A model generated the notes under the pieces. The model searched no databases, had not been told where the DNA came from, and was given only the letters and a program-made list of their open reading frames with translations. This document shows positions 1-64,000 of a DNA stretch of 64,000 bases, one piece after another (within the stretch, counting starts at the first letter, position 1; every line of letters starts with the position of its first letter). The stretch is from Frigoribacterium sp. PhB160 (GTDB taxonomy: Bacteria > Actinomycetota > Actinomycetes > Actinomycetales > Microbacteriaceae), in NCBI RefSeq assembly GCF_003751785.1, contig NZ_RKIE01000003.1, positions 124,001 through 188,000 of the forward strand. The letters are read 5' to 3'. The position numbers and the translations under genes were made by a program.

Positions 1-1
1 C

Positions 2-1387
2 GCGCTGGTCGGCACCCTCGACGCCGACGACCTCGCCGACCGCCTGTCGGCCCAGGGGCTGTCGGTCGTGATCGACGACCCCGACGGCGGGTCGGTCGTC
101 GCGGGACCGACGCCCGACGAGCTGCGGGCCGGGCCGCCCGCGGTGGGCGCCGAGCTGCCGCCGGCGCCGGGACGCGCCACGGCCGAGGCGGGACCGGGCT
201 CCGGCGAGGCGGGCGACGCCTCCTCGACGGGGTCGCCCGCGGCCGACGCCACGGTGACCGTCGCCTCCTCGAGCGTCAGCTCGGACGACGAGGTGACGAC
301 GCTCGTCTCCCAGCTGAGCGACGGCACGACCATCACGCTGACCACCGACTCGAGCTCGGTCGGCGAGACCCTCGCGCAGCTGCGGTGGGTGATGCTGACG
401 GCGTCGGCGGCGTTCCTCGTGCTGGCGGCCGTCGGGCTCGTGCTCGTCGTGCGGGCCACGCTGACGCCCCTCGACCGCATGACCCGCCTCGCGCGCTCGA
501 TCGCGGCCGGCGACCGGGGGCGACGCCTGCGGCCGGCCCGCACCGGGACCGAGATCGGCCGCGTGGCCGTCGCCTTCGACGAGATGCTCGACGGGGTCGA
601 GGGCGCCGAGCGCGCGGCGGTCGAGGCCACGGGCGTCGCGGTCGCGGCCGAGCAGCGCATGCGCTCGTTCGTCTCCGACGCCGCCCACGAGCTGCGCACC
701 CCGGTCGCGGGCATGCGCGCCGCCGCCGACACCCTCGTGCGGTCCGACGTCGACGCCGGCCCCGAGGAGCGTCAGCGCCTGGCCGCCCACGTCGTCCGCG
801 AGGCCGAGCGCGCGTCGCGGCTCGTCGACGACCTGCTGCTCATGGCCCGCGTCGACCGCGGCCTCGAGCTCGAGCTCGCCCCGGTCGACCTGGAGGCGCT
901 GGCCGGCGAGGTCGTCGAGGTCCAGCGCCTGCGCCGACCGTCCCTCGACCTCCGCGTGGTGCGGCGCGGTGCAGGCGGCGCGGGAGAGCCAGGGCGCGGC
1001 TCCGCCGTCGTCGCGGCCGACTCCGGCCGCCTCGCCCAGGTGCTCGGCAACCTCCTCGACAACGCCGCCCGCGCGACCGGCGGGCGCGGCCACGTGGCCG
1101 TGACGATCGACGCCGACGACCCGCACGCCGTGACCCTGACGGTCGCGGACGACGGCCCGGGGGTCCCCGCCGCCGACCGCGAGCGCGTCTTCGACCGGCT
1201 CGTGCGGCTCGACCCGGCCCGGCGCACGGGCGACGGCGGCGCGGGGCTCGGCCTGCCGATCGCCCGCGGCGTCGCGCGGGCGCACGGGGGCGACCTCGTG
1301 CTGGCGGGGCCGGAGCACGCGGACGGGAGCGGCGCGGCGTTCCGGCTGACCGTGCCCCGACGGCCGTCGCAGCCCGCGCGGTCCTGA
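2..1387 (+). CDS. Sensor histidine kinase, 5' end missing
   Basis: This is the C-terminal part of a membrane two-component sensor kinase; the reading frame is open to the window edge, so the true start lies upstream. An extracytoplasmic segment is followed by one clear membrane helix (about nt 389-455), a HAMP-like linker, the dimerisation/phosphoacceptor motif SDAAHELRTP with the likely phosphorylated His at nt 686-688, and a complete ATPase domain: N box GNLLDNAARAT, G1 box DDGPGVP and G2 box GDGGAGLGLPIARG. It autophosphorylates and passes phosphate to a response regulator, presumably encoded just upstream outside the window. The GTG at 68 is only an internal codon. The family is clear; the signal sensed is unknown. 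Confidence 0.93.
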   Translation, partial: ALVGTLDADDLADRLSAQGLSVVIDDPDGGSVVAGPTPDELRAGPPAVGAELPPAPGRATAEAGPGSGEAGDASSTGSPAADATVTVASSSVSSDDEVTTLVSQLSDGTTITLTTDSSSVGETLAQLRWVMLTASAAFLVLAAVGLVLVVRATLTPLDRMTRLARSIAAGDRGRRLRPARTGTEIGRVAVAFDEMLDGVEGAERAAVEATGVAVAAEQRMRSFVSDAAHELRTPVAGMRAAADTLVRSDVDAGPEERQRLAAHVVREAERASRLVDDLLLMARVDRGLELELAPVDLEALAGEVVEVQRLRRPSLDLRVVRRGAGGAGEPGRGSAVVAADSGRLAQVLGNLLDNAARATGGRGHVAVTIDADDPHAVTLTVADDGPGVPAADRERVFDRLVRLDPARRTGDGGAGLGLPIARGVARAHGGDLVLAGPEHADGSGAAFRLTVPRRPSQPARS

Positions 1388-1395
1388 CGGCCCGC

Positions 1396-2397
1396 CTAGC
1401 CGAACGTGATCTGGTCGTCCGGCGAGATGGTCATGTCGTAGCTGACGGTGAAGGGGACGTCCTCGTCGATCGTGTACGGCACCCCGTCGAAGAGGGACTG
1501 CGCCTCGACGACGAGGTGGGCCGTGCCGGGCACGTCGCGCACGAGCCACTGCCCCGGCGTCGACGACGGCTCGACCACGAGCTGCGGGTAGTCGACCATC
1601 GACCAGGTCGGCGTGCCCGTGACGCGGTCGTCGACCTGCCGTCCGAACGGGCAGCCGGCCGGCAGCAGCACGGTCTGCGGCACGCAGGAGTCGTCGAGCT
1701 GGTCGTCGAGCTGCTGCTGCAGCTCCGCCGAGAAGGAGGCGCGGGCCACGGTCGCGACGGTCGCCGACGAGCTCGCCCCCACGCTCAGCACCGACGCCTC
1801 GACGGCGGGCGCCTCGAGGTAGGTGCTGCTGTGCGACAGCTCGAAGCGCGACGGCGCGAGCACCTCGAACCGCGTGGCGACGTCGCCCCCGGCGGTCGTG
1901 ACCGAGCGGCCGTCGACCGTGAAGCGGGAGTCGTGCTCGGGCGTCACCGCGAGGATCGCCGTGGGCGCCTGCGCGAACCGCCAGGCCCGGAAGACCCCGA
2001 ACCGCGTGCCGGCCCGCTGCACGACGAACTGCGACTGCGCCGGGACGCCGTCGAGCGTGTAGCCGAGGGTCACGGTGCGGGTGCCGTCGCCGAGCTCCAG
2101 CTGCGAGAGCTCGCGCACGTCCTCCAGGCCGCCGAGCGAGGGGACGTCGAGCAGGGCGTCCTCGAGCTCGTCGGTCTTCTCCACGCCCGCGAGGGTGAGG
2201 GCGCTCGACGTGTCGCCTCGGTCGACCGCGTCGACGTAGCCGCGGGCGAAGCCGCCGGCGCTGTAGACCGTGGCGTTGAGGGCGGCGACCGTGACGACGA
2301 AGCCGACGACGACGAGCAGGGCCGCGCCGCCCCAGACGGCGACCGTGGGCCAGCGCGGAGCGGCTCCCCGCTCCCCCACAGCAGAGGACATGTCCAC
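1396..2397 (-). CDS. Membrane-anchored hypothetical protein
   Basis: A 333-residue protein with a short cytoplasmic N-terminus and one strongly hydrophobic helix at about residues 22-42, followed by a roughly 290-residue extracytoplasmic domain. There is no lipobox. The soluble part contains two cysteines (around SCVPQ and AGCPFG), which could form a disulfide, and reads as a beta-rich domain with two similar halves. It is convergent with the upstream kinase, with only 8 bases between the stops. I do not recognise a characterised family. The start ATG follows a GC-rich stretch without a strong ribosome site. Confidence 0.75.
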   Translation of the reverse strand: MDMSSAVGERGAAPRWPTVAVWGGAALLVVVGFVVTVAALNATVYSAGGFARGYVDAVDRGDTSSALTLAGVEKTDELEDALLDVPSLGGLEDVRELSQLELGDGTRTVTLGYTLDGVPAQSQFVVQRAGTRFGVFRAWRFAQAPTAILAVTPEHDSRFTVDGRSVTTAGGDVATRFEVLAPSRFELSHSSTYLEAPAVEASVLSVGASSSATVATVARASFSAELQQQLDDQLDDSCVPQTVLLPAGCPFGRQVDDRVTGTPTWSMVDYPQLVVEPSSTPGQWLVRDVPGTAHLVVEAQSLFDGVPYTIDEDVPFTVSYDMTISPDDQITFG

Positions 2398-2436
2398 AGC
2401 TTAGGTCGGCCGGGTCACGGGGAGCCGTGGACCCGG

Positions 2437-2473
2437 GGAGGCGCGGGTAGATTGTGTCTGTCACCGCGCCTCC
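2437..2473. repeat. Inverted pair of GGAGGCGCGG at helicase start
   Basis: GGAGGCGCGG at 2437-2446 faces its exact reverse complement CCGCGCCTCC at 2464-2473. The 17-base loop contains a TAGATT hexamer and the proposed GTG start. It could be an operator or attenuator hairpin for the helicase. The same 10-mer recurs throughout the window, so this may instead be an inverted pair of a genome-wide repeat. Confidence 0.6.
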
Positions 2474-3923
2474 TCGAGCCCCTCGGTGGCCTGCCGTGAC
2501 CACCTCTCCCGAAAGGCCCGCCGCGCCCGTGTCCGTCGCCCTCTCCGCCGAGCAGCAGGCGGTCTTCGACGCGATCGAGCACAGCCGCGAGCACATCTTC
2601 GTGACCGGCCGGGCGGGCACCGGCAAGTCGACGCTGCTCAACCACCTGTCGTGGAACACCTCGAAGCAGGTCGTCATCTGCGCGCCCACCGGGGTCGCGG
2701 CCCTCAACGTCGGCGGGCAGACGATCCACTCGCTGTTCCGGCTGTCGATCGGGCTCATCGCCGACCACGACATCGAGCAGAACAGCGAGCTGCGCAAGCT
2801 GCTCAACACCGTCGACACGCTCGTCATCGACGAGGTCTCGATGGTCAACGCCGACCTGATGGACGCGATCGACCGGTCGCTGCGGCAGGCGCGCCAGCGA
2901 CGCTCGGAGCCGTTCGGCGGCGTGCAGGTCGTGCTCTTCGGCGACCCGTACCAGCTGCCCCCGGTGCCGGGCGACCTGGAGGAGAAGGCGTACTTCCGGG
3001 ACAACTACCGGTCGATGTGGTTCTTCGACGCCCACGTGTGGGAGGAGGCGTCGCTGCGCATCTACGAGCTCGCGTTCATCCACCGGCAGACCGAGGGCGA
3101 CTTCAAGGAGATGCTCAACGCCGTGCGGCACGGCCGCGTGACGGCCGAGATCGCGGGCGCGCTGAACGGCGCCGGCGCGAGGCCCGCCCCGACCGACGGC
3201 ACGGCGATCACGCTGGCCACGCGCAACGACACGGTGACCCGCATCAACAAGGTCGAGCTCGAACGGCTGCCCGGGCGGCTGCTGACGGCGCGGGCCGAGA
3301 TCAGCGGCGAGTTCGGCGGACGGGCGTTCCCCGCCGACGACGCCCTCGAGCTCAAGCCCGGGGCACGGGTGATGTTCCTCCGCAACGACTCGGAGCAGCG
3401 TTGGGTCAACGGCACCACCGGCACCGTGACGAAGGTGCGCGACACGGTCTTCGTCGAGGTCGACGGAGAAGAGCACGAGGTGCAGCCCGCGGTGTGGGAG
3501 AAGTACGCGTACTCGTGGTCGGCGTCGACGAAGCAGCTGAAGAAGGACGTCGTGGCGGAGTTCACGCAGTTCCCGCTGCGGCTGGCGTGGGCCGTGACCA
3601 TCCACAAGTCGCAGGGCAAGACGTACGACAGCGCCATCGTCGACCTCGGCTCGCGCGTGTTCAGCGCGGGCCAGACCTACGTCGCGCTGAGCCGCATCAC
3701 GGCGCTCGAGGGGCTCTACCTGACCCGCCCGCTGCGCCCGGCCGACATCATCGTCGACCTCGACGTGCGCCGGTTCATGAGCCAGGCGACGCGGGTGCCG
3801 GCGATCCACGCGGCGGCGGACGCCGCGGGTGCGGGTGCGGACGCTTCGGCTCCGAGCGCTGGTGCGGGCGCCTCGGGTGCGGGCGCCTCGGGCGCGGACG
3901 CCACCCCTGCCGCCGCGACCTAG
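2454..3923 (+). CDS. PIF1/RecD-like DNA helicase
   Basis: A superfamily 1B ATP-dependent 5'-3' DNA helicase of the PIF1/RecD2 type, expected to act in genome maintenance. Walker A GRAGTGKST and the DEAD-like box VIDEVSM lie in the first third. Helicase motif FGDPYQLPPV follows, and the C-terminus has the UvrD_C_2 signature TIHKSQGKTYD with YVALSRI. The last 35 residues are a low-complexity Ala/Gly/Ser tail. GTG 2454 gives the longest protein; GTG 2496 is an equally plausible start because no good ribosome site precedes either one. A TAGATT -10-like element ends at the first GTG, so leaderless translation is possible. Family sure, start unsure. Confidence 0.9.
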   Translation: MSVTAPPRAPRWPAVTTSPERPAAPVSVALSAEQQAVFDAIEHSREHIFVTGRAGTGKSTLLNHLSWNTSKQVVICAPTGVAALNVGGQTIHSLFRLSIGLIADHDIEQNSELRKLLNTVDTLVIDEVSMVNADLMDAIDRSLRQARQRRSEPFGGVQVVLFGDPYQLPPVPGDLEEKAYFRDNYRSMWFFDAHVWEEASLRIYELAFIHRQTEGDFKEMLNAVRHGRVTAEIAGALNGAGARPAPTDGTAITLATRNDTVTRINKVELERLPGRLLTARAEISGEFGGRAFPADDALELKPGARVMFLRNDSEQRWVNGTTGTVTKVRDTVFVEVDGEEHEVQPAVWEKYAYSWSASTKQLKKDVVAEFTQFPLRLAWAVTIHKSQGKTYDSAIVDLGSRVFSAGQTYVALSRITALEGLYLTRPLRPADIIVDLDVRRFMSQATRVPAIHAAADAAGAGADASAPSAGAGASGAGASGADATPAAAT

Positions 3924-3939
3924 CCGCGGGAGCCGGGCG

Positions 3940-4596
3940 CTACGCCGCAGCCGCCTCGGCCTTCGCCGCGGCGAGCGCCACGAACAGCTCGGTGCTGAAC
4001 CGGTACGCGACGACCACCTCGTCGAGGAGCCGTTCGCGCGCCTCCGGCGACCAGTCGACCGCGTCGAGCTGCCGGCGGTAGACCGACTTGAACTCCTTGG
4101 GGCGGGCGATCTCGGCGAAGAGGAAGAACCCGACCCCGTTCGTGTCGAACCCGAACTGCCGCTGCATGAGCGACCGCACGATCTGGCAGCCCGACAGGTC
4201 GCCGAGGTACCGCGTGTAGTGGTGGGCGATGAAGCCGCCGACCCACTCCGACGCGCTCTCGATGCGGGCGACGTAGTCGGCCGTGACGGGCAGCGGGCGC
4301 ACGAGCGACCGCCAGTCGTCACCGAGGAGGAACTGCAGGTCGGACTCGATCGCCGGCAGCCGCGTCAGCGCCGGCGAGAGGAACTGCTCGGCCACGGCGT
4401 CGCCCTGCCACCGGGCCGCGACGCGCTCGAGCGACTCGTAGACGAAGAAGTGCTGCGCGAGCATCTGCACGTAGTCGCCGCGCGTGCCCCGACCGGTCAG
4501 CAGGTCGGCCATGAACGAGCAGCCGTCGTCGCCGGTCACGGCCTGGGCCGAGGTGCGCTCTCGCAGGGCCTGCGAGAAGGGGATGACGACGGACAT
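3940..4596 (-). CDS. Biliverdin-producing heme oxygenase
   Basis: A 218-residue soluble heme oxygenase that opens the heme ring to release iron, CO and biliverdin. Length and the all-helical pattern fit the HmuO/HO-1 family. The proximal-side region FFVYESLE is near residue 50, and the distal helix carries YTRYLGDLSGCQ, where most homologues have SGGQ, so the second glycine is replaced by Cys here. The ATG at 4596 lies 17 bases from a near-consensus DtxR/IdeR box, which implies expression under iron limitation and use of heme as an iron source. No heme transporter is adjacent. Confidence 0.93.
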   Translation of the reverse strand: MSVVIPFSQALRERTSAQAVTGDDGCSFMADLLTGRGTRGDYVQMLAQHFFVYESLERVAARWQGDAVAEQFLSPALTRLPAIESDLQFLLGDDWRSLVRPLPVTADYVARIESASEWVGGFIAHHYTRYLGDLSGCQIVRSLMQRQFGFDTNGVGFFLFAEIARPKEFKSVYRRQLDAVDWSPEARERLLDEVVVAYRFSTELFVALAAAKAEAAAA

Positions 4597-4613
4597 CGTG
4601 CCCCTCCGATCAG

Positions 4614-4632
4614 TTAGGTGACCCTAACCCTA
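4614..4632. promoter_or_regulatory. DtxR/IdeR-type iron box
   Basis: The 19-mer TTAGGTGACCCTAACCCTA matches 15 of 19 positions of the classical DtxR/IdeR consensus (TTAGGTTAGSCTAACCTAA). It sits directly upstream of the heme oxygenase start and between that gene and the next minus-strand gene. Iron-loaded regulator would repress heme oxygenase here. This is inference from site quality and target function. Confidence 0.8.
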
Positions 4633-4711
4633 GCGAGGGAGGCGCGGGATGGCCACGGTCGCGCCCCCGAGTTCGCCGAGAAGACGGGATGGAGCGAGCC
4701 CCCGCGGAGGC

Positions 4712-5143
4712 TCAGCGGCGGCGGCGCTCCGCCCCGACGGCGGTGAGCACGAGCAGCCCGCCCGCGACGAGGTGGGTGATGTCGTCGCCGAGGTTGAAGG
4801 CCAGCAGGTTGAGCTCGGTGTCGCGCACGATGAACCCGAGCACGCCGAACACCACGAAGACGACGCCGACGGTCGCGTTGAGGGCGCGGGCCGAGCCTCG
4901 GTTCGACGCTCCGCCGAGGATCAGCGCGGCCCCCGCGAGCAGCCAGACGACGACCAGGGCCGGGTTGACGTTCCACGGTCCGAGGCGCCCGCCGGTCGTG
5001 TCGAAGAACGCGCCCATGTTCTCGGTGAAGAGCGCGACGGCCCCCAGCAGCAGCACGACCGTGCCGATCGTCAGGCCGAGGGCGCGGTTCGGCGACTCGC
5101 GGATGGTGGGCTCGTAGGCGGCGGGGGCGGTCGTCGTGGTCAT
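4712..5143 (-). CDS. DUF4383 four-helix membrane protein
   Basis: A 143-residue integral membrane protein with four predicted helices (about residues 24-44, 63-80, 89-107 and 118-135). The pattern GRLGPWNVNPALVV between helices 1 and 2, and NLGDDITHLVAGG before the last helix, match the DUF4383 family common in Actinobacteria. Function unknown. The ATG is followed by a Thr-rich run typical of these proteins. It is divergent from the lipid kinase gene, with 77 bases between the starts. Confidence 0.8.
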   Translation of the reverse strand: MTTTTAPAAYEPTIRESPNRALGLTIGTVVLLLGAVALFTENMGAFFDTTGGRLGPWNVNPALVVVWLLAGAALILGGASNRGSARALNATVGVVFVVFGVLGFIVRDTELNLLAFNLGDDITHLVAGGLLVLTAVGAERRRR

Positions 5144-5220
5144 CCCTCGATCATGCCAGGTGCGGCGGAGACGCGACCCGGCAGGGCACTCCCGGGGAGG
5201 CGCGGTGCCATCATCGGGGG

Positions 5221-6129
5221 ATGCACCCGCTCCGCGTCGTCGTGGCCGTCAACCCCTCCGCCTCGGCCGGGGGCCGCAGCGGCGTCGGCGCGCAGGTGGT
5301 CGACGCCCTCGCCGCGGCGGGCCACGACGTCGTGCCGCTCCGCGAGCCGAGCCACGAGGCCCTCGTCCGCGCCGCGACCGCCGAGCTGGCCCGGGGCGCC
5401 GACGCGCTCGTCGTCGTGGGCGGGGACGGCATGCTCAACACCGGCGTGAACCTCGTCGCCGGGACGGACGTGCCGCTGGGACTGGTGCCCTCGGGCACGG
5501 GCAACGACATGGCCCGGGCCCTCGGGGTGCCGCACGACGACGCGGAGGCCGCCACGCGCCTCCTCGTGGCGCAGCTGGCGCAGCCGCCCGTGGCGATCGA
5601 CGCGGCCCGCGTGACGCACGCCGGCGGCACGACCTGGTTCGGCGGCACGCTCTCGGCGGGCTTCGACGCGCTCGTCAACGAGCGCACGAACCGGCTGCGC
5701 TGGCCGAAGGGCCGTCGGCGCTACGACCTCGCCCTGCTGATCGAGCTGGTGCGGCTGAAGCACCTCTCGTACCGGCTCGAGCTCGACGGCGTCGCCCGCG
5801 AGGTGCAGGGCACGCTCGTCACGGTCGGCAACGGGCAGTCGGTCGGCGGGGGCATGCGCGTGCTGCCGGGCGCCCGCCTCGACGACGGGCTGCTCGACGT
5901 GCTGATCGTCGAGCGGCTGACGCGGCTGCAGTTCGTCGGCCTGTTCCGGCGCATGTCGGCGGGCACGCACCTCGCCGACCCCCGGGTGCACGTGCACCGG
6001 GTGCGCCGCGTGGTCGTCGAGTCGGACGACGTCGTGGCCTTCGCCGACGGCGAGCGCGTCGGGCCGCTGCCGGTCACGGTCGAGGTCGTGCCGGGCGCCT
6101 TGCACGTGCTCGCGCCGATCGCCCGCTGA
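5221..6129 (+). CDS. Diacylglycerol kinase family lipid kinase
   Basis: A 302-residue member of the DagK/YegS/sphingosine-kinase fold, which phosphorylates a lipid hydroxyl at the membrane face. The glycine-rich nucleotide site is VVVGGDGMLN near residue 67, followed by GLVPSGTGNDMARALG, both diagnostic. The C-terminal beta-sandwich contains NGQSVGGGM and LDDGLLDVLIV. Length is normal. A GGAGGCGCGG 10-mer lies 16 bases before the ATG, too far to serve as ribosome site. Exact lipid substrate (diacylglycerol or another polar lipid) cannot be told from sequence. Confidence 0.92.
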   Translation: MHPLRVVVAVNPSASAGGRSGVGAQVVDALAAAGHDVVPLREPSHEALVRAATAELARGADALVVVGGDGMLNTGVNLVAGTDVPLGLVPSGTGNDMARALGVPHDDAEAATRLLVAQLAQPPVAIDAARVTHAGGTTWFGGTLSAGFDALVNERTNRLRWPKGRRRYDLALLIELVRLKHLSYRLELDGVAREVQGTLVTVGNGQSVGGGMRVLPGARLDDGLLDVLIVERLTRLQFVGLFRRMSAGTHLADPRVHVHRVRRVVVESDDVVAFADGERVGPLPVTVEVVPGALHVLAPIAR

Positions 6130-6202
6130 CGCGACGCCCTCCGGCGACGCACGACGCACGACACACGACGCCGCCGCGCCGGCACCGGGACCGTCCGCGT
6201 CG

Positions 6203-6571
6203 CTACCCCTGGTGCGGGTCGAAGTCGTGGGGCCGGAACGCCTCGCCGTCGAGGTCGGGCGAGACGTCGGAGGCCTCCGGCGTGCTGCGCGGCCGCGGCG
6301 CGCTGATGCCGCCCAGGCGTGCCCGAAGGTCGGCGACGAGGTCGTCGTCGACGATCTCGGGCCCCGACCACAGGCTCTCCGACGTGACCATCTGGCTCGC
6401 CGGGCCGAGCAGCACCTGGATCCGCTGACCGGCGCCCTGCTGGTCGACCGCCGGCACGTCGACCGAGTCGGACCGGCCCGACATCGCGAGCTCGCGGGCG
6501 TAGTCCATCAGCGCCTCGGCGATGGCGTCGCCCGTGACGATCACGTCGTCGGAGTAGTGGATCCTCTTCAC
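6203..6571 (-). CDS. Conserved hypothetical, small soluble protein
   Basis: A 122-residue protein starting MKRIHYSDDVIVTGD. It has an N-terminal alpha/beta region (residues 1-70) and a proline- and acidic-rich disordered C-terminus. No transmembrane segment or catalytic motif is visible. It resembles short proteins widespread in Microbacteriaceae, with no function that I know. It is convergent with the lipid kinase gene, and the 73-base gap holds only short CGACGCA-like repeats. Confidence 0.7.
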   Translation of the reverse strand: MKRIHYSDDVIVTGDAIAEALMDYARELAMSGRSDSVDVPAVDQQGAGQRIQVLLGPASQMVTSESLWSGPEIVDDDLVADLRARLGGISAPRPRSTPEASDVSPDLDGEAFRPHDFDPHQG

Positions 6572-6772
6572 GTCCTGCTCCTCGTCTCTCGGCCTCGCTC
6601 AGCACGGTACGCGCGGCGAGGGCCGAGGGACGGCCGGAGGCGCTGCGTTCGCAAAGCGGATGCCGACTCGACCCCGATCACCTGGGTTTCGTATCCTGGA
6701 CAACGACCGCGACGGAGCGGGCACCCGACCACCGGGACGAGGCACGGCACGACCTCGGGAGAGCGAGCAGGC

Positions 6773-6979
6773 ATGACCCCCGGCGACGGCGACAGCAGCT
6801 ACGTCTCGGACCCCGCGACGACGCCCGTCCACATCGCGGGGTACCCCAAGCGACGACCGGCCGGCGACGACGGGACGAACCGGCGGACGCGGGGCTCGGC
6901 CCGCGGCGCCGGCGCGGGTGCCGGCCCGACCTACGACGACTTCTTCGTCGACGAGGGCAGCAGCGAGTCCGGCACCTGA
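6773..6979 (+). CDS. Small protein with YPKRR and YDDFF motifs
   Basis: A 68-residue, mostly disordered, charged protein. Two short motifs stand out: HIAGYPKRRP near residue 20 and TYDDFFVDEG near the C-terminus. The same pair (IEPYPKRRR, then SYADFFLP) occurs in the 102-residue protein at 47278-47586, so the two look like members of one small-protein family. The ATG is preceded by GAGAGCGAG, a modest ribosome site, and the base composition is coding-like. No function known. Confidence 0.6.
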   Translation: MTPGDGDSSYVSDPATTPVHIAGYPKRRPAGDDGTNRRTRGSARGAGAGAGPTYDDFFVDEGSSESGT

Positions 6980-7022
6980 GGGACGGTCGCCGGCCGACGC
7001 ACGACGCCAGGCCGCGCAGCGC

Positions 7023-8018
7023 TCAGCGGCGCTGCAGCGTCTCGCGCGGGTACTCGCCGAAGCGGCGCACGTAGGCCGCGCTGAACCGGCCCAGGTGCGC
7101 GAAGGCCCAGCGGCGGGCGACGTCGGCGACGCTCGTGACCTCGGGCGAGGCCGCGCGCAGCTCCTCGCGCACGCGGTCGAGCCGCACCGCGCGGAGGTAC
7201 TCCGTCGGCGTCGTCTCGAGGTGCCGGGCGAAGGCCTGCTGCAGGCCCCGAGCGGTCAGGCCCGCGTGCCGGGCCACGTCGGCCGTCGTCACGGGCAGGT
7301 GCGCGCTCGCGTGCACGAACTCGACCGCCTGCCTCAGCGACGCGTTCCGGGGGACGAGCACCGCCTCCGGCACGGGGGTCGAGGCGTGGGCGAAGGTGTC
7401 GAGCAGGGCACGGGCGACGGTGCGCGCCGTCTCGGCGCGGAGCAACGGCGAGACGTGGCCGGTGAGCGTCGTCCGGGCGACCTGTCGCATGACGAGGTGC
7501 CAGGCCCGCAGGTCGGCGGGGTCGACCGGGGCGGCGTGGTCGAAGACCACGGTGCCGGGCAGGGCGCCCTCGCGCTCGGCCGCGACGGCGTCCAGCACCC
7601 CGTCGTCGACGTGCACGAGGTTCTGCTGGAAGTCGGCGAACGAGAACGAGAACGGCCGACCGGCCGGGAACACGACGGGCTGCCCGGGCACGACCTGCAC
7701 CTCGTCGCGGCCGAGGTCCATCACGCCGCGGCCCCGGCTGACCCACTGCACGACGTGCTCGCCGGGCGGCTGGATCGTGCCGCGGATCTCGCCCGAGAAC
7801 CTCGACGTGCGGAGCGTGAGCGACGCGTCGCCCACGGCGGTGTGGCGGTACGCGAAGTCGAGCTCGGTCCGCTCGGCCACGACCCCGGTGCCGTGGTACC
7901 CCCGGGCAAAGAACGACGCGGCCTCGTCGGGCTCGTGGCCCTGCGCCTCGATGCGCACCGTACCAGCGCCCGTCTCCTCCATCACGGTCGAGTCAACGAC
8001 GAAGGAGGCGCGCGCCAC
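7023..8018 (-). CDS. AraC family transcriptional regulator
   Basis: A 331-residue regulator with an N-terminal cupin-like sensing region and a C-terminal AraC DNA-binding domain (about residues 225-331) holding two helix-turn-helix motifs: TTADVARHAGLTARGLQQAF and SVADVARRWAFAHLGRFSAAY. It resembles the AraC-binding-domain regulators (AraC_binding_2/HTH_18). It is divergent from glutathione peroxidase, with 89 bases between the starts, and may control it. A paralogue with the same domain order lies at 59519-60490, also divergent from a redox enzyme. Start is uncertain: GTG 8018 is used, and an in-frame ATG lies at 7982. Confidence 0.88.
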   Translation of the reverse strand: MARASFVVDSTVMEETGAGTVRIEAQGHEPDEAASFFARGYHGTGVVAERTELDFAYRHTAVGDASLTLRTSRFSGEIRGTIQPPGEHVVQWVSRGRGVMDLGRDEVQVVPGQPVVFPAGRPFSFSFADFQQNLVHVDDGVLDAVAAEREGALPGTVVFDHAAPVDPADLRAWHLVMRQVARTTLTGHVSPLLRAETARTVARALLDTFAHASTPVPEAVLVPRNASLRQAVEFVHASAHLPVTTADVARHAGLTARGLQQAFARHLETTPTEYLRAVRLDRVREELRAASPEVTSVADVARRWAFAHLGRFSAAYVRRFGEYPRETLQRR

Positions 8019-8107
8019 AACTCGACACGAGGGGGTTGACGAGGGGGTCGCCGCCGTGCATCCCGGGGCCCGGCTCGCTGTCGGCCCGGGCGCGTACCGT
8101 CAGGCCC

Positions 8108-8602
8108 ATGAGCGCACTGGACGACATCGACCTGACCACCCTCCGCGGCGAGCACACCCGCTTCGGGGCCTTCACCGAGGGCGTGGTGCTCGTCGTCAAC
8201 GTCGCGTCGCGCTGCGGCCTCGCGCCCCAGTACGAGAAGCTCGAGCAGCTGCAGAAGACCTACGGCGACCGCGGGTTCACGGTCGTCGGGTTCCCGAGCA
8301 ACCAGTTCCTGCAAGAGCTCGGGTCCGCCGAGGCCATCGACGAGTACTGCTCGGCGACCTGGGGCGTGACCTTCCCGATGATGGAGAAGGTGCGGGTCAA
8401 CGGCCGCTCGGAGCACCCGCTCTACACCGAGCTGAAGAAGACGCCCGACGCCGACGGCAAGGCAGGCAAGGTGAAGTGGAACTTCGAGAAGTTCGTCGTG
8501 ACGCCCGGCGGGCAGGTGCACCGGTTCCGTCCGACGACCGAGCCCGACGACCCGGCGATCGTCGCGGTGATCGAGGGCGCGCTGCCCGCGGCCGCCGATT
8601 AG
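8108..8602 (+). CDS. Glutathione peroxidase-family thiol peroxidase
   Basis: A 164-residue GPx-fold peroxidase. The peroxidatic Cys is in NVASRCGL near residue 36. The other tetrad motifs are GFPSNQFLQE (Gln present) and KWNFEKFVV (Trp and Asn present). It is a Cys rather than selenocysteine enzyme, and the usual Cys of the GFPCNQF motif is Ser here. Such bacterial enzymes generally use thioredoxin-type reductants to detoxify hydroperoxides, which fits an actinobacterium lacking glutathione. ATG 8108 fits the usual MSALDD-type start. Confidence 0.93.
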   Translation: MSALDDIDLTTLRGEHTRFGAFTEGVVLVVNVASRCGLAPQYEKLEQLQKTYGDRGFTVVGFPSNQFLQELGSAEAIDEYCSATWGVTFPMMEKVRVNGRSEHPLYTELKKTPDADGKAGKVKWNFEKFVVTPGGQVHRFRPTTEPDDPAIVAVIEGALPAAAD

Positions 8603-8697
8603 CGGGAGGCGGGACTCGGCCTGAGGGGACGTCGGCCCCTCGTCCCTCCAGCGCAGGGGTGGAAGCCAGGATGGACGTCGCCCAGTAGTGGGGGTAG

Positions 8698-8730
8698 CTT
8701 GACGATCAAGATGCTTGTTGACTGAGCATC
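8698..8730. promoter_or_regulatory. Paired inverted repeats upstream of marR
   Basis: Two overlapping dyads lie in an AT-richer stretch 66-98 bases before the MarR ATG: CTTGA-CGA-TCAAG (8698-8710) and GATGCT-9-AGCATC (8710-8730). A TTGAC -35-like hexamer lies within each. MarR proteins usually autoregulate through such dyads, so these are the probable operators. Binding is not demonstrated. Confidence 0.55.
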
Positions 8731-8795
8731 ACGGTCGTCCAGGGACGGATGATCGATCACACGGGCCCTGACCCCGCCCACGAACCGGAGAACCG

Positions 8796-9341
8796 ATGAC
8801 GACCACCGCCACGGACGGCACCACCACCCTCGACCCGCTCCTCGACGGAGACGACGACACGTCGACCGAGACCTCGCCGCGCGGCCCCAGCAGCGACCCT
8901 GAGGCCGACCTCGAGAAATTGCTCAACTCGTTCCGCCTGCTGGTGCTGCACCACTCGCGGGTACTGGGCCACCAGGGCGCCGAGTACGGACTCGGCGCGA
9001 CCGACATCCGCTTCCTCGCCTACGTGTCGGCAACCGGCGACGCGGTGACGCCCAAGCGCGCGGCCGAGTACCTCGAGCTGTCGACCGGGGCCATGACGAA
9101 CCTCGTCGACCGCCTCGTCGCGAGCGGGCACCTCGACCGCAAGCCCAACCCGGCCGATCGCCGCAGCGTGATCGTCAGCCGCACAGCGAAGGGCGTCGAG
9201 GTGTCGCTCGCCATCGGGTCGGTCTACCGCGAGTCGTTCCGGGAGGCGTTCGCTTCGCACCAGTGGCGAGACCTGGCCGACGGCTTCCTCGACCTCGGCG
9301 CGGCGCTCGACCGCAACGGCGCCCTGCCCGACGAGGCCTGA
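8796..9341 (+). CDS. MarR family transcriptional regulator
   Basis: A 181-residue regulator with a 45-residue acidic, disordered N-terminus, followed by a winged helix-turn-helix. The core is DIRFLAYVSATGDAVTPKRAAEYLELSTG, then the wing motif NPADRRSVIVSRTAKG. MarR dimers sense small molecules or oxidants and derepress nearby genes. It is flanked upstream by operator-like dyads and downstream by a strong terminator, so it is a monocistronic unit. The next gene starts the surface-protein and polysaccharide region, which it could regulate, but nothing in the sequence proves this. Confidence 0.9.
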   Translation: MTTTATDGTTTLDPLLDGDDDTSTETSPRGPSSDPEADLEKLLNSFRLLVLHHSRVLGHQGAEYGLGATDIRFLAYVSATGDAVTPKRAAEYLELSTGAMTNLVDRLVASGHLDRKPNPADRRSVIVSRTAKGVEVSLAIGSVYRESFREAFASHQWRDLADGFLDLGAALDRNGALPDEA

Positions 9342-9372
9342 CGCCCTCGGTCCCAGGACCAACCCCGCAGCC

Positions 9373-9414
9373 GCCAGAGGCCCGGGCCCGCATCAGCGGG
9401 CCCGGGCCTCTGGC
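9373..9414 (+). terminator. 19-bp perfect terminator hairpin after marR
   Basis: A perfect 19-base inverted repeat (9373-9391 and 9396-9414) with an ATCA loop lies 31 bases after the marR stop. It has no U-tract, as is common in GC-rich actinobacteria. It separates marR from the surface-protein promoter just downstream. Confidence 0.85.
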
Positions 9415-9441
9415 ATGCCGCAGCGCCGGGAGGCTCGTTCG

Positions 9442-9470
9442 TTGACAATCGTGTACTTCGCGTTTAGTAT
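9442..9470 (+). promoter_or_regulatory. Near-consensus sigma-70 promoter for surface protein
   Basis: TTGACA at 9442-9447 and TAGTAT at 9465-9470 are separated by exactly 17 bases, in a locally AT-rich patch. The predicted start site is near 9477, giving a leader of roughly 145 bases before ATG 9621. Two CGCTCGAG direct repeats (around 9481-9503) fall in that leader and may be regulatory. This is one of the best housekeeping promoters in the window. Confidence 0.8.
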
Positions 9471-9620
9471 TTCAGTGCATCGCTCGAGTTCGTCGCTCGA
9501 GATCGCCATGCCCCCTCCTGATCAGCGTCGGTCGTCTCGCCGCGCAGGACGCGGACGACCGGCCACCACGCCCGCTCGGGAGGGCGAGCCCACCCCCGAT
9601 TGGAAGGTCACACCGTCACC

Positions 9621-11798
9621 ATGACGCCTCAGAGGAACACCCCCTCCTGCCTGGCCCGCTTCGGCGCGCTCGGCCTCGCCGCCGCCACCGTCGTCACCGG
9701 ACTCACCCTGAGCCCGACCGCCCCCGCCGTCGCCCAGCCCGCACCGTCCGCGACGCAGGAGGCACCCGCCGAGGCCCCCGCCTCGCCGGCCGCCAGCACC
9801 CCCGTCGACGTCTCCTCGTCCACGCCCGTCGAGGTCACCGACGAGGCCGACCTCGCCGCCCCGACGATCACCAGATCGACGTCGTACACCAACGCCGCCG
9901 GTCAGACCGTCTACCGCTACGAAGGCACCGGCGTCGCCGGCGCCACCGTCCAGCACGGCCCGAGCCGCGCCTCCTGGCAGGACGGCGCAACCGTCGGCAG
10001 CGACGGCACCTTCACCGTCGAGACGACCCGCATCCCGGTCGGCGAGCAGAAGATGGAGCTCCGCCAGAAGCTCGACACCCAGGCCTCCGCCAAGATCGAG
10101 GTCGCGATCGCCGACATGGTCGCCGAGCTCCCCCGGGTGGCCGTCACGAAGTCGACGTCCTACACCGACGCCGCCGGTCAGACCGTGTACCGCTACGAAG
10201 GCACCGGCGTCGCCGGCGCCACCGTCCAGCACGGCCCGAGCCGCGCCTCCTGGCAGGACGGGCCCACCGTCGGCAGCGACGGCACCTTCGTCCTCGAGAC
10301 CACCCGCATCCCGGTCGGCGAGCAGAAGATGGAGCTCCGCCAGAAGCTCGACACCCAGGCCTCCGCCAAGATCGAGGTCGCCATCGCCGACATGGTCGCC
10401 GAGCTCCCCCGGGTGGCCGTCACGAAGTCGACGTCCTACACCAACGCCGCCGGTCAGACCGTGTACCGCTACGAAGGCACCGGCGTCGCCGGCGCCACCG
10501 TCCAGCACGGCCCGAGCCGCGCCTCCTGGCAGGACGGCGCAACCGTCGGCAGCGACGGCACCTTCACCGTCGAGACGACCCGCATCCCGGTCGGCGAGCA
10601 GAAGATGGAGCTCCGCCAGAAGCTCGACACCCAGGCCTCCGCCAAGATCGAGGTCGCCATCGCCGACATGGTCGCCGAGCTCCCTGCCGTCACCGACCTC
10701 GCGGGCTCCACGACGATCAACCCCGACGGCAGCCGGACCCACCGGTACACCGGCAAGGGCGTCACCGGCGCCGCCGTCGCGATCCGCCTCGGCGGCGGCG
10801 ACTGGACCCCCGCGTCGGCCACCGTGGTCGACGGCACCTTCACCTTCGAGACACGGCTCACCGCCACCGAACAGACCCCGCTGCAGGTGCGGCAGTTCTT
10901 CGCCGGCCTGGTCTCCGCCGGAGTCGTCGCCCCGCTGCCCGTCGAGGAGAACGTCTCCCTGCCCTTCGTGATGGAGTCGCCCCGCACCGGCGACACGTTC
11001 ACCCCCGGCACCGCGACCTTCGAGGGGACCGGCACCTCCGGCTCGACCATCACCGTCACGCCGCAGCGCGGCCTGGCGCCCGTGACGACCACCGTCAAGG
11101 AGAACGGACGCTGGTCGGTGACGAAGTCCCTCGGCAACGGCACCTACGTCCTCGACATCACCCAGACCAGCCCCACCGGCGCTCCCCAGGGCGCCATCCA
11201 CGCCTTCGTCTACGCACCCACCGGCATCGACGTCGAGCGGAACTTCGAGATGATCACGCCCCGGGTCGGCGACACGTTCACCCCCGACTCGTTCGTGCAC
11301 TTCGTCGGCCAGGGCACCCCCGGCGCCACGATCACCCTCAAGCCCCAGGGCGGCCTCGCCGAGGCCACCACGACCGTCCGGGCGGACGGATTCTGGACCA
11401 TCCGCCGCGGCATGGGCAACGGCACCTACACCCTCTCCGTCACCCAGACCGTCGGCGGCGTCGTCACCGGAACCCCGATCACCGGCTTCGTCTACGGCCC
11501 CACGGCGGGCGGCGACCCCATCACCCGCGAGTTCGCCGTCACCAGCCACCGGAGCGGCGACACCTTCCCGGCCGACACGACCGTCACGATCCGCGGCACC
11601 GGCACCCCCGGCGCCACGGTCACGCTGAAGCCCCAGGGCAACCTCGCCGAGAGCACCGCCCTCGTCGACCGGGACGGCTACTGGGCAGCCCCCCGCGGCA
11701 TGGGAAACGGGGCCTACAGGTTCGCCATCACCCAGATGCTCGACGGTGAGGTCATCGGCACCCCGATCACCGACTTCGTCCTCACCCCCGCCCGCTGA
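9621..11798 (+). CDS. Secreted Ig-like repeat surface protein
   Basis: A 725-residue exported protein. It has a signal peptide (basic MTPQR start, hydrophobic core, AVAQP-like cleavage near residue 35) and a Pro/Ala/Ser-rich linker. Three nearly identical 92-residue modules start near residues 86, 178 and 270 (each beginning STSYT.AAGQTVYRYEGTG). A divergent module follows, then three related C-terminal modules of about 90 residues, each with a (S/P)R.GDTF motif and GNG(T/A)Y. No LPXTG anchor is visible, so attachment is probably non-covalent or the protein is released. It heads the polysaccharide locus and is probably an envelope or matrix protein. ATG 9621, behind GGAAGG, is preferred over TTG 9600. 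Confidence 0.88.
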   Translation: MTPQRNTPSCLARFGALGLAAATVVTGLTLSPTAPAVAQPAPSATQEAPAEAPASPAASTPVDVSSSTPVEVTDEADLAAPTITRSTSYTNAAGQTVYRYEGTGVAGATVQHGPSRASWQDGATVGSDGTFTVETTRIPVGEQKMELRQKLDTQASAKIEVAIADMVAELPRVAVTKSTSYTDAAGQTVYRYEGTGVAGATVQHGPSRASWQDGPTVGSDGTFVLETTRIPVGEQKMELRQKLDTQASAKIEVAIADMVAELPRVAVTKSTSYTNAAGQTVYRYEGTGVAGATVQHGPSRASWQDGATVGSDGTFTVETTRIPVGEQKMELRQKLDTQASAKIEVAIADMVAELPAVTDLAGSTTINPDGSRTHRYTGKGVTGAAVAIRLGGGDWTPASATVVDGTFTFETRLTATEQTPLQVRQFFAGLVSAGVVAPLPVEENVSLPFVMESPRTGDTFTPGTATFEGTGTSGSTITVTPQRGLAPVTTTVKENGRWSVTKSLGNGTYVLDITQTSPTGAPQGAIHAFVYAPTGIDVERNFEMITPRVGDTFTPDSFVHFVGQGTPGATITLKPQGGLAEATTTVRADGFWTIRRGMGNGTYTLSVTQTVGGVVTGTPITGFVYGPTAGGDPITREFAVTSHRSGDTFPADTTVTIRGTGTPGATVTLKPQGNLAESTALVDRDGYWAAPRGMGNGAYRFAITQMLDGEVIGTPITDFVLTPAR
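9876..10684 (+). repeat. Three 276-bp tandem repeats in surface-protein gene
   Basis: In-frame copies begin at 9876, 10152 and 10428, exactly 276 bases (92 codons) apart, with only scattered substitutions between them. Copies 1 and 3 are closest (both encode GATVGSDGTFTVETT, where copy 2 has GPTVGSDGTFVLETT). Such near-identity at DNA level implies recent duplication or gene conversion and allows copy-number change without frameshift. Confidence 0.95.
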
Positions 11799-11841
11799 CG
11801 CCAGGCACAGCACCACACGGCCGGAACGACGCTCCCGGCAC

Positions 11842-11886
11842 CACACCGAGCCCCGGACCGCACCCAGCGGCCCGGGGCTCGGTGTG
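11842..11886 (+). terminator. Terminator hairpin after surface-protein gene
   Basis: A 15-base perfect stem (11842-11856 with 11872-11886, loop of 15) begins 43 bases after the stop. There is no U-tract. It isolates the surface-protein gene from the kinase-headed polysaccharide operon. Confidence 0.8.
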
Positions 11887-11939
11887 CCCCGGCGAGGATC
11901 GAGCAGCGAAGGGCAATCTGGTGATGTCGCATTCGAAAT

Positions 11940-11950
11940 GTTAGTATCAT
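11940..11950 (+). promoter_or_regulatory. Candidate -10 element for polysaccharide operon
   Basis: A TTAGTATC block near 11941-11948 resembles the TTTAGTATT of the surface-protein promoter at 9463-9471 and lies about 50 bases before the GTG start. The -35 region is weak (TGGTGA at 11919-11924). The shared hexamer suggests co-regulation of the two units; this is inference. Confidence 0.45.
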
Positions 11951-11994
11951 CGCGTCCCTGACCTTCCTTCACATCCCGAGAACCGAGACTGCCT

Positions 11995-13455
11995 GTGACC
12001 TCCTACCTCACCGCCGTGCGGCGTCACGTCGTGCTCGTCCTCGTCGGAGTGCTGCTGGGCACCACGTTCGGGGCCGTCGCCAGCGCCGCCTCCGTGCCTC
12101 TCTACAGCTCCACCACGACGCTCTTCGTCAGCGTCGGCAGCCGGGGCGAGGCCTCGTCGCTCGAGCTCGCCCAGGGGAGCACCGCCGCCCAGAACAAGGT
12201 CGTCACCTTCGTGGACGTCATCCGCACGCCGGGGGTGCTCGGCCCGGTGATCGACCGGCTCGACCTCGACACGACGCCGACCGAGCTCGCCGGGCGAGTC
12301 TCGGCCGAGAACACCTTCGGCACCGTGCTCATCGACGTCTCGGTCGACGACCACGACGCCCAGACCGCCGCCGACATCGCCGACGAGATCGGCGTCGTCC
12401 TGGCCGAGGTGGTCACCGAGACACTCGAACGCCCGAGCGACGGATCGCAGAGCCTCGTCCTCATCACTCCCGTCGAGCCCGCCGAGGTCGCCGTCGTCCC
12501 GAGCACCCCCGGCCCGCTCGTCGTCGTCGGGGTCGCGGCCCTCGCCGGGCTCGTGCTCGGCCTGCTGGCGGCGGTCGTGCGCAGCGGTCTCGACACGCGC
12601 CTCCACGACGACGCCGACGTCGCCCGGGTGACCGACGCGCCCCTGCTCGGCGCCATCGACTTCGACCCGGCGTTCTCCGCCGCGCCGCTCGCGGTCGCGA
12701 CGCACCCGCAGGGCCCGGCGGCGGAGGCCTTCCGCACGCTCCGCACCAACCTCTGGTTCCTCGAGTCGGCGCCGGCGGCCGGCTGCCTCGTCGTGACCTC
12801 GTCGCTGACCGGCGAGGGCAAGACGACGACCACGGCGAACCTCGCCCTGGCCCTCGCCGAGAACGGCTCGAGCGTCGTCGTGGTCGACGGCGACCTGCGC
12901 CGACCGCGGCTCGCCGAGGTGCTCGGCGTCGAGGGGGGAGCGGGCCTCACCGACGTGCTCATCGGCCGCGCCGACCTCGACGACGTGCTGCAGCCCCGCG
13001 GCGACCGCCCCCTCAGCGTGCTCGCGTCGGGAGCCATCCCGCCGAACCCCAGCGAGCTGCTCGGCAGCGAGGCGATGCGGTCGCTGCTCGACCAGCTCGC
13101 GTCCCGGTTCGACCACGTCCTCATCGACGCCCCGCCGCTGCTGCCGGTCACCGACTCCGTGCTCCTCTCGCGGCTCGCGCGAGGGGCTCTGCTCGTCACC
13201 GCCTCCGGCCGCGTCACGTCGAGCCAGCTCGAGTCGGCGACCCGATCGGTCGAGACCGCGGGCGGCACCGTGCTGGGCGTCGTGCTGACGATGACGCCGC
13301 GCACCAGCCGCTCGACCTACGACTACGCCTCCGACCCCGCGGGGGAGGCGCCCGCCACGCGAGCCCGACCGGCCCGCCTCCCCCGACGTGGACGCCTCGT
13401 CCCGGCCCGTGCCCGCCGCCGAGCGACCGCATCCGGCCCGAGGCGACGCGCGTGA
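11995..13455 (+). CDS. Wzc-type tyrosine autokinase, copy 1
   Basis: A 486-residue bacterial tyrosine kinase that controls chain length and export of extracellular polysaccharide. The N-terminal Wzz-like region has membrane helices near residues 12-34 and 177-199. The cytoplasmic kinase has Walker A TGEGKTTTT, Walker A' VVVVDGDLRRP and Walker B VLIDAPPLLPVTDS. The C-terminal tyrosine cluster is minimal (STYDYAS), followed by an unusual Arg-rich tail of about 40 residues. A second copy lies at 16812-18167. The GTG start at 11995 follows a promoter-like patch. It overlaps the flippase gene by 4 bases (GTGA), so the two are translationally coupled. Confidence 0.92.
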   Translation: MTSYLTAVRRHVVLVLVGVLLGTTFGAVASAASVPLYSSTTTLFVSVGSRGEASSLELAQGSTAAQNKVVTFVDVIRTPGVLGPVIDRLDLDTTPTELAGRVSAENTFGTVLIDVSVDDHDAQTAADIADEIGVVLAEVVTETLERPSDGSQSLVLITPVEPAEVAVVPSTPGPLVVVGVAALAGLVLGLLAAVVRSGLDTRLHDDADVARVTDAPLLGAIDFDPAFSAAPLAVATHPQGPAAEAFRTLRTNLWFLESAPAAGCLVVTSSLTGEGKTTTTANLALALAENGSSVVVVDGDLRRPRLAEVLGVEGGAGLTDVLIGRADLDDVLQPRGDRPLSVLASGAIPPNPSELLGSEAMRSLLDQLASRFDHVLIDAPPLLPVTDSVLLSRLARGALLVTASGRVTSSQLESATRSVETAGGTVLGVVLTMTPRTSRSTYDYASDPAGEAPATRARPARLPRRGRLVPARARRRATASGPRRRA

Positions 13456-14678
13456 GCCGCGCCGCGCACCTCGTCGCGACCGGCGTCGCCCGCTACGCGG
13501 GACAGCTCGGCTCGTTCGCCCTCGTGGCCCTCGTGCTCGGACCCGACCCGGCGGGCCGCTACGCCCTGGCCCTCGCGGTCACGGCCCCCGTGTTCGTCGT
13601 CGCCGGGCTCGGTCTCCGGCCCGTCTTCCTCACGATCTCGCCGCGGGTCGACGCCCGCGACGCCGAGCGGCTCCGGGTCGGCGCGTCGGCCGTGGCCCTC
13701 GTGGCGACGATCGCGATGGCCGTCGCGGTCGCCGACCCCTCGACCGCCCTGCTCGTGTCGGTCGTCGCGGCGTCCAAGGCCGTCGACGCCTCCGCCGAGC
13801 TCTGGTCGGCCTTCCTCCAGGCCACCGACCGTCACCGACGCCTCACGGCGAGCACCGCCGGGGCCACCGCGGCGCAGGTCGCCGCCGTCGGCGTCGCGCT
13901 GGCCGGGGGCGCGAGCGTCTCGGGAGCCGTGGCGGCGGGCACCGGCGCCGTGCTGCTCGTGGTGGCGACGAGCATGCGACCGCGGGGCGGGGCCGACCCG
14001 CGCCTCCTCGGCTCCGGGACCCGGAGCGGCAGCGTGCGGCGCCTGGTGACCGCGGGTCTGCCGGCCGGCGTCGCGGCAGGCGTGGCGACCCTGGTCACGA
14101 CTCTGCCGCAGTACACGCTGGGCCAGACCGCCGCGCCCTCCGACGTCGCCGAGCTCGCCCTGCTGCTCTACGTCGTCGCGGGCGTGCAGATCGTGCTGAA
14201 CGGCTTGTCGCAGGCCTGGATCCCGGAGGCGCGGAGCCGCCACGAGACCGCCCGCCTCACCGCCCGCCACCTCGCCGCGACCACGCTGCGGTGGTCGGCG
14301 CTCACCGTGCCCACGGCCGTCGCGGGCGCGGGGCTGACGGTCGTCGTCATGCCCCTCGTGCTCGGCCCGGGCCACGCCCCCGGGCTCGCCGAGCTCGTGC
14401 CGCTCGTCGTCGCCGGCTCGCTCTCGGCCGCGATGTTCTGCGGCACGACCGCGCTGACCGTGCAGAACCGCTACGCCGCCTCGCTCGGCGCCAGCGTGGC
14501 GACCGTGCTCGTCGCCGGAGCGGCCGGGCTCGTGGTCGTGCCGGCGCACGGCGTGCCCGGGGCGCTCTGGGTGACCGCCGCCGCCATGGCGACCCGCGTC
14601 GTGGTCGCCGGGCTGCTCGCGACGGTCGGAGCGGCGGACCGTCCGGCCCGGCACCGCTCTCAGGGGGCCGGCGCGTGA
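13452..14678 (+). CDS. Wzx-like polysaccharide flippase
   Basis: A 408-residue protein with roughly 12 hydrophobic helices of the MATE/MurJ/Wzx-type flippase superfamily. It would move undecaprenyl-linked repeat units across the membrane. Assignment rests on the helix pattern, on its position between the Wzc-like kinase and a Wzy-like polymerase, and on the typical motif GLSQAWIPEA after helix 7. It overlaps both neighbours by 4 bases. Short loops and many Ala/Val residues are normal for this GC content. Confidence 0.82.
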   Translation: MSRAAHLVATGVARYAGQLGSFALVALVLGPDPAGRYALALAVTAPVFVVAGLGLRPVFLTISPRVDARDAERLRVGASAVALVATIAMAVAVADPSTALLVSVVAASKAVDASAELWSAFLQATDRHRRLTASTAGATAAQVAAVGVALAGGASVSGAVAAGTGAVLLVVATSMRPRGGADPRLLGSGTRSGSVRRLVTAGLPAGVAAGVATLVTTLPQYTLGQTAAPSDVAELALLLYVVAGVQIVLNGLSQAWIPEARSRHETARLTARHLAATTLRWSALTVPTAVAGAGLTVVVMPLVLGPGHAPGLAELVPLVVAGSLSAAMFCGTTALTVQNRYAASLGASVATVLVAGAAGLVVVPAHGVPGALWVTAAAMATRVVVAGLLATVGAADRPARHRSQGAGA

Positions 14679-15778
14679 CCGCCGTCCTTCTCCTCGTCGG
14701 CCTGCTGACGGTCGCCACCGCGGTCGCCCCGGTCCTCGCCCGACCCGGCACCGTGCTCGAGGCCTGGCCGGGCGCCGTCGCGCCGCTGGCCGCCCTGACG
14801 GCGGCGACCGTCAGCTTCGCGGTGCTCGGAAACGGCCAGGTCGTCGACCGGCTCATCTACACCCGCGAGTTCCGAGTCATCGGCGGGGCCGACCTCGTCG
14901 ACGCCTTCTCCGCGCGGCTCGGCACCGGCGGCGAGCCGCTCTACGTCGCGTTCCTCTGGCTCGTGAGCCGGGCGGGCACCGACAGCACCGCCGGGCTGTA
15001 CACGGCGGTGGCGCTGGTGTCCGTGGCGGCGTTCGTGGCCGGGACGCGCCTCCTCGTCGGGTGGTCGCGCGTGCCGTACGTGCTGTTCACGGCCCTGGCG
15101 ATCGGCTTCTTCACGGCCTACGCCGGGCTCATCGTGCGGCAGGGCCTGTCGCTCGCAGCGCTCTACGTCGGCGTCTGCCTGGTGCTGCGCGGCTGCCGAT
15201 GGTGGACCTGGGCCGGCGCGTTCGCGGTGGCGAGCCTGTTCCACTGGTCGGCGGCGTTCGTCGTCGTGCTGATCTCGCTCGTCGTCGTGACGCGCCTGTC
15301 GCTCCGCACGGCGATCGCGGTCTGGACGGTCGCCGCAGGCCTCTTCGTGACGGGGCTCCAGCGCGCGCTGCTCGAGCCGCTCGCCGTGCTCGTGCCGGCG
15401 GTCGACGGCTACACCGGCAGCGCCGTGACCCACCAGTACGGCGGGTCGAACCGGCTCGACTTCCTCGCGTTCAGCGCGGTGTTCCTCCTCGCCGGGCTCG
15501 TGCTGCGGAGGGTCACGACCGTGCCCTCCTGGTACGACACCCTGCTCGTCGTCTACGCGGCGGCGAACACGTACTTCCTGGCCTTCGGGTTCATCGCCTA
15601 CGCCGACCGCCTCGCCGCGTACTCGTGGTACCTCGCGCCGCTGGTCGTCGCGGTGCCGCTGTTCGGGCTTCGCGGCCGGCTCGGACCGATCGTCGTCGTG
15701 CTCGCGACCGCGGTGCTCGTCGTCGCCGGGCTCGTCCGAGGGCCCTTCGCGCCGCTGCTGGGGCTCGCGGAGTGGTGA
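14675..15778 (+). CDS. EpsG/Wzy-like polysaccharide polymerase
   Basis: A 367-residue membrane protein with about 10 helices and the EpsG-family pattern: an EPLY motif (GTGGEPLYVAFLWLVSR) after helix 2, then a conserved-looking segment GLIVRQGLSLA in helix 5. It probably polymerises lipid-linked repeats outside the membrane. The GTG at 14675 overlaps the flippase stop (GTGA). It is convergent with the next gene, with a 16-base gap and no room for a long terminator. Confidence 0.8.
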   Translation: MTAVLLLVGLLTVATAVAPVLARPGTVLEAWPGAVAPLAALTAATVSFAVLGNGQVVDRLIYTREFRVIGGADLVDAFSARLGTGGEPLYVAFLWLVSRAGTDSTAGLYTAVALVSVAAFVAGTRLLVGWSRVPYVLFTALAIGFFTAYAGLIVRQGLSLAALYVGVCLVLRGCRWWTWAGAFAVASLFHWSAAFVVVLISLVVVTRLSLRTAIAVWTVAAGLFVTGLQRALLEPLAVLVPAVDGYTGSAVTHQYGGSNRLDFLAFSAVFLLAGLVLRRVTTVPSWYDTLLVVYAAANTYFLAFGFIAYADRLAAYSWYLAPLVVAVPLFGLRGRLGPIVVVLATAVLVVAGLVRGPFAPLLGLAEW

Positions 15779-15794
15779 GCGGGGCGTGGCATCC

Positions 15795-16673
15795 CTAGCG
15801 AGCGTCGGCGGCCACCGCGTCCGCGACCCCGCGCGGGGCGAACCCGAGCACCCGCCGCGCGAGCGACACGTCGGCGCACGACCAGCTGGCGACCGGCTCG
15901 GCCTCGACCCAGTGCAGCTCGTGCCGTACGCCGAGCGCCGCGACGAGCCCGCGGTTGCTGACCGCCTCCCCCGAGCCGACGTTCACGACGCCCGGCAGCT
16001 CGTCGCCGGCCTCGACCACGGCCGCGACGAGGGCCGCGACGTCGTCGCCGTGGACGTAGTCGCGCACGAACGAGTCGAGCCCGGCGAGCGCGACGGGCGC
16101 CTCCGGCGTCGAGGCGAGGAGGCGCGTCACCAGCGAGCGCCGGAACCCCGGCCCCCACGCGTTGAAGATCCGCAGCGCCACCGGCCGCACGCCCCCGCCC
16201 GCCGCGAGCCGGGCGGCGACGCCCTCCTCGGCGGCGAGCTTGAGCTCGGCGTAGCGACTGCCCGGGGCGGGCGGGGCGGTCTCGTCGGCGGGAGTGCGGC
16301 GCGCGTCGCCGTAGACCGCCGAGGTGGACGGCACGACGAGCGTGCGGCAGCCCACGGCGTCGGCGGCGTCGTAGAGGTCGAGCACGGCGTCGACGGTGAC
16401 CCGGCGGGCCGTCTCGGGGTCGGAGTCGCACTCGGCGGGCGAGACGCCCGCGGCGACCACGACGGCCGAGGGCCGGGTGTCGGCGAGCACCGCGGCGAGC
16501 GCCCGGCGGTCGGTCAGGTCGGCCACGACGTCGACCCCCGGGGAGGCGCGGCGCGCGACGCCCACGACGCCGTGCCCCCGGGCGCGCAGCCGGCCCGCCA
16601 CCGCGTGGCCGAGGCCTCCGCGCACGCCGACGACGACCACGGGGCCGTCCGGTCCCTCGAGCATCAGCAGCAC
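15795..16673 (-). CDS. NAD-dependent epimerase/dehydratase
   Basis: A 292-residue extended short-chain dehydrogenase acting on nucleotide sugars. The Rossmann motif VGVRGGLGHAV is near the N-terminus (the usual GxxGxxG). The catalytic Ser/Thr is in PSTSAVYGD and the catalytic pair is YAELK (Tyr/Lys three residues apart). The substrate loop has RIFNAWGPG. It is the only minus-strand gene inside the polysaccharide locus and probably has its own promoter in the 138-base divergent gap shared with the second tyrosine kinase. Sugar specificity cannot be read from sequence. ATG 16673 and 16664 are both possible starts. Confidence 0.85.
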   Translation of the reverse strand: MLLMLEGPDGPVVVVGVRGGLGHAVAGRLRARGHGVVGVARRASPGVDVVADLTDRRALAAVLADTRPSAVVVAAGVSPAECDSDPETARRVTVDAVLDLYDAADAVGCRTLVVPSTSAVYGDARRTPADETAPPAPGSRYAELKLAAEEGVAARLAAGGGVRPVALRIFNAWGPGFRRSLVTRLLASTPEAPVALAGLDSFVRDYVHGDDVAALVAAVVEAGDELPGVVNVGSGEAVSNRGLVAALGVRHELHWVEAEPVASWSCADVSLARRVLGFAPRGVADAVAADAR

Positions 16674-16811
16674 TCCTCACCTCGGCGCGACCGAGCCCGC
16701 CCAGGCTATCCGCTCGGGCAGCGGAGCCGACTCTTGTTCATCTTGACGGTGAAAGCTAAGATATCAACTCTAGATGAGCCATTCCCGCTCGTCACGACGA
16801 CCCGGAGCCCC
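16674..16811. promoter_or_regulatory. AT-rich divergent promoter region
   Basis: This 138-base gap separates the minus-strand epimerase from tyrosine kinase 2. From about 16732 it becomes markedly AT-rich, with TTGACG at 16743-16748, TAAGATATCAAC (16755-16766) and TCTAGAT. No -35/-10 pair with ideal spacing is evident. GATATC is a perfect palindrome that could be part of an operator. Confidence 0.45.
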
Positions 16812-18167
16812 ATGGACCTGCTGCCCCTCACCCGCGTCTCGCGCGCCTCCTGGCTCGTGCTCGCCGCCGGCACCGCCCTCGGGCTCGGAGCCGGCCTGGG
16901 CGCCGCCGCCCTCACGACACCGAGCTACACCGCCACGGCCGATCTCTACGTCGCGGTCGAGAGCGGCGCCGACGCCTCCGACCTCATCCAGGGCGGCACC
17001 GCCGCCGAGCAGAAGGTCCGCTCGTACGTCGAGATCGCCACGAGCGACCGCGTGCTCGCCCCCGTGGTGCACGACCTCGGGCTCGACCTCACCGTCCACC
17101 AGCTCGCCGACCGCGTCCGGGCCTCGACGCCGACCGAGAGCGTCATGCTCTCCATCAGCGTGACGACCACCGACCCGGCCGAGGCTGCGCGCCTCGCCGA
17201 CGCGGTCGCGGCCAGCCTGATCGAGGTCGTGACCGACGACCTCGAGGCGACCCCGGCCCGCGGCGCCGCCGCGCTCGCCCTGCACGCCCTCGGGCAGGCC
17301 GACGTGCCGACCCGGCAAAGCGCGCCCGACCACGTCGTGCACGCGGTCGGCGGAGCCCTCGGCGGCGCGGCCCTGGCCCTCGGCGCCGTGTCGGCGGCCG
17401 CGGCCGTCGACACCCGGGTGCGCACGCGCGTCGACCTCGACGAGGTCGACGACGGCCCCGTGCTCGGCGAGATCTCGTTCGACCGCCGCCTCGACGAGCG
17501 CGGGCTCGTCGTGCACACCGAGCCGCACAGCCCCACCGCCGAGAGCTACCGGCAGCTGCGCACCAACCTGCAGTTCCTCGACTTCGGGGCGACCGGGCGC
17601 AGCCTCGTCGTCACGTCGTCGGTGCCCGGAGAGGGCAAGAGCACGACGGCCGCCAACCTGGCGATCGCCCTCGCCGAGAGCGGGGCGCGCGTCGCGCTCG
17701 TCGACGGCGACCTCCGCCGGCCCCGCATCGCCGCGATGACCGGCGTGGAGGGGGCCGTCGGCCTCACCGACGTGCTCACCGGACGCCTGCCGCTCGACGA
17801 CGCCCTCCAGCCGTGGGGCACGGGCTCCCTCGTCGTCCTGCCCGCCGGCACGCTGCCCCCGAACCCGACGCAGCTGCTCAGCTCGCCGGCCATGCGGGCG
17901 GTGCTGACGGCGCTGACGGCCTCCGCCGACATCGTGATCGTCGACGCGCCTCCGCTGCTGCCGGTCACCGACGCGACCCTGCTCGCCAAGGTCACGGGCG
18001 GCGCCCTGCTCGCCGTGGGCGGCGGCCGCGTGTCGCGCCGCCAGCTCGCCCGCGCGCGGGCCGCCCTCGACGGCACGGGCAGCCGTCGCCTCGGCACCGT
18101 CCTGACCATGGCCCCGCCGAACCGAGCGGGCAGCTACGAGTACCGCTCCGAGAGGACCCCCGCATGA
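16812..18167 (+). CDS. Wzc-type tyrosine autokinase, copy 2
   Basis: A 451-residue second bacterial tyrosine kinase. The N-terminal membrane helix (residues 14-34) and Wzz-like domain precede a second helix near residues 178-200. Walker A is PGEGKSTTAANLA, Walker A' VALVDGDLRRPR, Walker B IVIVDAPPLLPVTD. The C-terminal cluster is SYEYRS, again only two tyrosines, and it lacks the Arg-rich extension of copy 1. It is followed by its probable antagonist, a tyrosine phosphatase, through an ATGA overlap. Two kinases but one phosphatase suggests two export branches or heteromeric control. Confidence 0.92.
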   Translation: MDLLPLTRVSRASWLVLAAGTALGLGAGLGAAALTTPSYTATADLYVAVESGADASDLIQGGTAAEQKVRSYVEIATSDRVLAPVVHDLGLDLTVHQLADRVRASTPTESVMLSISVTTTDPAEAARLADAVAASLIEVVTDDLEATPARGAAALALHALGQADVPTRQSAPDHVVHAVGGALGGAALALGAVSAAAAVDTRVRTRVDLDEVDDGPVLGEISFDRRLDERGLVVHTEPHSPTAESYRQLRTNLQFLDFGATGRSLVVTSSVPGEGKSTTAANLAIALAESGARVALVDGDLRRPRIAAMTGVEGAVGLTDVLTGRLPLDDALQPWGTGSLVVLPAGTLPPNPTQLLSSPAMRAVLTALTASADIVIVDAPPLLPVTDATLLAKVTGGALLAVGGGRVSRRQLARARAALDGTGSRRLGTVLTMAPPNRAGSYEYRSERTPA

Positions 18168-18772
18168 CCCCGATCCGCCTCCTGGTCGTCTGCACCGGCA
18201 ACCTCTGCCGGTCGCCGATCGTCGAGCACGCCCTCCGCCGCCTTCTCCCCGACGACGGGAGCGTCGTCGTCCGCAGCGCCGGCACCCGCATCGCGTCGGG
18301 GCGTGAGGCGCCCGGGCAGACCCTCCGGGCGGGGGCGCGGCTCGGGCTCGACCTGCACGGCCACCGCACGACCTCGCTCACGGCCGCGGACGTCGCCTCC
18401 GCCGACCTCGTGCTCGGCGCGGCCCGGGAGCACCGCCGGGCCGTCGTGTCGCTCGAGCCGCGGGCGCTGCGGCGCACCTTCACGCTGCGCGAGCTCGGCC
18501 GGGTCGTCGCGTCGGGCGCGACGCACCCGCTCGTCGAGGTGCCTGCCGCCGACCCGGCCGACCGCGTCGCCGCGTGGGTCGCCGCGATGAGCGCCCTGCG
18601 CGGGTCGACCACGCGTCCGGCCCGGCCGGAGGACGACGACGTCGTCGACCCGTGGGGCCAGGCCGACGACGTGTTCGACCAGGCGCTCGCCCAGCTGACG
18701 CCGTCGGTCGAGGTCGTCGCCGGCGCGCTCGGCACGCTGCTCGCCGCGCCGCGCGACGGAGGGGTCTCGTGA
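18164..18772 (+). CDS. Low-molecular-weight protein tyrosine phosphatase
   Basis: A 202-residue phosphatase with the P-loop VCTGNLCRSP (Cys-x5-Arg) at the N-terminus and the general-acid loop DPWGQ near residue 161. It would dephosphorylate the C-terminal tyrosines of the adjacent Wzc-type kinases, completing the usual Wzc/Wzb cycle. It overlaps the kinase (ATGA) and the following glycosyltransferase (GTGA), so the three form one translationally coupled unit. It is slightly longer than typical Wzb (about 150 residues) because of a central insert before the acid loop. Confidence 0.93.
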   Translation: MTPIRLLVVCTGNLCRSPIVEHALRRLLPDDGSVVVRSAGTRIASGREAPGQTLRAGARLGLDLHGHRTTSLTAADVASADLVLGAAREHRRAVVSLEPRALRRTFTLRELGRVVASGATHPLVEVPAADPADRVAAWVAAMSALRGSTTRPARPEDDDVVDPWGQADDVFDQALAQLTPSVEVVAGALGTLLAAPRDGGVS

Positions 18773-19590
18773 GCGCCCACGTCCGGGCGGCGAGGTCGGC
18801 GGGTCCCCTGCCGATGAGCGTCGTCATGCCGACCATGCGCGCCGACCGCCATCTCGCCACGGCCGTGCGGTCGGTGCTGCGAGACGCCGTCGAGGAGCTC
18901 GAGCTCGTCGTCGTCCTCGACGGGCTCGATCCTCGCGACGTCGACCTGCCCCGTGACGACCGCCTGCGCGTCGTCGCCCTGCCCGAGCGGCGAGGGACGC
19001 CCGCCGCGCTGAACGCCGGTGCCGCCGCGGGCACGGGCCCGCTGATCGCCCGGCTCGACGCCGACGACGTCGCCCTGCCCGGTCGCTTCGAGGCGCAGCG
19101 GGCCGAGTTCGCCCGGCGACCCGGCCTGGTCTGCCTCGGCTCGTCCGTCTCGCTGATCGACGACGACGACGCCCCCGTGGGCGCCTGGCCCGCCGCCACC
19201 GGACCCGGCCTCGCCGAGGCCCTGCTGCGGCGCAACGTCTTCGTGCACTCGTCGACGGTCTACCGGCGCGCCGCGTTCGAGGCGGTCGGCGGCTACGACG
19301 AGCGCTGCACTCGGATGCAGGACTACGAGCTCTGGCTGCGGCTCGCCACGACCGGAGAGCTCGACTCGCTGCCGGAGGTGCTCACCGCCTACCGCGTGCA
19401 CCCCGGGCAGCACAGCCGCAACACGCCGCCCTGGGGCGCGCCCGCCCGGCAGGTGCGGGCCTCGCGGCTCGCCCTGGCGCGCCACCTCGGCCGCCCGACG
19501 CCGGTGCAGCACGTCGAGAACGCCGCGTGGAGCGCCGCGCAGGCGCTGCGGCACACGGGGCTGCGTCGGTCCGCGTACCTCCGCACCTGA
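18769..19590 (+). CDS. Family 2 glycosyltransferase
   Basis: A 273-residue GT-A fold glycosyltransferase. It has SVVMPTMRADRHLATAVRSV at the nucleotide-binding N-terminus, the metal-binding ARLDADDVALPGR (DxD type), and the acceptor-side motif GGYDERCTRMQDYELWLRL, with ED replaced by QD. It probably adds one sugar to the lipid-linked repeat on the cytoplasmic face. The GTG start overlaps the phosphatase stop. It ends the second tyrosine-kinase operon; an 8-bp hairpin follows in the next gap. Confidence 0.88.
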   Translation: MSAHVRAARSAGPLPMSVVMPTMRADRHLATAVRSVLRDAVEELELVVVLDGLDPRDVDLPRDDRLRVVALPERRGTPAALNAGAAAGTGPLIARLDADDVALPGRFEAQRAEFARRPGLVCLGSSVSLIDDDDAPVGAWPAATGPGLAEALLRRNVFVHSSTVYRRAAFEAVGGYDERCTRMQDYELWLRLATTGELDSLPEVLTAYRVHPGQHSRNTPPWGAPARQVRASRLALARHLGRPTPVQHVENAAWSAAQALRHTGLRRSAYLRT

Positions 19591-19666
19591 GGCGACTGCC
19601 CGGCGGTGCGCGTGCGCGGCGCGCACGGCGTGCTGCGCACGGCCGACGGACGGGTGCACGACGCCC

Positions 19667-19757
19667 GGATCGTGAGGCATCCGCACGATCCCTGGTCACC
19701 GATATACGTACGTGATATTCTTCCACTCAATCTGAATCTCGATCACTTTGGAGGCGT
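19667..19757 (+). promoter_or_regulatory. Terminator hairpin plus AT-rich promoter
   Basis: An 8-bp stem (19667-19674 with 19684-19691) probably ends the upstream operon. It is followed by an AT-rich palindromic patch, ATATACGTACGTGATAT near 19700-19716, whose GATATT could be a -10 element. A strong ribosome site TTGGAGG precedes the ATG at 19759. This would be the promoter of the dehydratase-epimerase-transferase operon. Confidence 0.5.
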
Positions 19758-19758
19758 C

Positions 19759-20805
19759 ATGCCCACCACCCGCCGTCCGTGCACGTGCCCCGGCTCGTCG
19801 AGGCCGACCCTGGACGAGCTCCTCGGCCGCACCGCATCCCCCGCCCCGCTCGAGGTCGACGCCTCGGTCGTCGCCGGCAAGCGCGTGCTCGTGACGGGCG
19901 CCGGCGGCTCGATCGGAGGCGAGCTCGCCCGCCAGGTCGCGGGCCTCGGCCCCGCCGAGCTGCTGCTGCTCGACCGCGACGAGACCGCGCTGCAGCAGAC
20001 GCAGGTCGCCGTCTCGGGCCACGGCCTGCTCGACACCCGCGACGTGGTGCTCGTCGACATCCGCGACGCCGATGCCGTCCGCCAGGTCTTCGCCGCCCGG
20101 CGCCCCGAGGTCGTCTTCCACGCCGCCGCCCTCAAGCACCTGCCGATGCTCGAGCAGTACCCCCTCGAGGGCTGGAAGACGAACGTGCTCGGCACGCTCA
20201 ACGTCCTCCGCGCCGCGGAGGAGACGGACGTCGAGCGCTTCGTCAACATCTCGACCGACAAGGCGGCCGACCCGATCAGCGTCCTCGGCACGACCAAGCG
20301 CCTCGCCGAGCGGCTCACGGCCGACACGGCCGCGCGCACCGCTCGCCGCTACGTCTCGGTCCGCTTCGGCAACGTCTTCGGCAGCCGGGGCTCGCTGCTG
20401 CCCCTGCTCGAGTCGCTCATCGCCGCCGGTCGCCCGGTCACCGTCACGCACCCCGACGCCACCCGGTACTTCATGTCGATCCCCGAGGCGTGCCGGCTCG
20501 TGCTGCAGGCCGCCGCCGTCGGCTCGCCCGGCGAGGTGCTCGTGCTCGACATGGGCGAGCCCGTCCGCATCCTCGACGTGGTCGAGCGGGTCGTGGCGCG
20601 CAGCGGCCGCCCGGTCGAGATCGTGTTCACCGGCCTCCGTCCCGGCGAGAAGCTGCACGAGGTGCTGTCGTCCGCCGACGAGGCGAGCGAGGCCCGCGTC
20701 CACCCGCAGATCTCGCACTGCACCGTGCCGCCCCTCGCGGCCGACGACCTCTCGACCGACCTCCTCGTCCGTCCCGTGACGAGCGCCCAGCTGGCCGCCG
20801 CGTGA
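19759..20805 (+). CDS. UDP-sugar 4,6-dehydratase (FlaA1/CapD-like)
   Basis: A 348-residue soluble nucleotide-sugar dehydratase/epimerase of the short FlaA1/CapD type. An N-terminal extension (PTLDEL, residues 20-45) precedes the Rossmann motif VTGAGGSIGGELARQ. The catalytic region has NISTDKAADPISVLGTTKR, where the usual Tyr of YxxxK is replaced as in the FlaA1/CapD group. C-terminal markers are RFGNVFGSRGS, RYFMSIPEA and TGLRPGEKLHE. It probably makes a 4-keto-6-deoxy precursor for a rare amino sugar. The ATG with TTGGAGG is clearly better than the ATG 153 bases upstream. It overlaps the next gene by 4 bases. Confidence 0.9.
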   Translation: MPTTRRPCTCPGSSRPTLDELLGRTASPAPLEVDASVVAGKRVLVTGAGGSIGGELARQVAGLGPAELLLLDRDETALQQTQVAVSGHGLLDTRDVVLVDIRDADAVRQVFAARRPEVVFHAAALKHLPMLEQYPLEGWKTNVLGTLNVLRAAEETDVERFVNISTDKAADPISVLGTTKRLAERLTADTAARTARRYVSVRFGNVFGSRGSLLPLLESLIAAGRPVTVTHPDATRYFMSIPEACRLVLQAAAVGSPGEVLVLDMGEPVRILDVVERVVARSGRPVEIVFTGLRPGEKLHEVLSSADEASEARVHPQISHCTVPPLAADDLSTDLLVRPVTSAQLAAA

Positions 20806-21821
20806 GGATCGCCGTCACCGGCGCGACCGGCTTCGTCGGCCGCCACGCCTGCGCCCGCCTCGCCGCCCGGGGACACGACGTGACCGCCCTGGTCCGCCGC
20901 GCCTCCACGGCCCCGGCCGGCACCCGCGAGGTCGTCCTCGGCGACCTCGACGGGTCGGCCGTCCCCTCGGCAGCCCTCGGCCGGCTCGACGCCGTCGTCC
21001 ACCTCGCCGCGCGCGTGCACGTGATGCGCGACAGCTCGGCCGACCCGCTCGCGGAGTTCCGCCGGGTCAACGTCGACGGCACCCTCGCCCTCGCCCGGGC
21101 GGCCGTCGCCGCAGGCGTCCCCCGCCTCGTGTTCGTCAGCAGCGTCAAGGTGCTCGGCGAGCGGGCCGGCGACGGCACCTCCGCCTTCCGCGTCGGCGAC
21201 GCACCCGCGCCCGTCGACCCCTACGGCGTCTCGAAGCACGAGGCCGAGCAGGCCCTGCGCACCCTCGCCTCGGCCACCGGCCTCGGGGTCGCCGTCGTGC
21301 GGCCGCCCCTCGTGCACGGCCCCGGCGTCGGCGGGAACGTCGCGCGCATCGCCCGCCTCGTACGGGCCGGTGTGCCCCTGCCCCTCGGCGCGGTCGACAA
21401 CGCGCGCACCATGGTCTCGGTCCGCACGCTCGCCGCCGTCCTCGAGGGCGCCGCCGTCTCCCCCGACGCCGCGGGGGCCACCGTCCTCGCGGCCGACTCC
21501 CGCTCCTTCTCGTCCGCCGAGCTCGCCCGCCTCCTCGGCGACGGGCTCGGCCGGCCCGCCCGGCTCGTGCCCGTGGCGCCGGCCCTGCTGCGCGCCGCCG
21601 GCCGCGCGACCGGCCGCCTCGACGACGTCGACCGCCTCACCTCGTCGCTGCGCGTCGAGCCGGGCTCGAACACTGCGTTCTCGTGGGTCGAGGAGTCCGA
21701 CCCGGCCGACGAGCTGCGCGCGACCGGCGCGTGGTTCCGGTCGGGGCCGAGTGCCCACGCCCGGCCCGCGTCCGCGTCCGCGTCCGCCGACGTCATCGCA
21801 CCGCGGGGAGGCGCGGCGTGA
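20802..21821 (+). CDS. NAD-dependent epimerase/dehydratase (WbpV/GalE-like)
   Basis: A 339-residue extended SDR. TGATGFVGRHAC forms the NAD site, FVSSVKVLGE carries the catalytic Ser, and PYGVSKHEAE the Tyr-x3-Lys pair. VVRPPLVHGPGVGGN follows. The pattern resembles 4-keto reductases or 4-epimerases that act just before an undecaprenyl-phosphate sugar-phosphate transferase, as in the WbpV/WbpL or FnlA-like pathways. Position supports this: it lies between the 4,6-dehydratase and the initiating transferase, with GTGA overlaps on both sides. A short Ala/Ser repeat tail ends the protein. Confidence 0.87.
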   Translation: MRIAVTGATGFVGRHACARLAARGHDVTALVRRASTAPAGTREVVLGDLDGSAVPSAALGRLDAVVHLAARVHVMRDSSADPLAEFRRVNVDGTLALARAAVAAGVPRLVFVSSVKVLGERAGDGTSAFRVGDAPAPVDPYGVSKHEAEQALRTLASATGLGVAVVRPPLVHGPGVGGNVARIARLVRAGVPLPLGAVDNARTMVSVRTLAAVLEGAAVSPDAAGATVLAADSRSFSSAELARLLGDGLGRPARLVPVAPALLRAAGRATGRLDDVDRLTSSLRVEPGSNTAFSWVEESDPADELRATGAWFRSGPSAHARPASASASADVIAPRGGAA

Positions 21822-24223
21822 GCCCCGCACAGACCGCCCTGCTGACCGGCCTGGTCGCCCTGGCCCTCCCGTCGGTGCTGCTGCCCGTCCTGCGGCGCGC
21901 CGGCGCGGTCGACGTCCCGAGCCACCGGTCGTCGCACACGGCGACGGCCGTCCGCGGCCTCGGCGCCGCCACCACGCTCGCCGTCGCGGTCGGCCTCGGC
22001 GGAGCGCTCGCCCACGTCGCCGACCCCGCCCACCGCTGGATGCTCGCCGTCGTCGGCGTCGGCTCCGTCGTCGCGGCCCTGGTGGGGCTGGCCGAGGACG
22101 TGCGGGGGGTCTCGGTCTCCACGCGCCTCCTCTCGCACCTCGCGGTCGGCGCGGCGGCCACCGCGGCCCTCGTCCTGCCCGCCGGCGGGTCGCCTCTGCT
22201 CGTGCCGCTCGGCGCCGTCGCGGTCGCGGGCTTCGTCAACGCCGCCAACTTCATGGACGGCGTCGACGGCATCACGGGGCTGCACGGCATCGTCTTCGGC
22301 GCGAGCACCGCGGTGCTCGGCGCCTGGTCGGGCCACGAGTGGCTCACCGGCACCGGGCTCGTCACGGCGGCGGCGTTCGCGGCCTTCCTGCCGTGGAACC
22401 TCTCCGGCCGCCGGCTCTTCCTCGGCGACAGCGGCAGCTACCTGCTCGGCGCCGTCACCGCGCTCTCGGTCGTCGCGGCCCTCGCCGTCGGCGTGCCCGC
22501 CGTCGCCGCGGTCGGCGTGCTCGCGCCGTACCTGGCCGACACGGGCGTGACGTTCCTCCGACGGGTCGCGTCGGGCGCCCGCTGGAGCGAGCCGCACCGC
22601 GACCACGTCTTCCAGCGCCTGACGCACTCGGGCCTCGGCCACCTCCGGGCCGCCGCGGTGACCACGGTCGCCTCGGCGCTCAGCGGCGGGCTGTCGATGA
22701 TCGCGCTGCAGGGCTCTCTCGCGGCCTCGGTCGCCGGGGCCGGCGGGGCGCTCGTCGTCGCCGCGGGGTACCTCGCGACCCCGCGGGTGCTGGCGTGGGG
22801 TCGGGGCGCCGAGGCCGGGGCTGCCGTCGCCGGCGGCTCGGCCGGTGCTGCCGCCGCGGGACCGACGGGAGCGGGGCCGGGGGCCGCGCCGCGCCTCCTC
22901 GTCCTCGAGTCGATCGACCTCTGCGTGCACTCGCACTTCGCCGGGCAGCTCGCCGAGCTGCGCCGCCGCGGCGTCGACCCCGTCGTGCTCACCCGCGACA
23001 CGGGCCTGCTCGCCGACGTGCTCGCCACCGACGGCGTGCGTGGCCTCGACCTCGACATCGCCCGCGACCCCTCGGTGCTCGGCGACCTGCGGACGCTCGT
23101 CGCGATCGTCCGGGTGATCCGCCGCGAGCGACCCGTCGGCATCGTCTCGGGCACCCCGAAGGCGGCCCTGCTCGGGGCGGTCGCGGGCTGGCTGACCCGC
23201 GTGCCCGTGCGGGTGCACCTGCTGCTCGGCCTGCGCGTCGAGACCATGACGGGCCTCGGCCGCGTGGCGCAGCTCGCCGCGGAGCGCCTCACCGTCCGCC
23301 TCAGCACCGAGACCGTCGCCGTCGGCGAGGGCATGCGGCGTCGCGCCGTCGAGCTGGGCCTCGACCTGCGGGAGGCGCAGGTCGTCGGCCGCGGATCCGC
23401 CAACGGCGTCGACGTGGCCCGGTTCGCCGCCGCGGGGCACGAGCTCGCGTCCGACCCGGGGTCGGACGTCGGCTCGGGCACGGGGTCCGGGCTGGACCCG
23501 GACGTCGGCTCGGGCACGGACGCGCTCGTCCGGTCCGAGGCCGGGCTGGGTCGGACGCAGGCCGCGCGTCGCGTCGTCGGGCTCGCCCCGGAGCCCGAGG
23601 GCCCGGTCGTCGGCTTCGTCGGACGTCTCGCCGTCGACAAGGGACTCGACTGCCTCGTCGCCGCGGTGCGGCGCATGCGGGCCGACGGCGTCCCCGCGCA
23701 GCTCGTACTCGTCGGGCCGGACGACGGCGTCGACCACCTCGCCCCCGAGACCCGGGCCGCCCTCGGCGAGCCCTGGGTCGTGCGGCCGGGGCTGGTCACC
23801 GACACCGCGTCCGTCTACGCCGCCTTCGACGTCTTCTGCCTGCCCAGCCGCCGTGAAGGGCTGCCGACGGTCGTCCTCGAGGCCGCCGCGGCCGGCGTGC
23901 CGGTCGTCGTCTCGGACGCGACCGGGACGGCCGACACCGTCGACGACGGCCGCACCGGGCTGATCGTGCCGGTCGACGACGTCGAGGCGTGGGCGGCGGC
24001 GGTCGCGGGGGTCCTCGGCGACCCGGGAGGCGCCTCCCGGCGTGCCGTCCTGGGGCGCGAGTTCGTGCGCGAGCACTTCGCCGCCGAGGTCGTGCGACAG
24101 CGGTACTGCGACCTCTACGAGCGACGCCTGCGCGCCGCGGGGGCGGTGCTCCGGGCGCCGTCGGCCGACCCGGCGCCGGCCCACGCCCCGGCCTCGGGCC
24201 CGGCACAGCCCGACCTGACCTGA
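21818..24223 (+). CDS. Fused WecA-like sugar-1-P transferase and GT4 glycosyltransferase
   Basis: An 801-residue two-domain protein. Residues 1-330 are a polytopic MraY/WecA-family transferase with NAANFMDGVDG (141-151), FLGDSGS (201-207) and HRDHVFQRL (260-268). It would load the first sugar phosphate on undecaprenyl phosphate. An Ala/Gly linker (331-357) leads to a GT-B GT4 domain (358-775) with GFVGRLAVDKG and the EX7E pair E680/E688 in EGLPTVVLE, expected to add the second sugar. A Gly/Ser/Asp repeat insert (545-568) lies in the middle of the GT4 domain. These activities are normally separate proteins; I see no frameshift or hidden start joining them. The stop codon lies in a CCTGA pentamer repeat. 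Confidence 0.9.
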   Translation: MSPAQTALLTGLVALALPSVLLPVLRRAGAVDVPSHRSSHTATAVRGLGAATTLAVAVGLGGALAHVADPAHRWMLAVVGVGSVVAALVGLAEDVRGVSVSTRLLSHLAVGAAATAALVLPAGGSPLLVPLGAVAVAGFVNAANFMDGVDGITGLHGIVFGASTAVLGAWSGHEWLTGTGLVTAAAFAAFLPWNLSGRRLFLGDSGSYLLGAVTALSVVAALAVGVPAVAAVGVLAPYLADTGVTFLRRVASGARWSEPHRDHVFQRLTHSGLGHLRAAAVTTVASALSGGLSMIALQGSLAASVAGAGGALVVAAGYLATPRVLAWGRGAEAGAAVAGGSAGAAAAGPTGAGPGAAPRLLVLESIDLCVHSHFAGQLAELRRRGVDPVVLTRDTGLLADVLATDGVRGLDLDIARDPSVLGDLRTLVAIVRVIRRERPVGIVSGTPKAALLGAVAGWLTRVPVRVHLLLGLRVETMTGLGRVAQLAAERLTVRLSTETVAVGEGMRRRAVELGLDLREAQVVGRGSANGVDVARFAAAGHELASDPGSDVGSGTGSGLDPDVGSGTDALVRSEAGLGRTQAARRVVGLAPEPEGPVVGFVGRLAVDKGLDCLVAAVRRMRADGVPAQLVLVGPDDGVDHLAPETRAALGEPWVVRPGLVTDTASVYAAFDVFCLPSRREGLPTVVLEAAAAGVPVVVSDATGTADTVDDGRTGLIVPVDDVEAWAAAVAGVLGDPGGASRRAVLGREFVREHFAAEVVRQRYCDLYERRLRAAGAVLRAPSADPAPAHAPASGPAQPDLT

Positions 24224-24240
24224 CCTGACCTGACCTGACC
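24208..24240 (+). repeat. CCTGA pentanucleotide repeat across stop codon
   Basis: About five tandem copies of CCTGA run from roughly 24210 through 24239, and the stop of the transferase fusion is the first in-frame TGA. Because 5 and 3 share no factor, the tract places a TGA in all three frames, so slippage could only alter the last few residues. Confidence 0.85.
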
Positions 24241-24275
24241 ACCCTCCATCCCCTCCGTCCTGAAAGGACCCCACC

Positions 24276-24749
24276 ATGCTCAAGCGCACCCCCTTCCTCA
24301 TCTCGCTGCTCGTCCTCGGCTCGCTGACCGTGGCCGGCTGCACCTCCGCCGACGACGACGCCGCCCCGGCGCCCACGGACGTCGCGACCGACTCCGCCGC
24401 GGACGAGGCCGCCGACGACTTCGACCTCGAGGGCCTGACCGCCGCCGAGCGCGAGCAGGTCGAGCCGACCGGCGCGTGCATCGACGGCTACGCGATCATC
24501 CGGCCCGTCGACACGGAGTTCACGCAGCCCGAGCCCTGCGACACCGTCTCGGTGCTCGGCACCGGCTCGACCATCACGCTGACCGACGTGGACCACCTGC
24601 TGCTCGAGTCGGGCCCGAACACGATCACCGTCACGGGCGGCCTCGACTCGATCATGAGCATCGCCTCGGGCAACGAGGTCACGTACGACGGACCGGCGGT
24701 CGAGCCCGAGGACTCGGGCAGCGACAACACGTTCACGAACGTCGGCTGA
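24276..24749 (+). CDS. DUF3060-like lipoprotein
   Basis: A 157-residue lipoprotein. It has signal sequence MLKRTPFLISLLVLGSL and lipobox VAGCT with the lipidated Cys near residue 22, followed by an acidic Ala/Asp-rich linker. The C-terminal half has the parallel-beta pattern GTGSTITLTDVDHLLLESG, then NTITVTGGLDS and GSDNTFTNVG, typical of DUF3060-type repeats. Function unknown; probably an envelope protein. A good ribosome site (GAAAGGA) precedes the ATG. It lies 52 bases after the transferase fusion and may be the last gene of that operon. Confidence 0.85.
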   Translation: MLKRTPFLISLLVLGSLTVAGCTSADDDAAPAPTDVATDSAADEAADDFDLEGLTAAEREQVEPTGACIDGYAIIRPVDTEFTQPEPCDTVSVLGTGSTITLTDVDHLLLESGPNTITVTGGLDSIMSIASGNEVTYDGPAVEPEDSGSDNTFTNVG

Positions 24750-24792
24750 GCCCGCCGCGTCGGGCCCGGCCGTCCGGCCGGCGCGTCGCCCC

Positions 24793-24852
24793 GAACCGCG
24801 TTCCGAGCCATGAACTGCGTTCCTCCGCGGTTCATGGCTCGGAACGCGGTTC
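24793..24852. repeat. Perfect 23-bp inverted repeat between convergent genes
   Basis: Arms at 24793-24815 and 24830-24852 are perfectly complementary, with a 14-base loop. The unit GAACYGCGTTC occurs twice in the left half (24793 and 24811). It sits between convergent genes and is long enough to be a bidirectional terminator, but the internal repetition and perfect arms also fit a mobile palindromic intergenic element. Confidence 0.9.
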
Positions 24853-24924
24853 TTCGCGTGCGGCGGATGATCCCTCCCCAGCCAGCCAGGCAGCCCGCCC
24901 GCCCACCGGCCCGGCCCGGCCCGG

Positions 24925-25710
24925 CTACGCGAGCAGGTCCGTGGCGAGGTACCCGGCGTACCCGCCGCGCGTCCGCCCGACGCGTCGTCCGGAGGTCAGC
25001 ACCTCGCCCGCCTCCGACGCGACGATCGACGCCCCCGAGGCGCGGAGCCGCTCCACGAGCGTCACGTCCTCGTGCAGGTCGAGGTCGCCGAACCCCCCGG
25101 CGGCCAGGTACGCCGAGGTCGCCACCCCGAGGTTCGCCCCGTGCACGTGCCCGTTCGGCCGCCCCGGGGTGTGCCGCGACGTCCACGCCGCGATCTGCTC
25201 GGGCGAGAGGTCGGCGAAGTCGGGCCGGACCGTCCCCACCACCACCTCGGCGCCCTCCCGCGCCAGCTCGACCTGCGACGTCAGCCACGTCTCGGGCACC
25301 GCGGAGTCGGCGTCGGTGTTGGCGATCCAGGTGCGTTGCGGGTCGACGCCGAGCAGCTCGAGCTCGGCGAGGGCCCTCGCCACCCCCAGCGACCGGGCCA
25401 GCCCGACGTTGCGGACGCGCGCCTCGACCACCGTCACGCCGGGCGCCAGCCGGGCGACGGCGGCGGTGTCGTCGGTGCAGTCGTCGGCCACGACGACGAC
25501 CACGACCCGCGCCTCCTCGTGTCCGGGGACTCGGGCGGGCTCGCCGTCGGCGGGGCACGACCCGGACAGCCGGAGGCGCGCCCGGCCGATCGAGGCCAGG
25601 CACCTCCCGATGAGCGCCGCCTCGTCACGGGCGGGGACGACGACCGCGATCCCGAGCAGCTCGGGTCGGACACCGCCCGAGGGGGTGTCGAGGCCGATCG
25701 AGCCGGTCAC
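24925..25710 (-). CDS. Family 2 glycosyltransferase
   Basis: A 261-residue GT2 enzyme. The N-terminal motif is AVVVPARDEAALIGRCLAS, the nucleotide/metal motif WIANTDADSAVPETW, and the acceptor loop HVHGANLGVATSAYLAAGGF followed by LHEDVTLVERLR (ED catalytic pair). It has no membrane helices. The GTG at 25710 overlaps the upstream deacetylase/methyltransferase stop (GTGA), and it is the third gene of a coupled operon. It probably uses a sugar nucleotide to build the compound that the deacetylase and methyltransferase then modify. Confidence 0.88.
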   Translation of the reverse strand: MTGSIGLDTPSGGVRPELLGIAVVVPARDEAALIGRCLASIGRARLRLSGSCPADGEPARVPGHEEARVVVVVVADDCTDDTAAVARLAPGVTVVEARVRNVGLARSLGVARALAELELLGVDPQRTWIANTDADSAVPETWLTSQVELAREGAEVVVGTVRPDFADLSPEQIAAWTSRHTPGRPNGHVHGANLGVATSAYLAAGGFGDLDLHEDVTLVERLRASGASIVASEAGEVLTSGRRVGRTRGGYAGYLATDLLA

Positions 25711-27257
25711 CGGAGACCCGTCCGCTCGGCGACCGACCGGCCGTCGCGCGACACGACGTCGAGGAGGAAGTCCGCCTCGACGTGCTGCACCACCCGGGTC
25801 AGCCCGGAGCGGTGCGCCTCCGCCGCGAGCGCCGCGTGCACGGCGTCGCCGCTCTGCGCGAAGTCGCCCTCGTCGTGCCGCCAGTGGCACGCGACGATCG
25901 AGCCGCCCGGCGCGAGCGCGCCGGCGACCGACGACAGCAGGGCCGTCAGCGCCTCGGGCTCGAGGTAGTAGCCGACCTCCCCGATCACGACGAGGTCCCA
26001 GCGGCCCTCGGGCAGCCCCTCGGAGGCGTCGGCCTGCTCGACGCGGACGTGTCGTCGGTCGGCGAGGCGGGCCCGGGCGCGCTCCACGGCGACGGGCGAG
26101 ACGTCGAGCGCGAGGACGCGGTCGGCCCGGTCGGCGAGCTCGGAGGTCACGACGCCGATCGAGCAGCCGATCTCGAGCACTGCTCCGTACCGCTCGTCGG
26201 GCAGCGCGCCCAGAACGAGCGACCGCTTGCGCCGCTCGTACCAGCGCGTCGTCACGCCCCACGGGTCGTCGCGGCGGGCGTGCGTGTCGTCGAAGCGCGC
26301 CGGGTCGGCGGCGGGGTCGTGCGGCCCGCGAGCGTCGGGCGCGGCGGGGTCGGGCGCGGCGGCGGCAGACGCGGGGGCGACAGGTGCGGGGGCGACAGGT
26401 GCAGCGGCGACAGGTGCAGCGGCGACGCGCGCCACCGTGACCGTGACGTGCTCCAGCGCCGCCGTCGCCACGGGCTCGACGACGAAGACCTCCTCGCGGG
26501 AGAAGTGCTCCGCGAAGTCCGGGCGCAGCACCGCCTCGTCGCCGGGAGCCGGGGAGAGGGGACGGAGCTGGCTGACGTACCGGGCGAGGGCGCGCTGCTT
26601 GGCGCCCCGCGCCTCCTCGTCGGTCGTCGCGTGCACCAGGTCGGCCCACGGCACGTCCGGGTGCCCCGGGTCGGCCCAGTGCCACATCCAGATCGGGTAG
26701 CCGAGGAGGCGCGGCGCGGCCGACCGCGCACCCTCGCCCCCGGTCTCGGCCGGGAGCTCGGCGACGACGGCGGCCGCGATCTCGCCGAGCACCCGGTGGT
26801 CGCGGTGCCCGTCGCCGCGCCACGGGGCGAGCAGCAGCCCGGGGCGCCGGTCGCGGAGCAGGTCGGCCACGCGGGCGTGGACCTCGTCGCGGTGCTCGCG
26901 CAGGGCTCCGTCGGGCACGCCGAGGGCGACCACCTCGACGGCGGGGCCGAGCTCGGCGGCGGCGGCCCGCGCCTCCTCGAGGCGGAGGTCGCGGAGCGCG
27001 GCCCGGTCGACGGTCGACGAGTCGGGGTGGGAGGCGGCTCCGTCGGTGACCACGACGACCGTGACCGGCCGTCCGGCGGCGGCCGCGGTGGCGATCAGGG
27101 CGCCGGCCCCGAGGGTCTCGTCGTCGGGGTGGGCGGCGAGCACGACGACGGGCCCGTGCCCGCGCGGGTCGACCTCGGCGAGGGCGCCGAGGGCGAGGCG
27201 CGGGTCGGCGGCCCACACGGCGGAGGGCGTGCCGGCCTCGCGGGCGTCGAAGCTCAC
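25707..27257 (-). CDS. PIG-L deacetylase fused to SAM methyltransferase
   Basis: A 516-residue bifunctional protein. The N-terminal part is a zinc LmbE/PIG-L deacetylase: LAAHPDDETLGAGAL (HPDDE) near residue 40, and PWRGDGHRDHR supplying the distal His ligands. A Pro/Ala/Val linker (about 275-320) encoded by a 15-bp tandem repeat joins it to a class I methyltransferase with motif I VLEIGCSIGVVTSEL and motif IV WDLVVIGEVGYY, similar to NodS-like N-methyltransferases. A plausible role is to remove an N-acyl group and methylate the amine on the same molecule. The GTG at 27257 overlaps the acyl-CoA dehydrogenase-like stop. Confidence 0.92.
   Translation of the reverse strand: MSFDAREAGTPSAVWAADPRLALGALAEVDPRGHGPVVVLAAHPDDETLGAGALIATAAAAGRPVTVVVVTDGAASHPDSSTVDRAALRDLRLEEARAAAAELGPAVEVVALGVPDGALREHRDEVHARVADLLRDRRPGLLLAPWRGDGHRDHRVLGEIAAAVVAELPAETGGEGARSAAPRLLGYPIWMWHWADPGHPDVPWADLVHATTDEEARGAKQRALARYVSQLRPLSPAPGDEAVLRPDFAEHFSREEVFVVEPVATAALEHVTVTVARVAAAPVAAAPVAPAPVAPASAAAAPDPAAPDARGPHDPAADPARFDDTHARRDDPWGVTTRWYERRKRSLVLGALPDERYGAVLEIGCSIGVVTSELADRADRVLALDVSPVAVERARARLADRRHVRVEQADASEGLPEGRWDLVVIGEVGYYLEPEALTALLSSVAGALAPGGSIVACHWRHDEGDFAQSGDAVHAALAAEAHRSGLTRVVQHVEADFLLDVVSRDGRSVAERTGLR
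26371..26430 (-). repeat. 15-bp tandem repeat encoding interdomain linker
   Basis: Four 15-base units (26371, 26386, 26401 and 26416) encode Ala-Pro-Val repeats in the linker between deacetylase and methyltransferase domains. The first three share a GGCGACAGGT core and the last is degenerate. Unit loss or gain keeps frame and changes linker length. Confidence 0.85.
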
Positions 27258-28531
27258 CACGGGTCGACGCCCGTGGGGGCCGCGTCGGGTGCGGCGGGTG
27301 CGGCGGGTGCGGCCGGGGCGGCGGCGGCGGCGAGGGCGCGGTCGCGGTCGCGGACCGCCCCGCCGAGCGACGCGTCGTCCTTCTCGGCGTGGTGCTGGCG
27401 CAGGTAGAGCTCGAGGTCGGCGACGCGCTTGGCGTGCGCGGCGTCGGACGCCAGGGGTGCCGGGCCGAGCGCGTGGGCGACCGCGGCCAGGACGTCCTCG
27501 GCGGCGTGCGCGACGGAGCCGCGCACCCGCTTCGCGAGCAGGCGCCCCTCGGCGCCCGACGCGGCCCCGGCGTCGACGAGCCCGGCGGCCTCGGCGAGCG
27601 CGCGTCGGGCGTCGCCGAGCCGCTCGTCGACGACGCCCAGCGCGCGGAGCAGCCACGGGTCGGGGTCGCGGCGCACCGCGGCGGCGTGCAGGGCGCGGGC
27701 GACGCCCACCGCTCCGCCGTACCAGCACGACGCGACGCCGATGCCGCCCCACTCGAACCCGGCGCGGCGCAGGTACCAGCCGGGCGCCCCCACGGGGAAC
27801 GCCTCGACTTCGTCGAACCGCACGGGCCCCGAGGGGATCTCGGCCATGCCACGGGCGTGCCACGCCCCCGCGACGACCTCGACGCCGGGCTGGCGCAGGT
27901 CCACCGCGAAGAGGCGGCGCTCGTCGCCGACCCAGGCCGTGACGAGGGCGCCGTCGAGCTCGCCGGCGAGCGAGCACCACGGCTTCTCGCCGGAGAGCAG
28001 CCAGGCGGGAGCGGGTGCGTCGGCCGTGGGGGCCGGGTGGGCGGCGTCGGGGGCGGGTGTCGGGGAGGCGGGCCGCGCCTCCTCGTCGACCTCGGCGGTG
28101 GTCGGCGAGGTGAGCCGGGCCTCCAGTCGGGGCGCCGCCCCGGGGGGAGCCTCGGCGGCGAAGACACCCCAGGTGAAGCCCGACGAGGAGGCGCGGGCCG
28201 GCAGCACGACGCCGGTCGCCTCGCCCGTCGTGCCCCGGCCGAGGCCCGCGTCGGCGGTGCGCGCGGCGTCGGCGGCCTGCCTCAGGATCGCGACCGCGTC
28301 GAGGTGCGGCTCGACGGCCCGGGCGAGCGCGACGTCGTGGGCGGCGAGGGAGGCGAGCGCGCGCCAGAGGTCGGCGGTGTGGCCGGTGCCGGGGACGGGG
28401 GTCGGGGTCGCGGGGTCGGTGGCGGAGGTGAGGTCGGCGGCGAGGGCGAGGGCCTCGGCGACGGAGTCCGGGAGGTGGTCGGCGACTCGTCGGGTGATCG
28501 TCCCGTGGTCGGAGGCGCGGGAGAGCTGCAT
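27254..28531 (-). CDS. Acyl-CoA dehydrogenase-like flavoprotein
   Basis: A 425-residue protein with the acyl-CoA dehydrogenase fold. There is an all-helical N-terminus and a beta domain including WLLSGEKPWCSLAG and PGWYLRRAGFEWGGIGVASCWYGGAVG, then a C-terminal helical bundle. It is divergent from classical enzymes and has a Pro/Ala-rich insert near residue 150 and a low-complexity tail, so the substrate need not be a CoA ester. It is the first gene of a three-gene overlapping operon with deacetylase-methyltransferase and GT2. ATG 28531 is the first start. It is divergent from the hydrolase gene. Confidence 0.85.
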   Translation of the reverse strand: MQLSRASDHGTITRRVADHLPDSVAEALALAADLTSATDPATPTPVPGTGHTADLWRALASLAAHDVALARAVEPHLDAVAILRQAADAARTADAGLGRGTTGEATGVVLPARASSSGFTWGVFAAEAPPGAAPRLEARLTSPTTAEVDEEARPASPTPAPDAAHPAPTADAPAPAWLLSGEKPWCSLAGELDGALVTAWVGDERRLFAVDLRQPGVEVVAGAWHARGMAEIPSGPVRFDEVEAFPVGAPGWYLRRAGFEWGGIGVASCWYGGAVGVARALHAAAVRRDPDPWLLRALGVVDERLGDARRALAEAAGLVDAGAASGAEGRLLAKRVRGSVAHAAEDVLAAVAHALGPAPLASDAAHAKRVADLELYLRQHHAEKDDASLGGAVRDRDRALAAAAAPAAPAAPAAPDAAPTGVDPW

Positions 28532-28567
28532 CCTCTGACCGTAGGCCCCCGTGAGGCATGCTCGATC

Positions 28568-28584
28568 CGTGTCCGGGGGACACG
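28568..28584. promoter_or_regulatory. 17-bp palindrome in divergent promoter
   Basis: CGTGTCC-GGG-GGACACG is a perfect dyad with 7-base arms. It lies 37 bases upstream of the acyl-CoA dehydrogenase-like start and 89 bases upstream of the hydrolase start, so one regulator could control both units. No regulator gene is adjacent. Confidence 0.5.
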
Positions 28585-28672
28585 TCTCGGTGACAGCCCA
28601 CCAGACCGACAGGCGGGGCGGGTACGAACGGGAGGCGTGGGGCGCGGACGCGCTCCCGGGAAGGCAGACATC

Positions 28673-29509
28673 ATGACCGAGGTCACCGCCCACCACGGGC
28701 TCTTCAAGGACACGAACCTGCACGTCGACGACTTCGGCGGCAGCGGCCGCACCGTCGTGCTCATCCACGGCTGGCCGCTCTCCGGCGAGTCCTGGAGCAA
28801 GCAGGTGCCCGCGTTCGTCGACGCCGGCTACCGCGTCGTCACCTACGACCGCCGCGGCTTCGGCCGCAGCGACAAGCCGAAGACCGGCTACGACTACGAC
28901 CACCTCACCGAGGACCTGCACACCGTCCTCACCGAGCTCGACCTGCAGGACGTCACGCTCGTCGGGTTCTCGATGGGCGGCGGCGAGGTCGCGCGCTACT
29001 TCAGCAAGTACGGCACCGAGCGCCTCCACAGCGTCGTCTTCGCCTCGGCCGTGCCCCCGTACCTGATGAAGACCGACGACAACCCGGACGGACCCCTCAC
29101 CAAGGAGGCGGCGGCCGACATGACCGCCGGGCTCACCAAGGACGAGGACGCCTTCTACGACGACTTCACCACCGGTTTCTTCTCGGTCGACGGCGTGCTC
29201 AAGGTCACCGAGGAGGAGCGTCAGGACGCCCTCCGCCTCGCCAAGCAGGCGAACAAGACCGCCGCGCTCGAGGCCATGGCGTCGTTCGCGAACACCGACT
29301 TCCGCGAGGACCTGACGAAGGTCACCGTGCCGACGCTGGTCATCCACGGCAACGGCGACGCGACGGTCCCCTTCGAGGGCTCGGGCGCGCGCACGCACGC
29401 CGCCATCGCCGACTCGGAGCTGCACGTCATCGCGGGTGCGCCCCACGGTGCCAACGTCAGCGACGCGGACGAGTTCAACCGCGTGGTGCTGGAGTTCCTC
29501 GCGCGCTGA
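28673..29509 (+). CDS. Alpha/beta hydrolase (non-heme haloperoxidase-like)
   Basis: A 278-residue alpha/beta hydrolase close to the non-heme chloroperoxidase/esterase group. The oxyanion region is LIHGWPLSGESW, the nucleophile elbow GFSMGGGEVARY (Ser), the acid GNGDATVPFE (Asp), and the His in AGAPHGANV. All triad residues are present and the length is normal. Such enzymes hydrolyse esters and can make peracids; the in vivo substrate is unknown. ATG 28673 is well placed. Alone on its strand, it is divergent from the acyl-CoA dehydrogenase-like operon. Confidence 0.92.
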   Translation: MTEVTAHHGLFKDTNLHVDDFGGSGRTVVLIHGWPLSGESWSKQVPAFVDAGYRVVTYDRRGFGRSDKPKTGYDYDHLTEDLHTVLTELDLQDVTLVGFSMGGGEVARYFSKYGTERLHSVVFASAVPPYLMKTDDNPDGPLTKEAAADMTAGLTKDEDAFYDDFTTGFFSVDGVLKVTEEERQDALRLAKQANKTAALEAMASFANTDFREDLTKVTVPTLVIHGNGDATVPFEGSGARTHAAIADSELHVIAGAPHGANVSDADEFNRVVLEFLAR

Positions 29510-29547
29510 CGCGCTTGCCGCGCGGCGCGCGGCGCCGTGTCGACCCG

Positions 29548-29709
29548 CACCCCCGATCCGGCGTCACACCGTCAGTCCCGACGGTGCGACGCTGGTCCGG
29601 GGGTGTGGCGCGTGCGGAGTGCCACCGGGCGCACCGCGCCACATCGACCCGCACCCCCGATCCAGCGTCGCACCGTCCGACCCGACGGTGTGGCGCTGGT
29701 CCGGGGGTG
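29548..29709. repeat. Two tandem 58-bp hairpin repeats
   Basis: Two copies (29548-29605 and 29652-29709, 104 bases apart) each fold on themselves: CACCCCCGATCC at the left pairs with GGTCCGGGGGTG at the right, and the inner part pairs ACCGTC with GACGGT. Several differences between copies keep pairing through G-T wobble, as in structured RNA. Related sequence occurs at 34358-34430 and 48525-48690. No coding gene is supported between 29510 and 30040. Confidence 0.8.
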
Positions 29710-29766
29710 TCGCGCGTGCGGGGCGCCGCCGGGCGCGGTGCTGGTGGTTCGATCGCGGCCGGCGTC

Positions 29767-29971
29767 CGCACCCCACGGACCCGCACACACCCCTGCACGC
29801 GCCGACGGGTCCGTGCGGGTTCAGAGGGTGACGCGGCGGGACGCACGCGGAATGCTCAGTCCGCGCCAGCCCGACACCGTCCCGACGGACGCGGCTGCGC
29901 CGCGCACCCACACCCCACGAACCCACACACACCCCCCAGCGCGCCGACGGGTCTCCGCGGGTCCGCAGGGT
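29767..29971. repeat. Two copies of a 63-bp intergenic element
   Basis: Copies at 29767-29829 and 29909-29971 have identical length and align without gaps to the two copies at 38487-38549 and 38641-38703. They share ACCC...GACCC/AACCC, CACACACCCC/CGCACCCC, GCGCC.A.GGGT and a terminal AGGGT. Together with the hairpin repeats just upstream they fill the 530-base gap after the hydrolase gene. Confidence 0.75.
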
Positions 29972-30040
29972 CCGGGGGCAGAGGTCGCATGCGACCGCAC
30001 ACCGCCGCAGCCCCGCGCGCCGCGCCCCGCGCCCCGCGCG

Positions 30041-31357
30041 CTAGAACGACGTGATGCCGTGCAGCGGCCGCTCCGGGGCGAGCATCGCGCGCAGCTGCTG
30101 CACGGCGCCGCGCCGACGCTCGCGCACGAGGTCCGCCGCCGCAAGGGTCACGGGGTCGACGCCGCCGAGCCAGAGCGAGCCCAGGGTCGCCACGTCGAGC
30201 TCGACGTCCGCCCGGCGGACGCTGGCGCGCTTGACGGTGGCCGCGCCTCCTTCGCTGGTGACGCGGTAGGTGCCGCCGGCCAGGCCGAGCGCGTCGGCGA
30301 CGGCGATCGTGACGACCCCGTCGGCCGCCCACGGCCGAGCCTGCAGGGCCGCGATCGGGTCGAGCACCCGGAGCCACACGTGGTCTTGGTCGCCGGTGAT
30401 GCGCACGGCCCGCGGGTCGGGCAGCACGTGCGGCAGCGGGTCGGACTGGGGTGCCGAGTCGTAGCGGATCGTCGTCACGAGGTCGACGGCGAGCAGCAGC
30501 TGCCACAGGCCGAGGTAGGCGTCGTCGCTCGCCGCCACGAGGTCGACCACGACCAGCACGTGCACGTGCTCGGCGCCGCCCGGCTCGAGCTTGTAGGTGA
30601 CGTAGCCGTCGATCTCGCCCGCGGCGTCGCGGTGCACGGCCGCCCGCACCGCGAGGTCGGGCGAGCCGTCGGGGCGGCGGCGGCCGAGCAGCCTGTTCCA
30701 CGCACCCTCGTGCCGGTCGATCGAGCCGGGGCTGCGCCGGTGGAACGCCGCGAACACGACGGGCGCGACCTCGGCGAGCGCCGACCGCGGGACGAGCTCG
30801 ACCGTGCCCTCGGGCTCGACGACCAGGCCGGAGGCGCGGCGCACGTCGACCTCGACGGCGCGCTCGCGCGTGGCCACGCCGAACCCGAACCGGCGGTAGA
30901 TGCCGCCCTCGCTCGCCGTGAGCGCGGCGACCGCGAGGCCCGAGGCCTTCGCCGCGGTCAGGTCGTCGGTCATCATGCGGCGGAGGACGCCCCGCCGGCG
31001 ATGCGTCGGCTGCACCGTCACGCCGGAGATGAGGTGGGCGTCGAGCAAGGCCCCGCCGCCGACGTTGATCGACTTGGTCAGCGTGACGAAGGTGGCCACG
31101 GGCCAGCCCTCGGCGTCGAGCGAGCCGGGGCGCTGCTGCTTCGCGTAGACGCCGGTCAGCACCCGGCCGTCGTCGACCCCGCGGAGGGTCTCGAGCCCGG
31201 CGGCCAGCGGCGGCAGCTCGCCCTCGTGGAAGCCGAGGCTCGCCGCCTGCGCCCACGCGGCCGAGGCCTCGTCGGCGCGCGGCTCGTCGGCGGTCGACCC
31301 CTCGCCGAGGGCGGGGGAGAACGTGCGGATGTCGTAGTCGTCGTCGAAGGAAGCCAC
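30041..31357 (-). CDS. Eis-like GNAT N-acetyltransferase
   Basis: A 438-residue protein of the Eis (enhanced intracellular survival) family: two fused GNAT domains and a C-terminal SCP2-like domain. The acetyl-CoA loop is VTVQPTHRRRGVLRRMM near residue 95, the catalytic-Tyr region is GIYRRFGFGVAT, and the chain ends in Phe (ITSF), whose carboxylate acts as a base in characterised Eis proteins. Eis enzymes acetylate amines including aminoglycosides; the natural substrate is unknown. GTG 31357 is chosen because upstream codons are non-conserved; ORFs extending to 31492 include repeat DNA. Confidence 0.85.
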   Translation of the reverse strand: MASFDDDYDIRTFSPALGEGSTADEPRADEASAAWAQAASLGFHEGELPPLAAGLETLRGVDDGRVLTGVYAKQQRPGSLDAEGWPVATFVTLTKSINVGGGALLDAHLISGVTVQPTHRRRGVLRRMMTDDLTAAKASGLAVAALTASEGGIYRRFGFGVATRERAVEVDVRRASGLVVEPEGTVELVPRSALAEVAPVVFAAFHRRSPGSIDRHEGAWNRLLGRRRPDGSPDLAVRAAVHRDAAGEIDGYVTYKLEPGGAEHVHVLVVVDLVAASDDAYLGLWQLLLAVDLVTTIRYDSAPQSDPLPHVLPDPRAVRITGDQDHVWLRVLDPIAALQARPWAADGVVTIAVADALGLAGGTYRVTSEGGAATVKRASVRRADVELDVATLGSLWLGGVDPVTLAAADLVRERRRGAVQQLRAMLAPERPLHGITSF

Positions 31358-31380
31358 GTCGGCCAGCGTAGGGCGCACCA

Positions 31381-31396
31381 CCGACGACGTCGTCGG
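31381..31396. promoter_or_regulatory. 16-bp perfect palindrome upstream of Eis-like gene
   Basis: CCGACGACGTCGTCGG is a perfect palindrome centred 32 bases before the GTG. It could be an operator, but such GC-rich palindromes arise readily at this composition, so confidence is low. Confidence 0.35.
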
Positions 31397-31485
31397 CCGG
31401 ACGGAGGAGGCGCGGGTGGACACCACGGGGCGGGCACCCGTCGACTCCCCTCGGGACGGCGGCGCCGCATCCCGTCTCGCGCATC

Positions 31486-31572
31486 GCGTCACGGAAGAAC
31501 GCGGCGCGACGCCCGGAACGTGACGCGACGCGGGGGTGCGAAGCGACGCGACGCGCGGCGCGCGGCGCGCGG
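31486..31572. repeat. CGTCACGTTC-family repeat, copy 1 (inverted)
   Basis: Read on the minus strand this stretch contains GTCACGTTCCGGGCGTCGCG, which matches the copy at 36436 in all but one base and resembles that at 37688. It is flanked by CGACGCGACGCG runs. It lies between two minus-strand genes and has no coding potential that I would defend. Confidence 0.6.
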
Positions 31573-31577
31573 GCCGT

Positions 31578-32423
31578 CTACAGCAGCACCGTGCTGCTCC
31601 GCCACCCGAGCGACTCGTCGCCCGTCTGCCACACGACCGTCAGCCCGCGCGGCGCCCCGTCGGTCGACGTGCCGCCCAGCGGCACGTCGAACGTCCGCCC
31701 CGACCCGGCAGCCGCGGGCTCGGGCACCTCGACGGGCTCGCCGTCGATCCACGCCCACACGGTCGACGGGTAGCCGACGACCGACGGCGCGGTCGCGTCG
31801 GCGCTGGCCGGGCTCGCGAACGACAGCCGCGCCGGGGCCGCCGGGTCGACCGCCTCGGCCGCGGCGACCGGGTCGACGTCGCCGTCCTCGGCCCCGACGT
31901 CGGGGTTCGACCAGGTGTACAGCGACTCCCCCGTCGGCGGCACCCCCGCGTCGTCGAGCCGGAGGCCGTCCGCGGTCTCGCGGACGATCCACGCGTCGGC
32001 CTCCGAGTCGGTCGTGATGCTGACGAGCGTGAAGGCGCCCTCGGGGCCCTCGACGACGTCGGTGCTCCCGGCGAGGAGCTGGCCGGCCTCCTCCGCGGTG
32101 ACGGTGCCGTCGGTCGGCGAGTACTCCGCGAACGTCGCCTCCGAGCCGTAGGACGCCTGCGCCTCCGCGGACAGGAGCGGCCAGGCGGTGGCCGTGTCGC
32201 CGGCGACGATCGCGTCCAGGTACGCGGTGACCAGCGCCTCCTCGGGGGTCGCGGAGGGGGCCGCCGTGGTGGCCGCGTCGGTCGCGGTCACCGTCGTCGT
32301 GACGGTCGGCGGCGCGGCCGTGTCGCCCTCGGCCGGGGTGCACCCGGCGAGGCCGACGACGAGGGCGGCGGTCGCCGCGGTGCCGAGCGAAGCGGTGGTG
32401 AGTCGTGCTCGTGTCTGTGTCAT
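31578..32423 (-). CDS. Putative lipoprotein with NTF2-like region
   Basis: A 281-residue exported lipoprotein. The signal is MTQTRARLTTASLGTAA with lipobox GLAGCT, Cys near residue 28, followed by a Thr/Ala-rich linker (30-60). Residues 60-120 (EEALVTAYLDAIVAGDTATAWPLLSAEAQ) look like the first helices of an NTF2/DUF4878-type domain that follows lipoprotein signals in many actinobacteria. The C-terminal domain is beta-rich. No enzyme residues are recognised. Downstream on the same strand lies the Eis-like gene, separated by a repeat, so co-transcription is doubtful. Confidence 0.8.
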   Translation of the reverse strand: MTQTRARLTTASLGTAATAALVVGLAGCTPAEGDTAAPPTVTTTVTATDAATTAAPSATPEEALVTAYLDAIVAGDTATAWPLLSAEAQASYGSEATFAEYSPTDGTVTAEEAGQLLAGSTDVVEGPEGAFTLVSITTDSEADAWIVRETADGLRLDDAGVPPTGESLYTWSNPDVGAEDGDVDPVAAAEAVDPAAPARLSFASPASADATAPSVVGYPSTVWAWIDGEPVEVPEPAAAGSGRTFDVPLGGTSTDGAPRGLTVVWQTGDESLGWRSSTVLL

Positions 32424-32493
32424 GCGGGCGACGGTAGCGACGCCTCCCCGGGTCGTCCCGGTCTTCCCAGGGGACGAGGAGGCGCGCCCCGCG

Positions 32494-32988
32494 TCACCGG
32501 AAGGAGGCCGCCACCCCGTTGCGGTGGTAGTCGAACACGATGCTCGTGCGGGTCGACGCGACCGACGGCTGTGCCGAGAGGTGGTCGACGACGAAGGTGC
32601 GCACCGCGCTCGAGTCGGCCACGGCGATGTGCACGAGGAAGTCGTCCTGCCCGCCGACGAAGAACACCTGCAGCACCTGCGGCAGGCGGCGCACCGCGTC
32701 CGAGAACTCGGCGATGCTCGCCTGCCGCGCCCCGGGCCGCAGCGTCACGCCGACGATCGCCTGCAGCGGCAGGCCCAGGCTCGTCTGGTCGACGCTCGTG
32801 AGGAACCCGGTGACGACCCCGCGGTCGATCAGCGCCCGCAGCCGGGTGTGCGCGGTCGACGGCGCGACCCCCACGGCGTCGGCGAGCGCGGCGTTCGAGA
32901 TGCGCGCGTCCGTCTTCAGGACGTCGAGGAGGCGTCGGTCGAGCTCGTCGAGCGGGGCGGACCCTCGAAGATCGTTCGGCGTAGACAC
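32494..32988 (-). CDS. Lrp/AsnC family regulator (AldR-like)
   Basis: A 164-residue Lrp/AsnC regulator. The N-terminal helix-turn-helix is ISNAALADAVGVAPSTAHTRLRAL, and the C-terminal RAM domain for amino-acid effector binding includes FVGGQDDFLVHIAV. It is divergent from alanine dehydrogenase, exactly as aldR is in mycobacteria, where it activates or represses ald depending on alanine. The GTG at 32988 lies 195 bases from the ald start, and that gap holds three tandem dyads. Function by context is strong. Confidence 0.9.
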   Translation of the reverse strand: MSTPNDLRGSAPLDELDRRLLDVLKTDARISNAALADAVGVAPSTAHTRLRALIDRGVVTGFLTSVDQTSLGLPLQAIVGVTLRPGARQASIAEFSDAVRRLPQVLQVFFVGGQDDFLVHIAVADSSAVRTFVVDHLSAQPSVASTRTSIVFDYHRNGVAASFR

Positions 32989-33097
32989 GGTGTGAGCTGC
33001 TTTCTCTGGCCTGACGACGTGGTCCGGTCAGTCTCACAGAATCTTCTTCGCCGGAAACGTCGGCGTAACGAACGATCTCCACGATTGGGCCGAGGAG

Positions 33098-33164
33098 CAC
33101 GGCCGGCGCACGCCGGTCGACCCACGGCCGACGAGCGTCGGCGCCCACGGCCGGCAGACGCCGG
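33098..33164 (+). promoter_or_regulatory. Three tandem covarying dyads upstream of ald
   Basis: Three 19-base units at 33098, 33123 and 33146 each begin CACGGCC and contain a dyad: CCGGCG/CGCCGG, CCGACG/CGTCGG and CCGGC/GCCGG. The middle copy has changed on both arms so that pairing is kept. The 23-25 base spacing is close to but not exactly two helical turns. They end 20 bases before the ald ATG. They may be tandem Lrp-type sites or hairpins in the ald leader. Confidence 0.6.
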
Positions 33165-33183
33165 GCGAACGATCGGAGAAGCG

Positions 33184-34287
<1,104 letters not shown>

Positions 34288-34357
34288 GGCGCCGCAGGCG
34301 GTGCGCCGCGGGCGGTCCACGCGCGGGGACCGGGCCGGGGCCGGATCGGTCGGCACC

Positions 34358-34432
34358 GTCGGACCGGCGCTGCACCGTCGGTCCCGCCGGTGCAACGCCG
34401 GTCAGACGGTGCAACGCCGGTCAGACGGTGCA
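34358..34432. repeat. Hairpin repeat related to 29548 element
   Basis: GGCGCTGCACCGTC pairs with a following CCGGTGCAACGCC, and the unit CAGACGGTGCAACGCCGGT recurs in tandem. This matches the inner stem of the elements at 29548-29709. It lies just after ald and may serve as its terminator. Confidence 0.55.
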
Positions 34433-34466
34433 CGGCGAGGGGCGACACGCGGAGCGGCCGGACCAG

Positions 34467-34522
34467 TTGCGAGCCGTGAGGAGGCCTGCCTACACTCGTG
34501 CCCTGTTCGAACACACGTTCGA
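34467..34522 (+). promoter_or_regulatory. SOS promoter with perfect LexA box
   Basis: TTGCGA (34467-34472) and TACACT (34491-34496), 18 bases apart, form a plausible promoter. Right after the -10, TCGAAC-ACAC-GTTCGA at 34507-34522 is a perfect match to the actinobacterial LexA (Cheo) box, TCGAAC-N4-GTTCGA. LexA bound here would block initiation. The box ends 14 bases before the ATG of the small gene, leaving room only for its ribosome site. Confidence 0.85.
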
Positions 34523-34536
34523 GAGAGGCGGCCCTG

Positions 34537-34809
34537 ATGAACATCTCCACGACCCGATCCGACGTCGCCCTCTGGTTCGCCGGCGAGGCCCCCGACCGCC
34601 TCGTCCACGACGGCGTCCGGTACCGCGTGACCGACATGCCGACCAAGCTCTACGACGAGCCGATGTTCACGCACGAGCTCATCACGCACCCGCCGCGACA
34701 GTTCGTCGGCTGGCGGTTCCAGGCCACCGACGGGGTCGGTACGACCCACATGTTCGAGGTGCTGCGCGACGCCGCGGGCCGCTGGGTGCTGGGTCGCGTC
34801 TACGACTGA
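34537..34809 (+). CDS. Small SOS-regulated protein, function unknown
   Basis: A 90-residue soluble protein beginning [19 protein letters not shown], predicted mostly beta strand, with a Tyr/Trp/Phe-rich core ([30 protein letters not shown]). No catalytic motif is visible. It resembles short actinobacterial proteins without assigned function; DUF6504-like proteins of the ImuA/ImuB/DnaE2 cassette are similar in size, but I cannot show homology. A perfect LexA box in its promoter predicts induction by DNA damage. ATG 34537, behind GAGAGAGG, is clearly better than the earlier in-frame ATG inside the box. Confidence 0.8.
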
Positions 34810-34903
34810 ACGAGGCCCGGCACCGCGACTCCAGCACCTGAGCAGGGGCCGTGGAGAGACGGAGGCGCGGAATCGGCACCGCACTCCGGGCCGACTTTCC
34901 ACC

Positions 34904-35153
34904 TGTGGATAACCCTGTGGGCAACCTGTGCCGACACGCCGCCCTCCCCGTGGAGAAGCGGGGGAGAACAGGGGAATGACTGTGGACAGATCTGTGGAAA
35001 TGACAGTGGTGTAATTCGGTCAGGGCCTCGTGATCAGGGATTTTGTTAGGCCTCGACCCTGTGGACAAGCATGTGCTCCTGTGGGGAGAAGCAAGACGAG
35101 GAGCAGAGGCGGGCCGTCGTGGTAGAGCTCGTCCAGGCCCGACCTGTGGACGC
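34904..35153. promoter_or_regulatory. DnaA-box cluster in a 407-base gap
   Basis: TGTGGATAA (34904-34912) and TGTGGACAA (35060-35068) are exact reverse complements of the two classical DnaA boxes. Near matches occur at 34916 (TGTGGGCAA), 34981 (TGTGGACAG), 34993 (TGTGGAAAT) and 35145 (TGTGGACGC). All are on the same strand. An AT-richer stretch lies at 35011-35050. No dnaA, dnaN, parA or rpmH is in the window, so this is either an origin separated from dnaA or a DnaA-titration/reactivation site. Confidence 0.65.
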
Positions 35154-35216
35154 CCGCTCCCGCGGCCCGACCCGCGGTAGCGTCGGGGTCGGTCGTCGTC
35201 GGACGGAGGAACGCGC

Positions 35217-35669
35217 GTGCTGGAGGCGGTACCCGTGCACCTGCGCTGGCAGGCCCTCGCCCTCGTGGCACCGGGCGGCGAGGTCGGGACGGGAGCGCGC
35301 GAAGCGCTGGCGCTCACGTGGCCCGCGCCTCCTGACGGGGTGCCCTGGACCATCGCCGCGATCAACGTCCGCGGCGCCTTCGTGCTCGGCGTGCTGCTCG
35401 AGGCGCTCGGGCGCCGCGGACCCGACGAGGGCCGTCGCCGAGCGCTGCGCCTGTTCGCCGGCACGGGCGTGCTCGGGTCGGTCGTGGCGGGAGCGGCCGC
35501 GGCGGCGGCGGGCATCGCGGTCGCGGCTCGCGTGCTCCCGGGGCGTTCCGTCGCGGCGGGCGCCGGAGACCGGGACGGCCATGGGGGCGGCGAGCCGGAC
35601 GGTGCGGCCGCGGACGGTGCGGCCGCGGACGGTGCGGCCGGAGACGGACGAGGCGGCGGCGAGCGGTGA
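35217..35669 (+). CDS. crcB: Divergent CrcB/Fluc fluoride channel subunit
   Basis: A 150-residue membrane protein of the CrcB/Fluc family with three or four helices and INVRGAFVLGVLLEAL matching the family's (V/I)NV.G.F.LG motif. The second hallmark is degenerate: GTGVLGSVVAGA replaces G.(G/C)GG(Y/F)TTFST, and the Phe/Thr residues lining the pore are missing. It has a Gly/Asp/Ala repeat tail (GAAADGAAADGAAGD). It is paired with a canonical copy through a GTGA overlap. Two-gene Fluc systems act as heterodimers, so this may be a pore-less partner subunit. The GTG at 35217 follows GGAGGA. Confidence 0.75.
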   Translation: MLEAVPVHLRWQALALVAPGGEVGTGAREALALTWPAPPDGVPWTIAAINVRGAFVLGVLLEALGRRGPDEGRRRALRLFAGTGVLGSVVAGAAAAAAGIAVAARVLPGRSVAAGAGDRDGHGGGEPDGAAADGAAADGAAGDGRGGGER

Positions 35670-36499
35670 CCTCTCCCCTGCTGTTCCTCGCGATCGCCGC
35701 CGCGGGCGGGCTCGGCGCCGCGTTGCGCCTGCTCGTCGACGGTGCCGTGCGGTCGGCGAGCCTGCGCGCGAGGTGGCTGCCGTTCCCGCTGGCGACGACC
35801 GTGATCAACGTGACGGGGTCGTTCGGGCTCGGCCTGCTCACCGGGCTCGCGGCGTCGGCGGGGATGCCGCACGAGTGGCTGCTCGTCGGCGGCGGCGGCC
35901 TGATGGGCGGCTACACGACCTTCAGCACGGCGAGCGTCGAGACGGTGCGGCTGCTCGGTGGGCGGCGCCGGGCCGCCGGCCTGCTCGCCGGCGTCGGCAT
36001 GCTCGTGCTGTCGGTGGCCGCCGCGCTGCTCGGGCTGGTCGTCGGCGGGGCCTGGCGCGGCGGCGGGCTGGCAGCATGGCGGCATGACGTTCCGTTTCGA
36101 GGCCGAGCTGTGGCGCTGGGCCGCGCGCCGGGAGCTCTGGACCTTCGTCAGCCTGCCCCTCGACGTCAGCGACCTCGTGACCGAGCTGGTCGAGGGAGCG
36201 ACGAACGGGTGGGGCTCCGTCCGGGTCGACGCCGAGATCGGCGGCACGCGGTTCCGGACGTCGATCTTCCCCGCCGGGACGGGGCTCGGCGAGGCGGGGT
36301 CGTGGGTGCTGCCGGTCAAGCGGGCGGTGCGCGACGCGGCCGCGGCGGAGCTCGGCGACGTGGTCACGGTCGAGCTCGAGCTCGTCGACTTCTAGGCGGG
36401 CGCGCGGCCCTCGCGTGGCGTCGCGCGGCGCGGCGCGGCGCGGCGTCACGTTCCGCGCGTCGCGTCACGAGAGAACGCGACGTGACGCGCAGATCGTGA
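35666..36499 (+). CDS. crcB: CrcB/Fluc fluoride channel with 3' overrun
   Basis: The first 130-135 residues are a canonical fluoride channel: GGLGAALRLLVDG, TTVINVTGSFGLGLLTGL and the signature GGGLMGGYTTFSTASVETVRL, with four helices. It exports cytoplasmic fluoride. The frame then stays open for another 140 residues of Arg/Gly-rich sequence that overlap the DUF1905 gene in another frame, which is unlikely to be real protein. A TGA that would end a normal-length protein lies in a different frame at 36085-36087, next to the DUF1905 ATG, so a small indel near 36040-36075 may have removed the original stop. Confidence 0.85.
   Translation: MTSPLLFLAIAAAGGLGAALRLLVDGAVRSASLRARWLPFPLATTVINVTGSFGLGLLTGLAASAGMPHEWLLVGGGGLMGGYTTFSTASVETVRLLGGRRRAAGLLAGVGMLVLSVAAALLGLVVGGAWRGGGLAAWRHDVPFRGRAVALGRAPGALDLRQPAPRRQRPRDRAGRGSDERVGLRPGRRRDRRHAVPDVDLPRRDGARRGGVVGAAGQAGGARRGRGGARRRGHGRARARRLLGGRAALAWRRAARRGAASRSARRVTRERDVTRRS
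36084..36395 (+). CDS. DUF1905 domain protein
   Basis: A 103-residue protein: MTFRFEAELWRWAARRELW, then TNGWGSVRVDAEIGGTRFRTSIFP, GSWVLPVKRAVRDAAAAELGDVVTVELELVDF. This is the compact beta-barrel DUF1905 domain, usually found alone or fused to a YdeI-type OmpD-associated domain. Function unknown. It overlaps the open 3' extension of the fluoride-channel ORF, but codon usage and family match show this frame is the coding one. Confidence 0.88.
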   Translation: MTFRFEAELWRWAARRELWTFVSLPLDVSDLVTELVEGATNGWGSVRVDAEIGGTRFRTSIFPAGTGLGEAGSWVLPVKRAVRDAAAAELGDVVTVELELVDF

Positions 36500-36512
36500 C
36501 GCGACGACACCG
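36415..36512. repeat. CGTCACGTTC-family repeat, copy 2
   Basis: Contains GGCGTCACGTTCCGCGCGTC followed by GTCACGAGAGAACGCGACG. The copy at 37686-37775 shares GGCGTCACGTTCYGCGC and GAGAGAACSCGACG in the same order. It lies between convergent genes (DUF1905 and a membrane methyltransferase-like gene). Confidence 0.65.
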
Positions 36513-36554
36513 GCCCGCCGCGGCACGCTGCACGAGGCACCGGGCTCGGGCGCC

Positions 36555-37481
36555 TCACCGCTGCGCGGGCACGGGGAGGCGCGGCCACCAGCACAGCACC
36601 GCGTCGCGGTACCGACGGAAGTCGTCCCCGAACCGCGCCTCGAGGTCGCGCTCCTCGTGGGGTCGCACGGCGACGTTCCAGAACACGGCGCCGGCGATCG
36701 CGTAGGCGACGACCAGCCACGACGACAGGAGGAGGCCGACGGCGACGCCCTGCGCGATGCTCGCCACGGCCATCGGGTTGCGGACCACCCGGTAGGGCCC
36801 CGCGACGACCAGCCGGTTCGGCATGGCGGAGGGCAGGGGCGTGCCGTCGCCGAGCGTCGTCATGACCGCGCCCGACCACAGGCCCGCCGCGCTCGCGACG
36901 ACGAGCAGCACGACGCCGGCCACCGTCGTCGCGGCGTCGGCCGGGCCCGACAGCGGCAGCGCCAGGCCCCACCGCCGCTCGAGGAACGCCACGACGAGCG
37001 GGATCACCGCGAGGAACAGCCCCCAGAAGACGACGATCTCGAGGGCGGTGGTGGCGAGGTTCCTGGCGGGGCCGCGGCGCGCCTCCGCGGGTCGGAAGCC
37101 CAGGGGGCCCCAGATCACCCAGTGCGTGGGGACGCGGCCGAGCAGCAGCTGGGCGAGCGCGAGGGCCGAGCCGACGACGGCGCCGGCCATGAGGAGGACT
37201 CCCCAGCCGGCCTCGCCGGTGACCGTCGCGAAGACGGCCAGGGCGACGGCGACGAGGGTCGTCCAGACGGTGGCGACGACGGCCGCGGGGCGGAGGCCCG
37301 CCGCGGCGAGCGCGGACGCCCCGACGAACAGGGGGACGTCGAACACGGCGACCAGCACGGGGTCGAGGCTGCCGAGGGTGGCGTCGCGGACGGACGGGAC
37401 CGTGGCGACGGCGATCCACCACGCGGCTCCGGCGACGGCCTGCAACGCGAACCAGGCCCTGCCCCACCGCGTGCTGCGCAT
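36555..37481 (-). CDS. Membrane methyltransferase of the ICMT/PEMT fold
   Basis: A 308-residue polytopic protein with about seven helices. The C-terminal signature GPYRVVRNPMAVASIAQGVAVGL, then VRPHEERDLEARFGDDFRRYRDAV, is the isoprenylcysteine carboxyl-methyltransferase/phospholipid-methyltransferase pattern that binds S-adenosylmethionine. Bacterial members methylate lipids or isoprenoid-type substrates; the substrate here is unknown. An N-terminal four-helix extension of about 110 residues precedes the core. The ATG lies close upstream of the tRNA locus. Confidence 0.85.
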   Translation of the reverse strand: MRSTRWGRAWFALQAVAGAAWWIAVATVPSVRDATLGSLDPVLVAVFDVPLFVGASALAAAGLRPAAVVATVWTTLVAVALAVFATVTGEAGWGVLLMAGAVVGSALALAQLLLGRVPTHWVIWGPLGFRPAEARRGPARNLATTALEIVVFWGLFLAVIPLVVAFLERRWGLALPLSGPADAATTVAGVVLLVVASAAGLWSGAVMTTLGDGTPLPSAMPNRLVVAGPYRVVRNPMAVASIAQGVAVGLLLSSWLVVAYAIAGAVFWNVAVRPHEERDLEARFGDDFRRYRDAVLCWWPRLPVPAQR

Positions 37482-37526
37482 GGGGCGACGCTACCGGTCG
37501 GAGCTGGCGACGCGGGCCCGAGATCT

Positions 37527-37558
37527 GGAGCGAGTGACTGGCCGATGGAGCGAGTGAC
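37527..37558. repeat. 13-bp direct repeat of the tRNA-Gly 3' end
   Basis: TGGAGCGAGTGAC at 37546-37558 (tRNA 3' end including CCA) is repeated at 37527-37539, 19 bases away. Integrases use tRNA 3' ends as attachment sites and leave such duplications, but the spacing leaves no island between the copies. It could be a remnant of an excised element or a local duplication. Confidence 0.6.
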
Positions 37559-37619
37559 GGGAATCGAACCCGCGCTACCAGCTTGGGAAGCTGGAGTTCT
37601 ACCATTGAACTACACTCGC
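37546..37619 (-). tRNA. tRNA-Gly (CCC)
   Basis: The minus strand folds into a full cloverleaf. Acceptor GCGAGTG pairs with CACTCGC, the D-stem is GTTC/GAAC, and the anticodon stem CCAGC/GCTGG encloses loop TTCCCAA (anticodon CCC). The T-arm GCGGG-TTCGATT-CCCGT includes one G-U pair. The 3' CCA is encoded (37546-37548). It reads GGG glycine codons. It stands alone, with no other tRNA nearby. Confidence 0.97.
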
Positions 37620-37685
37620 GCGCCGCCTCGGAGGCGAACTCGTCCACTATAGCGACCCGCGCCTCCCCGTCTCCGCTGCCTCCGC

Positions 37686-37775
37686 GTGGCGTCACGTTCT
37701 GCGCAGCGCGTCGCGAGAGAACCCGACGCGGCGCGCAGAACGCGGCGCGCAGAACGCGACGCGACGCGAACGACC
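37686..37775. repeat. CGTCACGTTC-family repeat, copy 3
   Basis: Begins GTGGCGTCACGTTCTGCGC, continues with GAGAGAACCCGACG, then carries the tandem unit GGCGCGCAGAAC before a CGACGCGACGCG run. It lies between tRNA-Gly and the lipoprotein gene. Nothing else is evident in the rest of that gap except two copies of CCGCGCCTCC. Confidence 0.65.
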
Positions 37776-37890
37776 ACGGCCGCCGCACCCGCTCCCCACG
37801 CCGTCGGGCACGCGCACCGCGGGGGACGCGCACCGCGGCCGCGGCTGTGAATCCGGGCGGGGCCGCCCCGCGCCTCCTACCGTCGACCGC

Positions 37891-38367
37891 ATGATCACGA
37901 AGAAGACCCTGCTGCCGATCGCCGCGCTGCTGATGCTGCCCCTCGCCGGCTGCACGGGCGGCGCCCAGAACACCGCCGCCGGGGGCGACGAGCCCGACGC
38001 GTCGTCGAGCCGCACCGACCCGGGCCAGGAGAATGACCTGAACTGCACGCGCATCAGCGAGAGCGCCCTGGCGTCGCTGGCGGACGGGGTCGACGACGAC
38101 GTGCTCCTCGGCTACGCCGCCCAGGACGGCTCGACCTGGTACGTCGCGGCCCCGGTCGGCGAGAACAACGTGCTCTCCGACACCGTCGGACTCTGGGTGA
38201 CCGACGGCGACGTCGAGGCCGACGAGTTCGACGGCACGTGGACCTCTGCGAACGACGACGCCGACGAGACGTCGACCTTCGACCGGTCGTCCACGGCGGA
38301 CGATGACAACGACGCCGCCGAGCAGGCGCTGAGCTGCATCGAGGACGCGGGCGAGTCCGTCAACTGA
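37891..38367 (+). CDS. Putative lipoprotein
   Basis: A 158-residue lipoprotein. Signal MITKKTLLPIAALLML, lipobox LAGCT with Cys near residue 21, then an acidic Gly/Ala/Asp/Ser linker. The folded part (about 50-125) includes LNCTRISESALASL and a C-terminal SCIEDAGES; these two cysteines may form a disulfide. I do not recognise the domain. It is followed by a strong terminator built from an inverted GGAGGCGCGG pair. Confidence 0.8.
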   Translation: MITKKTLLPIAALLMLPLAGCTGGAQNTAAGGDEPDASSSRTDPGQENDLNCTRISESALASLADGVDDDVLLGYAAQDGSTWYVAAPVGENNVLSDTVGLWVTDGDVEADEFDGTWTSANDDADETSTFDRSSTADDDNDAAEQALSCIEDAGESVN

Positions 38368-38381
38368 CGCGACCCCCACGA

Positions 38382-38418
38382 GGAGGCGCGGTGCCTGCCG
38401 GTCCGACACCGCGCCTCC
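38382..38418 (+). terminator. Terminator made of GGAGGCGCGG inverted pair
   Basis: GGAGGCGCGGTG (38382-38393) pairs perfectly with CACCGCGCCTCC (38407-38418) around a 13-base loop, 15 bases after the lipoprotein stop. The recurrent 10-mer of this genome forms most of the stem. Confidence 0.88.
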
Positions 38419-38442
38419 CCCTGCGGTCGCGTCGCCGCGCGG

Positions 38443-38723
38443 GGCCGGTGCCGCGCTCGGCCCTGCCCGTCCGCGCTCAGGAGCTCCGCACCCTCGGGAC
38501 CCGCACGCACCCCGCGGCGCGCCCGAGGGTGCAAGCGGGAATCGAGGGTGTCCGCGGTTCTCGCGGGTCTCGCGTGCAGGCACAGTGAGCTCGCGGGTCA
38601 GGCCGGTGCCGCGCTCGGCCCTGCCCGCGCTCAGGAGCTCCGCACCCTCGGAACCCGCACGCACCCCGCGGCGCGCCCGAGGGTGCATGCGGTTCTCGAG
38701 GGTGTCCGCGGTTCTCGCGGGTC
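38443..38723. repeat. Two ~125-bp tandem intergenic repeats
   Basis: A unit starting GGCCGGTGCCGCGCTCGGCC is present at 38443 and 38601 (158 bases apart), with a few indels. Each contains the 63-bp element (38487-38549, 38641-38703) also found at 29767-29971, with a CACCCTCGG/CCGAGGGTG stem. The second copy is followed by GGGCTCGC repeats (38739-38765). No gene is supported between 38368 and 38772. Confidence 0.85.
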
Positions 38724-38772
38724 GTGCTCGTCCACGCTCGCGGGCTCGCGGGCTCGCGGGCTCGCGGCGGCG

Positions 38773-39438
38773 CTAGTCGTCCCAGGCGGGGCGGGCCTGC
38801 TCGGCGGCCGTCACCACGTCGACCGCGGGGAGGGCGTGCCGGGTCTCCCCGATGCCGAACTCGGGCCAGGTCATGACGATCTCGCGGGGGCCCTCGGGCG
38901 GCAGCGGCCACAGCCACAGGGTCGCCGAGGTCGCGTAGGAGCGGTCGTCGCCCGACCCGCCCTGCTCGGCCAGCACGAGCAGCGGCCCGGTCGGCGCCGC
39001 GGGCTCGCCGAGGCCGGTGTCGTCGCCCGGTCCCGCCCCGGCGGGGACGTCGAGCTCGGCGGGGAGCTCGTACTCGGCGTGCGACAGCACGGGGGTGCCG
39101 TCGGCGAGCACCAGGCCGAAGCGGATGCCCCGCGCAGGGTCGGCCTGGCCACGGAACCGACCGCCTTCGAAGCGGTCCATCAAGTCCGCCCAGTCCCGAC
39201 GCCCCTGGCCGCGGCTGCGCAGCATCCAGCGGAGGCTCAGGGCGACGCCGGTGGGGTAGACCGCCATGCCCGTGAGGCCCACGGCGACGTGGTCGCTCGA
39301 CGCCAGCAGCACGGACGTGCCGACGGCCGTCGGCCACCAGTCGGCGGGCGGCCCCGTCCAGTCGGGCCGGCGGGGCTGGTCGACGTCCTCGGGGTCGGCG
39401 TCGTGACCGTCGGGCGCGATGTCGGGGAAGAACTGCAT
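38773..39438 (-). CDS. Hypothetical protein
   Basis: A 221-residue soluble protein beginning MQFFPDIAPDGHDADPEDVDQP. The pattern VGTSVLLASSDHVAVGLTGMAVYPTGVALSLRW, later RFGLVLADGT and EIVMTWPEFGIGETRHAL, matches a conserved but uncharacterised actinobacterial family; alternating beta strands and no catalytic cluster are seen. ATG 39438 is preferred because GAGGTGG precedes it; two GTG codons upstream are in frame. It is downstream of the GrpB-like gene on the same strand, with a 70-base gap. Confidence 0.78.
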   Translation of the reverse strand: MQFFPDIAPDGHDADPEDVDQPRRPDWTGPPADWWPTAVGTSVLLASSDHVAVGLTGMAVYPTGVALSLRWMLRSRGQGRRDWADLMDRFEGGRFRGQADPARGIRFGLVLADGTPVLSHAEYELPAELDVPAGAGPGDDTGLGEPAAPTGPLLVLAEQGGSGDDRSYATSATLWLWPLPPEGPREIVMTWPEFGIGETRHALPAVDVVTAAEQARPAWDD

Positions 39439-39508
39439 GAGCCACCTCACCACGCGCCGCCGCGGGCGACAAGACCGGGTACGGACGAGCCGGAGGTGGC
39501 CGACGCCC

Positions 39509-40117
39509 TCACCCGCAGGCCGGCGTCGCCGCCCCCGCAGACCCCTCGGCCTGCGCGGCCCGCGCCCGCGCCTTGATCGCGGCGATCACGTCGTCCTTCG
39601 CGGCCGCGTAGTCGTTCGTGTCCTCCCACCGGCGGGTCATGAGCTCGCGCTTGACGTCGCCGTAGAGCGCGCGGTCGGCCGCGTCCGACCGCAGGTGGTC
39701 GCGCAGCAGGAGGTAGTCCGACACGGCCGTGGCCCCGCGGTCGTACACGTGCACGTGCACGTCGCGCTCGGGCGTCCGCACGAGTCGGTGCCCGGGCTCG
39801 CGGGTGCGCAGCTCGTACCCGGCGGCGAGCAGGGGCTCGAGCCAGTCCTCCTCCGCGGTCACGTCGGCGACCGCGACGACCACGTCGACGACCGGCTTGG
39901 CCGCCAGGCCCGGGACCGACGTCGACCCGATGTGCTCGACGACCACGTCCTGCCCGGCGAGCGCCGCGACGATCCGCGCGCGGTGCTCGCGGAAGACCTC
40001 GGCCCAGCGTGGGTCGTGCTCGTGGAGCGCCACCCGCAGCGGCTCGGCGCCGCCGACGAGCTCCACGTCGGTCACGTCGGGTCGCCGCGGCGGGCGGGCT
40101 CGGTCGTCGGTCGTCAT
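39509..40117 (-). CDS. GrpB family protein
   Basis: A 202-residue member of the GrpB/UPF0157 nucleotidyltransferase-like family: VALHEHDPRWAEVFREHRARI, VEHIGSTSVPGLAAKPVVDVVV with the nucleotidyltransferase-like GSTSVPG and D-V-D pattern, then HVHVYDRGA and FRDHLR-like LLRDHLRSD. Biological role is not established for the family. The ATG at 40117 follows GGAGGA and is better than upstream GTG/ATG codons. Confidence 0.88.
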   Translation of the reverse strand: MTTDDRARPPRRPDVTDVELVGGAEPLRVALHEHDPRWAEVFREHRARIVAALAGQDVVVEHIGSTSVPGLAAKPVVDVVVAVADVTAEEDWLEPLLAAGYELRTREPGHRLVRTPERDVHVHVYDRGATAVSDYLLLRDHLRSDAADRALYGDVKRELMTRRWEDTNDYAAAKDDVIAAIKARARAAQAEGSAGAATPACG

Positions 40118-40296
40118 GTCGTTCCTCCGGGTGTCGCGGCGTCGGGGTGACGCAGTGTCGGGGTGTCGGCCGAGGCCGCCTCGGTCGGGCGGCCAGCCCG
40201 CGAACGTAGCCCACCCCGGCCCCGGGGGCAAGGCCGCGCGCCCCGCCGCGTCTCACCCCGCCCCACCGCGGCCGCGCGAGGTGCCAGGCTCGACCC

Positions 40297-42246
40297 ATGA
40301 CCGAGATCCCCCTGCTGCTCGTCGTGCTCGTCACCGGGTTCGTCGTGATCGCCGCCTCCACGCTCGTCGGGCCGCGGCTCGGGGTGGCGTCGCCGCTGCT
40401 GCTGGTCGGCATCGGGGTCGCCGCGAGCTTCCTGCCGGTGTTCGCCGAGGTCGAGATCGACCCCGAGCTGATCCTCGCCGGGGTGCTGCCGCCGCTGCTC
40501 TACTCGTCGGCGGTGTCGATGCCGGCGATGAACTTCCGGCGCGAGTTCGGCGCCATCAGCGGCCTCTCGGTGCTGCTGGTCGTCGCGAGCGCCCTGCTGC
40601 TCGGCGTCTTCTTCATGCTCGTGCTGCCCGACCTCGGCTTCGCCTGGGGCGTGGCCCTCGGCGCCGTCATCAGCCCGACCGACGCCGTCGCGACCTCGAT
40701 CGTCAAGCAGACCTCGGTCTCGAAGCGGGTGGTCGCCATGCTCGACGGCGAGAGCCTGCTCAACGACGCGACCGCGCTGGTGCTGCTGCGGACGGCGATC
40801 GTGGCGACCGCCGCCTCCTTCTCGTTCTGGGGCGCGCTCGGCACGTTCGCGTACTCCGTGGTGGTCGCCCTCGTGATCGGCCTGGTGGTCGGCTGGCTGA
40901 ACCTCACGGTGCGTCGACGCGTCACCGACTCGACGGTCAACACCGTCATCTCGTTCGCGGTGCCGTTCGTGGCGTCGCTCCCGGCGAGCGGCGTCGGCGC
41001 GTCGGGGCTGGTCGCGGCCGTCGTGGCGGGGCTCGTCACGGGCGTCCGCGCGCCGCACGAGCTCTCGCCGCAGAACCGCCTCTCAGACACCCAGAACTGG
41101 CGGACGGTCGAGCTCGTGCTCGAAGGAGCGGTCTTCCTCACCATGGGCCTGCAGGTCAAGACCATCGTCATGGCCGTGCAGGACGACCACGCCGGCGTCG
41201 CCCCCGCCCTGCTCGTCGCGGTCGGGGCGCTCGCCCTGACGGTCCTCGTGCGGGCGGCCTACGTGGCGCCGCTGCTGCGGGTGCTGTCGGTGCGGGCGCG
41301 GCACGCCGAGGCGATGCGGCCGCGCGTCCAGGACATGTACGAGCGCATCGAGGCCGAGGGCAGCGCCGAGACCTCGTTCGCCGAGCTGAACCGCCGCGCC
41401 CGCGGGCGCGGAGAGGCGAGCGGAGGCGCTGCGGCGGCGATCGCGACGGGGTCGGACTCCGTCGTCGCGCCCGTGACGCCTGGCGACGGGACGCCCGCGA
41501 ACGGAGGCGCGACGACCGGACCCGAGGACGCCCCCGTGCCCGGCAACCCCACGCCGAGCAACCCCGCGACCGGCACCCCCGCGACCACCGCCCGCGGTCG
41601 CGAGCCCCGCCGCACCCGGCTCCCGCGTCAGGCCCGCCGCGCGGCCCGTCCCGCCCGGACGCGCGCCGCCCGCACGCCCTCGCAGCGCACGCTCGACCAG
41701 TTCACGCGCCGCGTCACGCAGGGGCTCGCCGACATCGAGTACTTCCTGCGGCAGCCGCTCGGCTGGCGGGACGGCACCGCCGTCGTCTGGGCCGGCATGC
41801 GCGGGGCCGTCACGGTCGCCGCGGCGCAGACCCTCCCCGACGACACCCCGCAGCGTCCGGTGCTCGTGCTGATCGCGTTCGCGGTCGCGGCGCTGTCGCT
41901 GCTCGTGCAGGGCGGCACGATCGGCCCGCTGCTGCGCCGCATCTCGCCGCCGGTCGACGAGGCGGGCAGGCACGCGGCCGAGGACGCCGAACGAGACCGC
42001 ATCCTCCGCCTGCTGCGCGAGAGCGCGGAGAGGGTGCCCGCCCCCGAGGCCGACGGCGTGACCCGGTCGCGGGAGGGCTTCGTCGTCGCCCGCGACCACA
42101 CCCTCGCCGTGCTGGCGGCTCAGCGCGAGGCGTTGCTCGAGGCGCGCGACAACGGGCTGTTCGACGCGGACGTGCTCGCGGCAGCCCTGGCCGACCTCGA
42201 CGCCTCCGAGATCGCGATCGAGCTGCGCGGCCGCACGGTCGGCTGA
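40297..42246 (+). CDS. CPA1-type cation/proton antiporter
   Basis: A 649-residue Na+(K+)/H+ antiporter of the CPA1/NhaP family. There are about 12 helices in residues 1-335 and 510-560, with LAGVLPPLLYSSA, AVISPTDAVAT (the ion-binding Asp) and LDGESLLNDATALVL. A large Pro/Ala/Gly-rich cytoplasmic insert of about 120 residues (roughly 385-480) interrupts the membrane domain before the last helices (DGTAVVWAGMRGAVTVAAA), and a cytoplasmic C-terminal helical tail follows. Start ATG 40297. It helps pH or sodium homeostasis. A perfect terminator follows. Confidence 0.92.
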   Translation: MTEIPLLLVVLVTGFVVIAASTLVGPRLGVASPLLLVGIGVAASFLPVFAEVEIDPELILAGVLPPLLYSSAVSMPAMNFRREFGAISGLSVLLVVASALLLGVFFMLVLPDLGFAWGVALGAVISPTDAVATSIVKQTSVSKRVVAMLDGESLLNDATALVLLRTAIVATAASFSFWGALGTFAYSVVVALVIGLVVGWLNLTVRRRVTDSTVNTVISFAVPFVASLPASGVGASGLVAAVVAGLVTGVRAPHELSPQNRLSDTQNWRTVELVLEGAVFLTMGLQVKTIVMAVQDDHAGVAPALLVAVGALALTVLVRAAYVAPLLRVLSVRARHAEAMRPRVQDMYERIEAEGSAETSFAELNRRARGRGEASGGAAAAIATGSDSVVAPVTPGDGTPANGGATTGPEDAPVPGNPTPSNPATGTPATTARGREPRRTRLPRQARRAARPARTRAARTPSQRTLDQFTRRVTQGLADIEYFLRQPLGWRDGTAVVWAGMRGAVTVAAAQTLPDDTPQRPVLVLIAFAVAALSLLVQGGTIGPLLRRISPPVDEAGRHAAEDAERDRILRLLRESAERVPAPEADGVTRSREGFVVARDHTLAVLAAQREALLEARDNGLFDADVLAAALADLDASEIAIELRGRTVG

Positions 42247-42286
42247 CCGGGGGCCTGCGACCCCGTGCGGCGACGCGAGCGACGAC

Positions 42287-42323
42287 GGAGGCGCGGTGAC
42301 GGACTGACCGTCACCGCGCCTCC
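42287..42323 (+). terminator. 16-bp terminator containing GGAGGCGCGG
   Basis: Perfect stem 42287-42302 with 42308-42323, loop ACTGA, 41 bases after the antiporter stop. The outer ten bases of each arm are GGAGGCGCGG and its complement. It probably also terminates the small minus-strand gene that ends at 42344. Confidence 0.9.
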
Positions 42324-42343
42324 CCCCTGTGGTGCCGGGGTGC

Positions 42344-42496
42344 TCAGCTGTCGGTGGACTCCGAGTCCTTGTCGTCGTCGACGAGGCCGTCCTTCTTGCC
42401 GTCGGGCAGCTCGTCGGTGTAGGTCGCCTGCTCGTCGGTGATGTTCTCGGTCGAGCCGTCGGGGGCGGTGGACGGGGTGCTGTCGTTCGTGCTCAT
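42344..42496 (-). CDS. Small acidic protein
   Basis: A 50-residue, highly acidic, Ser/Thr/Asp-rich protein (MSTNDSTPSTAPDGSTENITD, then ELPDGKKDGLVDDDKDSEST). It is predicted disordered. The ATG lies 10 bases downstream of the PfkB kinase stop, so it could be a last gene of that operon. It resembles in style the 59-residue acidic protein at 52462. No function known; the coding call rests on composition and start placement. Confidence 0.55.
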   Translation of the reverse strand: MSTNDSTPSTAPDGSTENITDEQATYTDELPDGKKDGLVDDDKDSESTDS

Positions 42497-42506
42497 GGGG
42501 TGGACG

Positions 42507-43460
42507 CTACGCCGATCCGCCGACACCGGGTCGGCCTGCGACCTGACGCGCGAGCAGCGCGTCCGTCTCCGCGGCCGTGGGCCCCGTCGCCGGGCCGCGC
42601 CGGGTCGTCGCGAGGGCCGCGGCCGCGTTCGCGCGCCGCACCGCCTCGAGCAGCGGCGTCCCGCGCAGCAGCGCGGCGACGAGGACACCGGCGTGGGCGT
42701 CGCCCGCCCCGTTCGTGTCGAGCGCCTCCACGGGGAACCCCGCCACGAGCACCGCGGGCCAGCCGCGGTCCGCGACCCAGCAGCCGGCGGCGCCGTCCCG
42801 GACGAGCGCGGCACCCCGGGCCCGACGGCTGAGCGACTCGGCCGCCTCGGCGAGCGAGGACGACGTCGGCGAGAGGAGCCGCGCCTCCCTCGCGTTGGCG
42901 CTGACGACGTCGGCCCGGGCGACGACGGCCTCCAGCGCCTCGGGCGGCAGCGTGGCGACGAGCGGGGACGGGTCGAGCACGACCCGCACCTCGTCGGCCA
43001 GCGACGCGACCCAGTCGACGATCGCCTCGCGGTTCACCGGGTGGGCCAGGCCGTAGCCCGAGACGAACGCGACGTCGCCGGCGACCGGCCGCACGCGGTC
43101 GAGGTCGGCACGGGTGAGCTGGCCCTCGGCCCCGACGGTGGTCACGAAGGTGCGCTCGGTCGACGCGTCGACGAGGGCGACGCACCAGCCGCTGTCGACG
43201 TCCACGAGCCCGGGCTGGAGCACGTCCACGTCGGCGTCGGCCAGGGCGGCGCGCACGACGTCGCCGAACGGCCCCGTGCCGTACTGGCCGCCGAACGCGA
43301 CCTCGGCGCCGTCGCGACGCGCGGCCACGAGGGTGTTCAGGCCTCCCCCGGCGGTCACCGCCGAGCCCGAGGCGACCACGTCGCCGCCGAGCTCGGGCAG
43401 CTGGTCGATCTCGAGCACGAGGTCGACGACGACGTTGCCGACCGAGACGAGCCTGCCCAT
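42507..43460 (-). CDS. PfkB family carbohydrate/nucleoside kinase
   Basis: A 317-residue ribokinase-like kinase. The N-terminal signature is GRLVSVGNVVVDLVLEID with GGGLNTLVAARRDG. The C-terminal ATP/anion-hole signature is VEALDTNGAGDAHAGVLVAALL with the catalytic Asp (usually DTTGAGD; here DTNGAGD). It should phosphorylate a sugar or nucleoside released by the ADP-ribosylglycohydrolase-fold enzyme of the same operon. Its ATG overlaps the permease stop by one base (TGATG). The order regulator, hydrolase, permease, kinase recalls yegV of the yegTUVW group. Confidence 0.9.
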   Translation of the reverse strand: MGRLVSVGNVVVDLVLEIDQLPELGGDVVASGSAVTAGGGLNTLVAARRDGAEVAFGGQYGTGPFGDVVRAALADADVDVLQPGLVDVDSGWCVALVDASTERTFVTTVGAEGQLTRADLDRVRPVAGDVAFVSGYGLAHPVNREAIVDWVASLADEVRVVLDPSPLVATLPPEALEAVVARADVVSANAREARLLSPTSSSLAEAAESLSRRARGAALVRDGAAGCWVADRGWPAVLVAGFPVEALDTNGAGDAHAGVLVAALLRGTPLLEAVRRANAAAALATTRRGPATGPTAAETDALLARQVAGRPGVGGSA

Positions 43461-44959
43461 CAGCGCACCTCGCGGGCGGCCGGCCGCGACGCGCCCACGG
43501 GGCCGTGCAGCGCGCCGCGCGGGCCGCCGAGCAGGAGGTACGCGCCGACCGCGACGACGAAGGTCACGACCCAGCCGAGGCCGTTGGCGCCGACCCACGT
43601 GTCGGAGAGCGGGCCGACGAACACCGGTGCGGCGTCGCCGACCTGCACCGCGGTGAACAGCGTGCCGACGACGATCGCGACGCCCCAGGCGCCGAGGGCG
43701 GGCAGCGAGACGCCGCCGGTGTACCAGTAGCGACCGCCGCGACGGAGGTCGAGGAGGGCATCGGAGTCGTACCAGGTGCGCCGGGCCATGTCGGCGATGA
43801 AGACGCCGAGCCACGCCGTGATCGGCACCGCGAGGATCGAGATGAACGTGATGAACGGCGCGTAGAAGCCGTCGGCGACGAGCATGAAGTAGATCGCGCC
43901 GACGAACGTGATGACGACGTCGACCGCGACCGCCCAGACGCGGGGCACCTTGACCCCGAGCGTCAGTGTCGTGAGGCTCGCAGAGTAGACCGAGAGGTGG
44001 TTCGAGAGCAGCAGCCCGCCGAACGCGGCGACGAGGTAGGGCACGGCCATCCACGACGGCAGCAGGTCGCGGATCGCCGCGACGGGGTCGCCTGCCTGCG
44101 CCAGCGTCGGGTCGCCCGCCGAGAGGAGGGCGCCGAGGCCGATCAGCAGCACGAGCGGCACGCCCGCGCCGACCGCGCTCGCGAGCACGAGCTTGCCGGC
44201 CTTGACGCTGGTCTTCGAGTAGCGGGCGATGTCGGCGCCCGCCGTGGCCCAGCCGATGCCGGTGCCGGCCGCGATCGTCCCGATGCCGATGACCATGGCG
44301 CTGACCGGGCCGGCGGGGGCCGACGAGACGGTGTCCCAGTCGACCCGCGCGACGAGGAAGACCGCGACGAACACGTTGAGCGCGCCGAAGATCCAGGTAG
44401 CCCATCGCTGGATGACGACGATGGCCGCGTGGCCGAGACCCGAGACGAGCACCGTGCAGACGATGAAGACGAGGATCGCGGCGAGCGTGACGAGCGGCTG
44501 CTCCTTCGCGCGGCCGTCGGCGCCGAAGAGGATCGCGAAGAGCGAGAGCAGCACGAAGGCGGCCGTCGTCGTGTTGACGGTCTCCCAGCCGAGGCGGGAC
44601 AGCAGCGAGATCGCGGTCGGCCCGATGTTGCCGCGCACCCCGAAGACCGCGCGCGACAGGGTGAGCCCCGGCGCGCCTCCCCGTCGTCCGGCGATCGAGA
44701 TGACGCCGACGAGGGCGAACGAGCCCGCGGCGCCGACCACGGCGACGACGAGCGCCTGCCAGATCGTGAGGCCCTGGAAGGCGACGAGGGTCGCACCGAG
44801 CGGCAGCCCCAGGATCGAGATGTTCGCGGCGAACCAGACCCAGAAGAGGGCTCCGGCCTGGCCGGTCCGCTCGTCGTCGGGCACGGGCTCGATGCCCCGC
44901 TGCTCGATGGTGGTCAGCGTGCCCTGGGTGCGGGCGATGTCGTCGGTGGGTGCGGTCAT
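43460..44959 (-). CDS. NCS1 purine-cytosine permease family transporter
   Basis: A 499-residue transporter with 12 predicted helices of the nucleobase:cation symporter-1 (CodB-like) family. Diagnostic pieces are FWVWFAANISILGLPLGA in helix 1, GAPGLTLSRAVFGVRGN after helix 2, and TAGADIARYSK near the middle. It imports a nucleobase, nucleoside or related compound. It lies between the hydrolase and the kinase, so its substrate should feed both. ATG 44959; an upstream G-rich tandem repeat separates it from the hydrolase gene. Confidence 0.92.
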   Translation of the reverse strand: MTAPTDDIARTQGTLTTIEQRGIEPVPDDERTGQAGALFWVWFAANISILGLPLGATLVAFQGLTIWQALVVAVVGAAGSFALVGVISIAGRRGGAPGLTLSRAVFGVRGNIGPTAISLLSRLGWETVNTTTAAFVLLSLFAILFGADGRAKEQPLVTLAAILVFIVCTVLVSGLGHAAIVVIQRWATWIFGALNVFVAVFLVARVDWDTVSSAPAGPVSAMVIGIGTIAAGTGIGWATAGADIARYSKTSVKAGKLVLASAVGAGVPLVLLIGLGALLSAGDPTLAQAGDPVAAIRDLLPSWMAVPYLVAAFGGLLLSNHLSVYSASLTTLTLGVKVPRVWAVAVDVVITFVGAIYFMLVADGFYAPFITFISILAVPITAWLGVFIADMARRTWYDSDALLDLRRGGRYWYTGGVSLPALGAWGVAIVVGTLFTAVQVGDAAPVFVGPLSDTWVGANGLGWVVTFVVAVGAYLLLGGPRGALHGPVGASRPAAREVR

Positions 44960-44995
44960 GTCCTCTTGCGTCCTCGGAAGTGGGTGTGCGGTCGA

Positions 44996-45052
44996 GCGGG
45001 GTCGGGTGGGTGCAGCGGGGTCGGGTGGGTGCAGCGGGGTCAGGTGGGTCGA
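44996..45052. repeat. Three 19-bp G-rich tandem repeats in operon gap
   Basis: GCGGGGTCGGGTGGGTGCA at 44996-45014 and 45015-45033 is followed by a degenerate third copy (45034-45052). Each unit has a GGGG and two GGG runs, so the plus strand could form a G-quadruplex; the operon transcript carries the C-rich complement. Placed between hydrolase and permease genes, it could affect polarity or template passage. Confidence 0.85.
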
Positions 45053-45105
45053 GGTGGTCGGGGCGCGGCGGGTCGTGGGCGGTGCGCCGCCGCGGGTGGG
45101 GCGAG

Positions 45106-46137
45106 CTAGCGGAGGCGCAGGTCGAGCAGCGAGTCGACCAGCGGCTCGAGGGCCAGCCCGTTTACCGCCGTGACCGTGCGGACGGCCTCGTCGGGCCACG
45201 CGGAGGACCCGTGGACGGCGCCGAGCACCGCGCCCGCCATCGCCGCGATGGTGTCGGTGTCGCCGCCCAGGCTGGCCGCGGTGCCGAGGATCTCCCACGG
45301 CTCGGCGTCCAGGGCGACGAGGGCGAGCGCGGCGACGACCGACTCCTGCGAGGCCACCGAGGTGCCGACGAGCTGCGACACGGCGTCGATGCGCTCGGCG
45401 GCGGGCACGCCGCGGAGGTGCCGACGGGCCCAGTCGGACTTCGCGGCGATGTCGGCGCCGGCGACCCAGTGGCCGCGCGTCGCGCCGATCGCGGCGGCCT
45501 CGATCGCGACGTCGACGGCCTGCTCGCGGTCGGCGCCGTCGACGCCGGCGCTGACGGCCGCGGCGATCGCGCTGGCCCCGGCGATGCCGAGGCCCGTGTC
45601 GTGGGTGACGCGCGAGGCGTCGCGCACGGCGTCGACGAGGTCGTCGAGCGGGCGGAGCGGCGTGCTGATGCCGACCGGGGCGATGCGCATCGCCGCGCCG
45701 TTCGTCGTGCCCGTCGAGCCGGCCTGGTCGGCGGGCACGCCCTGCATGATGCGCTCGACGGCGGTCTTCGTGCTGGGCCCGAGCAGGTCGAGGGATCCCT
45801 TGGCCCGCATCCCACGCTCCCACTCGATGAGGGCCTCGGCGAAGCGGACCGGGTCGAGGCGGCCCTCGCCAGCGATCAGCAGCTCGGCGACGAGCATCGC
45901 TTGCTCGGTGTCGTCGGTCACGTGCCCGGCGGTCATGCCCGCGGCGATGCGCTGGGACGGCCCGGCGTCGACGAAGTCGGTGACCACGCCGTGGTCGGCG
46001 CGGATCTGGGCCAGCGACATCGACTGCGTCGGCATGCCGAGGGCGTCGCCGAGCGCGAGGCCGCGGAAGGCGGCGAGGGCGCGGTCGCGGAGCGCGGGGT
46101 CGTGGCGCGCGGCGGGGACGATCAGGTGGTCGGTCAT
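45106..46137 (-). CDS. ADP-ribosylglycohydrolase family protein
   Basis: A 343-residue DraG/ARH-fold metal-dependent hydrolase. Motifs are ALGDALGMP near residue 30, GHVTDDTEQAMLVAEL with the metal-binding TDDT near residue 73, and SLGGDTDTIAAMAGAVLGA with the C-terminal Asp/Thr ligands. In this operon the role is probably to split an N-glycosidic bond in a small ribosylated compound rather than protein ADP-ribose, comparable to YegU. The ATG overlaps the GntR stop (ATGA). Confidence 0.9.
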   Translation of the reverse strand: MTDHLIVPAARHDPALRDRALAAFRGLALGDALGMPTQSMSLAQIRADHGVVTDFVDAGPSQRIAAGMTAGHVTDDTEQAMLVAELLIAGEGRLDPVRFAEALIEWERGMRAKGSLDLLGPSTKTAVERIMQGVPADQAGSTGTTNGAAMRIAPVGISTPLRPLDDLVDAVRDASRVTHDTGLGIAGASAIAAAVSAGVDGADREQAVDVAIEAAAIGATRGHWVAGADIAAKSDWARRHLRGVPAAERIDAVSQLVGTSVASQESVVAALALVALDAEPWEILGTAASLGGDTDTIAAMAGAVLGAVHGSSAWPDEAVRTVTAVNGLALEPLVDSLLDLRLR

Positions 46138-46844
46138 GAGTGGCTCCCGAACTTCATGTGGAGCCGGAACCTGTCCGGCGCGAGGAGGCTGTCGACGCAC
46201 TCGACGAAGTCGCCGGTGCGGGTGCGGGTGACGCGACGGCTATGGAGGAACGGCGTGCCGACCGGCCGACCGAGCAGGGCAGCGTCGCGGTCGTCGAGGG
46301 GCACGACGTCGACCCACTGCTCGGCGTGGGCGGGCACGAGGCCCGACTCGGCGATGGTCGAGGTGAGGGAGCCCCCGACGAGGCCCTGCTCGACGGCGCG
46401 GTCGAGCGCGCCGAGGCGGGGCAGGCGGCTGCGTTCGAGCGAGACGGGCGGGCCGTCGGCGACCCGGCGCAGGCGGTCGACGGCGACGAAGGCCGGACCG
46501 TCGGCGCCGACCTCGGCCGCGAGGGCCGCGTCGTCGAGCCGCTCGAGCCGGAGCAGCACCGTCTCGACGTCGCTGCCGGTGGCGGCGATCGATCGCGCCC
46601 AGCCCGCCCGGGGGTCGAGCGCCGCGCCGTCGAAGGTGACGAGGGAGCCGACGCCGCCGTGGGTGGCGATGTACTCCTCGTCGGCGAGGTCGGACAGCGC
46701 GGCACGCACGGTGCCGCGGCTCACCGAGAACCGCTCGGCGAGGTCGTGCTCGCCGGGCAGGCGCGACCCGGCGACGAACCGCCCGGTGGCGATGTCGTGG
46801 CGGAGGGCGTCCGCGATGAGGCGTCGCTTCGACGAGACAGGCAT
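46134..46844 (-). CDS. GntR/HutC family transcriptional regulator
   Basis: A 236-residue regulator. The N-terminal winged helix is LIADALRHDIATGRFVAGSRLPGEHDLAERFSVSR with GTVRAALSDLADEEYI, and the C-terminal UTRA effector domain includes PFLHSRRVTRTRTGDFVECVDS. It presumably senses the compound degraded by the downstream hydrolase-permease-kinase genes and represses the operon. ATG 46844 gives the standard length; ATG 46859 and TTG 46865 are in frame. TACATGTA lies across these upstream codons and is a probable autoregulatory operator. Confidence 0.92.
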   Translation of the reverse strand: MPVSSKRRLIADALRHDIATGRFVAGSRLPGEHDLAERFSVSRGTVRAALSDLADEEYIATHGGVGSLVTFDGAALDPRAGWARSIAATGSDVETVLLRLERLDDAALAAEVGADGPAFVAVDRLRRVADGPPVSLERSRLPRLGALDRAVEQGLVGGSLTSTIAESGLVPAHAEQWVDVVPLDDRDAALLGRPVGTPFLHSRRVTRTRTGDFVECVDSLLAPDRFRLHMKFGSHS

Positions 46845-46850
46845 GCCGTG

Positions 46851-46868
46851 ACCATACATGTACAAGAC
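46851..46868. promoter_or_regulatory. Candidate GntR operator at operon start
   Basis: ACCATACATGTACAAG contains the perfect palindrome TACATGTA (46855-46862), within imperfect flanking symmetry. It sits immediately upstream of the GntR ATG 46844. Repressors of this family commonly bind such short AT-rich dyads. Not tested. Confidence 0.5.
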
Positions 46869-47209
46869 CTGTCCAGCAAGATCGGCGGGCGGCCGCGCGA
46901 CGGCGGAGCGGGTGACGGCCGTCTGGGGCTTCGACCGTCAGCGGCGTCGGAGGCGCACCGGTCGTGCGGAAAGCGCCAGCGCCCTCGGCGCCGTTGTCCG
47001 TTTAACGCGCATCCCCGCCCCCGGCTCGACCCGCCCCCCGGCCACCCGGCATCGTGGAGCCCACGCGAACAGCGCGACCGCCCGCCAGCCCCCTGGCGGA
47101 CGACCGCCTGCAGATGTGCCGATCCACGGCGGCACAGGCTCGATTAACGGCGAGCCGCCCGACACACCCCGGTACGCGGCGACGCAGGGTCGCCAGAGAC
47201 GAGCAGACG
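46866..47209. other. Intergenic region, 344 bases
   Basis: This is the divergent gap between the GntR operon and the small leader ORF. It contains two AT-richer TTAACG patches (GTTTAACGCGC near 47000 and GATTAACGG at 47142-47150). The second lies in a hairpin loop, GGCTCG...CGAGCC (47137-47156). No known riboswitch was recognised and I see no gene. Confidence 0.5.
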
Positions 47210-47281
47210 ATGAGTCTCCTCCGCACCTCCCGCACGGCCGGGACCCGCCGCGCCCTCGGCACGACGGGAGCCTCCGCATGA
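47210..47281 (+). CDS. 23-residue leader ORF
   Basis: A short ORF (MSLLRTSRTAGTRRALGTTG plus three residues) whose TGA overlaps the ATG of the next gene (ATGA), suggesting translational coupling. It is rich in Arg, Thr and Ala. Its ATG is preceded by GAGACGAGCAGACG, a weak ribosome site. It could be a regulatory leader peptide or a chance ORF; the exact 4-base overlap is the main argument for reality. Confidence 0.4.
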   Translation: MSLLRTSRTAGTRRALGTTGASA

Positions 47282-47586
47282 GCGAGCTCAGCCACCTCAG
47301 CCGCGAGCGCCTGGCCGCCGCCGTCGCCCTCCGCGTCGGCGCGCTGCCCGCCGCCCCCGCCTCCAGCACCTACCTCCGCGAGCCGGGCGTCCCCCGCGTG
47401 CGCATCGAGCCGTACCCGAAGCGTCGGCGTGCCGAGCGCCCGCTGACGCCGGTCATCCCGGGGTCCGCCGTGGCCTCGGTCGCGGGGGAGCCGTCGTACG
47501 CCGACTTCTTCCTGCCGACCTCCGCCGGCGTCGCCCGGCCGCGCACCGCGGCGACCTCCCTCGCGGGCCGGTCGCGCGCCTCCTGA
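47278..47586 (+). CDS. Small protein with YPKRR and YADFF motifs
   Basis: A 102-residue soluble protein. An N-terminal helix (MSELSHLSRERLAAAVALRVG) is followed by a Pro-rich disordered part with IEPYPKRRRAERP and EPSYADFFLPTS. These two motifs, in the same order, occur in the 68-residue protein at 6773-6979, so both may belong to an unnamed family. The ATG lies within the overlap with the 23-codon leader ORF. No enzymatic signature. Confidence 0.65.
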   Translation: MSELSHLSRERLAAAVALRVGALPAAPASSTYLREPGVPRVRIEPYPKRRRAERPLTPVIPGSAVASVAGEPSYADFFLPTSAGVARPRTAATSLAGRSRAS

Positions 47587-47984
47587 CGGCCGTCGGCACC
47601 GCCGCGCACCGGCCCCCGGGCGACCAGGAGGCGCGGCCCGGTCGCCCCTCCCCGGTCGCCCCGCCGGCCCCCCGCGTCGTCGCCGCTCCCGCTCGGCCGC
47701 GCCCCCGATCCGGGAATGTCGGTGGTCGCCCCTAGCGTCGAGCCCGATGCTCTCGCCCCCCGTGGGGCGCGGAGCAACACCGGTGTCGGCGTCGTGAAAC
47801 GGCCGACACGCGGGGCGGGGCAGGCAGGCAGCCTGGTCCGCCCCACCCTCGTGCCCGCGCGCGTCCTGCCGGTGTCCGCCGTACCGGTGCCCGCCGTGCC
47901 GGTGTCCGCCGTGCCGGTGTCCGGCGACGCCGCTCGAGTCCGTCGCCCGTGACACGGTGGGGGTAGACCCGTCACGATGGGGCC
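47587..47984. other. Intergenic region with 15-bp VNTR
   Basis: This 398-base gap contains a GGAGGCGCGG copy (47637-47646) flanked by a weak stem, and a 15-bp tandem repeat (47868-47927; units GCCGGTGTCCGCCGT, ACCGGTGCCCGCCGT, then two more). ORFs cross the repeat on both strands (PVSAVPVPAVPVSAVPVS on plus, HRHGGHRHGGHRYGGHR on minus), but neither has family resemblance or a convincing start, so I do not call a gene. Confidence 0.6.
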
Positions 47985-48524
47985 GTGCCCCACGAGACCG
48001 ATCCCCCGCCGAGCCGCGCGCCCGCTCGCACGAGCCGATCCGTCGGCCCCGACGCCGGGGCCGTGGCGCGCCTCCTCGGCGAGGCCCTGCTGACCGGCGC
48101 CGTGCTGGGGCTCGCCTCGTGGACCGTCCCGCTGCTCGTGGCGGCCGTCGCGTCCGGCGCCGCGTCGCCGCCGAGCGCCGAGGACGCCTCGGCCGTCGGC
48201 GCCCCGCTCTCCGTCAGCGTCCTCGTCGCGCTCGTCACCGCGGTCGTCGGCGCGGTGGTCGCGCTGGCGGCGGCGTCGGTCGGGCTCGCGGTGGTCCGCG
48301 TGGTCGACCCCCGTCGGGACCGGCCGCGGGCCCGGCTCGTGGCCGGCGCGGTCGCGAGCGGCGTCGTCACCGGGGCGCTCGCCCTGGCGGTCCTCACGCC
48401 GACGACCCTGGTGCCGGGCTGGTTCGCCGTCGTGGCCGCGCTCGCCGGCACCGTCGCGGGCGCCGTGCTGCTGGCCCGCTACGAGCGTCGCCGGGACGCC
48501 CGCGCCGGCGCCCGGCCCGGCTGA
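47985..48524 (+). CDS. Hypothetical four-helix membrane protein
   Basis: A 179-residue integral membrane protein. A Pro/Ser/Arg-rich N-terminus (1-25) precedes four hydrophobic helices (about 35-57, 73-98, 112-133 and 137-160), and it ends with a basic tail. No recognised family motif. The GTG at 47985 is the best start available. It is followed by the hairpin/direct repeat region 48525-48690. Gene reality rests on length, hydrophobic pattern and codon bias. Confidence 0.65.
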   Translation: MPHETDPPPSRAPARTSRSVGPDAGAVARLLGEALLTGAVLGLASWTVPLLVAAVASGAASPPSAEDASAVGAPLSVSVLVALVTAVVGAVVALAAASVGLAVVRVVDPRRDRPRARLVAGAVASGVVTGALALAVLTPTTLVPGWFAVVAALAGTVAGAVLLARYERRRDARAGARPG

Positions 48525-48690
48525 CACCCCCGGACCCGCACCGCACCCCCCGTCCCGACGGTGCACCGCAGGTTCGACGGTGCACCGCAGGTCCGACACG
48601 ACCCGACACGGCGCGACCCGGGTCACACCCCCGGACCCGCACCGCACCCCCTGTCCCGACGGTGCACCGCGGGTTCGACGGTGCGACGCG
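48525..48690. repeat. Two tandem ~60-bp repeats, related to 29548 family
   Basis: ACACCCCCGGACCCGCACCG occurs at about 48525 and again at about 48624; each copy continues with GTCCCGACGGTGCACCGC and a further GACGGTGC. The core CCCGACGGTGC is shared with the elements at 29548-29709. The gap to the FUSC gene contains nothing else of note. Confidence 0.75.
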
Positions 48691-48744
48691 AGCGCGGCGA
48701 CGACGACGACGCCGCCGACGACGCCGCACGAGCCCGCGGGCGGG

Positions 48745-49893
48745 TCAGCTCGGCGAGTCGCCCGCCGACCCGACCGAGTCCTCGTCGTCGGCCGCGTCCG
48801 CGGGCCGTCCGTCGGCGCGCAGGTGCATGATGATCCGCCGCAGGTGGATGGACGACAGCACGCCCGGCCCGAGGGTGCTGTGCGCCGCCTCCGACCGCTC
48901 GTCGACGACGAGCACGAGCTGCCGCACGGCCCGCGCCGCCGCGCCCAGCGCCCGGTGCGCGCGCGGCAGGGTCGGGTCGGTCTCGTCGAGGGCGTCGCCG
49001 ACGCGGTCGCACGCGTCGGCGAGCGGGGAGGCGAGGGCGGGGTCGAAAGTCATGGCTCCCGGACGCGACCAGATCGAGTCGGCCAGCGCCTCCGACAGGT
49101 CCCTGACGTGGAAGACGACGCGGTCGAGCGTCTCGACGCGTCGGTGGTCGGCCCCCGTGTCGCGCCGGTTGAACAGCGCCCGCGGGTTGCCCTTGCGGCT
49201 CTCGTCGCCCTCGGCGAGCGCGTCGCGCACCGACTCGACGGTGTGGGTGAGGGCGTCGGCGTCGCGGGCCCAGGCCTCGTGCTCGGGCGGCCAGGTCTCG
49301 CGCAGGGCCGTGCCCATGTCGTGCAGGTGGGCGGCGACCTGGTGCTGCAGCTCGTCGATGCGGCGACCGGCCGCGACGCTCGAGATGCGCGGGGCGACGA
49401 GCAGGTTGACGACGAGGCCGACCACGACGCCGACGGCCATCTGCACCAGGTAGCCGAGCGAGTAGTCGTCGGCGTCCTGCCCGCCGATGATCAGCACGAA
49501 GAGGGCCGCCATGGGCACGTACTCGCGGCCGGCGCCGAACCAGCCGGTGCCCGAGACGACGATGCCGACGCCGACGATGATCGGGATCGTCCACCAGCTC
49601 GGCCCCGTCGTGACGATGACGAGGGTCGCGAGGCCGATGCCCGCGGCGAGCCCGAGCAGCGTCTGCAGGCCGGTGCGCACCGAGCTCATCAGCGTCGGGT
49701 ACATGCTCACGAGCGCGCCGAGCGGCGCGTAGTAGGGGTACTGGTCGGCGACGCCCGGCACGTACGGCGCGAGGCGCCAGGCGATGCCGACCGCGAGCGC
49801 GGTCTTCAGGGCGAGCAGGAGGCGCGGCGCACCGAACGCGAGCCGCAGGCGGCCGGCGACGTGGGAGGACAGGGCGGTGGGCACGCGGCCCAC
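48745..49893 (-). CDS. FUSC/aromatic acid exporter family protein
   Basis: A 382-residue membrane protein with about six N-terminal helices (residues 25-175), including ALKTALAVGIAWRLAPYVPG and YYAPLGALVSMYPTLMSSVRTGLQ, followed by a cytoplasmic helical domain. This is the FUSC family related to AaeB aromatic-acid efflux proteins. The substrate is unknown. GTG 49893 is the first start; a GTG three codons later is equally possible. It is divergent from the GAF-ANTAR pair with 110 bases between. Confidence 0.85.
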   Translation of the reverse strand: MGRVPTALSSHVAGRLRLAFGAPRLLLALKTALAVGIAWRLAPYVPGVADQYPYYAPLGALVSMYPTLMSSVRTGLQTLLGLAAGIGLATLVIVTTGPSWWTIPIIVGVGIVVSGTGWFGAGREYVPMAALFVLIIGGQDADDYSLGYLVQMAVGVVVGLVVNLLVAPRISSVAAGRRIDELQHQVAAHLHDMGTALRETWPPEHEAWARDADALTHTVESVRDALAEGDESRKGNPRALFNRRDTGADHRRVETLDRVVFHVRDLSEALADSIWSRPGAMTFDPALASPLADACDRVGDALDETDPTLPRAHRALGAAARAVRQLVLVVDERSEAAHSTLGPGVLSSIHLRRIIMHLRADGRPADAADDEDSVGSAGDSPS

Positions 49894-50003
49894 CCTACGG
49901 ACGGGACGCCCGCGCGGCCGGGGACATCGGCCGAGTCGTCGGCCGGTGACACCGGTGGACGGACGCCGCGCGCGCCGACCCGGCGGGTGCGTACCCTGTC
50001 CCC

Positions 50004-50729
50004 ATGACCGGCGACGCGACCCCGCACGACTTCGAGGCGACCCTGCGGTCGCTCGCGGGCGCCGGGCGGGAAGACCTGGCCCAGCCGTTCCTCCGCCTCT
50101 TCCCGGTCACGGGCGCCTCGGTCGCGACTCTCGGCCCCGTGCTCGGCAGCGAGACGATCTCGGCCAGCGACGACGTCTCGGCACGCCTCGACGAGCTGCA
50201 GTTCGACCTCGGCGAGGGGCCCTGCTGGGAGGCGATGCGCACCGGCGCCGCCGTGGTCGACACCGACGTGCCGGGCAACGCCGACGCCCGGTGGCCGACG
50301 CTCGCGCCCGCCGTCGGCGCCCTCGGCGTCTGCGCCGTCTACGCGTTCCCCATCCGCGTGGGGCCGCTGCAGCTGGGCGCCGTCGACCTCTGGTCCGACC
50401 GTCCCGCCGATCTCTCCGACGTGCACCGGCGGCGAGCGGGCGAGCTCGCGCGCTCCGTCAGCAGGATCGTCCTCCGCACCGCCTTGGAGGACGTCGCCGA
50501 CGACGAGGACATGCGCCCGGTGGGCGCTCGCTCGCGACGGCTCGTGCACCAGGCCACCGGCAAGGTGCTCGTGCAGGCCGGCGTCACCCCCGACGACGCG
50601 CACCTGCTGATCCAGGGGCTCGCCTTCTCGTCGGGACGGCGCGTCATCGACGTGTCGGAGGACATCGTCTCGGGACGGCTCTCGTTCGCCGCCACCGACG
50701 GAGGGATCGAGGAGAACGACCATGAGTGA
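50004..50729 (+). CDS. GAF-ANTAR regulator 1
   Basis: A 241-residue RNA-binding antiterminator-type regulator. The N-terminal GAF sensor has LDELQFDLGEGPCWEAMRTG and YAFPIRVGPLQLGAVDLW. The C-terminal ANTAR domain (about 170-230) contains LVHQATGKVLVQAGVTPDDA and LLIQGLAFSSGRRVIDVSEDI. ANTAR dimers bind paired RNA hairpins to prevent termination. It overlaps the following GAF-ANTAR gene by 8 bases. The GPCWEA Cys could be redox active; the signal is unknown. Confidence 0.92.
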   Translation: MTGDATPHDFEATLRSLAGAGREDLAQPFLRLFPVTGASVATLGPVLGSETISASDDVSARLDELQFDLGEGPCWEAMRTGAAVVDTDVPGNADARWPTLAPAVGALGVCAVYAFPIRVGPLQLGAVDLWSDRPADLSDVHRRRAGELARSVSRIVLRTALEDVADDEDMRPVGARSRRLVHQATGKVLVQAGVTPDDAHLLIQGLAFSSGRRVIDVSEDIVSGRLSFAATDGGIEENDHE

Positions 50730-51435
50730 CAGCACCCGAGAGGGCCAGCTGGTCGAGGTCTTCACGAGCCTGGCCGACACGCTGGTCGCCGACTACGACG
50801 TCGTCGACCTGCTGCAGACGCTCGTCGACGCCTGCGCCGACCTGTTCGACGTGACCGCGGCCGGCATCATCCTCCCCGACCGCGACAGCGCGTTCGAGGT
50901 CGTGGTCTCGACGAGCGAGGCCAGCCACCTCATCGAGGTCATGCAGCTCGACGCCGAGCAGGGGCCGTGCATGGAGTGCTTCCGCACGGGCGCGGTCGTG
51001 GCGGTGCCGGACATCGAGGCCGACGCCGACCGGTGGGACGACTTCGGCCGCGTCGCCGTCGAGCAGGGGTTCCGGGCGGTCGTCGCGCTCCCGCTCCGCC
51101 TGCGCGACCGGGTGATCGGCACCCTCAACCTCTTCCGCGACGTCGTCGGCGACCTGAACCCGCGCGACGTGCGGGCAGCACAGGCCCTGGCCGACGTGGC
51201 GACGATCGGGGTGATCCACGAGCGCACCTACCGCGAGACGACCGTCGTGCAGCAGCAGCTGCAGCACGCCCTCGACTCGCGCGTCGTCATCGAGCAGGCG
51301 AAGGGCGTGCTCTCCGAGGTGAAGCGCATCAGCACCGACGACGCGTTCGCGGTCATGCGGCGCTGGTCGCGCGACCACAACCGGTCGCTCTCGCAGGTCG
51401 CCCGGGAAGTCGTCGCCCGCGAGCTGCACCTGTAG
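50722..51435 (+). CDS. GAF-ANTAR regulator 2
   Basis: A 237-residue paralogue with a GAF domain (ADLFDVTAAGIILPD, LDAEQGPCMECFRTGAVV, ALPLRLRDRVIGTLNLFR) and an ANTAR domain (LQHALDSRVVIEQAKGVLSE, then DDAFAVMRRWSRDHNRSLSQVA). Its Cys pair (GPCMEC) suggests a metal or redox-sensing site more complete than that of its neighbour. The overlap means the two are made together and could heterodimerise. The ANTAR ERAKG-like motif (EQAKG) is canonical, unlike HQATG in protein 1. Confidence 0.93.
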   Translation: MSDSTREGQLVEVFTSLADTLVADYDVVDLLQTLVDACADLFDVTAAGIILPDRDSAFEVVVSTSEASHLIEVMQLDAEQGPCMECFRTGAVVAVPDIEADADRWDDFGRVAVEQGFRAVVALPLRLRDRVIGTLNLFRDVVGDLNPRDVRAAQALADVATIGVIHERTYRETTVVQQQLQHALDSRVVIEQAKGVLSEVKRISTDDAFAVMRRWSRDHNRSLSQVAREVVARELHL

Positions 51436-51483
51436 CGACGGCGCCGCGGCGCGTCCGACGGGCGTCGACGATCCGCCGGGGCG

Positions 51484-52392
51484 TCACGGCAGCAGCGGCA
51501 CGGCCGTCCCGCTCACCGTGACGCCGCCCGCCGCCGGCACCGACACCCCGATCACGCTCGGACGTCCGACGTGCGAGCCCTGCCGCACCACCAGCCGGGC
51601 GGGCGCCGAGACCACGCCCGCGGCCCGCAGCCAGGCCCCGATCGCGGCGGCCGCCGAGCCGGTGGCCGGGTCCTCGGTGACCGACCCCACGGGGAAGAGG
51701 TTGCGCGCCTCGACGACGAGGTCGACCCCGTCGAGCCGCTCCCCCGAGGCCTGGACGACGGCGACGGTGCCCGCCCAGCCGCGCTCGTCCATGAGCGTCC
51801 GCATCGCCGCCGGCTCGAAGCGGAACCCGTCGAACGTCGCCCGCTCGCGCACCGCGACCATCGGGTGCCAGTTGCCGGCGAACGCCTCCTGCAGCGGCCA
51901 CGCCGGGTCGAGGTCGTCGACCGTCAGCCCCAGGAGGCCGAGGAGGCGCGCCGCCGCCCCCGCGTCGAGCTCCCGCACCGCAGGCTCCACGCTCGTGAAC
52001 ATCGCCTCGACGCGTCCCGCGGCGTCGAGCACGGTCTCGACGACGATCGTGCCGGCCGCGGTCTCGACCACGAACGGGCCCGCGCCGTCGCGTTCCGCCA
52101 GCGAGACCGCCGTCGCGATGGTGGCGTGCCCGCAGAACGGGATCTCGGCGCCCGGCGAGAAGTAGCGCACGGCGACGTGTCGAGGGTCGCCCCCGACGGC
52201 CGGGTCGACGACGAACGCCGTCTCGGGGTGCCCGAGCTCGGCCGCCAGCCGCAGCATCGCGTCGTCGGCCAGGGCCGAGGCGTCGAGCACCACGCCGGCC
52301 GGGTTGCCTCCGCCGGGGGAGGCGGCGAACGCGGCGAGCTCCAGCACCGCGGGGGTCGCGGCGGCGGGCGTGGTCGGCGGGGTGCTGGTCAT
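51484..52392 (-). CDS. PhzF-like isomerase
   Basis: A 302-residue PhzF/DapF-superfamily protein. The N-terminal half has ELAAFAASPGGGNPAGVVLD and AELGHPETAFVV (general base Glu), then RYFSPGAEIPFCGHATIATA. The C-terminal half has FPVGSVTEDPATGSAAAAIGAWL. All family hallmarks are present. Outside phenazine clusters these proteins are generic isomerases of unknown substrate; no phenazine genes are here. The ATG at 52392 is divergent from the small acidic protein gene. Confidence 0.93.
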   Translation of the reverse strand: MTSTPPTTPAAATPAVLELAAFAASPGGGNPAGVVLDASALADDAMLRLAAELGHPETAFVVDPAVGGDPRHVAVRYFSPGAEIPFCGHATIATAVSLAERDGAGPFVVETAAGTIVVETVLDAAGRVEAMFTSVEPAVRELDAGAAARLLGLLGLTVDDLDPAWPLQEAFAGNWHPMVAVRERATFDGFRFEPAAMRTLMDERGWAGTVAVVQASGERLDGVDLVVEARNLFPVGSVTEDPATGSAAAAIGAWLRAAGVVSAPARLVVRQGSHVGRPSVIGVSVPAAGGVTVSGTAVPLLP

Positions 52393-52461
52393 CCCCCGAT
52401 CCTCCCGCGGGCGTGCGGCGCCGTCCAGCAGGACCGGAGCAGGTCGGCGTAGCTTCCGGCC

Positions 52462-52641
52462 ATGACGAACGAGAAGCAGACGGGCCCCGCCATGGCCGGC
52501 GCCGACGAGGCCACGGCCGACGAGAAGGCCAGCGGGCTGGCCGAGCAGGTCCGCCACGACCACGGGGGCGAGGACGACGAGGCCGCCGCCGACGACCTCC
52601 GTGAGCGGACCGCTCAGACCGACGAGGCCGACCGGAGCTGA
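52462..52641 (+). CDS. Small acidic protein coupled to ATPase
   Basis: A 59-residue acidic, Ala-rich helical protein (MTNEKQTGPAMAGADEATAD, then EKASGLAEQVRHDHGGEDDE). It ends TGA within CTGA, the C of which begins the next coding frame. No function known. The pairing by 4-base overlap with an ATPase suggests they are made together. Confidence 0.7.
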   Translation: MTNEKQTGPAMAGADEATADEKASGLAEQVRHDHGGEDDEAAADDLRERTAQTDEADRS

Positions 52642-53165
52642 CGATCGACACGGCGGCGTGCCTCCTGCTCACCGGCACGGTGGGCTCGGGCAAGACCGCG
52701 ACCGCCCAGGCCGTCGGCGACGAGCTTCGCCGCCGGGGCGAGCCGAACGCGGTGATCGACCTCGACCAGCTGAGGCGCCGCTGGCCCGCCCCGGACGACG
52801 ACCCGTTCGACTCCGCCCTCGAGCTCGCGAACCTGGCGGCGGTCGCGGGCGTCTACCGCCGGGCAGGCGCTGCGACGCTCGTCCTCGCCGGGGTCGTGGA
52901 GGGCCCGGAGGCCCGACGCCGGTACGCCGAGGTCGTCGGCGAGCCGCTCGTCGTCGTCCGCCTGCGCGTCGACCTCGACCTGGTGCGTCGCCGCCTGGCG
53001 CAACGGCACGGGCCCGGAGAGGCCCTCGACTGGCACCTCGCGCGGAGCGGTGAGCTCGACGCGATCCTCGATCGGGAGGACGCTGCCGACCTCGCCGTCG
53101 ACGTCGGCGACGACCCCGTCGAGACCGTCGCCCGCCGGGTGCTGGTCTCGGCCGGCTGGGTCTGA
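52638..53165 (+). CDS. P-loop kinase-like ATPase, probable CTG start
   Basis: A 175-residue P-loop protein similar to adenylylsulfate- or shikimate-kinase-like and AAA_33 proteins. Walker A is LLTGTVGSGKTATAQAVGDEL, a DLDQLRRRW segment follows, and a lid-like Arg motif LVRRRLAQRHG lies near residue 115. The only ATG/GTG/TTG in frame (GTG 52680) would cut inside Walker A, so I place the start at CTG 52638. That start overlaps the previous TGA (CTGA) and has GGAG just upstream. Substrate unknown. Confidence 0.75.
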   Translation: MTIDTAACLLLTGTVGSGKTATAQAVGDELRRRGEPNAVIDLDQLRRRWPAPDDDPFDSALELANLAAVAGVYRRAGAATLVLAGVVEGPEARRRYAEVVGEPLVVVRLRVDLDLVRRRLAQRHGPGEALDWHLARSGELDAILDREDAADLAVDVGDDPVETVARRVLVSAGWV

Positions 53166-53214
53166 GCCGTCTGCACCCGAGGCACGGCCGGACGACCCTC
53201 GTGGCCGCACCGCC

Positions 53215-54246
53215 TCACGGCAGCAGGATCACCTTCCCGTCGAGCGTACGCGACTCGGCCAGCTCGAGGGCCTCGACGACGCTCGTGAGCGGGAACCGCG
53301 CGGCGATGTTCGCGGTGACGACCCCGCCGCGCACCAGCTCGAGCACGCGCCCGAGGTCCTGCTCGAGTCGGCTGCGGAAGCGCCGCGGCCGGGCCGAGTG
53401 CCCGCTCCACAGGTCGTAGAACGTCGCCCGTCGGCGGTTCGGCAGGGCGGCCTTCGCGACGATCCAGCCGAGGTGCCTCAGGAAGGGCGGCCACGCGCTG
53501 CCCGTCCCGCGCAGGGCCGAGATGGCCGCGTACGAGACCAGCGTCCCGCCCGGCGCGAGCAGCGACCAGGCCGTCCGGGCGACCTCGCCGCCGATGTTGT
53601 CGAAGACCGCGTCGACCCCGGCCGGCACCAGTGCGCGGACCGTCGCGGCGAGCGCCGGGTCGGCGTAGTCGACCGGGTCGGCCCCGGCCCGCCGCAGGGC
53701 GTCGTGGTGACGGGGCGACGCGGCCGCGACGACGTGCACGCCGTGGTGCCGGGCGAGCTGCACGACCAGGCCGCCGACGCCGCCGTTCGCCCCGAAGACG
53801 AGGATCGTCTGCCCCGGCCGCACCCGCGCCGACCGGTGCAGCATCTGCCACGCGGTGACGCCGTTGACCGTGACGGCCTCGGCGTCCTCGGCCGCGACCC
53901 CGTCCGGCACGACGACGGTGTCCCGGGCCGGGACGACGGCGTGGCCGGTCCAGGCGCCGGTCTTGGTCATGCTGGCGACGCGGTTCCCGATCAGCGTGGC
54001 GTCGCCTCCTGGTCCCACCGCCGTGACCGTGCCGACGAGGTCGTAGCCGGGCGTGAACGGGAACGCCGGCTGCATCGGGTAGCGGCCGCGGCGCATCGAC
54101 TGCTCGGCGAACGAGATGCCGGTGGCCTCGACCGCGACGAGCAGCTCGCCGCGGCCCGGCGAGGCGACGGCGACCTGCTCGAGCAGCAGTCCGGACGGCT
54201 CGACGACGCCGGGCAGGACGACGCGGGTGGTGGTGGTGACGATCAT
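53215..54246 (-). CDS. Zinc-independent MDR oxidoreductase
   Basis: A 343-residue medium-chain dehydrogenase/reductase of the quinone-oxidoreductase type. It has a GroES-like N-terminus (GELLVAVEATGISFAEQSMRRG, PFTPGYDLVGTVTAVG) and the NADPH motif ILVFGANGGVGGLVVQLARHHG, with no structural zinc cysteines. It probably reduces a reactive quinone or enone. It lies downstream of the TetR gene on the same strand; an operator-like sequence in its own upstream region matches one at the tetR start, so TetR probably represses both. Confidence 0.9.
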   Translation of the reverse strand: MIVTTTTRVVLPGVVEPSGLLLEQVAVASPGRGELLVAVEATGISFAEQSMRRGRYPMQPAFPFTPGYDLVGTVTAVGPGGDATLIGNRVASMTKTGAWTGHAVVPARDTVVVPDGVAAEDAEAVTVNGVTAWQMLHRSARVRPGQTILVFGANGGVGGLVVQLARHHGVHVVAAASPRHHDALRRAGADPVDYADPALAATVRALVPAGVDAVFDNIGGEVARTAWSLLAPGGTLVSYAAISALRGTGSAWPPFLRHLGWIVAKAALPNRRRATFYDLWSGHSARPRRFRSRLEQDLGRVLELVRGGVVTANIAARFPLTSVVEALELAESRTLDGKVILLP

Positions 54247-54263
54247 GATGATCTCGATCCATT

Positions 54264-54286
54264 GGTTAGTGTTCAGTCAGTCACAA
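54264..54286. promoter_or_regulatory. TetR operator candidate, oxidoreductase site
   Basis: Read on the minus strand, this stretch (TGTGACTGACTGAACACTAACC) aligns with the tetR start site TGTGACTGATCAAACACTCACC at 54880-54901 over about 22 bases with few differences. It is 18 bases before the oxidoreductase ATG. Two near-identical sites flanking a TetR gene and its neighbour strongly suggest operators. Confidence 0.7.
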
Positions 54287-54322
54287 CTGCGGGCAAGGAA
54301 AAAACGGTGGAGGCACGGGCGG

Positions 54323-54880
54323 TCAGTGCCGGATGCCCGCGGTCACCGAGGCGGCCCACGAGGCCGGCACGGCACCGAGGTCGGTCTGCACGACGAGGTG
54401 GCACAGCTGCCCGTAGGCGATGAAGCGCTGCACCTCGGCCGGGGCCGCGCCCGACACGCGCTCGACCGCGCGGACGACCGAGCCGAGGCCCGCCCGGACC
54501 GCGTCGCGGATCTCGGCCACGCTGCTGGCGCTCTGGGCCTGCGCCTGCATCATGATGAGGTCGCGGTCCGCCACGAGGGCGACGTAGGCCGTGGTCATCG
54601 CCTCGAGCCGCTGCGACACGTCGGTCGAGGGGCAGGCCTCCCCCGCGGCGACCAGGGCGTCGGCGACGCGCGCGTAGGTGTCGTCGACCGCGGCGACGAA
54701 GACGCCGAGCTTGCCGGGGAAGAGCCGGAACACGTAGGCGGGCGAGACGCCCGCGGCCGCGGCCACGTCGGCCACGGGCGTCGCGTGGTAGCCCTTCTCG
54801 GCGAACACGTGCACCGCGGCCGTCGTGATGCGGGCGCGCTGCGCCTCGGCGGTGGAGCGGAGCGAGGTCCTGGGAAACAT
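54323..54880 (-). CDS. TetR family transcriptional regulator
   Basis: A 185-residue TetR repressor. The helix-turn-helix is HVFAEKGYHATPVADVAAAAGVSPAYVFRLF near residues 22-52, and the C-terminal ligand domain is all helical (RLEAMTTAYVALVADRDLIMMQAQAQ). ATG 54880 gives the standard length; an ORF start at 54916 is in the operator. It is upstream of the oxidoreductase and probably controls it in response to a toxic small molecule. Confidence 0.92.
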   Translation of the reverse strand: MFPRTSLRSTAEAQRARITTAAVHVFAEKGYHATPVADVAAAAGVSPAYVFRLFPGKLGVFVAAVDDTYARVADALVAAGEACPSTDVSQRLEAMTTAYVALVADRDLIMMQAQAQSASSVAEIRDAVRAGLGSVVRAVERVSGAAPAEVQRFIAYGQLCHLVVQTDLGAVPASWAASVTAGIRH

Positions 54881-54902
54881 GTGACTGATCAAACACTCAC
54901 CC
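54879..54902. promoter_or_regulatory. TetR operator candidate, autoregulatory site
   Basis: TGTGACTGATCAAACACTCACC overlaps the tetR start and contains the dyad core TGATCA. It matches the site upstream of the oxidoreductase (54264-54286, opposite reading), which supports one regulator acting at both. Confidence 0.7.
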
Positions 54903-54963
54903 CGCGACGAAGTCAAGGATCGGGCCCGATCGTGACGACGGAGGAGGCGTGGCGGGCGGCTGC

Positions 54964-55371
54964 CTACGCCTCCACCCCCACGATCCGCAGGTCGAGCGAC
55001 GCCGCGGGCAGCGGCTCCGACGCGAGACGGTCGAGGAGGCGCGTGGCCACCTCGCGCGCCACGAGCGGCCCCGAGGCGGCCTCCGCCACGACGAGGTCGA
55101 GCGTGACCCGGGTCTCGTCGCGCGTCACGGCCAGCCCGACGACCGGCACCGGCCGGCCCGAGGCGGTCGCCGCGGCCGACGAGCCCGCGTCGGCTCCCCC
55201 GCCGGCCCCGCCGCCGACGACGGCGCTGAGCCCGTCGAGGGCCTCGCGCACGAGGCGGCCGAAGCCGGGTCGGGCGCGCACGTGACGCACGCCGGGCAGC
55301 TCGGAGACGAGCGCCCCGAGCTCCGCGGCGAGCAGGCTCAGCCGGGCGTCGTCGAGGGGTGCGTCGCTCAT
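54964..55371 (-). CDS. Hypothetical protein of the Asp23 operon
   Basis: A 135-residue soluble protein. An N-terminal helix region (LSLLAAELGALVSELPGVRHVRARPGF) is followed by a Gly/Ala-rich linker and an alpha/beta C-terminus (VVGLAVTRDETRVTLDLVVAE, then REVATRLLDRLASEPL). The alternating beta-alpha pattern resembles a degenerate Asp23 domain. It overlaps the Asp23 gene by 4 bases (ATGA) and is third in the sigma-factor operon. I recognise no named family; a role in the same envelope-stress module is inferred from position. Confidence 0.75.
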   Translation of the reverse strand: MSDAPLDDARLSLLAAELGALVSELPGVRHVRARPGFGRLVREALDGLSAVVGGGAGGGADAGSSAAATASGRPVPVVGLAVTRDETRVTLDLVVAEAASGPLVAREVATRLLDRLASEPLPAASLDLRIVGVEA

Positions 55372-56012
55372 CGGGGGGCCTCCGCCTCGCCGTCGTCGTC
55401 GAGCAGGTGGACGTCGCGCACGGTCACGTCGACCGCCTCGACGACGAGCTCGGTCTGCTGGGCGACCAGCGCCGCGACCGCGGCCTTGACCGTCTCGGCG
55501 AGCTCGGGCACCGGCGCCCCGTAGAGGGTGCTGACCTGCACGTCGACGCTCACGACCGAGCCGGGCACGGTGACGTCGCCGACGATGCCGCACGACACGA
55601 CGACCACGCCGGGAACGGAGTCGCCCGCCTCGCGGATCAGCGAGCGGACGGCGCCCTCGGTGATGTGCAGCGACGAGCGCCGGTCGGCCGACAGCAGCGG
55701 GATCTCCCGCCCCGAGCGCGACTCGAGGCGCACGCGGCTCATGATGCCGTCGAACCAGGAGGGGTCGGGGGTCGGCTCGGCCGCGGCGTCGTCGGCGAGG
55801 AGGTCGGCCGTGATGCGGCGGAGGCGGGCGAGGGCGGCCAGCTGGGCCCGCGCCTCCGGGTCGTCCTCGATGAGGGGGTCGTAGGGCCGGCGGCCGTCGT
55901 CGAGGTACTCGGAGAGCCGCGCGGTCGTGACCGAGCCCTCGTCGTCGGTGCCGCCCCGGGCACCCGTCGGTTCGTCCGTCGCCGGAGCGGAGCGCGTCGG
56001 GTCGTCGCTCAT
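55368..56012 (-). CDS. Asp23/Gls24 protein with N-terminal regulatory region
   Basis: A 214-residue protein. Residues 110-195 are an Asp23/Gls24 domain (ITEGAVRSLIREAGDSVPGVVV, then VSVDVQVSTLYGAPVPELAETVKAAV), linked to envelope stress and membrane association. The first 105 residues (ARLSEYLDDGRRPYDPLIED, LAALARLRRITADLLADD, SWFDGIMSRVRLE) look like the helical anti-sigma-like part seen in proteins encoded beside ECF sigma factors. The gene overlaps the sigma gene by 4 bases, so it could hold that sigma factor inactive. Domain call solid; anti-sigma role inferred. Confidence 0.82.
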   Translation of the reverse strand: MSDDPTRSAPATDEPTGARGGTDDEGSVTTARLSEYLDDGRRPYDPLIEDDPEARAQLAALARLRRITADLLADDAAAEPTPDPSWFDGIMSRVRLESRSGREIPLLSADRRSSLHITEGAVRSLIREAGDSVPGVVVVSCGIVGDVTVPGSVVSVDVQVSTLYGAPVPELAETVKAAVAALVAQQTELVVEAVDVTVRDVHLLDDDGEAEAPR

Positions 56013-56566
56013 CGCCAGGCCTCCATCTCTCGGGTCAGGGTCTCGCGAGCCCGGGCCAGGAGGCCTCGGACGACGGTCGGGGTCGTGCCCGTCCGCTCGG
56101 CGATGTCAGCGTACGACTCGCCGCCGACCTCGCGCAGGGTCCACACCTGTCGCTGACCGGCGGGCAGCCGGGCCAGCGCGGCCCGGAGGGCGCCCATGGC
56201 GTCCTGCGACGCGGCCACGCGCTCGGGGTCGTCGTGCGCGCCCGACTCGGACGGCACCTCGAGGTCGTCGACGTCGGACGTCGGGCGCCTCGAGCGGATG
56301 AGGTCGAAGGCCTTGCGGGAGACGATCTTCATCATCCAGCCGCGCACCGCCTCGGGCACCTGCAGCGACGGCAGCTCGCGCCAGATGACGACCGAGGCCT
56401 CCTGCACGACGTCGGCCGCGTCGGCGCGCGAGCTCGTGAGGCGGGTCGCGTAGGCGGTCATCAGGCCGAGGTGGCGGCGCAGCAGCACCTCGAAGGCCCG
56501 CTCGTCGCCCTCGGCCGCACGGGTGGCGAGGGTGGCGTCGGCCGCGCCCGACAAGTCGACCGGCAT
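56009..56566 (-). CDS. ECF RNA polymerase sigma factor
   Basis: A 185-residue group 4 sigma factor. Region 2 is FEVLLRRHLGLMTAYATRLTS with ADVVQEASVVIWRELPSLQ, and region 4 is LARLPAGQRQVWTLREVGGESYADIAERTGTTPTVVRGLLARARETL. It directs RNA polymerase to stress promoters. It heads an operon of three overlapping genes ending with the Asp23 and hypothetical proteins, and is divergent from a second Asp23 gene. ATG 56566 has GGGAG upstream. The shared 241-base divergent gap is the likely place of an autoregulated promoter. Confidence 0.93.
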   Translation of the reverse strand: MPVDLSGAADATLATRAAEGDERAFEVLLRRHLGLMTAYATRLTSSRADAADVVQEASVVIWRELPSLQVPEAVRGWMMKIVSRKAFDLIRSRRPTSDVDDLEVPSESGAHDDPERVAASQDAMGALRAALARLPAGQRQVWTLREVGGESYADIAERTGTTPTVVRGLLARARETLTREMEAWR

Positions 56567-56807
56567 GGGCTCTCCCTCACTCCGTCGGCCCGGGGGCCGT
56601 CCTCGATGACAGGCCACGACGGCCTCGGGTGAAAATATCAGGTCGACGACCGTGACGTCGGAGGCGCGGGGTGCGTCCCATCAGAGGACCTCGTCGAGCC
56701 GCTCCCCGCGGACACGGCGAGGGCCCCCCGCCGAGCCCCAGCCCGGACGGGTAGACCGATACTCGCGCCGCCCTCCGGGGCGACGCCCCGACGAGAAGGA
56801 GCAGCCC
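56567..56807. promoter_or_regulatory. Divergent promoter region of Asp23/sigma module
   Basis: On the minus strand a TGATATTTTC stretch (56631-56641) is the only AT-rich patch and could be the sigma gene's -10. On the plus strand GGGTAG (56750-56755) and GATACT (56758-56763) lie about 50 bases before the Asp23 ATG. A GGAGGCGCGG copy occurs at 56660-56669. I could not identify a clear ECF promoter pair. Confidence 0.4.
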
Positions 56808-57263
56808 ATGGCCGCCACCGACCAGCCCACCCCCGCCACCGTCGCGAGCACGACCGTGTCGAGCCCGACCGCGCCGAGCACCGGCACCGACCTCGCCGCC
56901 GGCGCCGTCGGCGGCAAGACCGTCGTCGCCGACTCGGTCGTGTCGAAGGTCGCGGGCATCGCCGCCCGTGAGGTCCCCGGCGTGTTCGCCCTCGGCGGCG
57001 GCGCCGCCCGGGCCTTCGGCGCGGTGCGCGACGTGATCGGCTCGACGGACCTCGGCCAGGGCGTCCGCGTCGAGGTCGGCGAGACCGAGGTCGCCGCCGA
57101 CGTCACGATCGTCGTCGACTACCCGGTCGCCATGACGCAGGTCGCCGACCAGGTGCGGACCGCCGTCGCCGGCGCCGTCGAGCAGCTCGTCGGCCTGCAG
57201 GTCTCCGAGGTGAACGTGTCGATCGTCGACGTGCACATCCCCGGCGACGACGACGAGGACTGA
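56808..57263 (+). CDS. Asp23/Gls24 family envelope stress protein
   Basis: A 151-residue Asp23/Gls24 protein. A disordered Thr/Ser/Pro-rich N-terminus (1-40) is followed by TVVADSVVSKVAGIAAREVPGVFALGG, VRVEVGETEVAADVTIVVDYPV and VAGAVEQLVGLQVSEVNVSIVDVHI, the complete single domain. Asp23 proteins are abundant, membrane-associated through partner proteins and induced by envelope or alkaline stress. It is divergent from the sigma-factor operon. The ATG has AGAAGGAG seven bases upstream, a strong ribosome site that suggests high expression. Confidence 0.93.
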   Translation: MAATDQPTPATVASTTVSSPTAPSTGTDLAAGAVGGKTVVADSVVSKVAGIAAREVPGVFALGGGAARAFGAVRDVIGSTDLGQGVRVEVGETEVAADVTIVVDYPVAMTQVADQVRTAVAGAVEQLVGLQVSEVNVSIVDVHIPGDDDED

Positions 57264-57582
57264 CCCCGCCCGGCGCCGGCTGGCGCCTGCCGGCACCGCC
57301 CGGGTACGCCTGCCCGGGAAGGTTCCCAGGCACCCGGAGTTGTGTGTGAGACTGCCTCGGCCGCGCGACACCCAGCGCGACGGGGGCCCGTGGCCTCGAT
57401 GACGACGCCTCCCGCCGTGACGGGCGGCGCTCGGACCGAGCCCGAAACGGGCCGATCCCGCCCGTCTCGGCTGCTCCGACCCGCGTCGCGGTCGCCTCGC
57501 CGTCTCGGTTGCCTCGCCTCCGCGGCTGCCGCGCCTTCGCAGCTGCTTCGCCCTAGGGTCGGCCGCCTCGCCTCAGTTCGCC
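57264..57582. other. Intergenic region, 319 bases
   Basis: Between the convergent Asp23 and quinone oxidoreductase genes. It contains a GCCGGC/GCGCC-rich stem near 57272-57295 and TGCCCGGGAA-GG-TTCCCAGGCA (57311-57332), a near-perfect dyad that may be the Asp23 terminator. The remainder is CGCCTCG/GCCTCGCC-rich simple sequence (57480-57590). No gene is supported. Confidence 0.55.
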
Positions 57583-58563
57583 TCAGCGGACGGCGAGCAC
57601 GATCTTCCCCGAGTGCTTCCCCGACTCCATGCGCTCGTGCGCCGTGGCCGCGAACTCGAGCGGGTACACGCTGTCGAGCACCGGTCGCACCGTGCCGGCG
57701 GCGACGAGCGGCCAGACCTCCTCGCGCACGGCGGCCATGATCGCGCGGCGCTCCTCCAGCGGACGGGCCCGCAGCGTCGTGCCCCAGATGCGGCCGCGCT
57801 TGCCCATGAGGGCGCCCACGTCGATCGTCGACTCGGTTCCCTGCTGCGTCGCGATCACCATGATGCGGCCGCCCACGGCGAGCGCCTCGACGTCGCGGGC
57901 GAGGTAGTCGCCGCCGACGAGCTCGAGCACGACGTCGACGCCGCGTCCGTCGGTCAGGTCGCGCACGACCTCGACGAAGTCTTCACGCTTGTAGTCGATG
58001 CCCCGGTCGGCGCCGAGCTGCTCGCAGAACTCGACCTTGTCGGGCGTCCCCGCGGTCGCGTAGACGGTCGCCCCGAACGCCTTGCCGAGCTGGATGGCGA
58101 TCGAGCCGACCCCGCTCGTGCCGCCGTGCACGAGCAGGGTCTCTCCGGCCTGCAGGCCCGCCGACATGAACACGTTCGACCACACGGTCGCGAGCGCCTC
58201 GGGCAGGCCGGCCGCCTCGACGAGGTCGAGTCCCTTGACGTAGGGCAGCAGCAGGCCCTCGTCGACGGCGACGCGGTCGGCGTAGCCGCCGCCGCTCAGC
58301 AGCGCCACGACGTAGTCGCCGAGGGTCGTGTCGACGACCTCGCTGCCGAGGGCCACGACGGTGCCGCTCACCTCGAGGCCGGGCCAGTCGGGGGCGCCGG
58401 CGGGCGAGGGGTAGCGGCCCTCGCGCTGGGCGACGTCGGCGCGGTTGACGCCGGCCGCGGCGACGTCGATCACGACCTCGCGGGGACCCGGGACGGGCTC
58501 GGGCACCTCGCTGACGATCAGGGCACGGGGCCCTCCGGGCACGGGGACGGTGACGGCACGCAT
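57583..58563 (-). CDS. NAD(P)H:quinone oxidoreductase (PIG3-like)
   Basis: A 326-residue MDR-superfamily quinone oxidoreductase. VVIDVAAAGVNRADVAQREGRYP is the hallmark N-terminal segment, GLEVSGTVVALG follows, and LLVHGGTSGVGSIAIQLGKAFG is the NADPH site. Close to TP53I3/PIG3-type enzymes; no zinc ligands. It reduces quinones, one electron at a time in characterised relatives. ATG 58563 with GGAGG four bases upstream is better than the ATG at 58578. It is divergent from the dCTP deaminase gene. Confidence 0.94.
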   Translation of the reverse strand: MRAVTVPVPGGPRALIVSEVPEPVPGPREVVIDVAAAGVNRADVAQREGRYPSPAGAPDWPGLEVSGTVVALGSEVVDTTLGDYVVALLSGGGYADRVAVDEGLLLPYVKGLDLVEAAGLPEALATVWSNVFMSAGLQAGETLLVHGGTSGVGSIAIQLGKAFGATVYATAGTPDKVEFCEQLGADRGIDYKREDFVEVVRDLTDGRGVDVVLELVGGDYLARDVEALAVGGRIMVIATQQGTESTIDVGALMGKRGRIWGTTLRARPLEERRAIMAAVREEVWPLVAAGTVRPVLDSVYPLEFAATAHERMESGKHSGKIVLAVR

Positions 58564-58627
58564 GCCTCCATCCTCCACCCGGCGTCGGCCGGGCGGCCCG
58601 GCGCCGCCGCGTGGCTAGGCTGACCGG

Positions 58628-59215
58628 GTGCTGCTCTCCGACCACGACATCAAGCTCGAGCTCGACGCCGGACGCATCGGCCTCGACCCGTACGAGCCCG
58701 CGCTGATCCAGCCGTCGAGCATCGACGTGCGGCTCGACCGCCTCTTCCGGCTGTTCGACAACCACAAGTACCCCTTCATCGACCCTGCGGCGGACCAGCC
58801 CGAGCTCACCCGCCTGGTCGAGACCCCGGCCGACGAGCCGTTCATCCTGCACCCGGGCGAGTTCGTGCTCGGCAGCACCTACGAGCTCGTCTCCCTGCCG
58901 GGCGACGTCGCGGCACGCCTCGAGGGCAAGAGCTCGCTCGGCCGCCTGGGGCTCCTGACCCACTCGACCGCCGGCTTCATCGACCCGGGCTTCAGCGGTC
59001 ACGTCACGCTCGAGCTGTCGAACGTCGCGACCCTGCCGATCAAGCTCTGGCCGGGCATGAAGATCGGGCAGCTCTGCTTCTTCCGCCTCAGCTCGCCCGC
59101 CGACCACCCGTACGGCTCGAGCGAGTACGGCTCGCGCTACCAAGGGCAGCGCGGCCCGACCGCGAGCCGGTCGTCGACGAACTTCGTGCACACGGACGTG
59201 TCGGACCGCGACTGA
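58628..59215 (+). CDS. dcd: dCTP deaminase (dUMP-forming type)
   Basis: A 195-residue enzyme supplying dUMP for thymidylate synthesis. [12 protein letters not shown] starts the typical chain; [23 protein letters not shown] binds substrate, [34 protein letters not shown] holds the catalytic Glu and the Ser/Arg triphosphate site, and [15 protein letters not shown] follows. Actinobacterial versions are bifunctional deaminase/diphosphatases, and the HSTAGF sequence agrees with that. The GTG at 58628 gives the usual length. A terminator follows. Confidence 0.97.
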
Positions 59216-59281
59216 GCGACGACCACCCGCCAGGAGGCGCGCCGGGGGCTCGTCTCGCGCGCCCTCGCCCGGGGACGAGAA

Positions 59282-59320
59282 AGGGGTGCGGGGGAGACCC
59301 GACATCACCCCCGCACCCCT
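59282..59320 (+). terminator. 13-bp terminator hairpin after dcd
   Basis: AGGGGTGCGGGGG (59282-59294) pairs perfectly with CCCCCGCACCCCT (59308-59320) around a 13-base loop, 66 bases after the dcd stop. The rest of this 303-base convergent gap holds a short CCCCC-GCGC-GGGGG hairpin near 59447-59463 and copies of GGAGGCGCG (59233) and CGCGCCTCC, but no gene. Confidence 0.85.
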
Positions 59321-59518
59321 GGACTCGCGTTCCTGAACCGGGACAACGCGAGGCAGGCCCATCCTGCGACGGATCACGCGCCTCCGCATGTCGTGGTGGA
59401 CAACAAACGAAGCGCCTGGTCCGCGGGCGAAGCGTTTCGGAGAAGTCCCCCCGCGCGGGGGAGCGCCCCGGGCCGCCGTGTGCGTTCACGGGCCCCGGCG
59501 GACGTGGTCGAGCCGCGG

Positions 59519-60490
59519 TCAGGCCTCGAGGGTCTCCCGCGGCGAGCGCCCGAAGCGGGCCGCGTAGGCGGCCGTGAACCGGCCGGCGTTCGCGAAGCCC
59601 CAGCTGAGCGCGACCCCCGCCACCGTGTGGCCCTGGGTCGGGTCGGCGACCAGCAGGTCGGCGTGGGCCCCGCGGAGGCGCGCGGCGCGCAGCGCGGTCA
59701 TCGGCGTCGTCTCGAGGTGGCGGCGGAAGGCGAGCTGGAGCCCGCGCGGGGTGAGGCGGGCGGCCGTGGCGATCTCGACGACGCCGATGTCGTCGTGGGC
59801 GTGCTCCTCGATGTAGGCGAGCGCCCGGCGGACCGTCGACGGCAGGGGCCGCGTGTCGCCCAGCCCGGTCAGCCCGACGACGGTCGTCTCGAAGGTCTCG
59901 ACGAAGGCGGCCACGAGCGAGCGGAAGGCCGCTCCCCTGATCAGCGGGCTCGCCATCGCGGCGTCGTTGCGGACGACGTCCTCGAAGACGTGGCCGACCG
60001 CGCCCTGCCAGTGCGAGGCGTGGGCCTCCGACACGGGCCGGAACGACAGCACGTCGAGCCCGGTCGGCGCCGCCAGCGACAGGCCGACGATCTCGCGCTC
60101 GACGGCCTCGCGGTCGAGCATGACCTGCGAGAGGTGGATGTCGTGCCAGTCGCTCTGCTTCTCGCCGTCGGTCGGGAAGACGAACCGGTCGCCGACGGCG
60201 GCGCGGATCTCGTCGCGGTCGCTCGCCAGCCCGAAGCGACCCTGCCGGACGACCGTGACGCAGAAGTACGGCAGGGGCTGGCTGGTCGCCCGCAGGTCGC
60301 CCGTGTAGACGACGTCGCCGAAGGCGAAGCGCTCGTCCCCGACGACGGTGCGCCGGAAGCGGAAGGGGTCCGCGCCTCCCACGTCCATGTCGGTCACGCG
60401 GTAGGTGCGGCGGATGAGCTCGTGGGCCACGTCGGGGTCGTCGGTGTCGATGCCGCGCACTCGCGGGTCGTCGATCGGAGCTGCCGACAC
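59519..60490 (-). CDS. AraC family transcriptional regulator
   Basis: A 323-residue AraC regulator. The N-terminal sensing domain includes PFRFRRTVVGDERFAFGDVVY and GDRFVFPTDGEKQSDW. The C-terminal DNA-binding domain has GVVEIATAARLTPRGLQLAFRRHLETTP and a second helix-turn-helix GVALSWGFANAGRFTAAY. It is a paralogue of the regulator at 7023-8018 and shares the RHLETTP segment. GTG 60490 is the preferred start; the longer ORF reading runs into the divergent promoter. It is divergent from aldo-keto reductase and may regulate it. Confidence 0.9.
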   Translation of the reverse strand: MSAAPIDDPRVRGIDTDDPDVAHELIRRTYRVTDMDVGGADPFRFRRTVVGDERFAFGDVVYTGDLRATSQPLPYFCVTVVRQGRFGLASDRDEIRAAVGDRFVFPTDGEKQSDWHDIHLSQVMLDREAVEREIVGLSLAAPTGLDVLSFRPVSEAHASHWQGAVGHVFEDVVRNDAAMASPLIRGAAFRSLVAAFVETFETTVVGLTGLGDTRPLPSTVRRALAYIEEHAHDDIGVVEIATAARLTPRGLQLAFRRHLETTPMTALRAARLRGAHADLLVADPTQGHTVAGVALSWGFANAGRFTAAYAARFGRSPRETLEA

Positions 60491-60740
60491 GATGTCGTCC
60501 CTCGTCGAGGTGGGCACGCCGGCCGCGGGTGAGGAACGCCGGGTACGTCGGCCTGATCCGCCGACGAGGGCGAGCCTAGCGCGGGCCCCCGGTCTGTGGA
60601 CACGGTGCGTACCCCGGTGGCTCGGGAGGCATCGGCGGGCCGCCCCGGCACCGTCGGCGAGACCCGGCGGGACTGTCCCCCGGAGCGACCTCGGGCGCCT
60701 CCCCCGGCCGGGTCCGCCCGGGCGGCGTAGCGTCGACGAC

Positions 60741-61772
60741 ATGGACTACAGGACCCTCGGGAACAGCGGTGCCTCCGTGTCGGAGCTGACACTGGGCACC
60801 ATGACGTTCGGCGCCGAAGCCGACGAGACCACCTCTCACCAGATCCTCGACGCGTTCGTCGCGGCCGGCGGCACGCTCGTCGACACCGCCGACGTGTACA
60901 GCGCGGGGGTCTCCGAACAGATCATCGGGCGCTGGCTCGCGGCGCACCCGACGGAGGCGCGGCAGGTCGTGCTCGCGACGAAGGGCCGCTTCCCCATGGG
61001 GGAGGGACCGAACGACGTCGGGCTCTCTCGCCGGCACCTCGCCCGTGCCCTCGACGACTCGCTCGGGCGGCTCGGCGTGGAGCACGTCGACCTGTACCAG
61101 ATGCACGCCTGGGACGCCTTCACGCCGATCGACGAGACGCTGCGGTTCCTCGACGACGCCGTCACCGCGGGCAAGATCGGCTACTACGGCTTCTCGAACT
61201 ACCTCGGCTGGCAGGTCGCCAAGGCCGTCGGCCGGGCCTCGGCGCTCGGCTACGCGCCGCCCGTCACGCTGCAGCCGCAGTACAACCTGCTCGTGCGCGA
61301 CATCGAGCACGAGGTCGTGCCGGCCTCGCTCGACGCCGGCATCGGCCTGCTGCCCTGGTCGCCGCTCGCCGGCGGCTGGCTGAGCGGCAAGTACCGACGC
61401 GACGAGTCGCCGACCGGCGCGACCCGCCTCGGTGAGGACCCGGCGCGGGGCATGGAGGCGTGGGAGGCGCGCAACGCCGACGAGCGCACCTGGACCGTCA
61501 TCGACGCCGTCACCGCCGTCGCCGACGCGCACGGCGTCTCGGCGTCGCAGGTCTCGCTCGCGTGGCTGCTGTCGCGGCCGGCGGTCACCTCCGTGATCCT
61601 CGGAGCGCGGACCGTCGAGCAGCTCGACGACAACCTCGGCGCGTCGGGCCTCGTGCTCGGCGACGACGAGCTCGCCCGCCTCACCGACGCGAGCGCTCCC
61701 CGCGTCGACGACTACCCGTACGGCACCGCGGGCGTCGCGCAGCGCGACCGCCGCCTCGACGGCGGTCGCTGA
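60741..61772 (+). CDS. Aldo/keto reductase
   Basis: A 343-residue NADPH-dependent aldo/keto reductase. MDYRTLGNSGASVSELTLGTMTFG is the standard start. The catalytic tetrad is present: Asp in VDTADVYSAG, Tyr in the same segment, Lys in LATKGRFPMG, His in YQMHAWDAF. The NADP loop ILGARTVEQLDDNL is near the C-terminus. It reduces aldehydes or ketones, possibly in detoxification. ATG 60741 follows the 250-base divergent region shared with the AraC gene. Confidence 0.95.
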   Translation: MDYRTLGNSGASVSELTLGTMTFGAEADETTSHQILDAFVAAGGTLVDTADVYSAGVSEQIIGRWLAAHPTEARQVVLATKGRFPMGEGPNDVGLSRRHLARALDDSLGRLGVEHVDLYQMHAWDAFTPIDETLRFLDDAVTAGKIGYYGFSNYLGWQVAKAVGRASALGYAPPVTLQPQYNLLVRDIEHEVVPASLDAGIGLLPWSPLAGGWLSGKYRRDESPTGATRLGEDPARGMEAWEARNADERTWTVIDAVTAVADAHGVSASQVSLAWLLSRPAVTSVILGARTVEQLDDNLGASGLVLGDDELARLTDASAPRVDDYPYGTAGVAQRDRRLDGGR

Positions 61773-61794
61773 GCGGCGCGGCGCGGCGGCCTGC

Positions 61795-61882
61795 GTCGCG
61801 TCCCGTCCTGCGCGTTGCGTCACGCTTTTTTTTCTTGACGCGATGCGCCGTGCGTGATGCGTGACGCGTGACGCGTGACCGG
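61795..61882. repeat. GCGTCACG-family repeat, copy 4 (diverged)
   Basis: GCGTCGCGTCCCGTCCTGCGCGTTG, followed by GCGTCACGC, resembles the family at 36415 and 37686. It is followed by a run of eight T (61827-61834) and tandem GCGTGACGCGTGACGCGTGA. The poly-T after a GC-rich stem suggests a genuine intrinsic terminator for the aldo/keto reductase. Confidence 0.5.
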
Positions 61883-61990
61883 ACCATCCTGCCGAGGGCG
61901 GGTACGCGACGACCCGCCCTCGACCTGACCGCGAGCGGCTGACGCCCGGACGAGCGCTGGCTCGCGCCAGCTCGGGGCTGCGCTCGCGCG

Positions 61991-62842
61991 CTACGCGGAG
62001 CGGTGCAGGTCGCGGGTCGCGCCGACCCGGCCCGAGCGGGCCCGCAGCGCGATCGTCGCCACGAGCACGACGACCGCCGCGACCACCGCGGTGACGCCGG
62101 CGGTCGTGTCGAGCAGCGTCCCCGTGAAGCGTCCGACCGCGACCCAGGCCAGGCCCCAGACGAGCGAGAGCATCGGCGCGAGGCGTCCTCGCCCGGCCGC
62201 CGCGACGGCGACGCCCGACAGCCCGGCGACGCCGAGGACGATCGCCGACCACAGCCCCGTCGACAGGTCGAACCCGTCGAAGCCCGAGTCGACCAGAGCG
62301 GCCGCGATGTTCGCCGCCGTGGCGACCGACACCCAGCCGAGGTAGAGGCCCATGGTGCCGTCGGTGACGACGGCGTCGACCCAGCCGCTCGTCGGCGTCC
62401 GGAAGAGGATGACGAAGATCCGCGCGAGCACGAGCAGCAGGGCGACGATGACGACGACGCTGAGCCAGACGTCGCCGAGCTGCACCGCCGCGAAGAGCCA
62501 GCCCGCGTTGAGCAGCATCGACGCCGCGACCCAGTAGCCGAGGCGGCGGTGCCGGTCGACGGCCCGCTGACGCGGCAGCGCCTGGAAGACCGCGTAGGCG
62601 ATCAGGCCGAGGTAGATGACCGACCAGATCGAGAACGCCGTGGTGGCGGGGGCGATCGTCGTGGCGTCGGCGCTCAGCGCTCCGCCCGAGGCGTTCGACA
62701 CCGACGTGCCGCCGAACGCGCCGCTGCCCACGGCGGCGAGGACGACGGCCAGCACCGCCGACACGACGACGACGATCTGGCGGACGACGTCGGACGAGGC
62801 GGCGGGGCGGACGGCGGCGGAGGCGGGGGCGGAGGTGCTCAT
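61991..62842 (-). CDS. TspO/MBR-related membrane protein
   Basis: A 283-residue protein with about seven hydrophobic helices. The TspO-like region includes ATTAFSIWSVIYLGLIAYAVFQALP, MLLNAGWLFAAVQLGDVWLS and DAVVTDGTMGLYLGWVSVATAANIAA. It belongs to the long tryptophan-rich sensory protein relatives rather than the 160-residue canonical TspO. A role in tetrapyrrole or stress sensing is only a family-level guess. ATG 62842. Confidence 0.82.
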   Translation of the reverse strand: MSTSAPASAAVRPAASSDVVRQIVVVVSAVLAVVLAAVGSGAFGGTSVSNASGGALSADATTIAPATTAFSIWSVIYLGLIAYAVFQALPRQRAVDRHRRLGYWVAASMLLNAGWLFAAVQLGDVWLSVVVIVALLLVLARIFVILFRTPTSGWVDAVVTDGTMGLYLGWVSVATAANIAAALVDSGFDGFDLSTGLWSAIVLGVAGLSGVAVAAAGRGRLAPMLSLVWGLAWVAVGRFTGTLLDTTAGVTAVVAAVVVLVATIALRARSGRVGATRDLHRSA

Positions 62843-62876
62843 GCGGGCGACGGTAGTCCGCGGATATCTCTTAGTT

Positions 62877-62890
62877 GCTGAATGATCAGC
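62877..62890. promoter_or_regulatory. GCTGA/TCAGC dyad before TspO-like gene
   Basis: GCTGA-ATGA-TCAGC is a perfect 5-bp dyad in an AT-rich patch that also holds ATATCTCTTAG, 34 bases before the ATG. It probably includes the promoter and an operator of the TspO-like gene. A GGAGGCGCGG copy follows at 62900-62909. Confidence 0.45.
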
Positions 62891-62983
62891 GGACTGTCAG
62901 GAGGCGCGGCCCGGCCCCCACGGACCGCCGCCGGTGCCCCGCCCCGCCGCTGCCGCTGCCCGCACCCCGCGCCCGCGCCCCGC

Positions 62984-64000
62984 TCAGGCCGCGGGCCGCC
63001 AGCGGCGCAGCAGCTGCGCGTTCAGCGCGACGACCACGGTCGACAGGCTCATGAGCACGGCGCCGGCCGCCGGCGAGAGCACGAACCCGACCGGTGCGAG
63101 CACCCCCGCGGCCAGCGGCACGGACAGCACGTTGTAGCCCGCGCCCCACACGAGGTTCTGGATCATCTTGCGGTAGCCGACCCGCGACAGCGAGATCACC
63201 GAGAGCACCGACCGCGGGTCGTTCGAGGCGAGGACGACGCCCGCCGACTCCACCGCGACGTCCGTGCCCGCCCCGATCGCGATGCCCACGTCGGCCCGGG
63301 CGAGCGCGGGAGCGTCGTTGACGCCGTCGCCGACCATGGCGACGCGCTGGCCTCGCTGCTGCAGCTCGGCGACGCGGGCGTCCTTCTCGCCGGGCCGCAC
63401 CTCGGCGAAGACCTCGTCGATGCCGAGCTCGCGTCCGACCGCCTCGGCCACCTGCCGCGCGTCGCCGGTCACCATCGCCACCCGCACGCCCGCGTCGTGC
63501 AGGCGCCGCACGGCCTCCGCCGACTCCGGCCGCACCTCGTCGCGCAGCGCGAACGCCGCCTCGACCGATCCGTCGCGCACGAGGTAGAGCACCGCGGCGC
63601 CCTCGGAGCGCCACGGCTCGGTCGCGCGCTCGACCTCGGTCGGCACCGTCAGGGCGCGGTCGCGGAGCAGGCCCGGACCCCCCACCGCGACCTCGACCCC
63701 GGCGACGGAGGCCTGGACGCCGCTGCCGGTGAGGGAGCGGAACTGCTCGACCTGCGCCTCCCCGGCGTCGTCGTGACCGGCCGCGGCCCGGACGATCGCG
63801 CGACCGAGCGGGTGCTCGCTGTCGCGCTCGACCGCCGCGGCGAGGCGCAGCGCCTCGGCGTCCGACCCCAGGGACGACGAGGAGGCGCGGGCCACGTCCG
63901 TCACCGCGGGCTCGCCCTTCGTCAGGGTGCCGGTCTTGTCGAAGAGCACGGTGTCGACCGTCCGCATGCGCTCGAGGGCCAGGCGGTCCTTGACGAGGAT
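62984..64000 (-). CDS. Heavy-metal (copper-type) P-type ATPase, C-terminal part
   Basis: The last 338 residues of a P1B ATPase; the gene continues beyond the window. Visible are the phosphorylation motif VLFDKTGTLTKGEPAV (Asp at about nt 63935), the nucleotide-domain SEHPLGRAIV (HP motif), MVTGDARQVAE, VAMVGDGVNDAPALA, and the last two helices with SRVGYRKMIQNLVWGAGYN and PAAGAVLMSLSTVVVALNAQLL. The MSLSTV tail matches Cu+-exporting CopA-type enzymes. It exports copper or silver from the cytoplasm. Metal-binding CPC motif and N-terminus are outside the window. Confidence 0.94.
   Translation of the reverse strand: MLVKDRLALERMRTVDTVLFDKTGTLTKGEPAVTDVARASSSSLGSDAEALRLAAAVERDSEHPLGRAIVRAAAGHDDAGEAQVEQFRSLTGSGVQASVAGVEVAVGGPGLLRDRALTVPTEVERATEPWRSEGAAVLYLVRDGSVEAAFALRDEVRPESAEAVRRLHDAGVRVAMVTGDARQVAEAVGRELGIDEVFAEVRPGEKDARVAELQQRGQRVAMVGDGVNDAPALARADVGIAIGAGTDVAVESAGVVLASNDPRSVLSVISLSRVGYRKMIQNLVWGAGYNVLSVPLAAGVLAPVGFVLSPAAGAVLMSLSTVVVALNAQLLRRWRPAA

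Follow-up and report, generated by a model that had tools for sequence, protein, structure and literature searches.

What product the compact three-gene unit of Frigoribacterium sp. PhB160 might make, by joining an ACAD-fold protein, a deacetylase-methyltransferase fusion and a glycosyltransferase, is the question raised by this locus. The window, that is the whole 64,000-nt stretch of DNA analysed, covers positions 124,001-188,000 of contig NZ_RKIE01000003.1, and the features concerned are located in it as follows.

27254-28531, minus strand: gene A, ATG start, 425 aa, first in the unit, ACAD-fold protein and probable flavoprotein.
25707-27257, minus strand: gene B, GTG start, 516 aa, fusion of a PIG-L de-N-acetylase with a NodS-like SAM methyltransferase.
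26463-27257, minus strand: PIG-L part of gene B, residues 1-265.
25710-26297, minus strand: NodS-like methyltransferase part of gene B, residues 321-516.
24925-25710, minus strand: gene C, GTG start, 261 aa, single-domain GT2 glycosyltransferase.
28532-28672, no strand: divergent intergenic stretch of 141 bases, containing a palindrome at 28568-28584.

The exact gene ends confirm the two 4-base overlaps claimed by an earlier note on this DNA, the A/B and B/C junctions both having the sequence GTGA; such overlaps by themselves are commonplace in operons. The deacetylase-methyltransferase fusion and the glycosyltransferase described in the same note were likewise recovered as Pfam matches in genes B and C. 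In gene B, PIG-L (PF02585) is matched over residues 38-164 at 2e-28 (99.9 bits against a cut-off of 28.2), residues H43, D45, D46, H151, D153 and H154 are invariant across 23 sequences, and HPDD and HxDH were present in 10/10 plasmid homologues checked. The protein has therefore both the family signature and the metal site of PIG-L / LmbE-like enzymes, for which the HXDD + H motif and the residue roles are given in the available text of PMC4101496. It is predicted to strip the acetyl group from an N-acetyl amino sugar. Its PIG-L part also matches BshB1 at 2.3e-16, with equivalog scores of 60.2 bits for BshB1 (cut-off 182.5), 22.4 for Mca (277.15) and 22.0 for MshB (224.35), the last two placing it well outside the Mca and MshB equivalogs. 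The methyltransferase part matches Methyltransf_25 (PF13649, 1.5e-15) and Pfam NodS (4.1e-15), as well as 4isc_A (2.3e-40) and NodS 3ofj (3.4e-13) in the PDB. Residues E362, G364, G368 and D385, which we take to be those of the SAM motif, are invariant in the 23 sequences, as in a class I SAM methyltransferase.

Gene C matches Glycos_transf_2 (PF00535, 4.9e-11), and its model (pLDDT 92.1, pTM 0.89) gave GT-A fold structural matches, among them enzymes for GlcNAc, GalNAc, fucose, rhamnose and mannose. D133 and D135 (DxD-type) are invariant in 37 sequences, consistent with a GT2 enzyme. ArnC and DPMS are among the matches of a profile search of the PDB, and NodC (TIGR04242) is not among the 5 NCBIfam matches obtained at E up to 0.01.

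Gene A proved harder to place, its Pfam match to Acyl-CoA_dh_M being borderline (33.2 bits against a gathering score of 33.3). With the AlphaFold2 model (pLDDT 87.8, pTM 0.86), Foldseek returned DszC on top (3.3e-11) and KijD3 (4kcf) at 4.0e-10 with a TMq of 0.65, acyl-CoA dehydrogenases being comparable. VIA-align placed the protein in the ACAD fold with 2dvl as best match (Z 30.4, rmsd 2.8, 326 aligned) and nearly equal scores for dehydrogenases (30.4), TdsC (29.4) and DszC (29.2), KijD3 not being among the best 50 matches listed. Structure search with this predicted model cannot choose between an oxygenase and a dehydrogenase. The alignment, which included as comparators four proteins of the same genome, two with the catalytic Glu (L137, L138) and two without (L139, L140), indicates that the YEG-type catalytic Glu of acyl-CoA dehydrogenases is absent. 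Instead, Q379, invariant in 37/37 sequences, stands at or one residue ahead of the Glu column, a column drawn from an alignment holding 13 of the 37 and uncertain by one position; the same Gln is kept in 11/11 plasmid homologues, and the residue after it is variable, a single sequence among the 37 (L086) having Glu there. A G-x-K-x-x-x-S stretch, presumably part of the flavin-site region, is kept in all 37/37 and 11/11 sequences, while the RxxFG and GG regions, to which we ascribe a role in FAD, appear lost in an alignment judged by eye. Consequently, the earlier designation as flavin dehydrogenase-like holds for the ACAD fold and fails for the YEG-type Glu, and the pattern of residues suggests that gene A may be a monooxygenase or oxidase rather than a YEG-type dehydrogenase.

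The earlier note had made its reading of one unit depend on co-conservation of these genes elsewhere, and neighbourhood comparison upheld it. The order A-PIGL-MT-GT on a single strand was found in 79/80 actinobacterial loci, the 80th being interrupted by a contig end; these were the best 80 matches of the genome-contig search, all from Actinomycetota or unplaced actinobacterial MAGs, with other phyla covered through plasmid records. Among 197 genomes of the host's class, gene A was present in 37, the glycosyltransferase in 35 and both in 34, with gaps of <=4.5 kb (hypergeometric 1.6e-33, a value that ignores relatedness). All 30/30 plasmid records with a match to A have a gene-B match <1 kb away (judged by eye); 19/30 are from Acinetobacter, and the cassette occurs, in varying gene order, on plasmids of Acinetobacter, Pandoraea, Legionella, Novosphingobium, Sulfitobacter and Deinococcus. 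In a neighbour survey of 108 loci counted by genus labels, B reached 39, the glycosyltransferase 37 and A 34; the next family, with 9, consists of an ORF antisense to gene B. Since the ORF picker of this survey overlooked genuine genes, calling A in 65/108 loci, a fifth gene of lower conservation may have gone unnoticed. The linkage of A, B and C is thus far beyond chance, and the cassette is one operon-like, strongly co-conserved unit spanning three phyla, a spread that the earlier mention of similar neighbours in "scattered bacteria" understated.

Incomplete cassettes were also encountered. Among 18 class loci examined closely and chosen to include odd ones, 6 have no PIG-L beside the other cassette genes; three of these genomes encode a 44-46% identical PIG-L elsewhere and three have a weak match or none. 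Of the cassette genes, one genome (G017) has only A, and the glycosyltransferase was found neither in two genomes with A and B (G081, G184) nor beside the Roseomonas copy. In profile searches, loci of Paraburkholderia (L048) and D. proteolyticus (L049) have the methyltransferase and glycosyltransferase with no A or PIG-L. Viral relatives (27 loci) carry almost all PIG-L only, two (L021, L032) having methyltransferase and PIG-L pieces.

The palindrome CGTGTCC-ggg-GGACACG (7+7) at 28568-28584 does exist, as the earlier note had stated in suggesting a dedicated regulator. With spacers of 0-10, 7+7 palindromes occurred in 177/1000 first-order-Markov shuffles of the 28532-28672 stretch and in 147/453 141-base pieces of the window, and the motif with any 3-base spacer was absent from all other loci searched, its two carriers (L001, L005) being copies of the Frigoribacterium sp. 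PhB160 locus itself. As it is at chance level and was not found in sister strains, it was rejected as an operator and does not point to a regulator.

What is established is the set of domains, the intactness of the PIG-L residues, the overlap of the genes and their co-inheritance. In the model proposed here, which has about an even chance of being right, the cassette encodes a complete cytosolic route to an amino-sugar conjugate that is N-methylated and oxidised. The enzymes would act on a single common substrate in the following order. The GT2 of gene C would add an N-acetylated amino sugar, in the simplest case GlcNAc supplied by UDP-GlcNAc, to an acceptor, presumably a molecule that very different bacteria share; the PIG-L domain would then take off the acetyl, the exposed amine would be the atom N-methylated by the NodS-like domain, and the ACAD-fold protein, as a putative flavin-binding enzyme, would oxidise or hydroxylate the product, plausibly at or beside that nitrogen.

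A part in stress survival is suggested by Acinetobacter. According to the available text of PMC5660220, the A. baumannii operon ACICU_02432-02435 is 31-62-fold down in two mutants together with otsA, otsB and catalase, and that paper gives the operon no function. By annotation (sequence matching covered other Acinetobacter copies), this operon has the four cassette functions in identical order, as four separate genes where the Frigoribacterium unit has three with PIG-L and methyltransferase fused. A glycosyltransferase, a methyltransferase, an LmbE-like protein and an acyl-CoA dehydrogenase are listed next to blsA in the accessible portion of PMC6240043, and LmbE, glycosyltransferase and methyltransferase are STRING-predicted BlsA partners in that of PMC9948694. 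In Actinomycetota, on the other hand, the stress link is weak: ferritin neighbours the cassette in 15/98 loci against 0/40 controls (p 0.004, uncorrected, the families having been picked after being seen), enrichment of BrkB, GH15 and GH13 was not significant, and catalase, otsA and otsB gave no matches near the cassette or controls with queries from Pseudomonadota, of maybe low sensitivity. A conserved stress island in this phylum was rejected, as contexts differ and only ferritin is nominally enriched. We put forward only tentatively that the product is an intracellular stress metabolite of an undescribed class, in which an N-methyl and perhaps N-oxidised amino sugar would be joined to a universal acceptor such as a disaccharide, polyol or lipid, and that it is made by a portable four-domain cassette in at least three phyla, with trehalose and catalase co-expression in some hosts, as a stress counterpart of Nod-factor chemistry.

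Possible as well, if doubtful, is that the glycosyltransferase adds its amino sugar to a glycan linked to a lipid or polymer, such as an exopolysaccharide, teichoic acid or glycolipid, and that the other enzymes modify the sugar so added, altering surface charge. The cassette adjoins an exopolysaccharide-like region in the window, two Deinococcus loci have additional glycosyltransferases and glf nearby and Novosphingobium additional glycosyltransferases, and ArnC and DPMS are among the profile matches of gene C; trifunctional fusions of comparable activities sit among glycosyltransferases and ABC transporters, one next to a sulfotransferase. However, the 108-locus survey revealed no polysaccharide gene conserved with the cassette, and a Pfam scan found no membrane domain in proteins A, B and C. 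A product of specialised metabolism, whether signal or antibiotic, whose N-methyl amino sugar would be N-oxidised as in pathways of the nitrososynthase KijD3, is unlikely: this enzyme ranks high in the structural matches of gene A, but ordinary dehydrogenases match equally well, no NDP-sugar, scaffold, exporter or resistance gene is conserved alongside in the same survey, and gene B occurs in 16/16 genomes of the genus, unlike typical specialised clusters. One PIG-L enzyme, BtrD, does have an aminoglycoside role. BtrD is listed in the available text of PMC4101496. It is very unlikely that gene A, as an ACAD paralogue, has lost catalysis and serves in structure or regulation, leaving a pathway of glycosyltransferase, PIG-L and methyltransferase alone; the lacking Glu, the apparent loss of RxxFG and GG and the two loci without A speak for it, yet the linkage of A is as tight as that of the other genes, and the G-x-K-x-x-x-S stretch and the Gln are kept throughout. 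Least probable is a pathway to a redox cofactor or low-molecular-weight thiol, comparable to those for mycothiol and bacillithiol, whose first half is indeed a glycosyltransferase and a PIG-L enzyme and to which the BshB1 match points, since no further enzyme, and thus no cysteine ligase, is conserved in the 108-locus survey, the BshB1, Mca and MshB scores lie far under their cut-offs, and the genome encodes elsewhere both an Mca that passes its cut-off and an MshB-like protein scoring 165 bits against 224.

Judged by titles and passages, no functional study of the unit was found in the open-access PMC literature. That a compact pathway is kept in Frigoribacterium as well as in Acinetobacter and Deinococcus, while the papers found assign it no product, points to a missed common bacterial compound, which may bear on stress survival given the grouping of the matching A. 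baumannii operon with trehalose and catalase genes. As the cassette appears self-contained, its expression in a laboratory strain may show the product by mass spectrometry, so that the question is directly testable.

Compared with known systems, the cassette has in common with mycothiol and bacillithiol synthesis (MshA-MshB, BshA-BshB) a glycosyltransferase and a PIG-L deacetylase with a conserved metal site; it differs in having no conserved thiol-forming partner, in its low equivalog scores and in its GT2, MshA and BshA being GT4. The mycothiol pathway, of which the earlier note had been reminded, was rejected on these scores and on the Mca and MshB-like protein encoded elsewhere. With DszC, TdsC and KijD3, gene A, which lacks a YEG-type Glu, has the fold in common, at only 15-19% identity and with dehydrogenases fitting equally. 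The trifunctional glycosyltransferase / SAM methyltransferase / polysaccharide deacetylase proteins (NCBI name) unite the cassette's three activities in one chain, but with CE4 in place of PIG-L (a domain scan of one gave GT2, NodS-like and CE4), with methyltransferase domains in their own clade and with no gene-A homologue found nearby.

The Nod-factor system NodC/NodB/NodS likewise encodes a glycosyltransferase, a de-N-acetylase and a NodS-like methyltransferase together. Its deacetylase is NodB where the cassette has PIG-L, a NodB-like CE4 enzyme (best NCBIfam match NodB) standing in PIG-L's place in the Rubrobacter indicoceani plasmid variant, and the cassette has a small, single-domain glycosyltransferase, no NodA acyltransferase seen and an extra ACAD-fold protein. 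Gene B itself is not a NodS: its NCBIfam NodS domain match (8.4e-20) scores 71.3 bits against a cut-off of 300, the 4 NodS rows of the methyltransferase tree form one 100/100 clade excluding it, and the conserved neighbours are A, PIG-L and the glycosyltransferase, with no nod genes. The tree settles neither a kinship of NodS with the cassette nor an origin of NodS inside the cassette family, and NodS likeness is no proof of N-methylation by gene B. NodS methylates only once deacetylation is done, according to the available text of PMC5080398. The resemblance to Nod-factor, thiol and amino-sugar chemistry noted earlier is thus found again in gene B, whose deacetylase and methyltransferase both resemble enzymes of such pathways.

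The cassette, i.e. gene A, PIG-L deacetylase, methyltransferase (MT) and glycosyltransferase (GT) inherited together, is a real and widespread biosynthetic unit, the function of which is unstudied as far as literature searches reach. In the window, its genes have the positions, domain types and 4-base overlaps described in the earlier note, two GTGA overlaps joining A to B and B to C:

27254-28531, minus strand: gene A, borderline match to the acyl-CoA dehydrogenase middle domain
25707-27257, minus strand: gene B, PIG-L domain and NodS/Methyltransf_25 domain
24925-25710, minus strand: gene C, GT2 domain

Gene-neighbourhood comparison upheld their co-conservation. The nearest relatives place the genome in Frigoribacterium. 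A strong gene-B match was found in 16/16 genomes searched in this genus, and A, PIG-L, MT and GT were all present in 12/12 genus loci fetched (L005-L016). At least 473 gene-B relatives were confirmed in the genome collection; among the loci of the best 80 of these, which were selected by gene B and not by A or GT, 79 display the order A, PIG-L, MT, GT on a single strand, while in the remaining one (L070) the contig stops before GT. Of 197 genomes sampled evenly from the class, 37 match the A profile (cut-off E 1e-10) and 35 the GT profile (E 1e-20), with 34 common to both (hypergeometric 1.6e-33, by a test that ignores relatedness); in all 34, A and GT share a contig and no gap exceeds 4.5 kb. 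A gene-B match, judged by eye, adjoins 36 of the 37 A places, the exception being G017, where A adjoins a ferritin-like gene, a signal peptidase and a multicopper oxidase and the rest of the cassette is missing. At that locus (L145, 4998-6935) the gene-A homologue is directly downstream of the ferritin-like gene, with the multicopper oxidase and BrkB near.

There are exceptions. Among eighteen class loci fetched, the choice deliberately including odd ones, PIG-L was missing at the site in 6/18, a 44-46% identical PIG-L being encoded elsewhere in three of those genomes and not in the other three. In G081 and G184, A and B are present and GT is not matched at E 1e-20, the GT match of G151 is in two separate pieces, and G029 carries B, at a contig end, and GT without A. 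In Paraburkholderia (L048) and D. proteolyticus (L049), MT and GT are present and neither A nor PIG-L was found by profile.

To survey neighbours, likely ORFs (1244, taken from 108 loci with flanks of at most 7 kb for most) were clustered and genus labels counted, every locus without a genus name being its own label. B reached 39 labels, GT 37 and A 34; the next family (9 labels) is antisense overlap with the cassette, and the next real ones, an ABC ATPase and a ferritin-like protein, reached 8. No further gene co-travelling with the cassette was seen in this 108-locus clustering, whose recall is partial because of the own-label scheme, the short flanks and an ORF picker that called A in only 65 loci. 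The cassette pathway seems to use common substrates.

Plasmids extend the cassette to other phyla: 30 of 72,556 plasmid records match A (19 of them Acinetobacter), all with a gene-B match within 1 kb by eye. Gene order differs among the plasmid copies. Annotated ones are from Kitasatospora and Pandoraea (GT unannotated, found by profile), Acinetobacter soli, Deinococcus gobiensis (GT on the opposite strand), Roseomonas (no GT seen), Sphingomonas and Paracoccus (GT first), Legionella lytica (A last), Sulfitobacter faviae and Novosphingobium; a Methylobacterium copy, GT first, was found by profile only. Deacetylase and methyltransferase are two separate genes in 10/10 annotated copies and, therefore, gene B represents these two partners in fused form. 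The Rubrobacter indicoceani version comprises a CE4 deacetylase (top NCBIfam match NodB, 113.4 bits against a cut-off of 240), gene A, a methyltransferase, a ferredoxin-reductase-like protein and GT, and the profile found no PIG-L in it. Its ferredoxin-NAD reductase-like gene (L047, 6561-7763; best NCBIfam 199 bits, cut-off 650) may provide gene A with electrons. Sulfitobacter indolifex and Gloeothece have a single protein annotated as GT, methyltransferase and polysaccharide deacetylase, in agreement with the domain scan of the former (GT2, NodS-like, PgaB-like), and in Mesorhizobium and Sinorhizobium B11 GT and MT profiles match within single proteins. On viral contigs L021 and L032 (~4400-5775), methyltransferase pieces adjoin a PIG-L domain.

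The most likely product is an N-methylated, oxidised amino-sugar conjugate. In PMC4101496, HXDD and a further H are assigned as metal ligands and base, and an H/D pair as catalytic; all are invariant in 23/23 PIG-L sequences. The nearest solved chain to the methyltransferase is 4isc (molecule named only 'Methyltransferase', 2.3e-40), followed by NodS (3.4e-13). In Rhizobium IRBG74, according to PMC5080398, N-methylation is observed only after deacetylation. The GT is a single GT-A domain with DxD-type D133/D135 invariant in 37 sequences, and among its structural neighbours, which have close scores, are chondroitin, heparosan, hyaluronan and TarP/TarS enzymes that use GlcNAc or GalNAc, together with fucosyl, rhamnosyl and mannosyl transferases. 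Gene A has the ACAD fold, in which an invariant Gln (motif ~DLxxYLRQ; 37/37 actinobacterial and 11/11 other sequences, the column being uncertain by one residue) replaces the YEG-type Glu of L137 and L138 from the same genome; this Glu is also absent from the ACAD-family L139 and L140 of that genome, and Glu follows the Gln in 1/37 gene-A sequences. Gene A retains a G-x-K-x-x-x-S stretch, which we take to be the flavin region. By structure comparison DszC and KijD3 rank high and true dehydrogenases tie, so that gene A may be an oxygenase or a dehydrogenase. The gene-A C-terminus (window 27254-27262) is Pro-Trp or Ala-Trp in 28/37 aligned proteins, despite variable linkers before the end.

A stress link was also considered. 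Table 2 of PMC5660220 gives ACICU_02432-02435 as one operon (GT, methyltransferase, LmbE, acyl-CoA-dehydrogenase-related), resembling the cassette by annotation, which is 31-62-fold down in two colistin-dependent mutants, otsA, otsB and catalase falling alongside among 33 such genes by the paper's count. On Pseudomonadota plasmids, a generous and uncontrolled reading finds a stress-type neighbour (trehalose enzymes, catalase, Dps, BrkB, CsbD, YqjD, YsnF/AvaK, LigD/DUF3606) in 9/9 annotated loci with cassette-type MT (L045, L048, L133-L136, L167-L169; NodS and trifunctional loci left out). Against 40 arbitrary 15-kb stretches from 11 Actinomycetota genomes, ferritin is near the cassette in 15/98 versus 0/40 (p 0.004, uncorrected), whereas BrkB (4/98), GH15 (7/98) and GH13 (5/98), versus 0/40 each, were not significant. 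Consequently, the stress role is a Pseudomonadota lead, and the case for it in Actinomycetota is weak.

The 7+7 palindrome, taken earlier to hint at a dedicated regulator, exists at window 28568-28584 but is unremarkable, as comparable ones occur in 177/1000 Markov shuffles and 147/453 window pieces and its motif is absent from all other loci compared, copies of the same place aside. At 24793-24852, between convergent genes, is a 27-base inverted repeat (96% complementary), whose half-site has 15 genome matches with no more than 2 mismatches (6 pairs, 3 singles; reversed control 0); such intergenic palindromes thus make up a small family. An exopolysaccharide-like region (9621-24749) adjoins the cassette; it holds ParA/AAA and Wzz matches in two ORFs (one Wzz below cut-off), a Polysacc_synt_2 protein and a glycosyltransferase fusion. 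This fusion, an 846-aa ORF at 21683-24223 (plus strand), combines Glycos_transf_4 (WecA/MraY-type, 123-265) and a group-1 glycosyltransferase (641-780).

The likeness to mycothiol and Nod-factor chemistry raised in the earlier note holds for the way of working and not for membership. The cassette lies in neither pathway, since the NodS and NodC tests fail for a Nod-factor system, the MshB and Mca tests fail for a mycothiol-type thiol pathway, and the genome encodes both Mca and an MshB-like protein elsewhere. The NodC-NodB-NodS part of Nod-factor synthesis and the GT and PIG-L start of thiol pathways nevertheless work like the cassette, the added, putative flavin step being, in both comparisons, the cassette's own.
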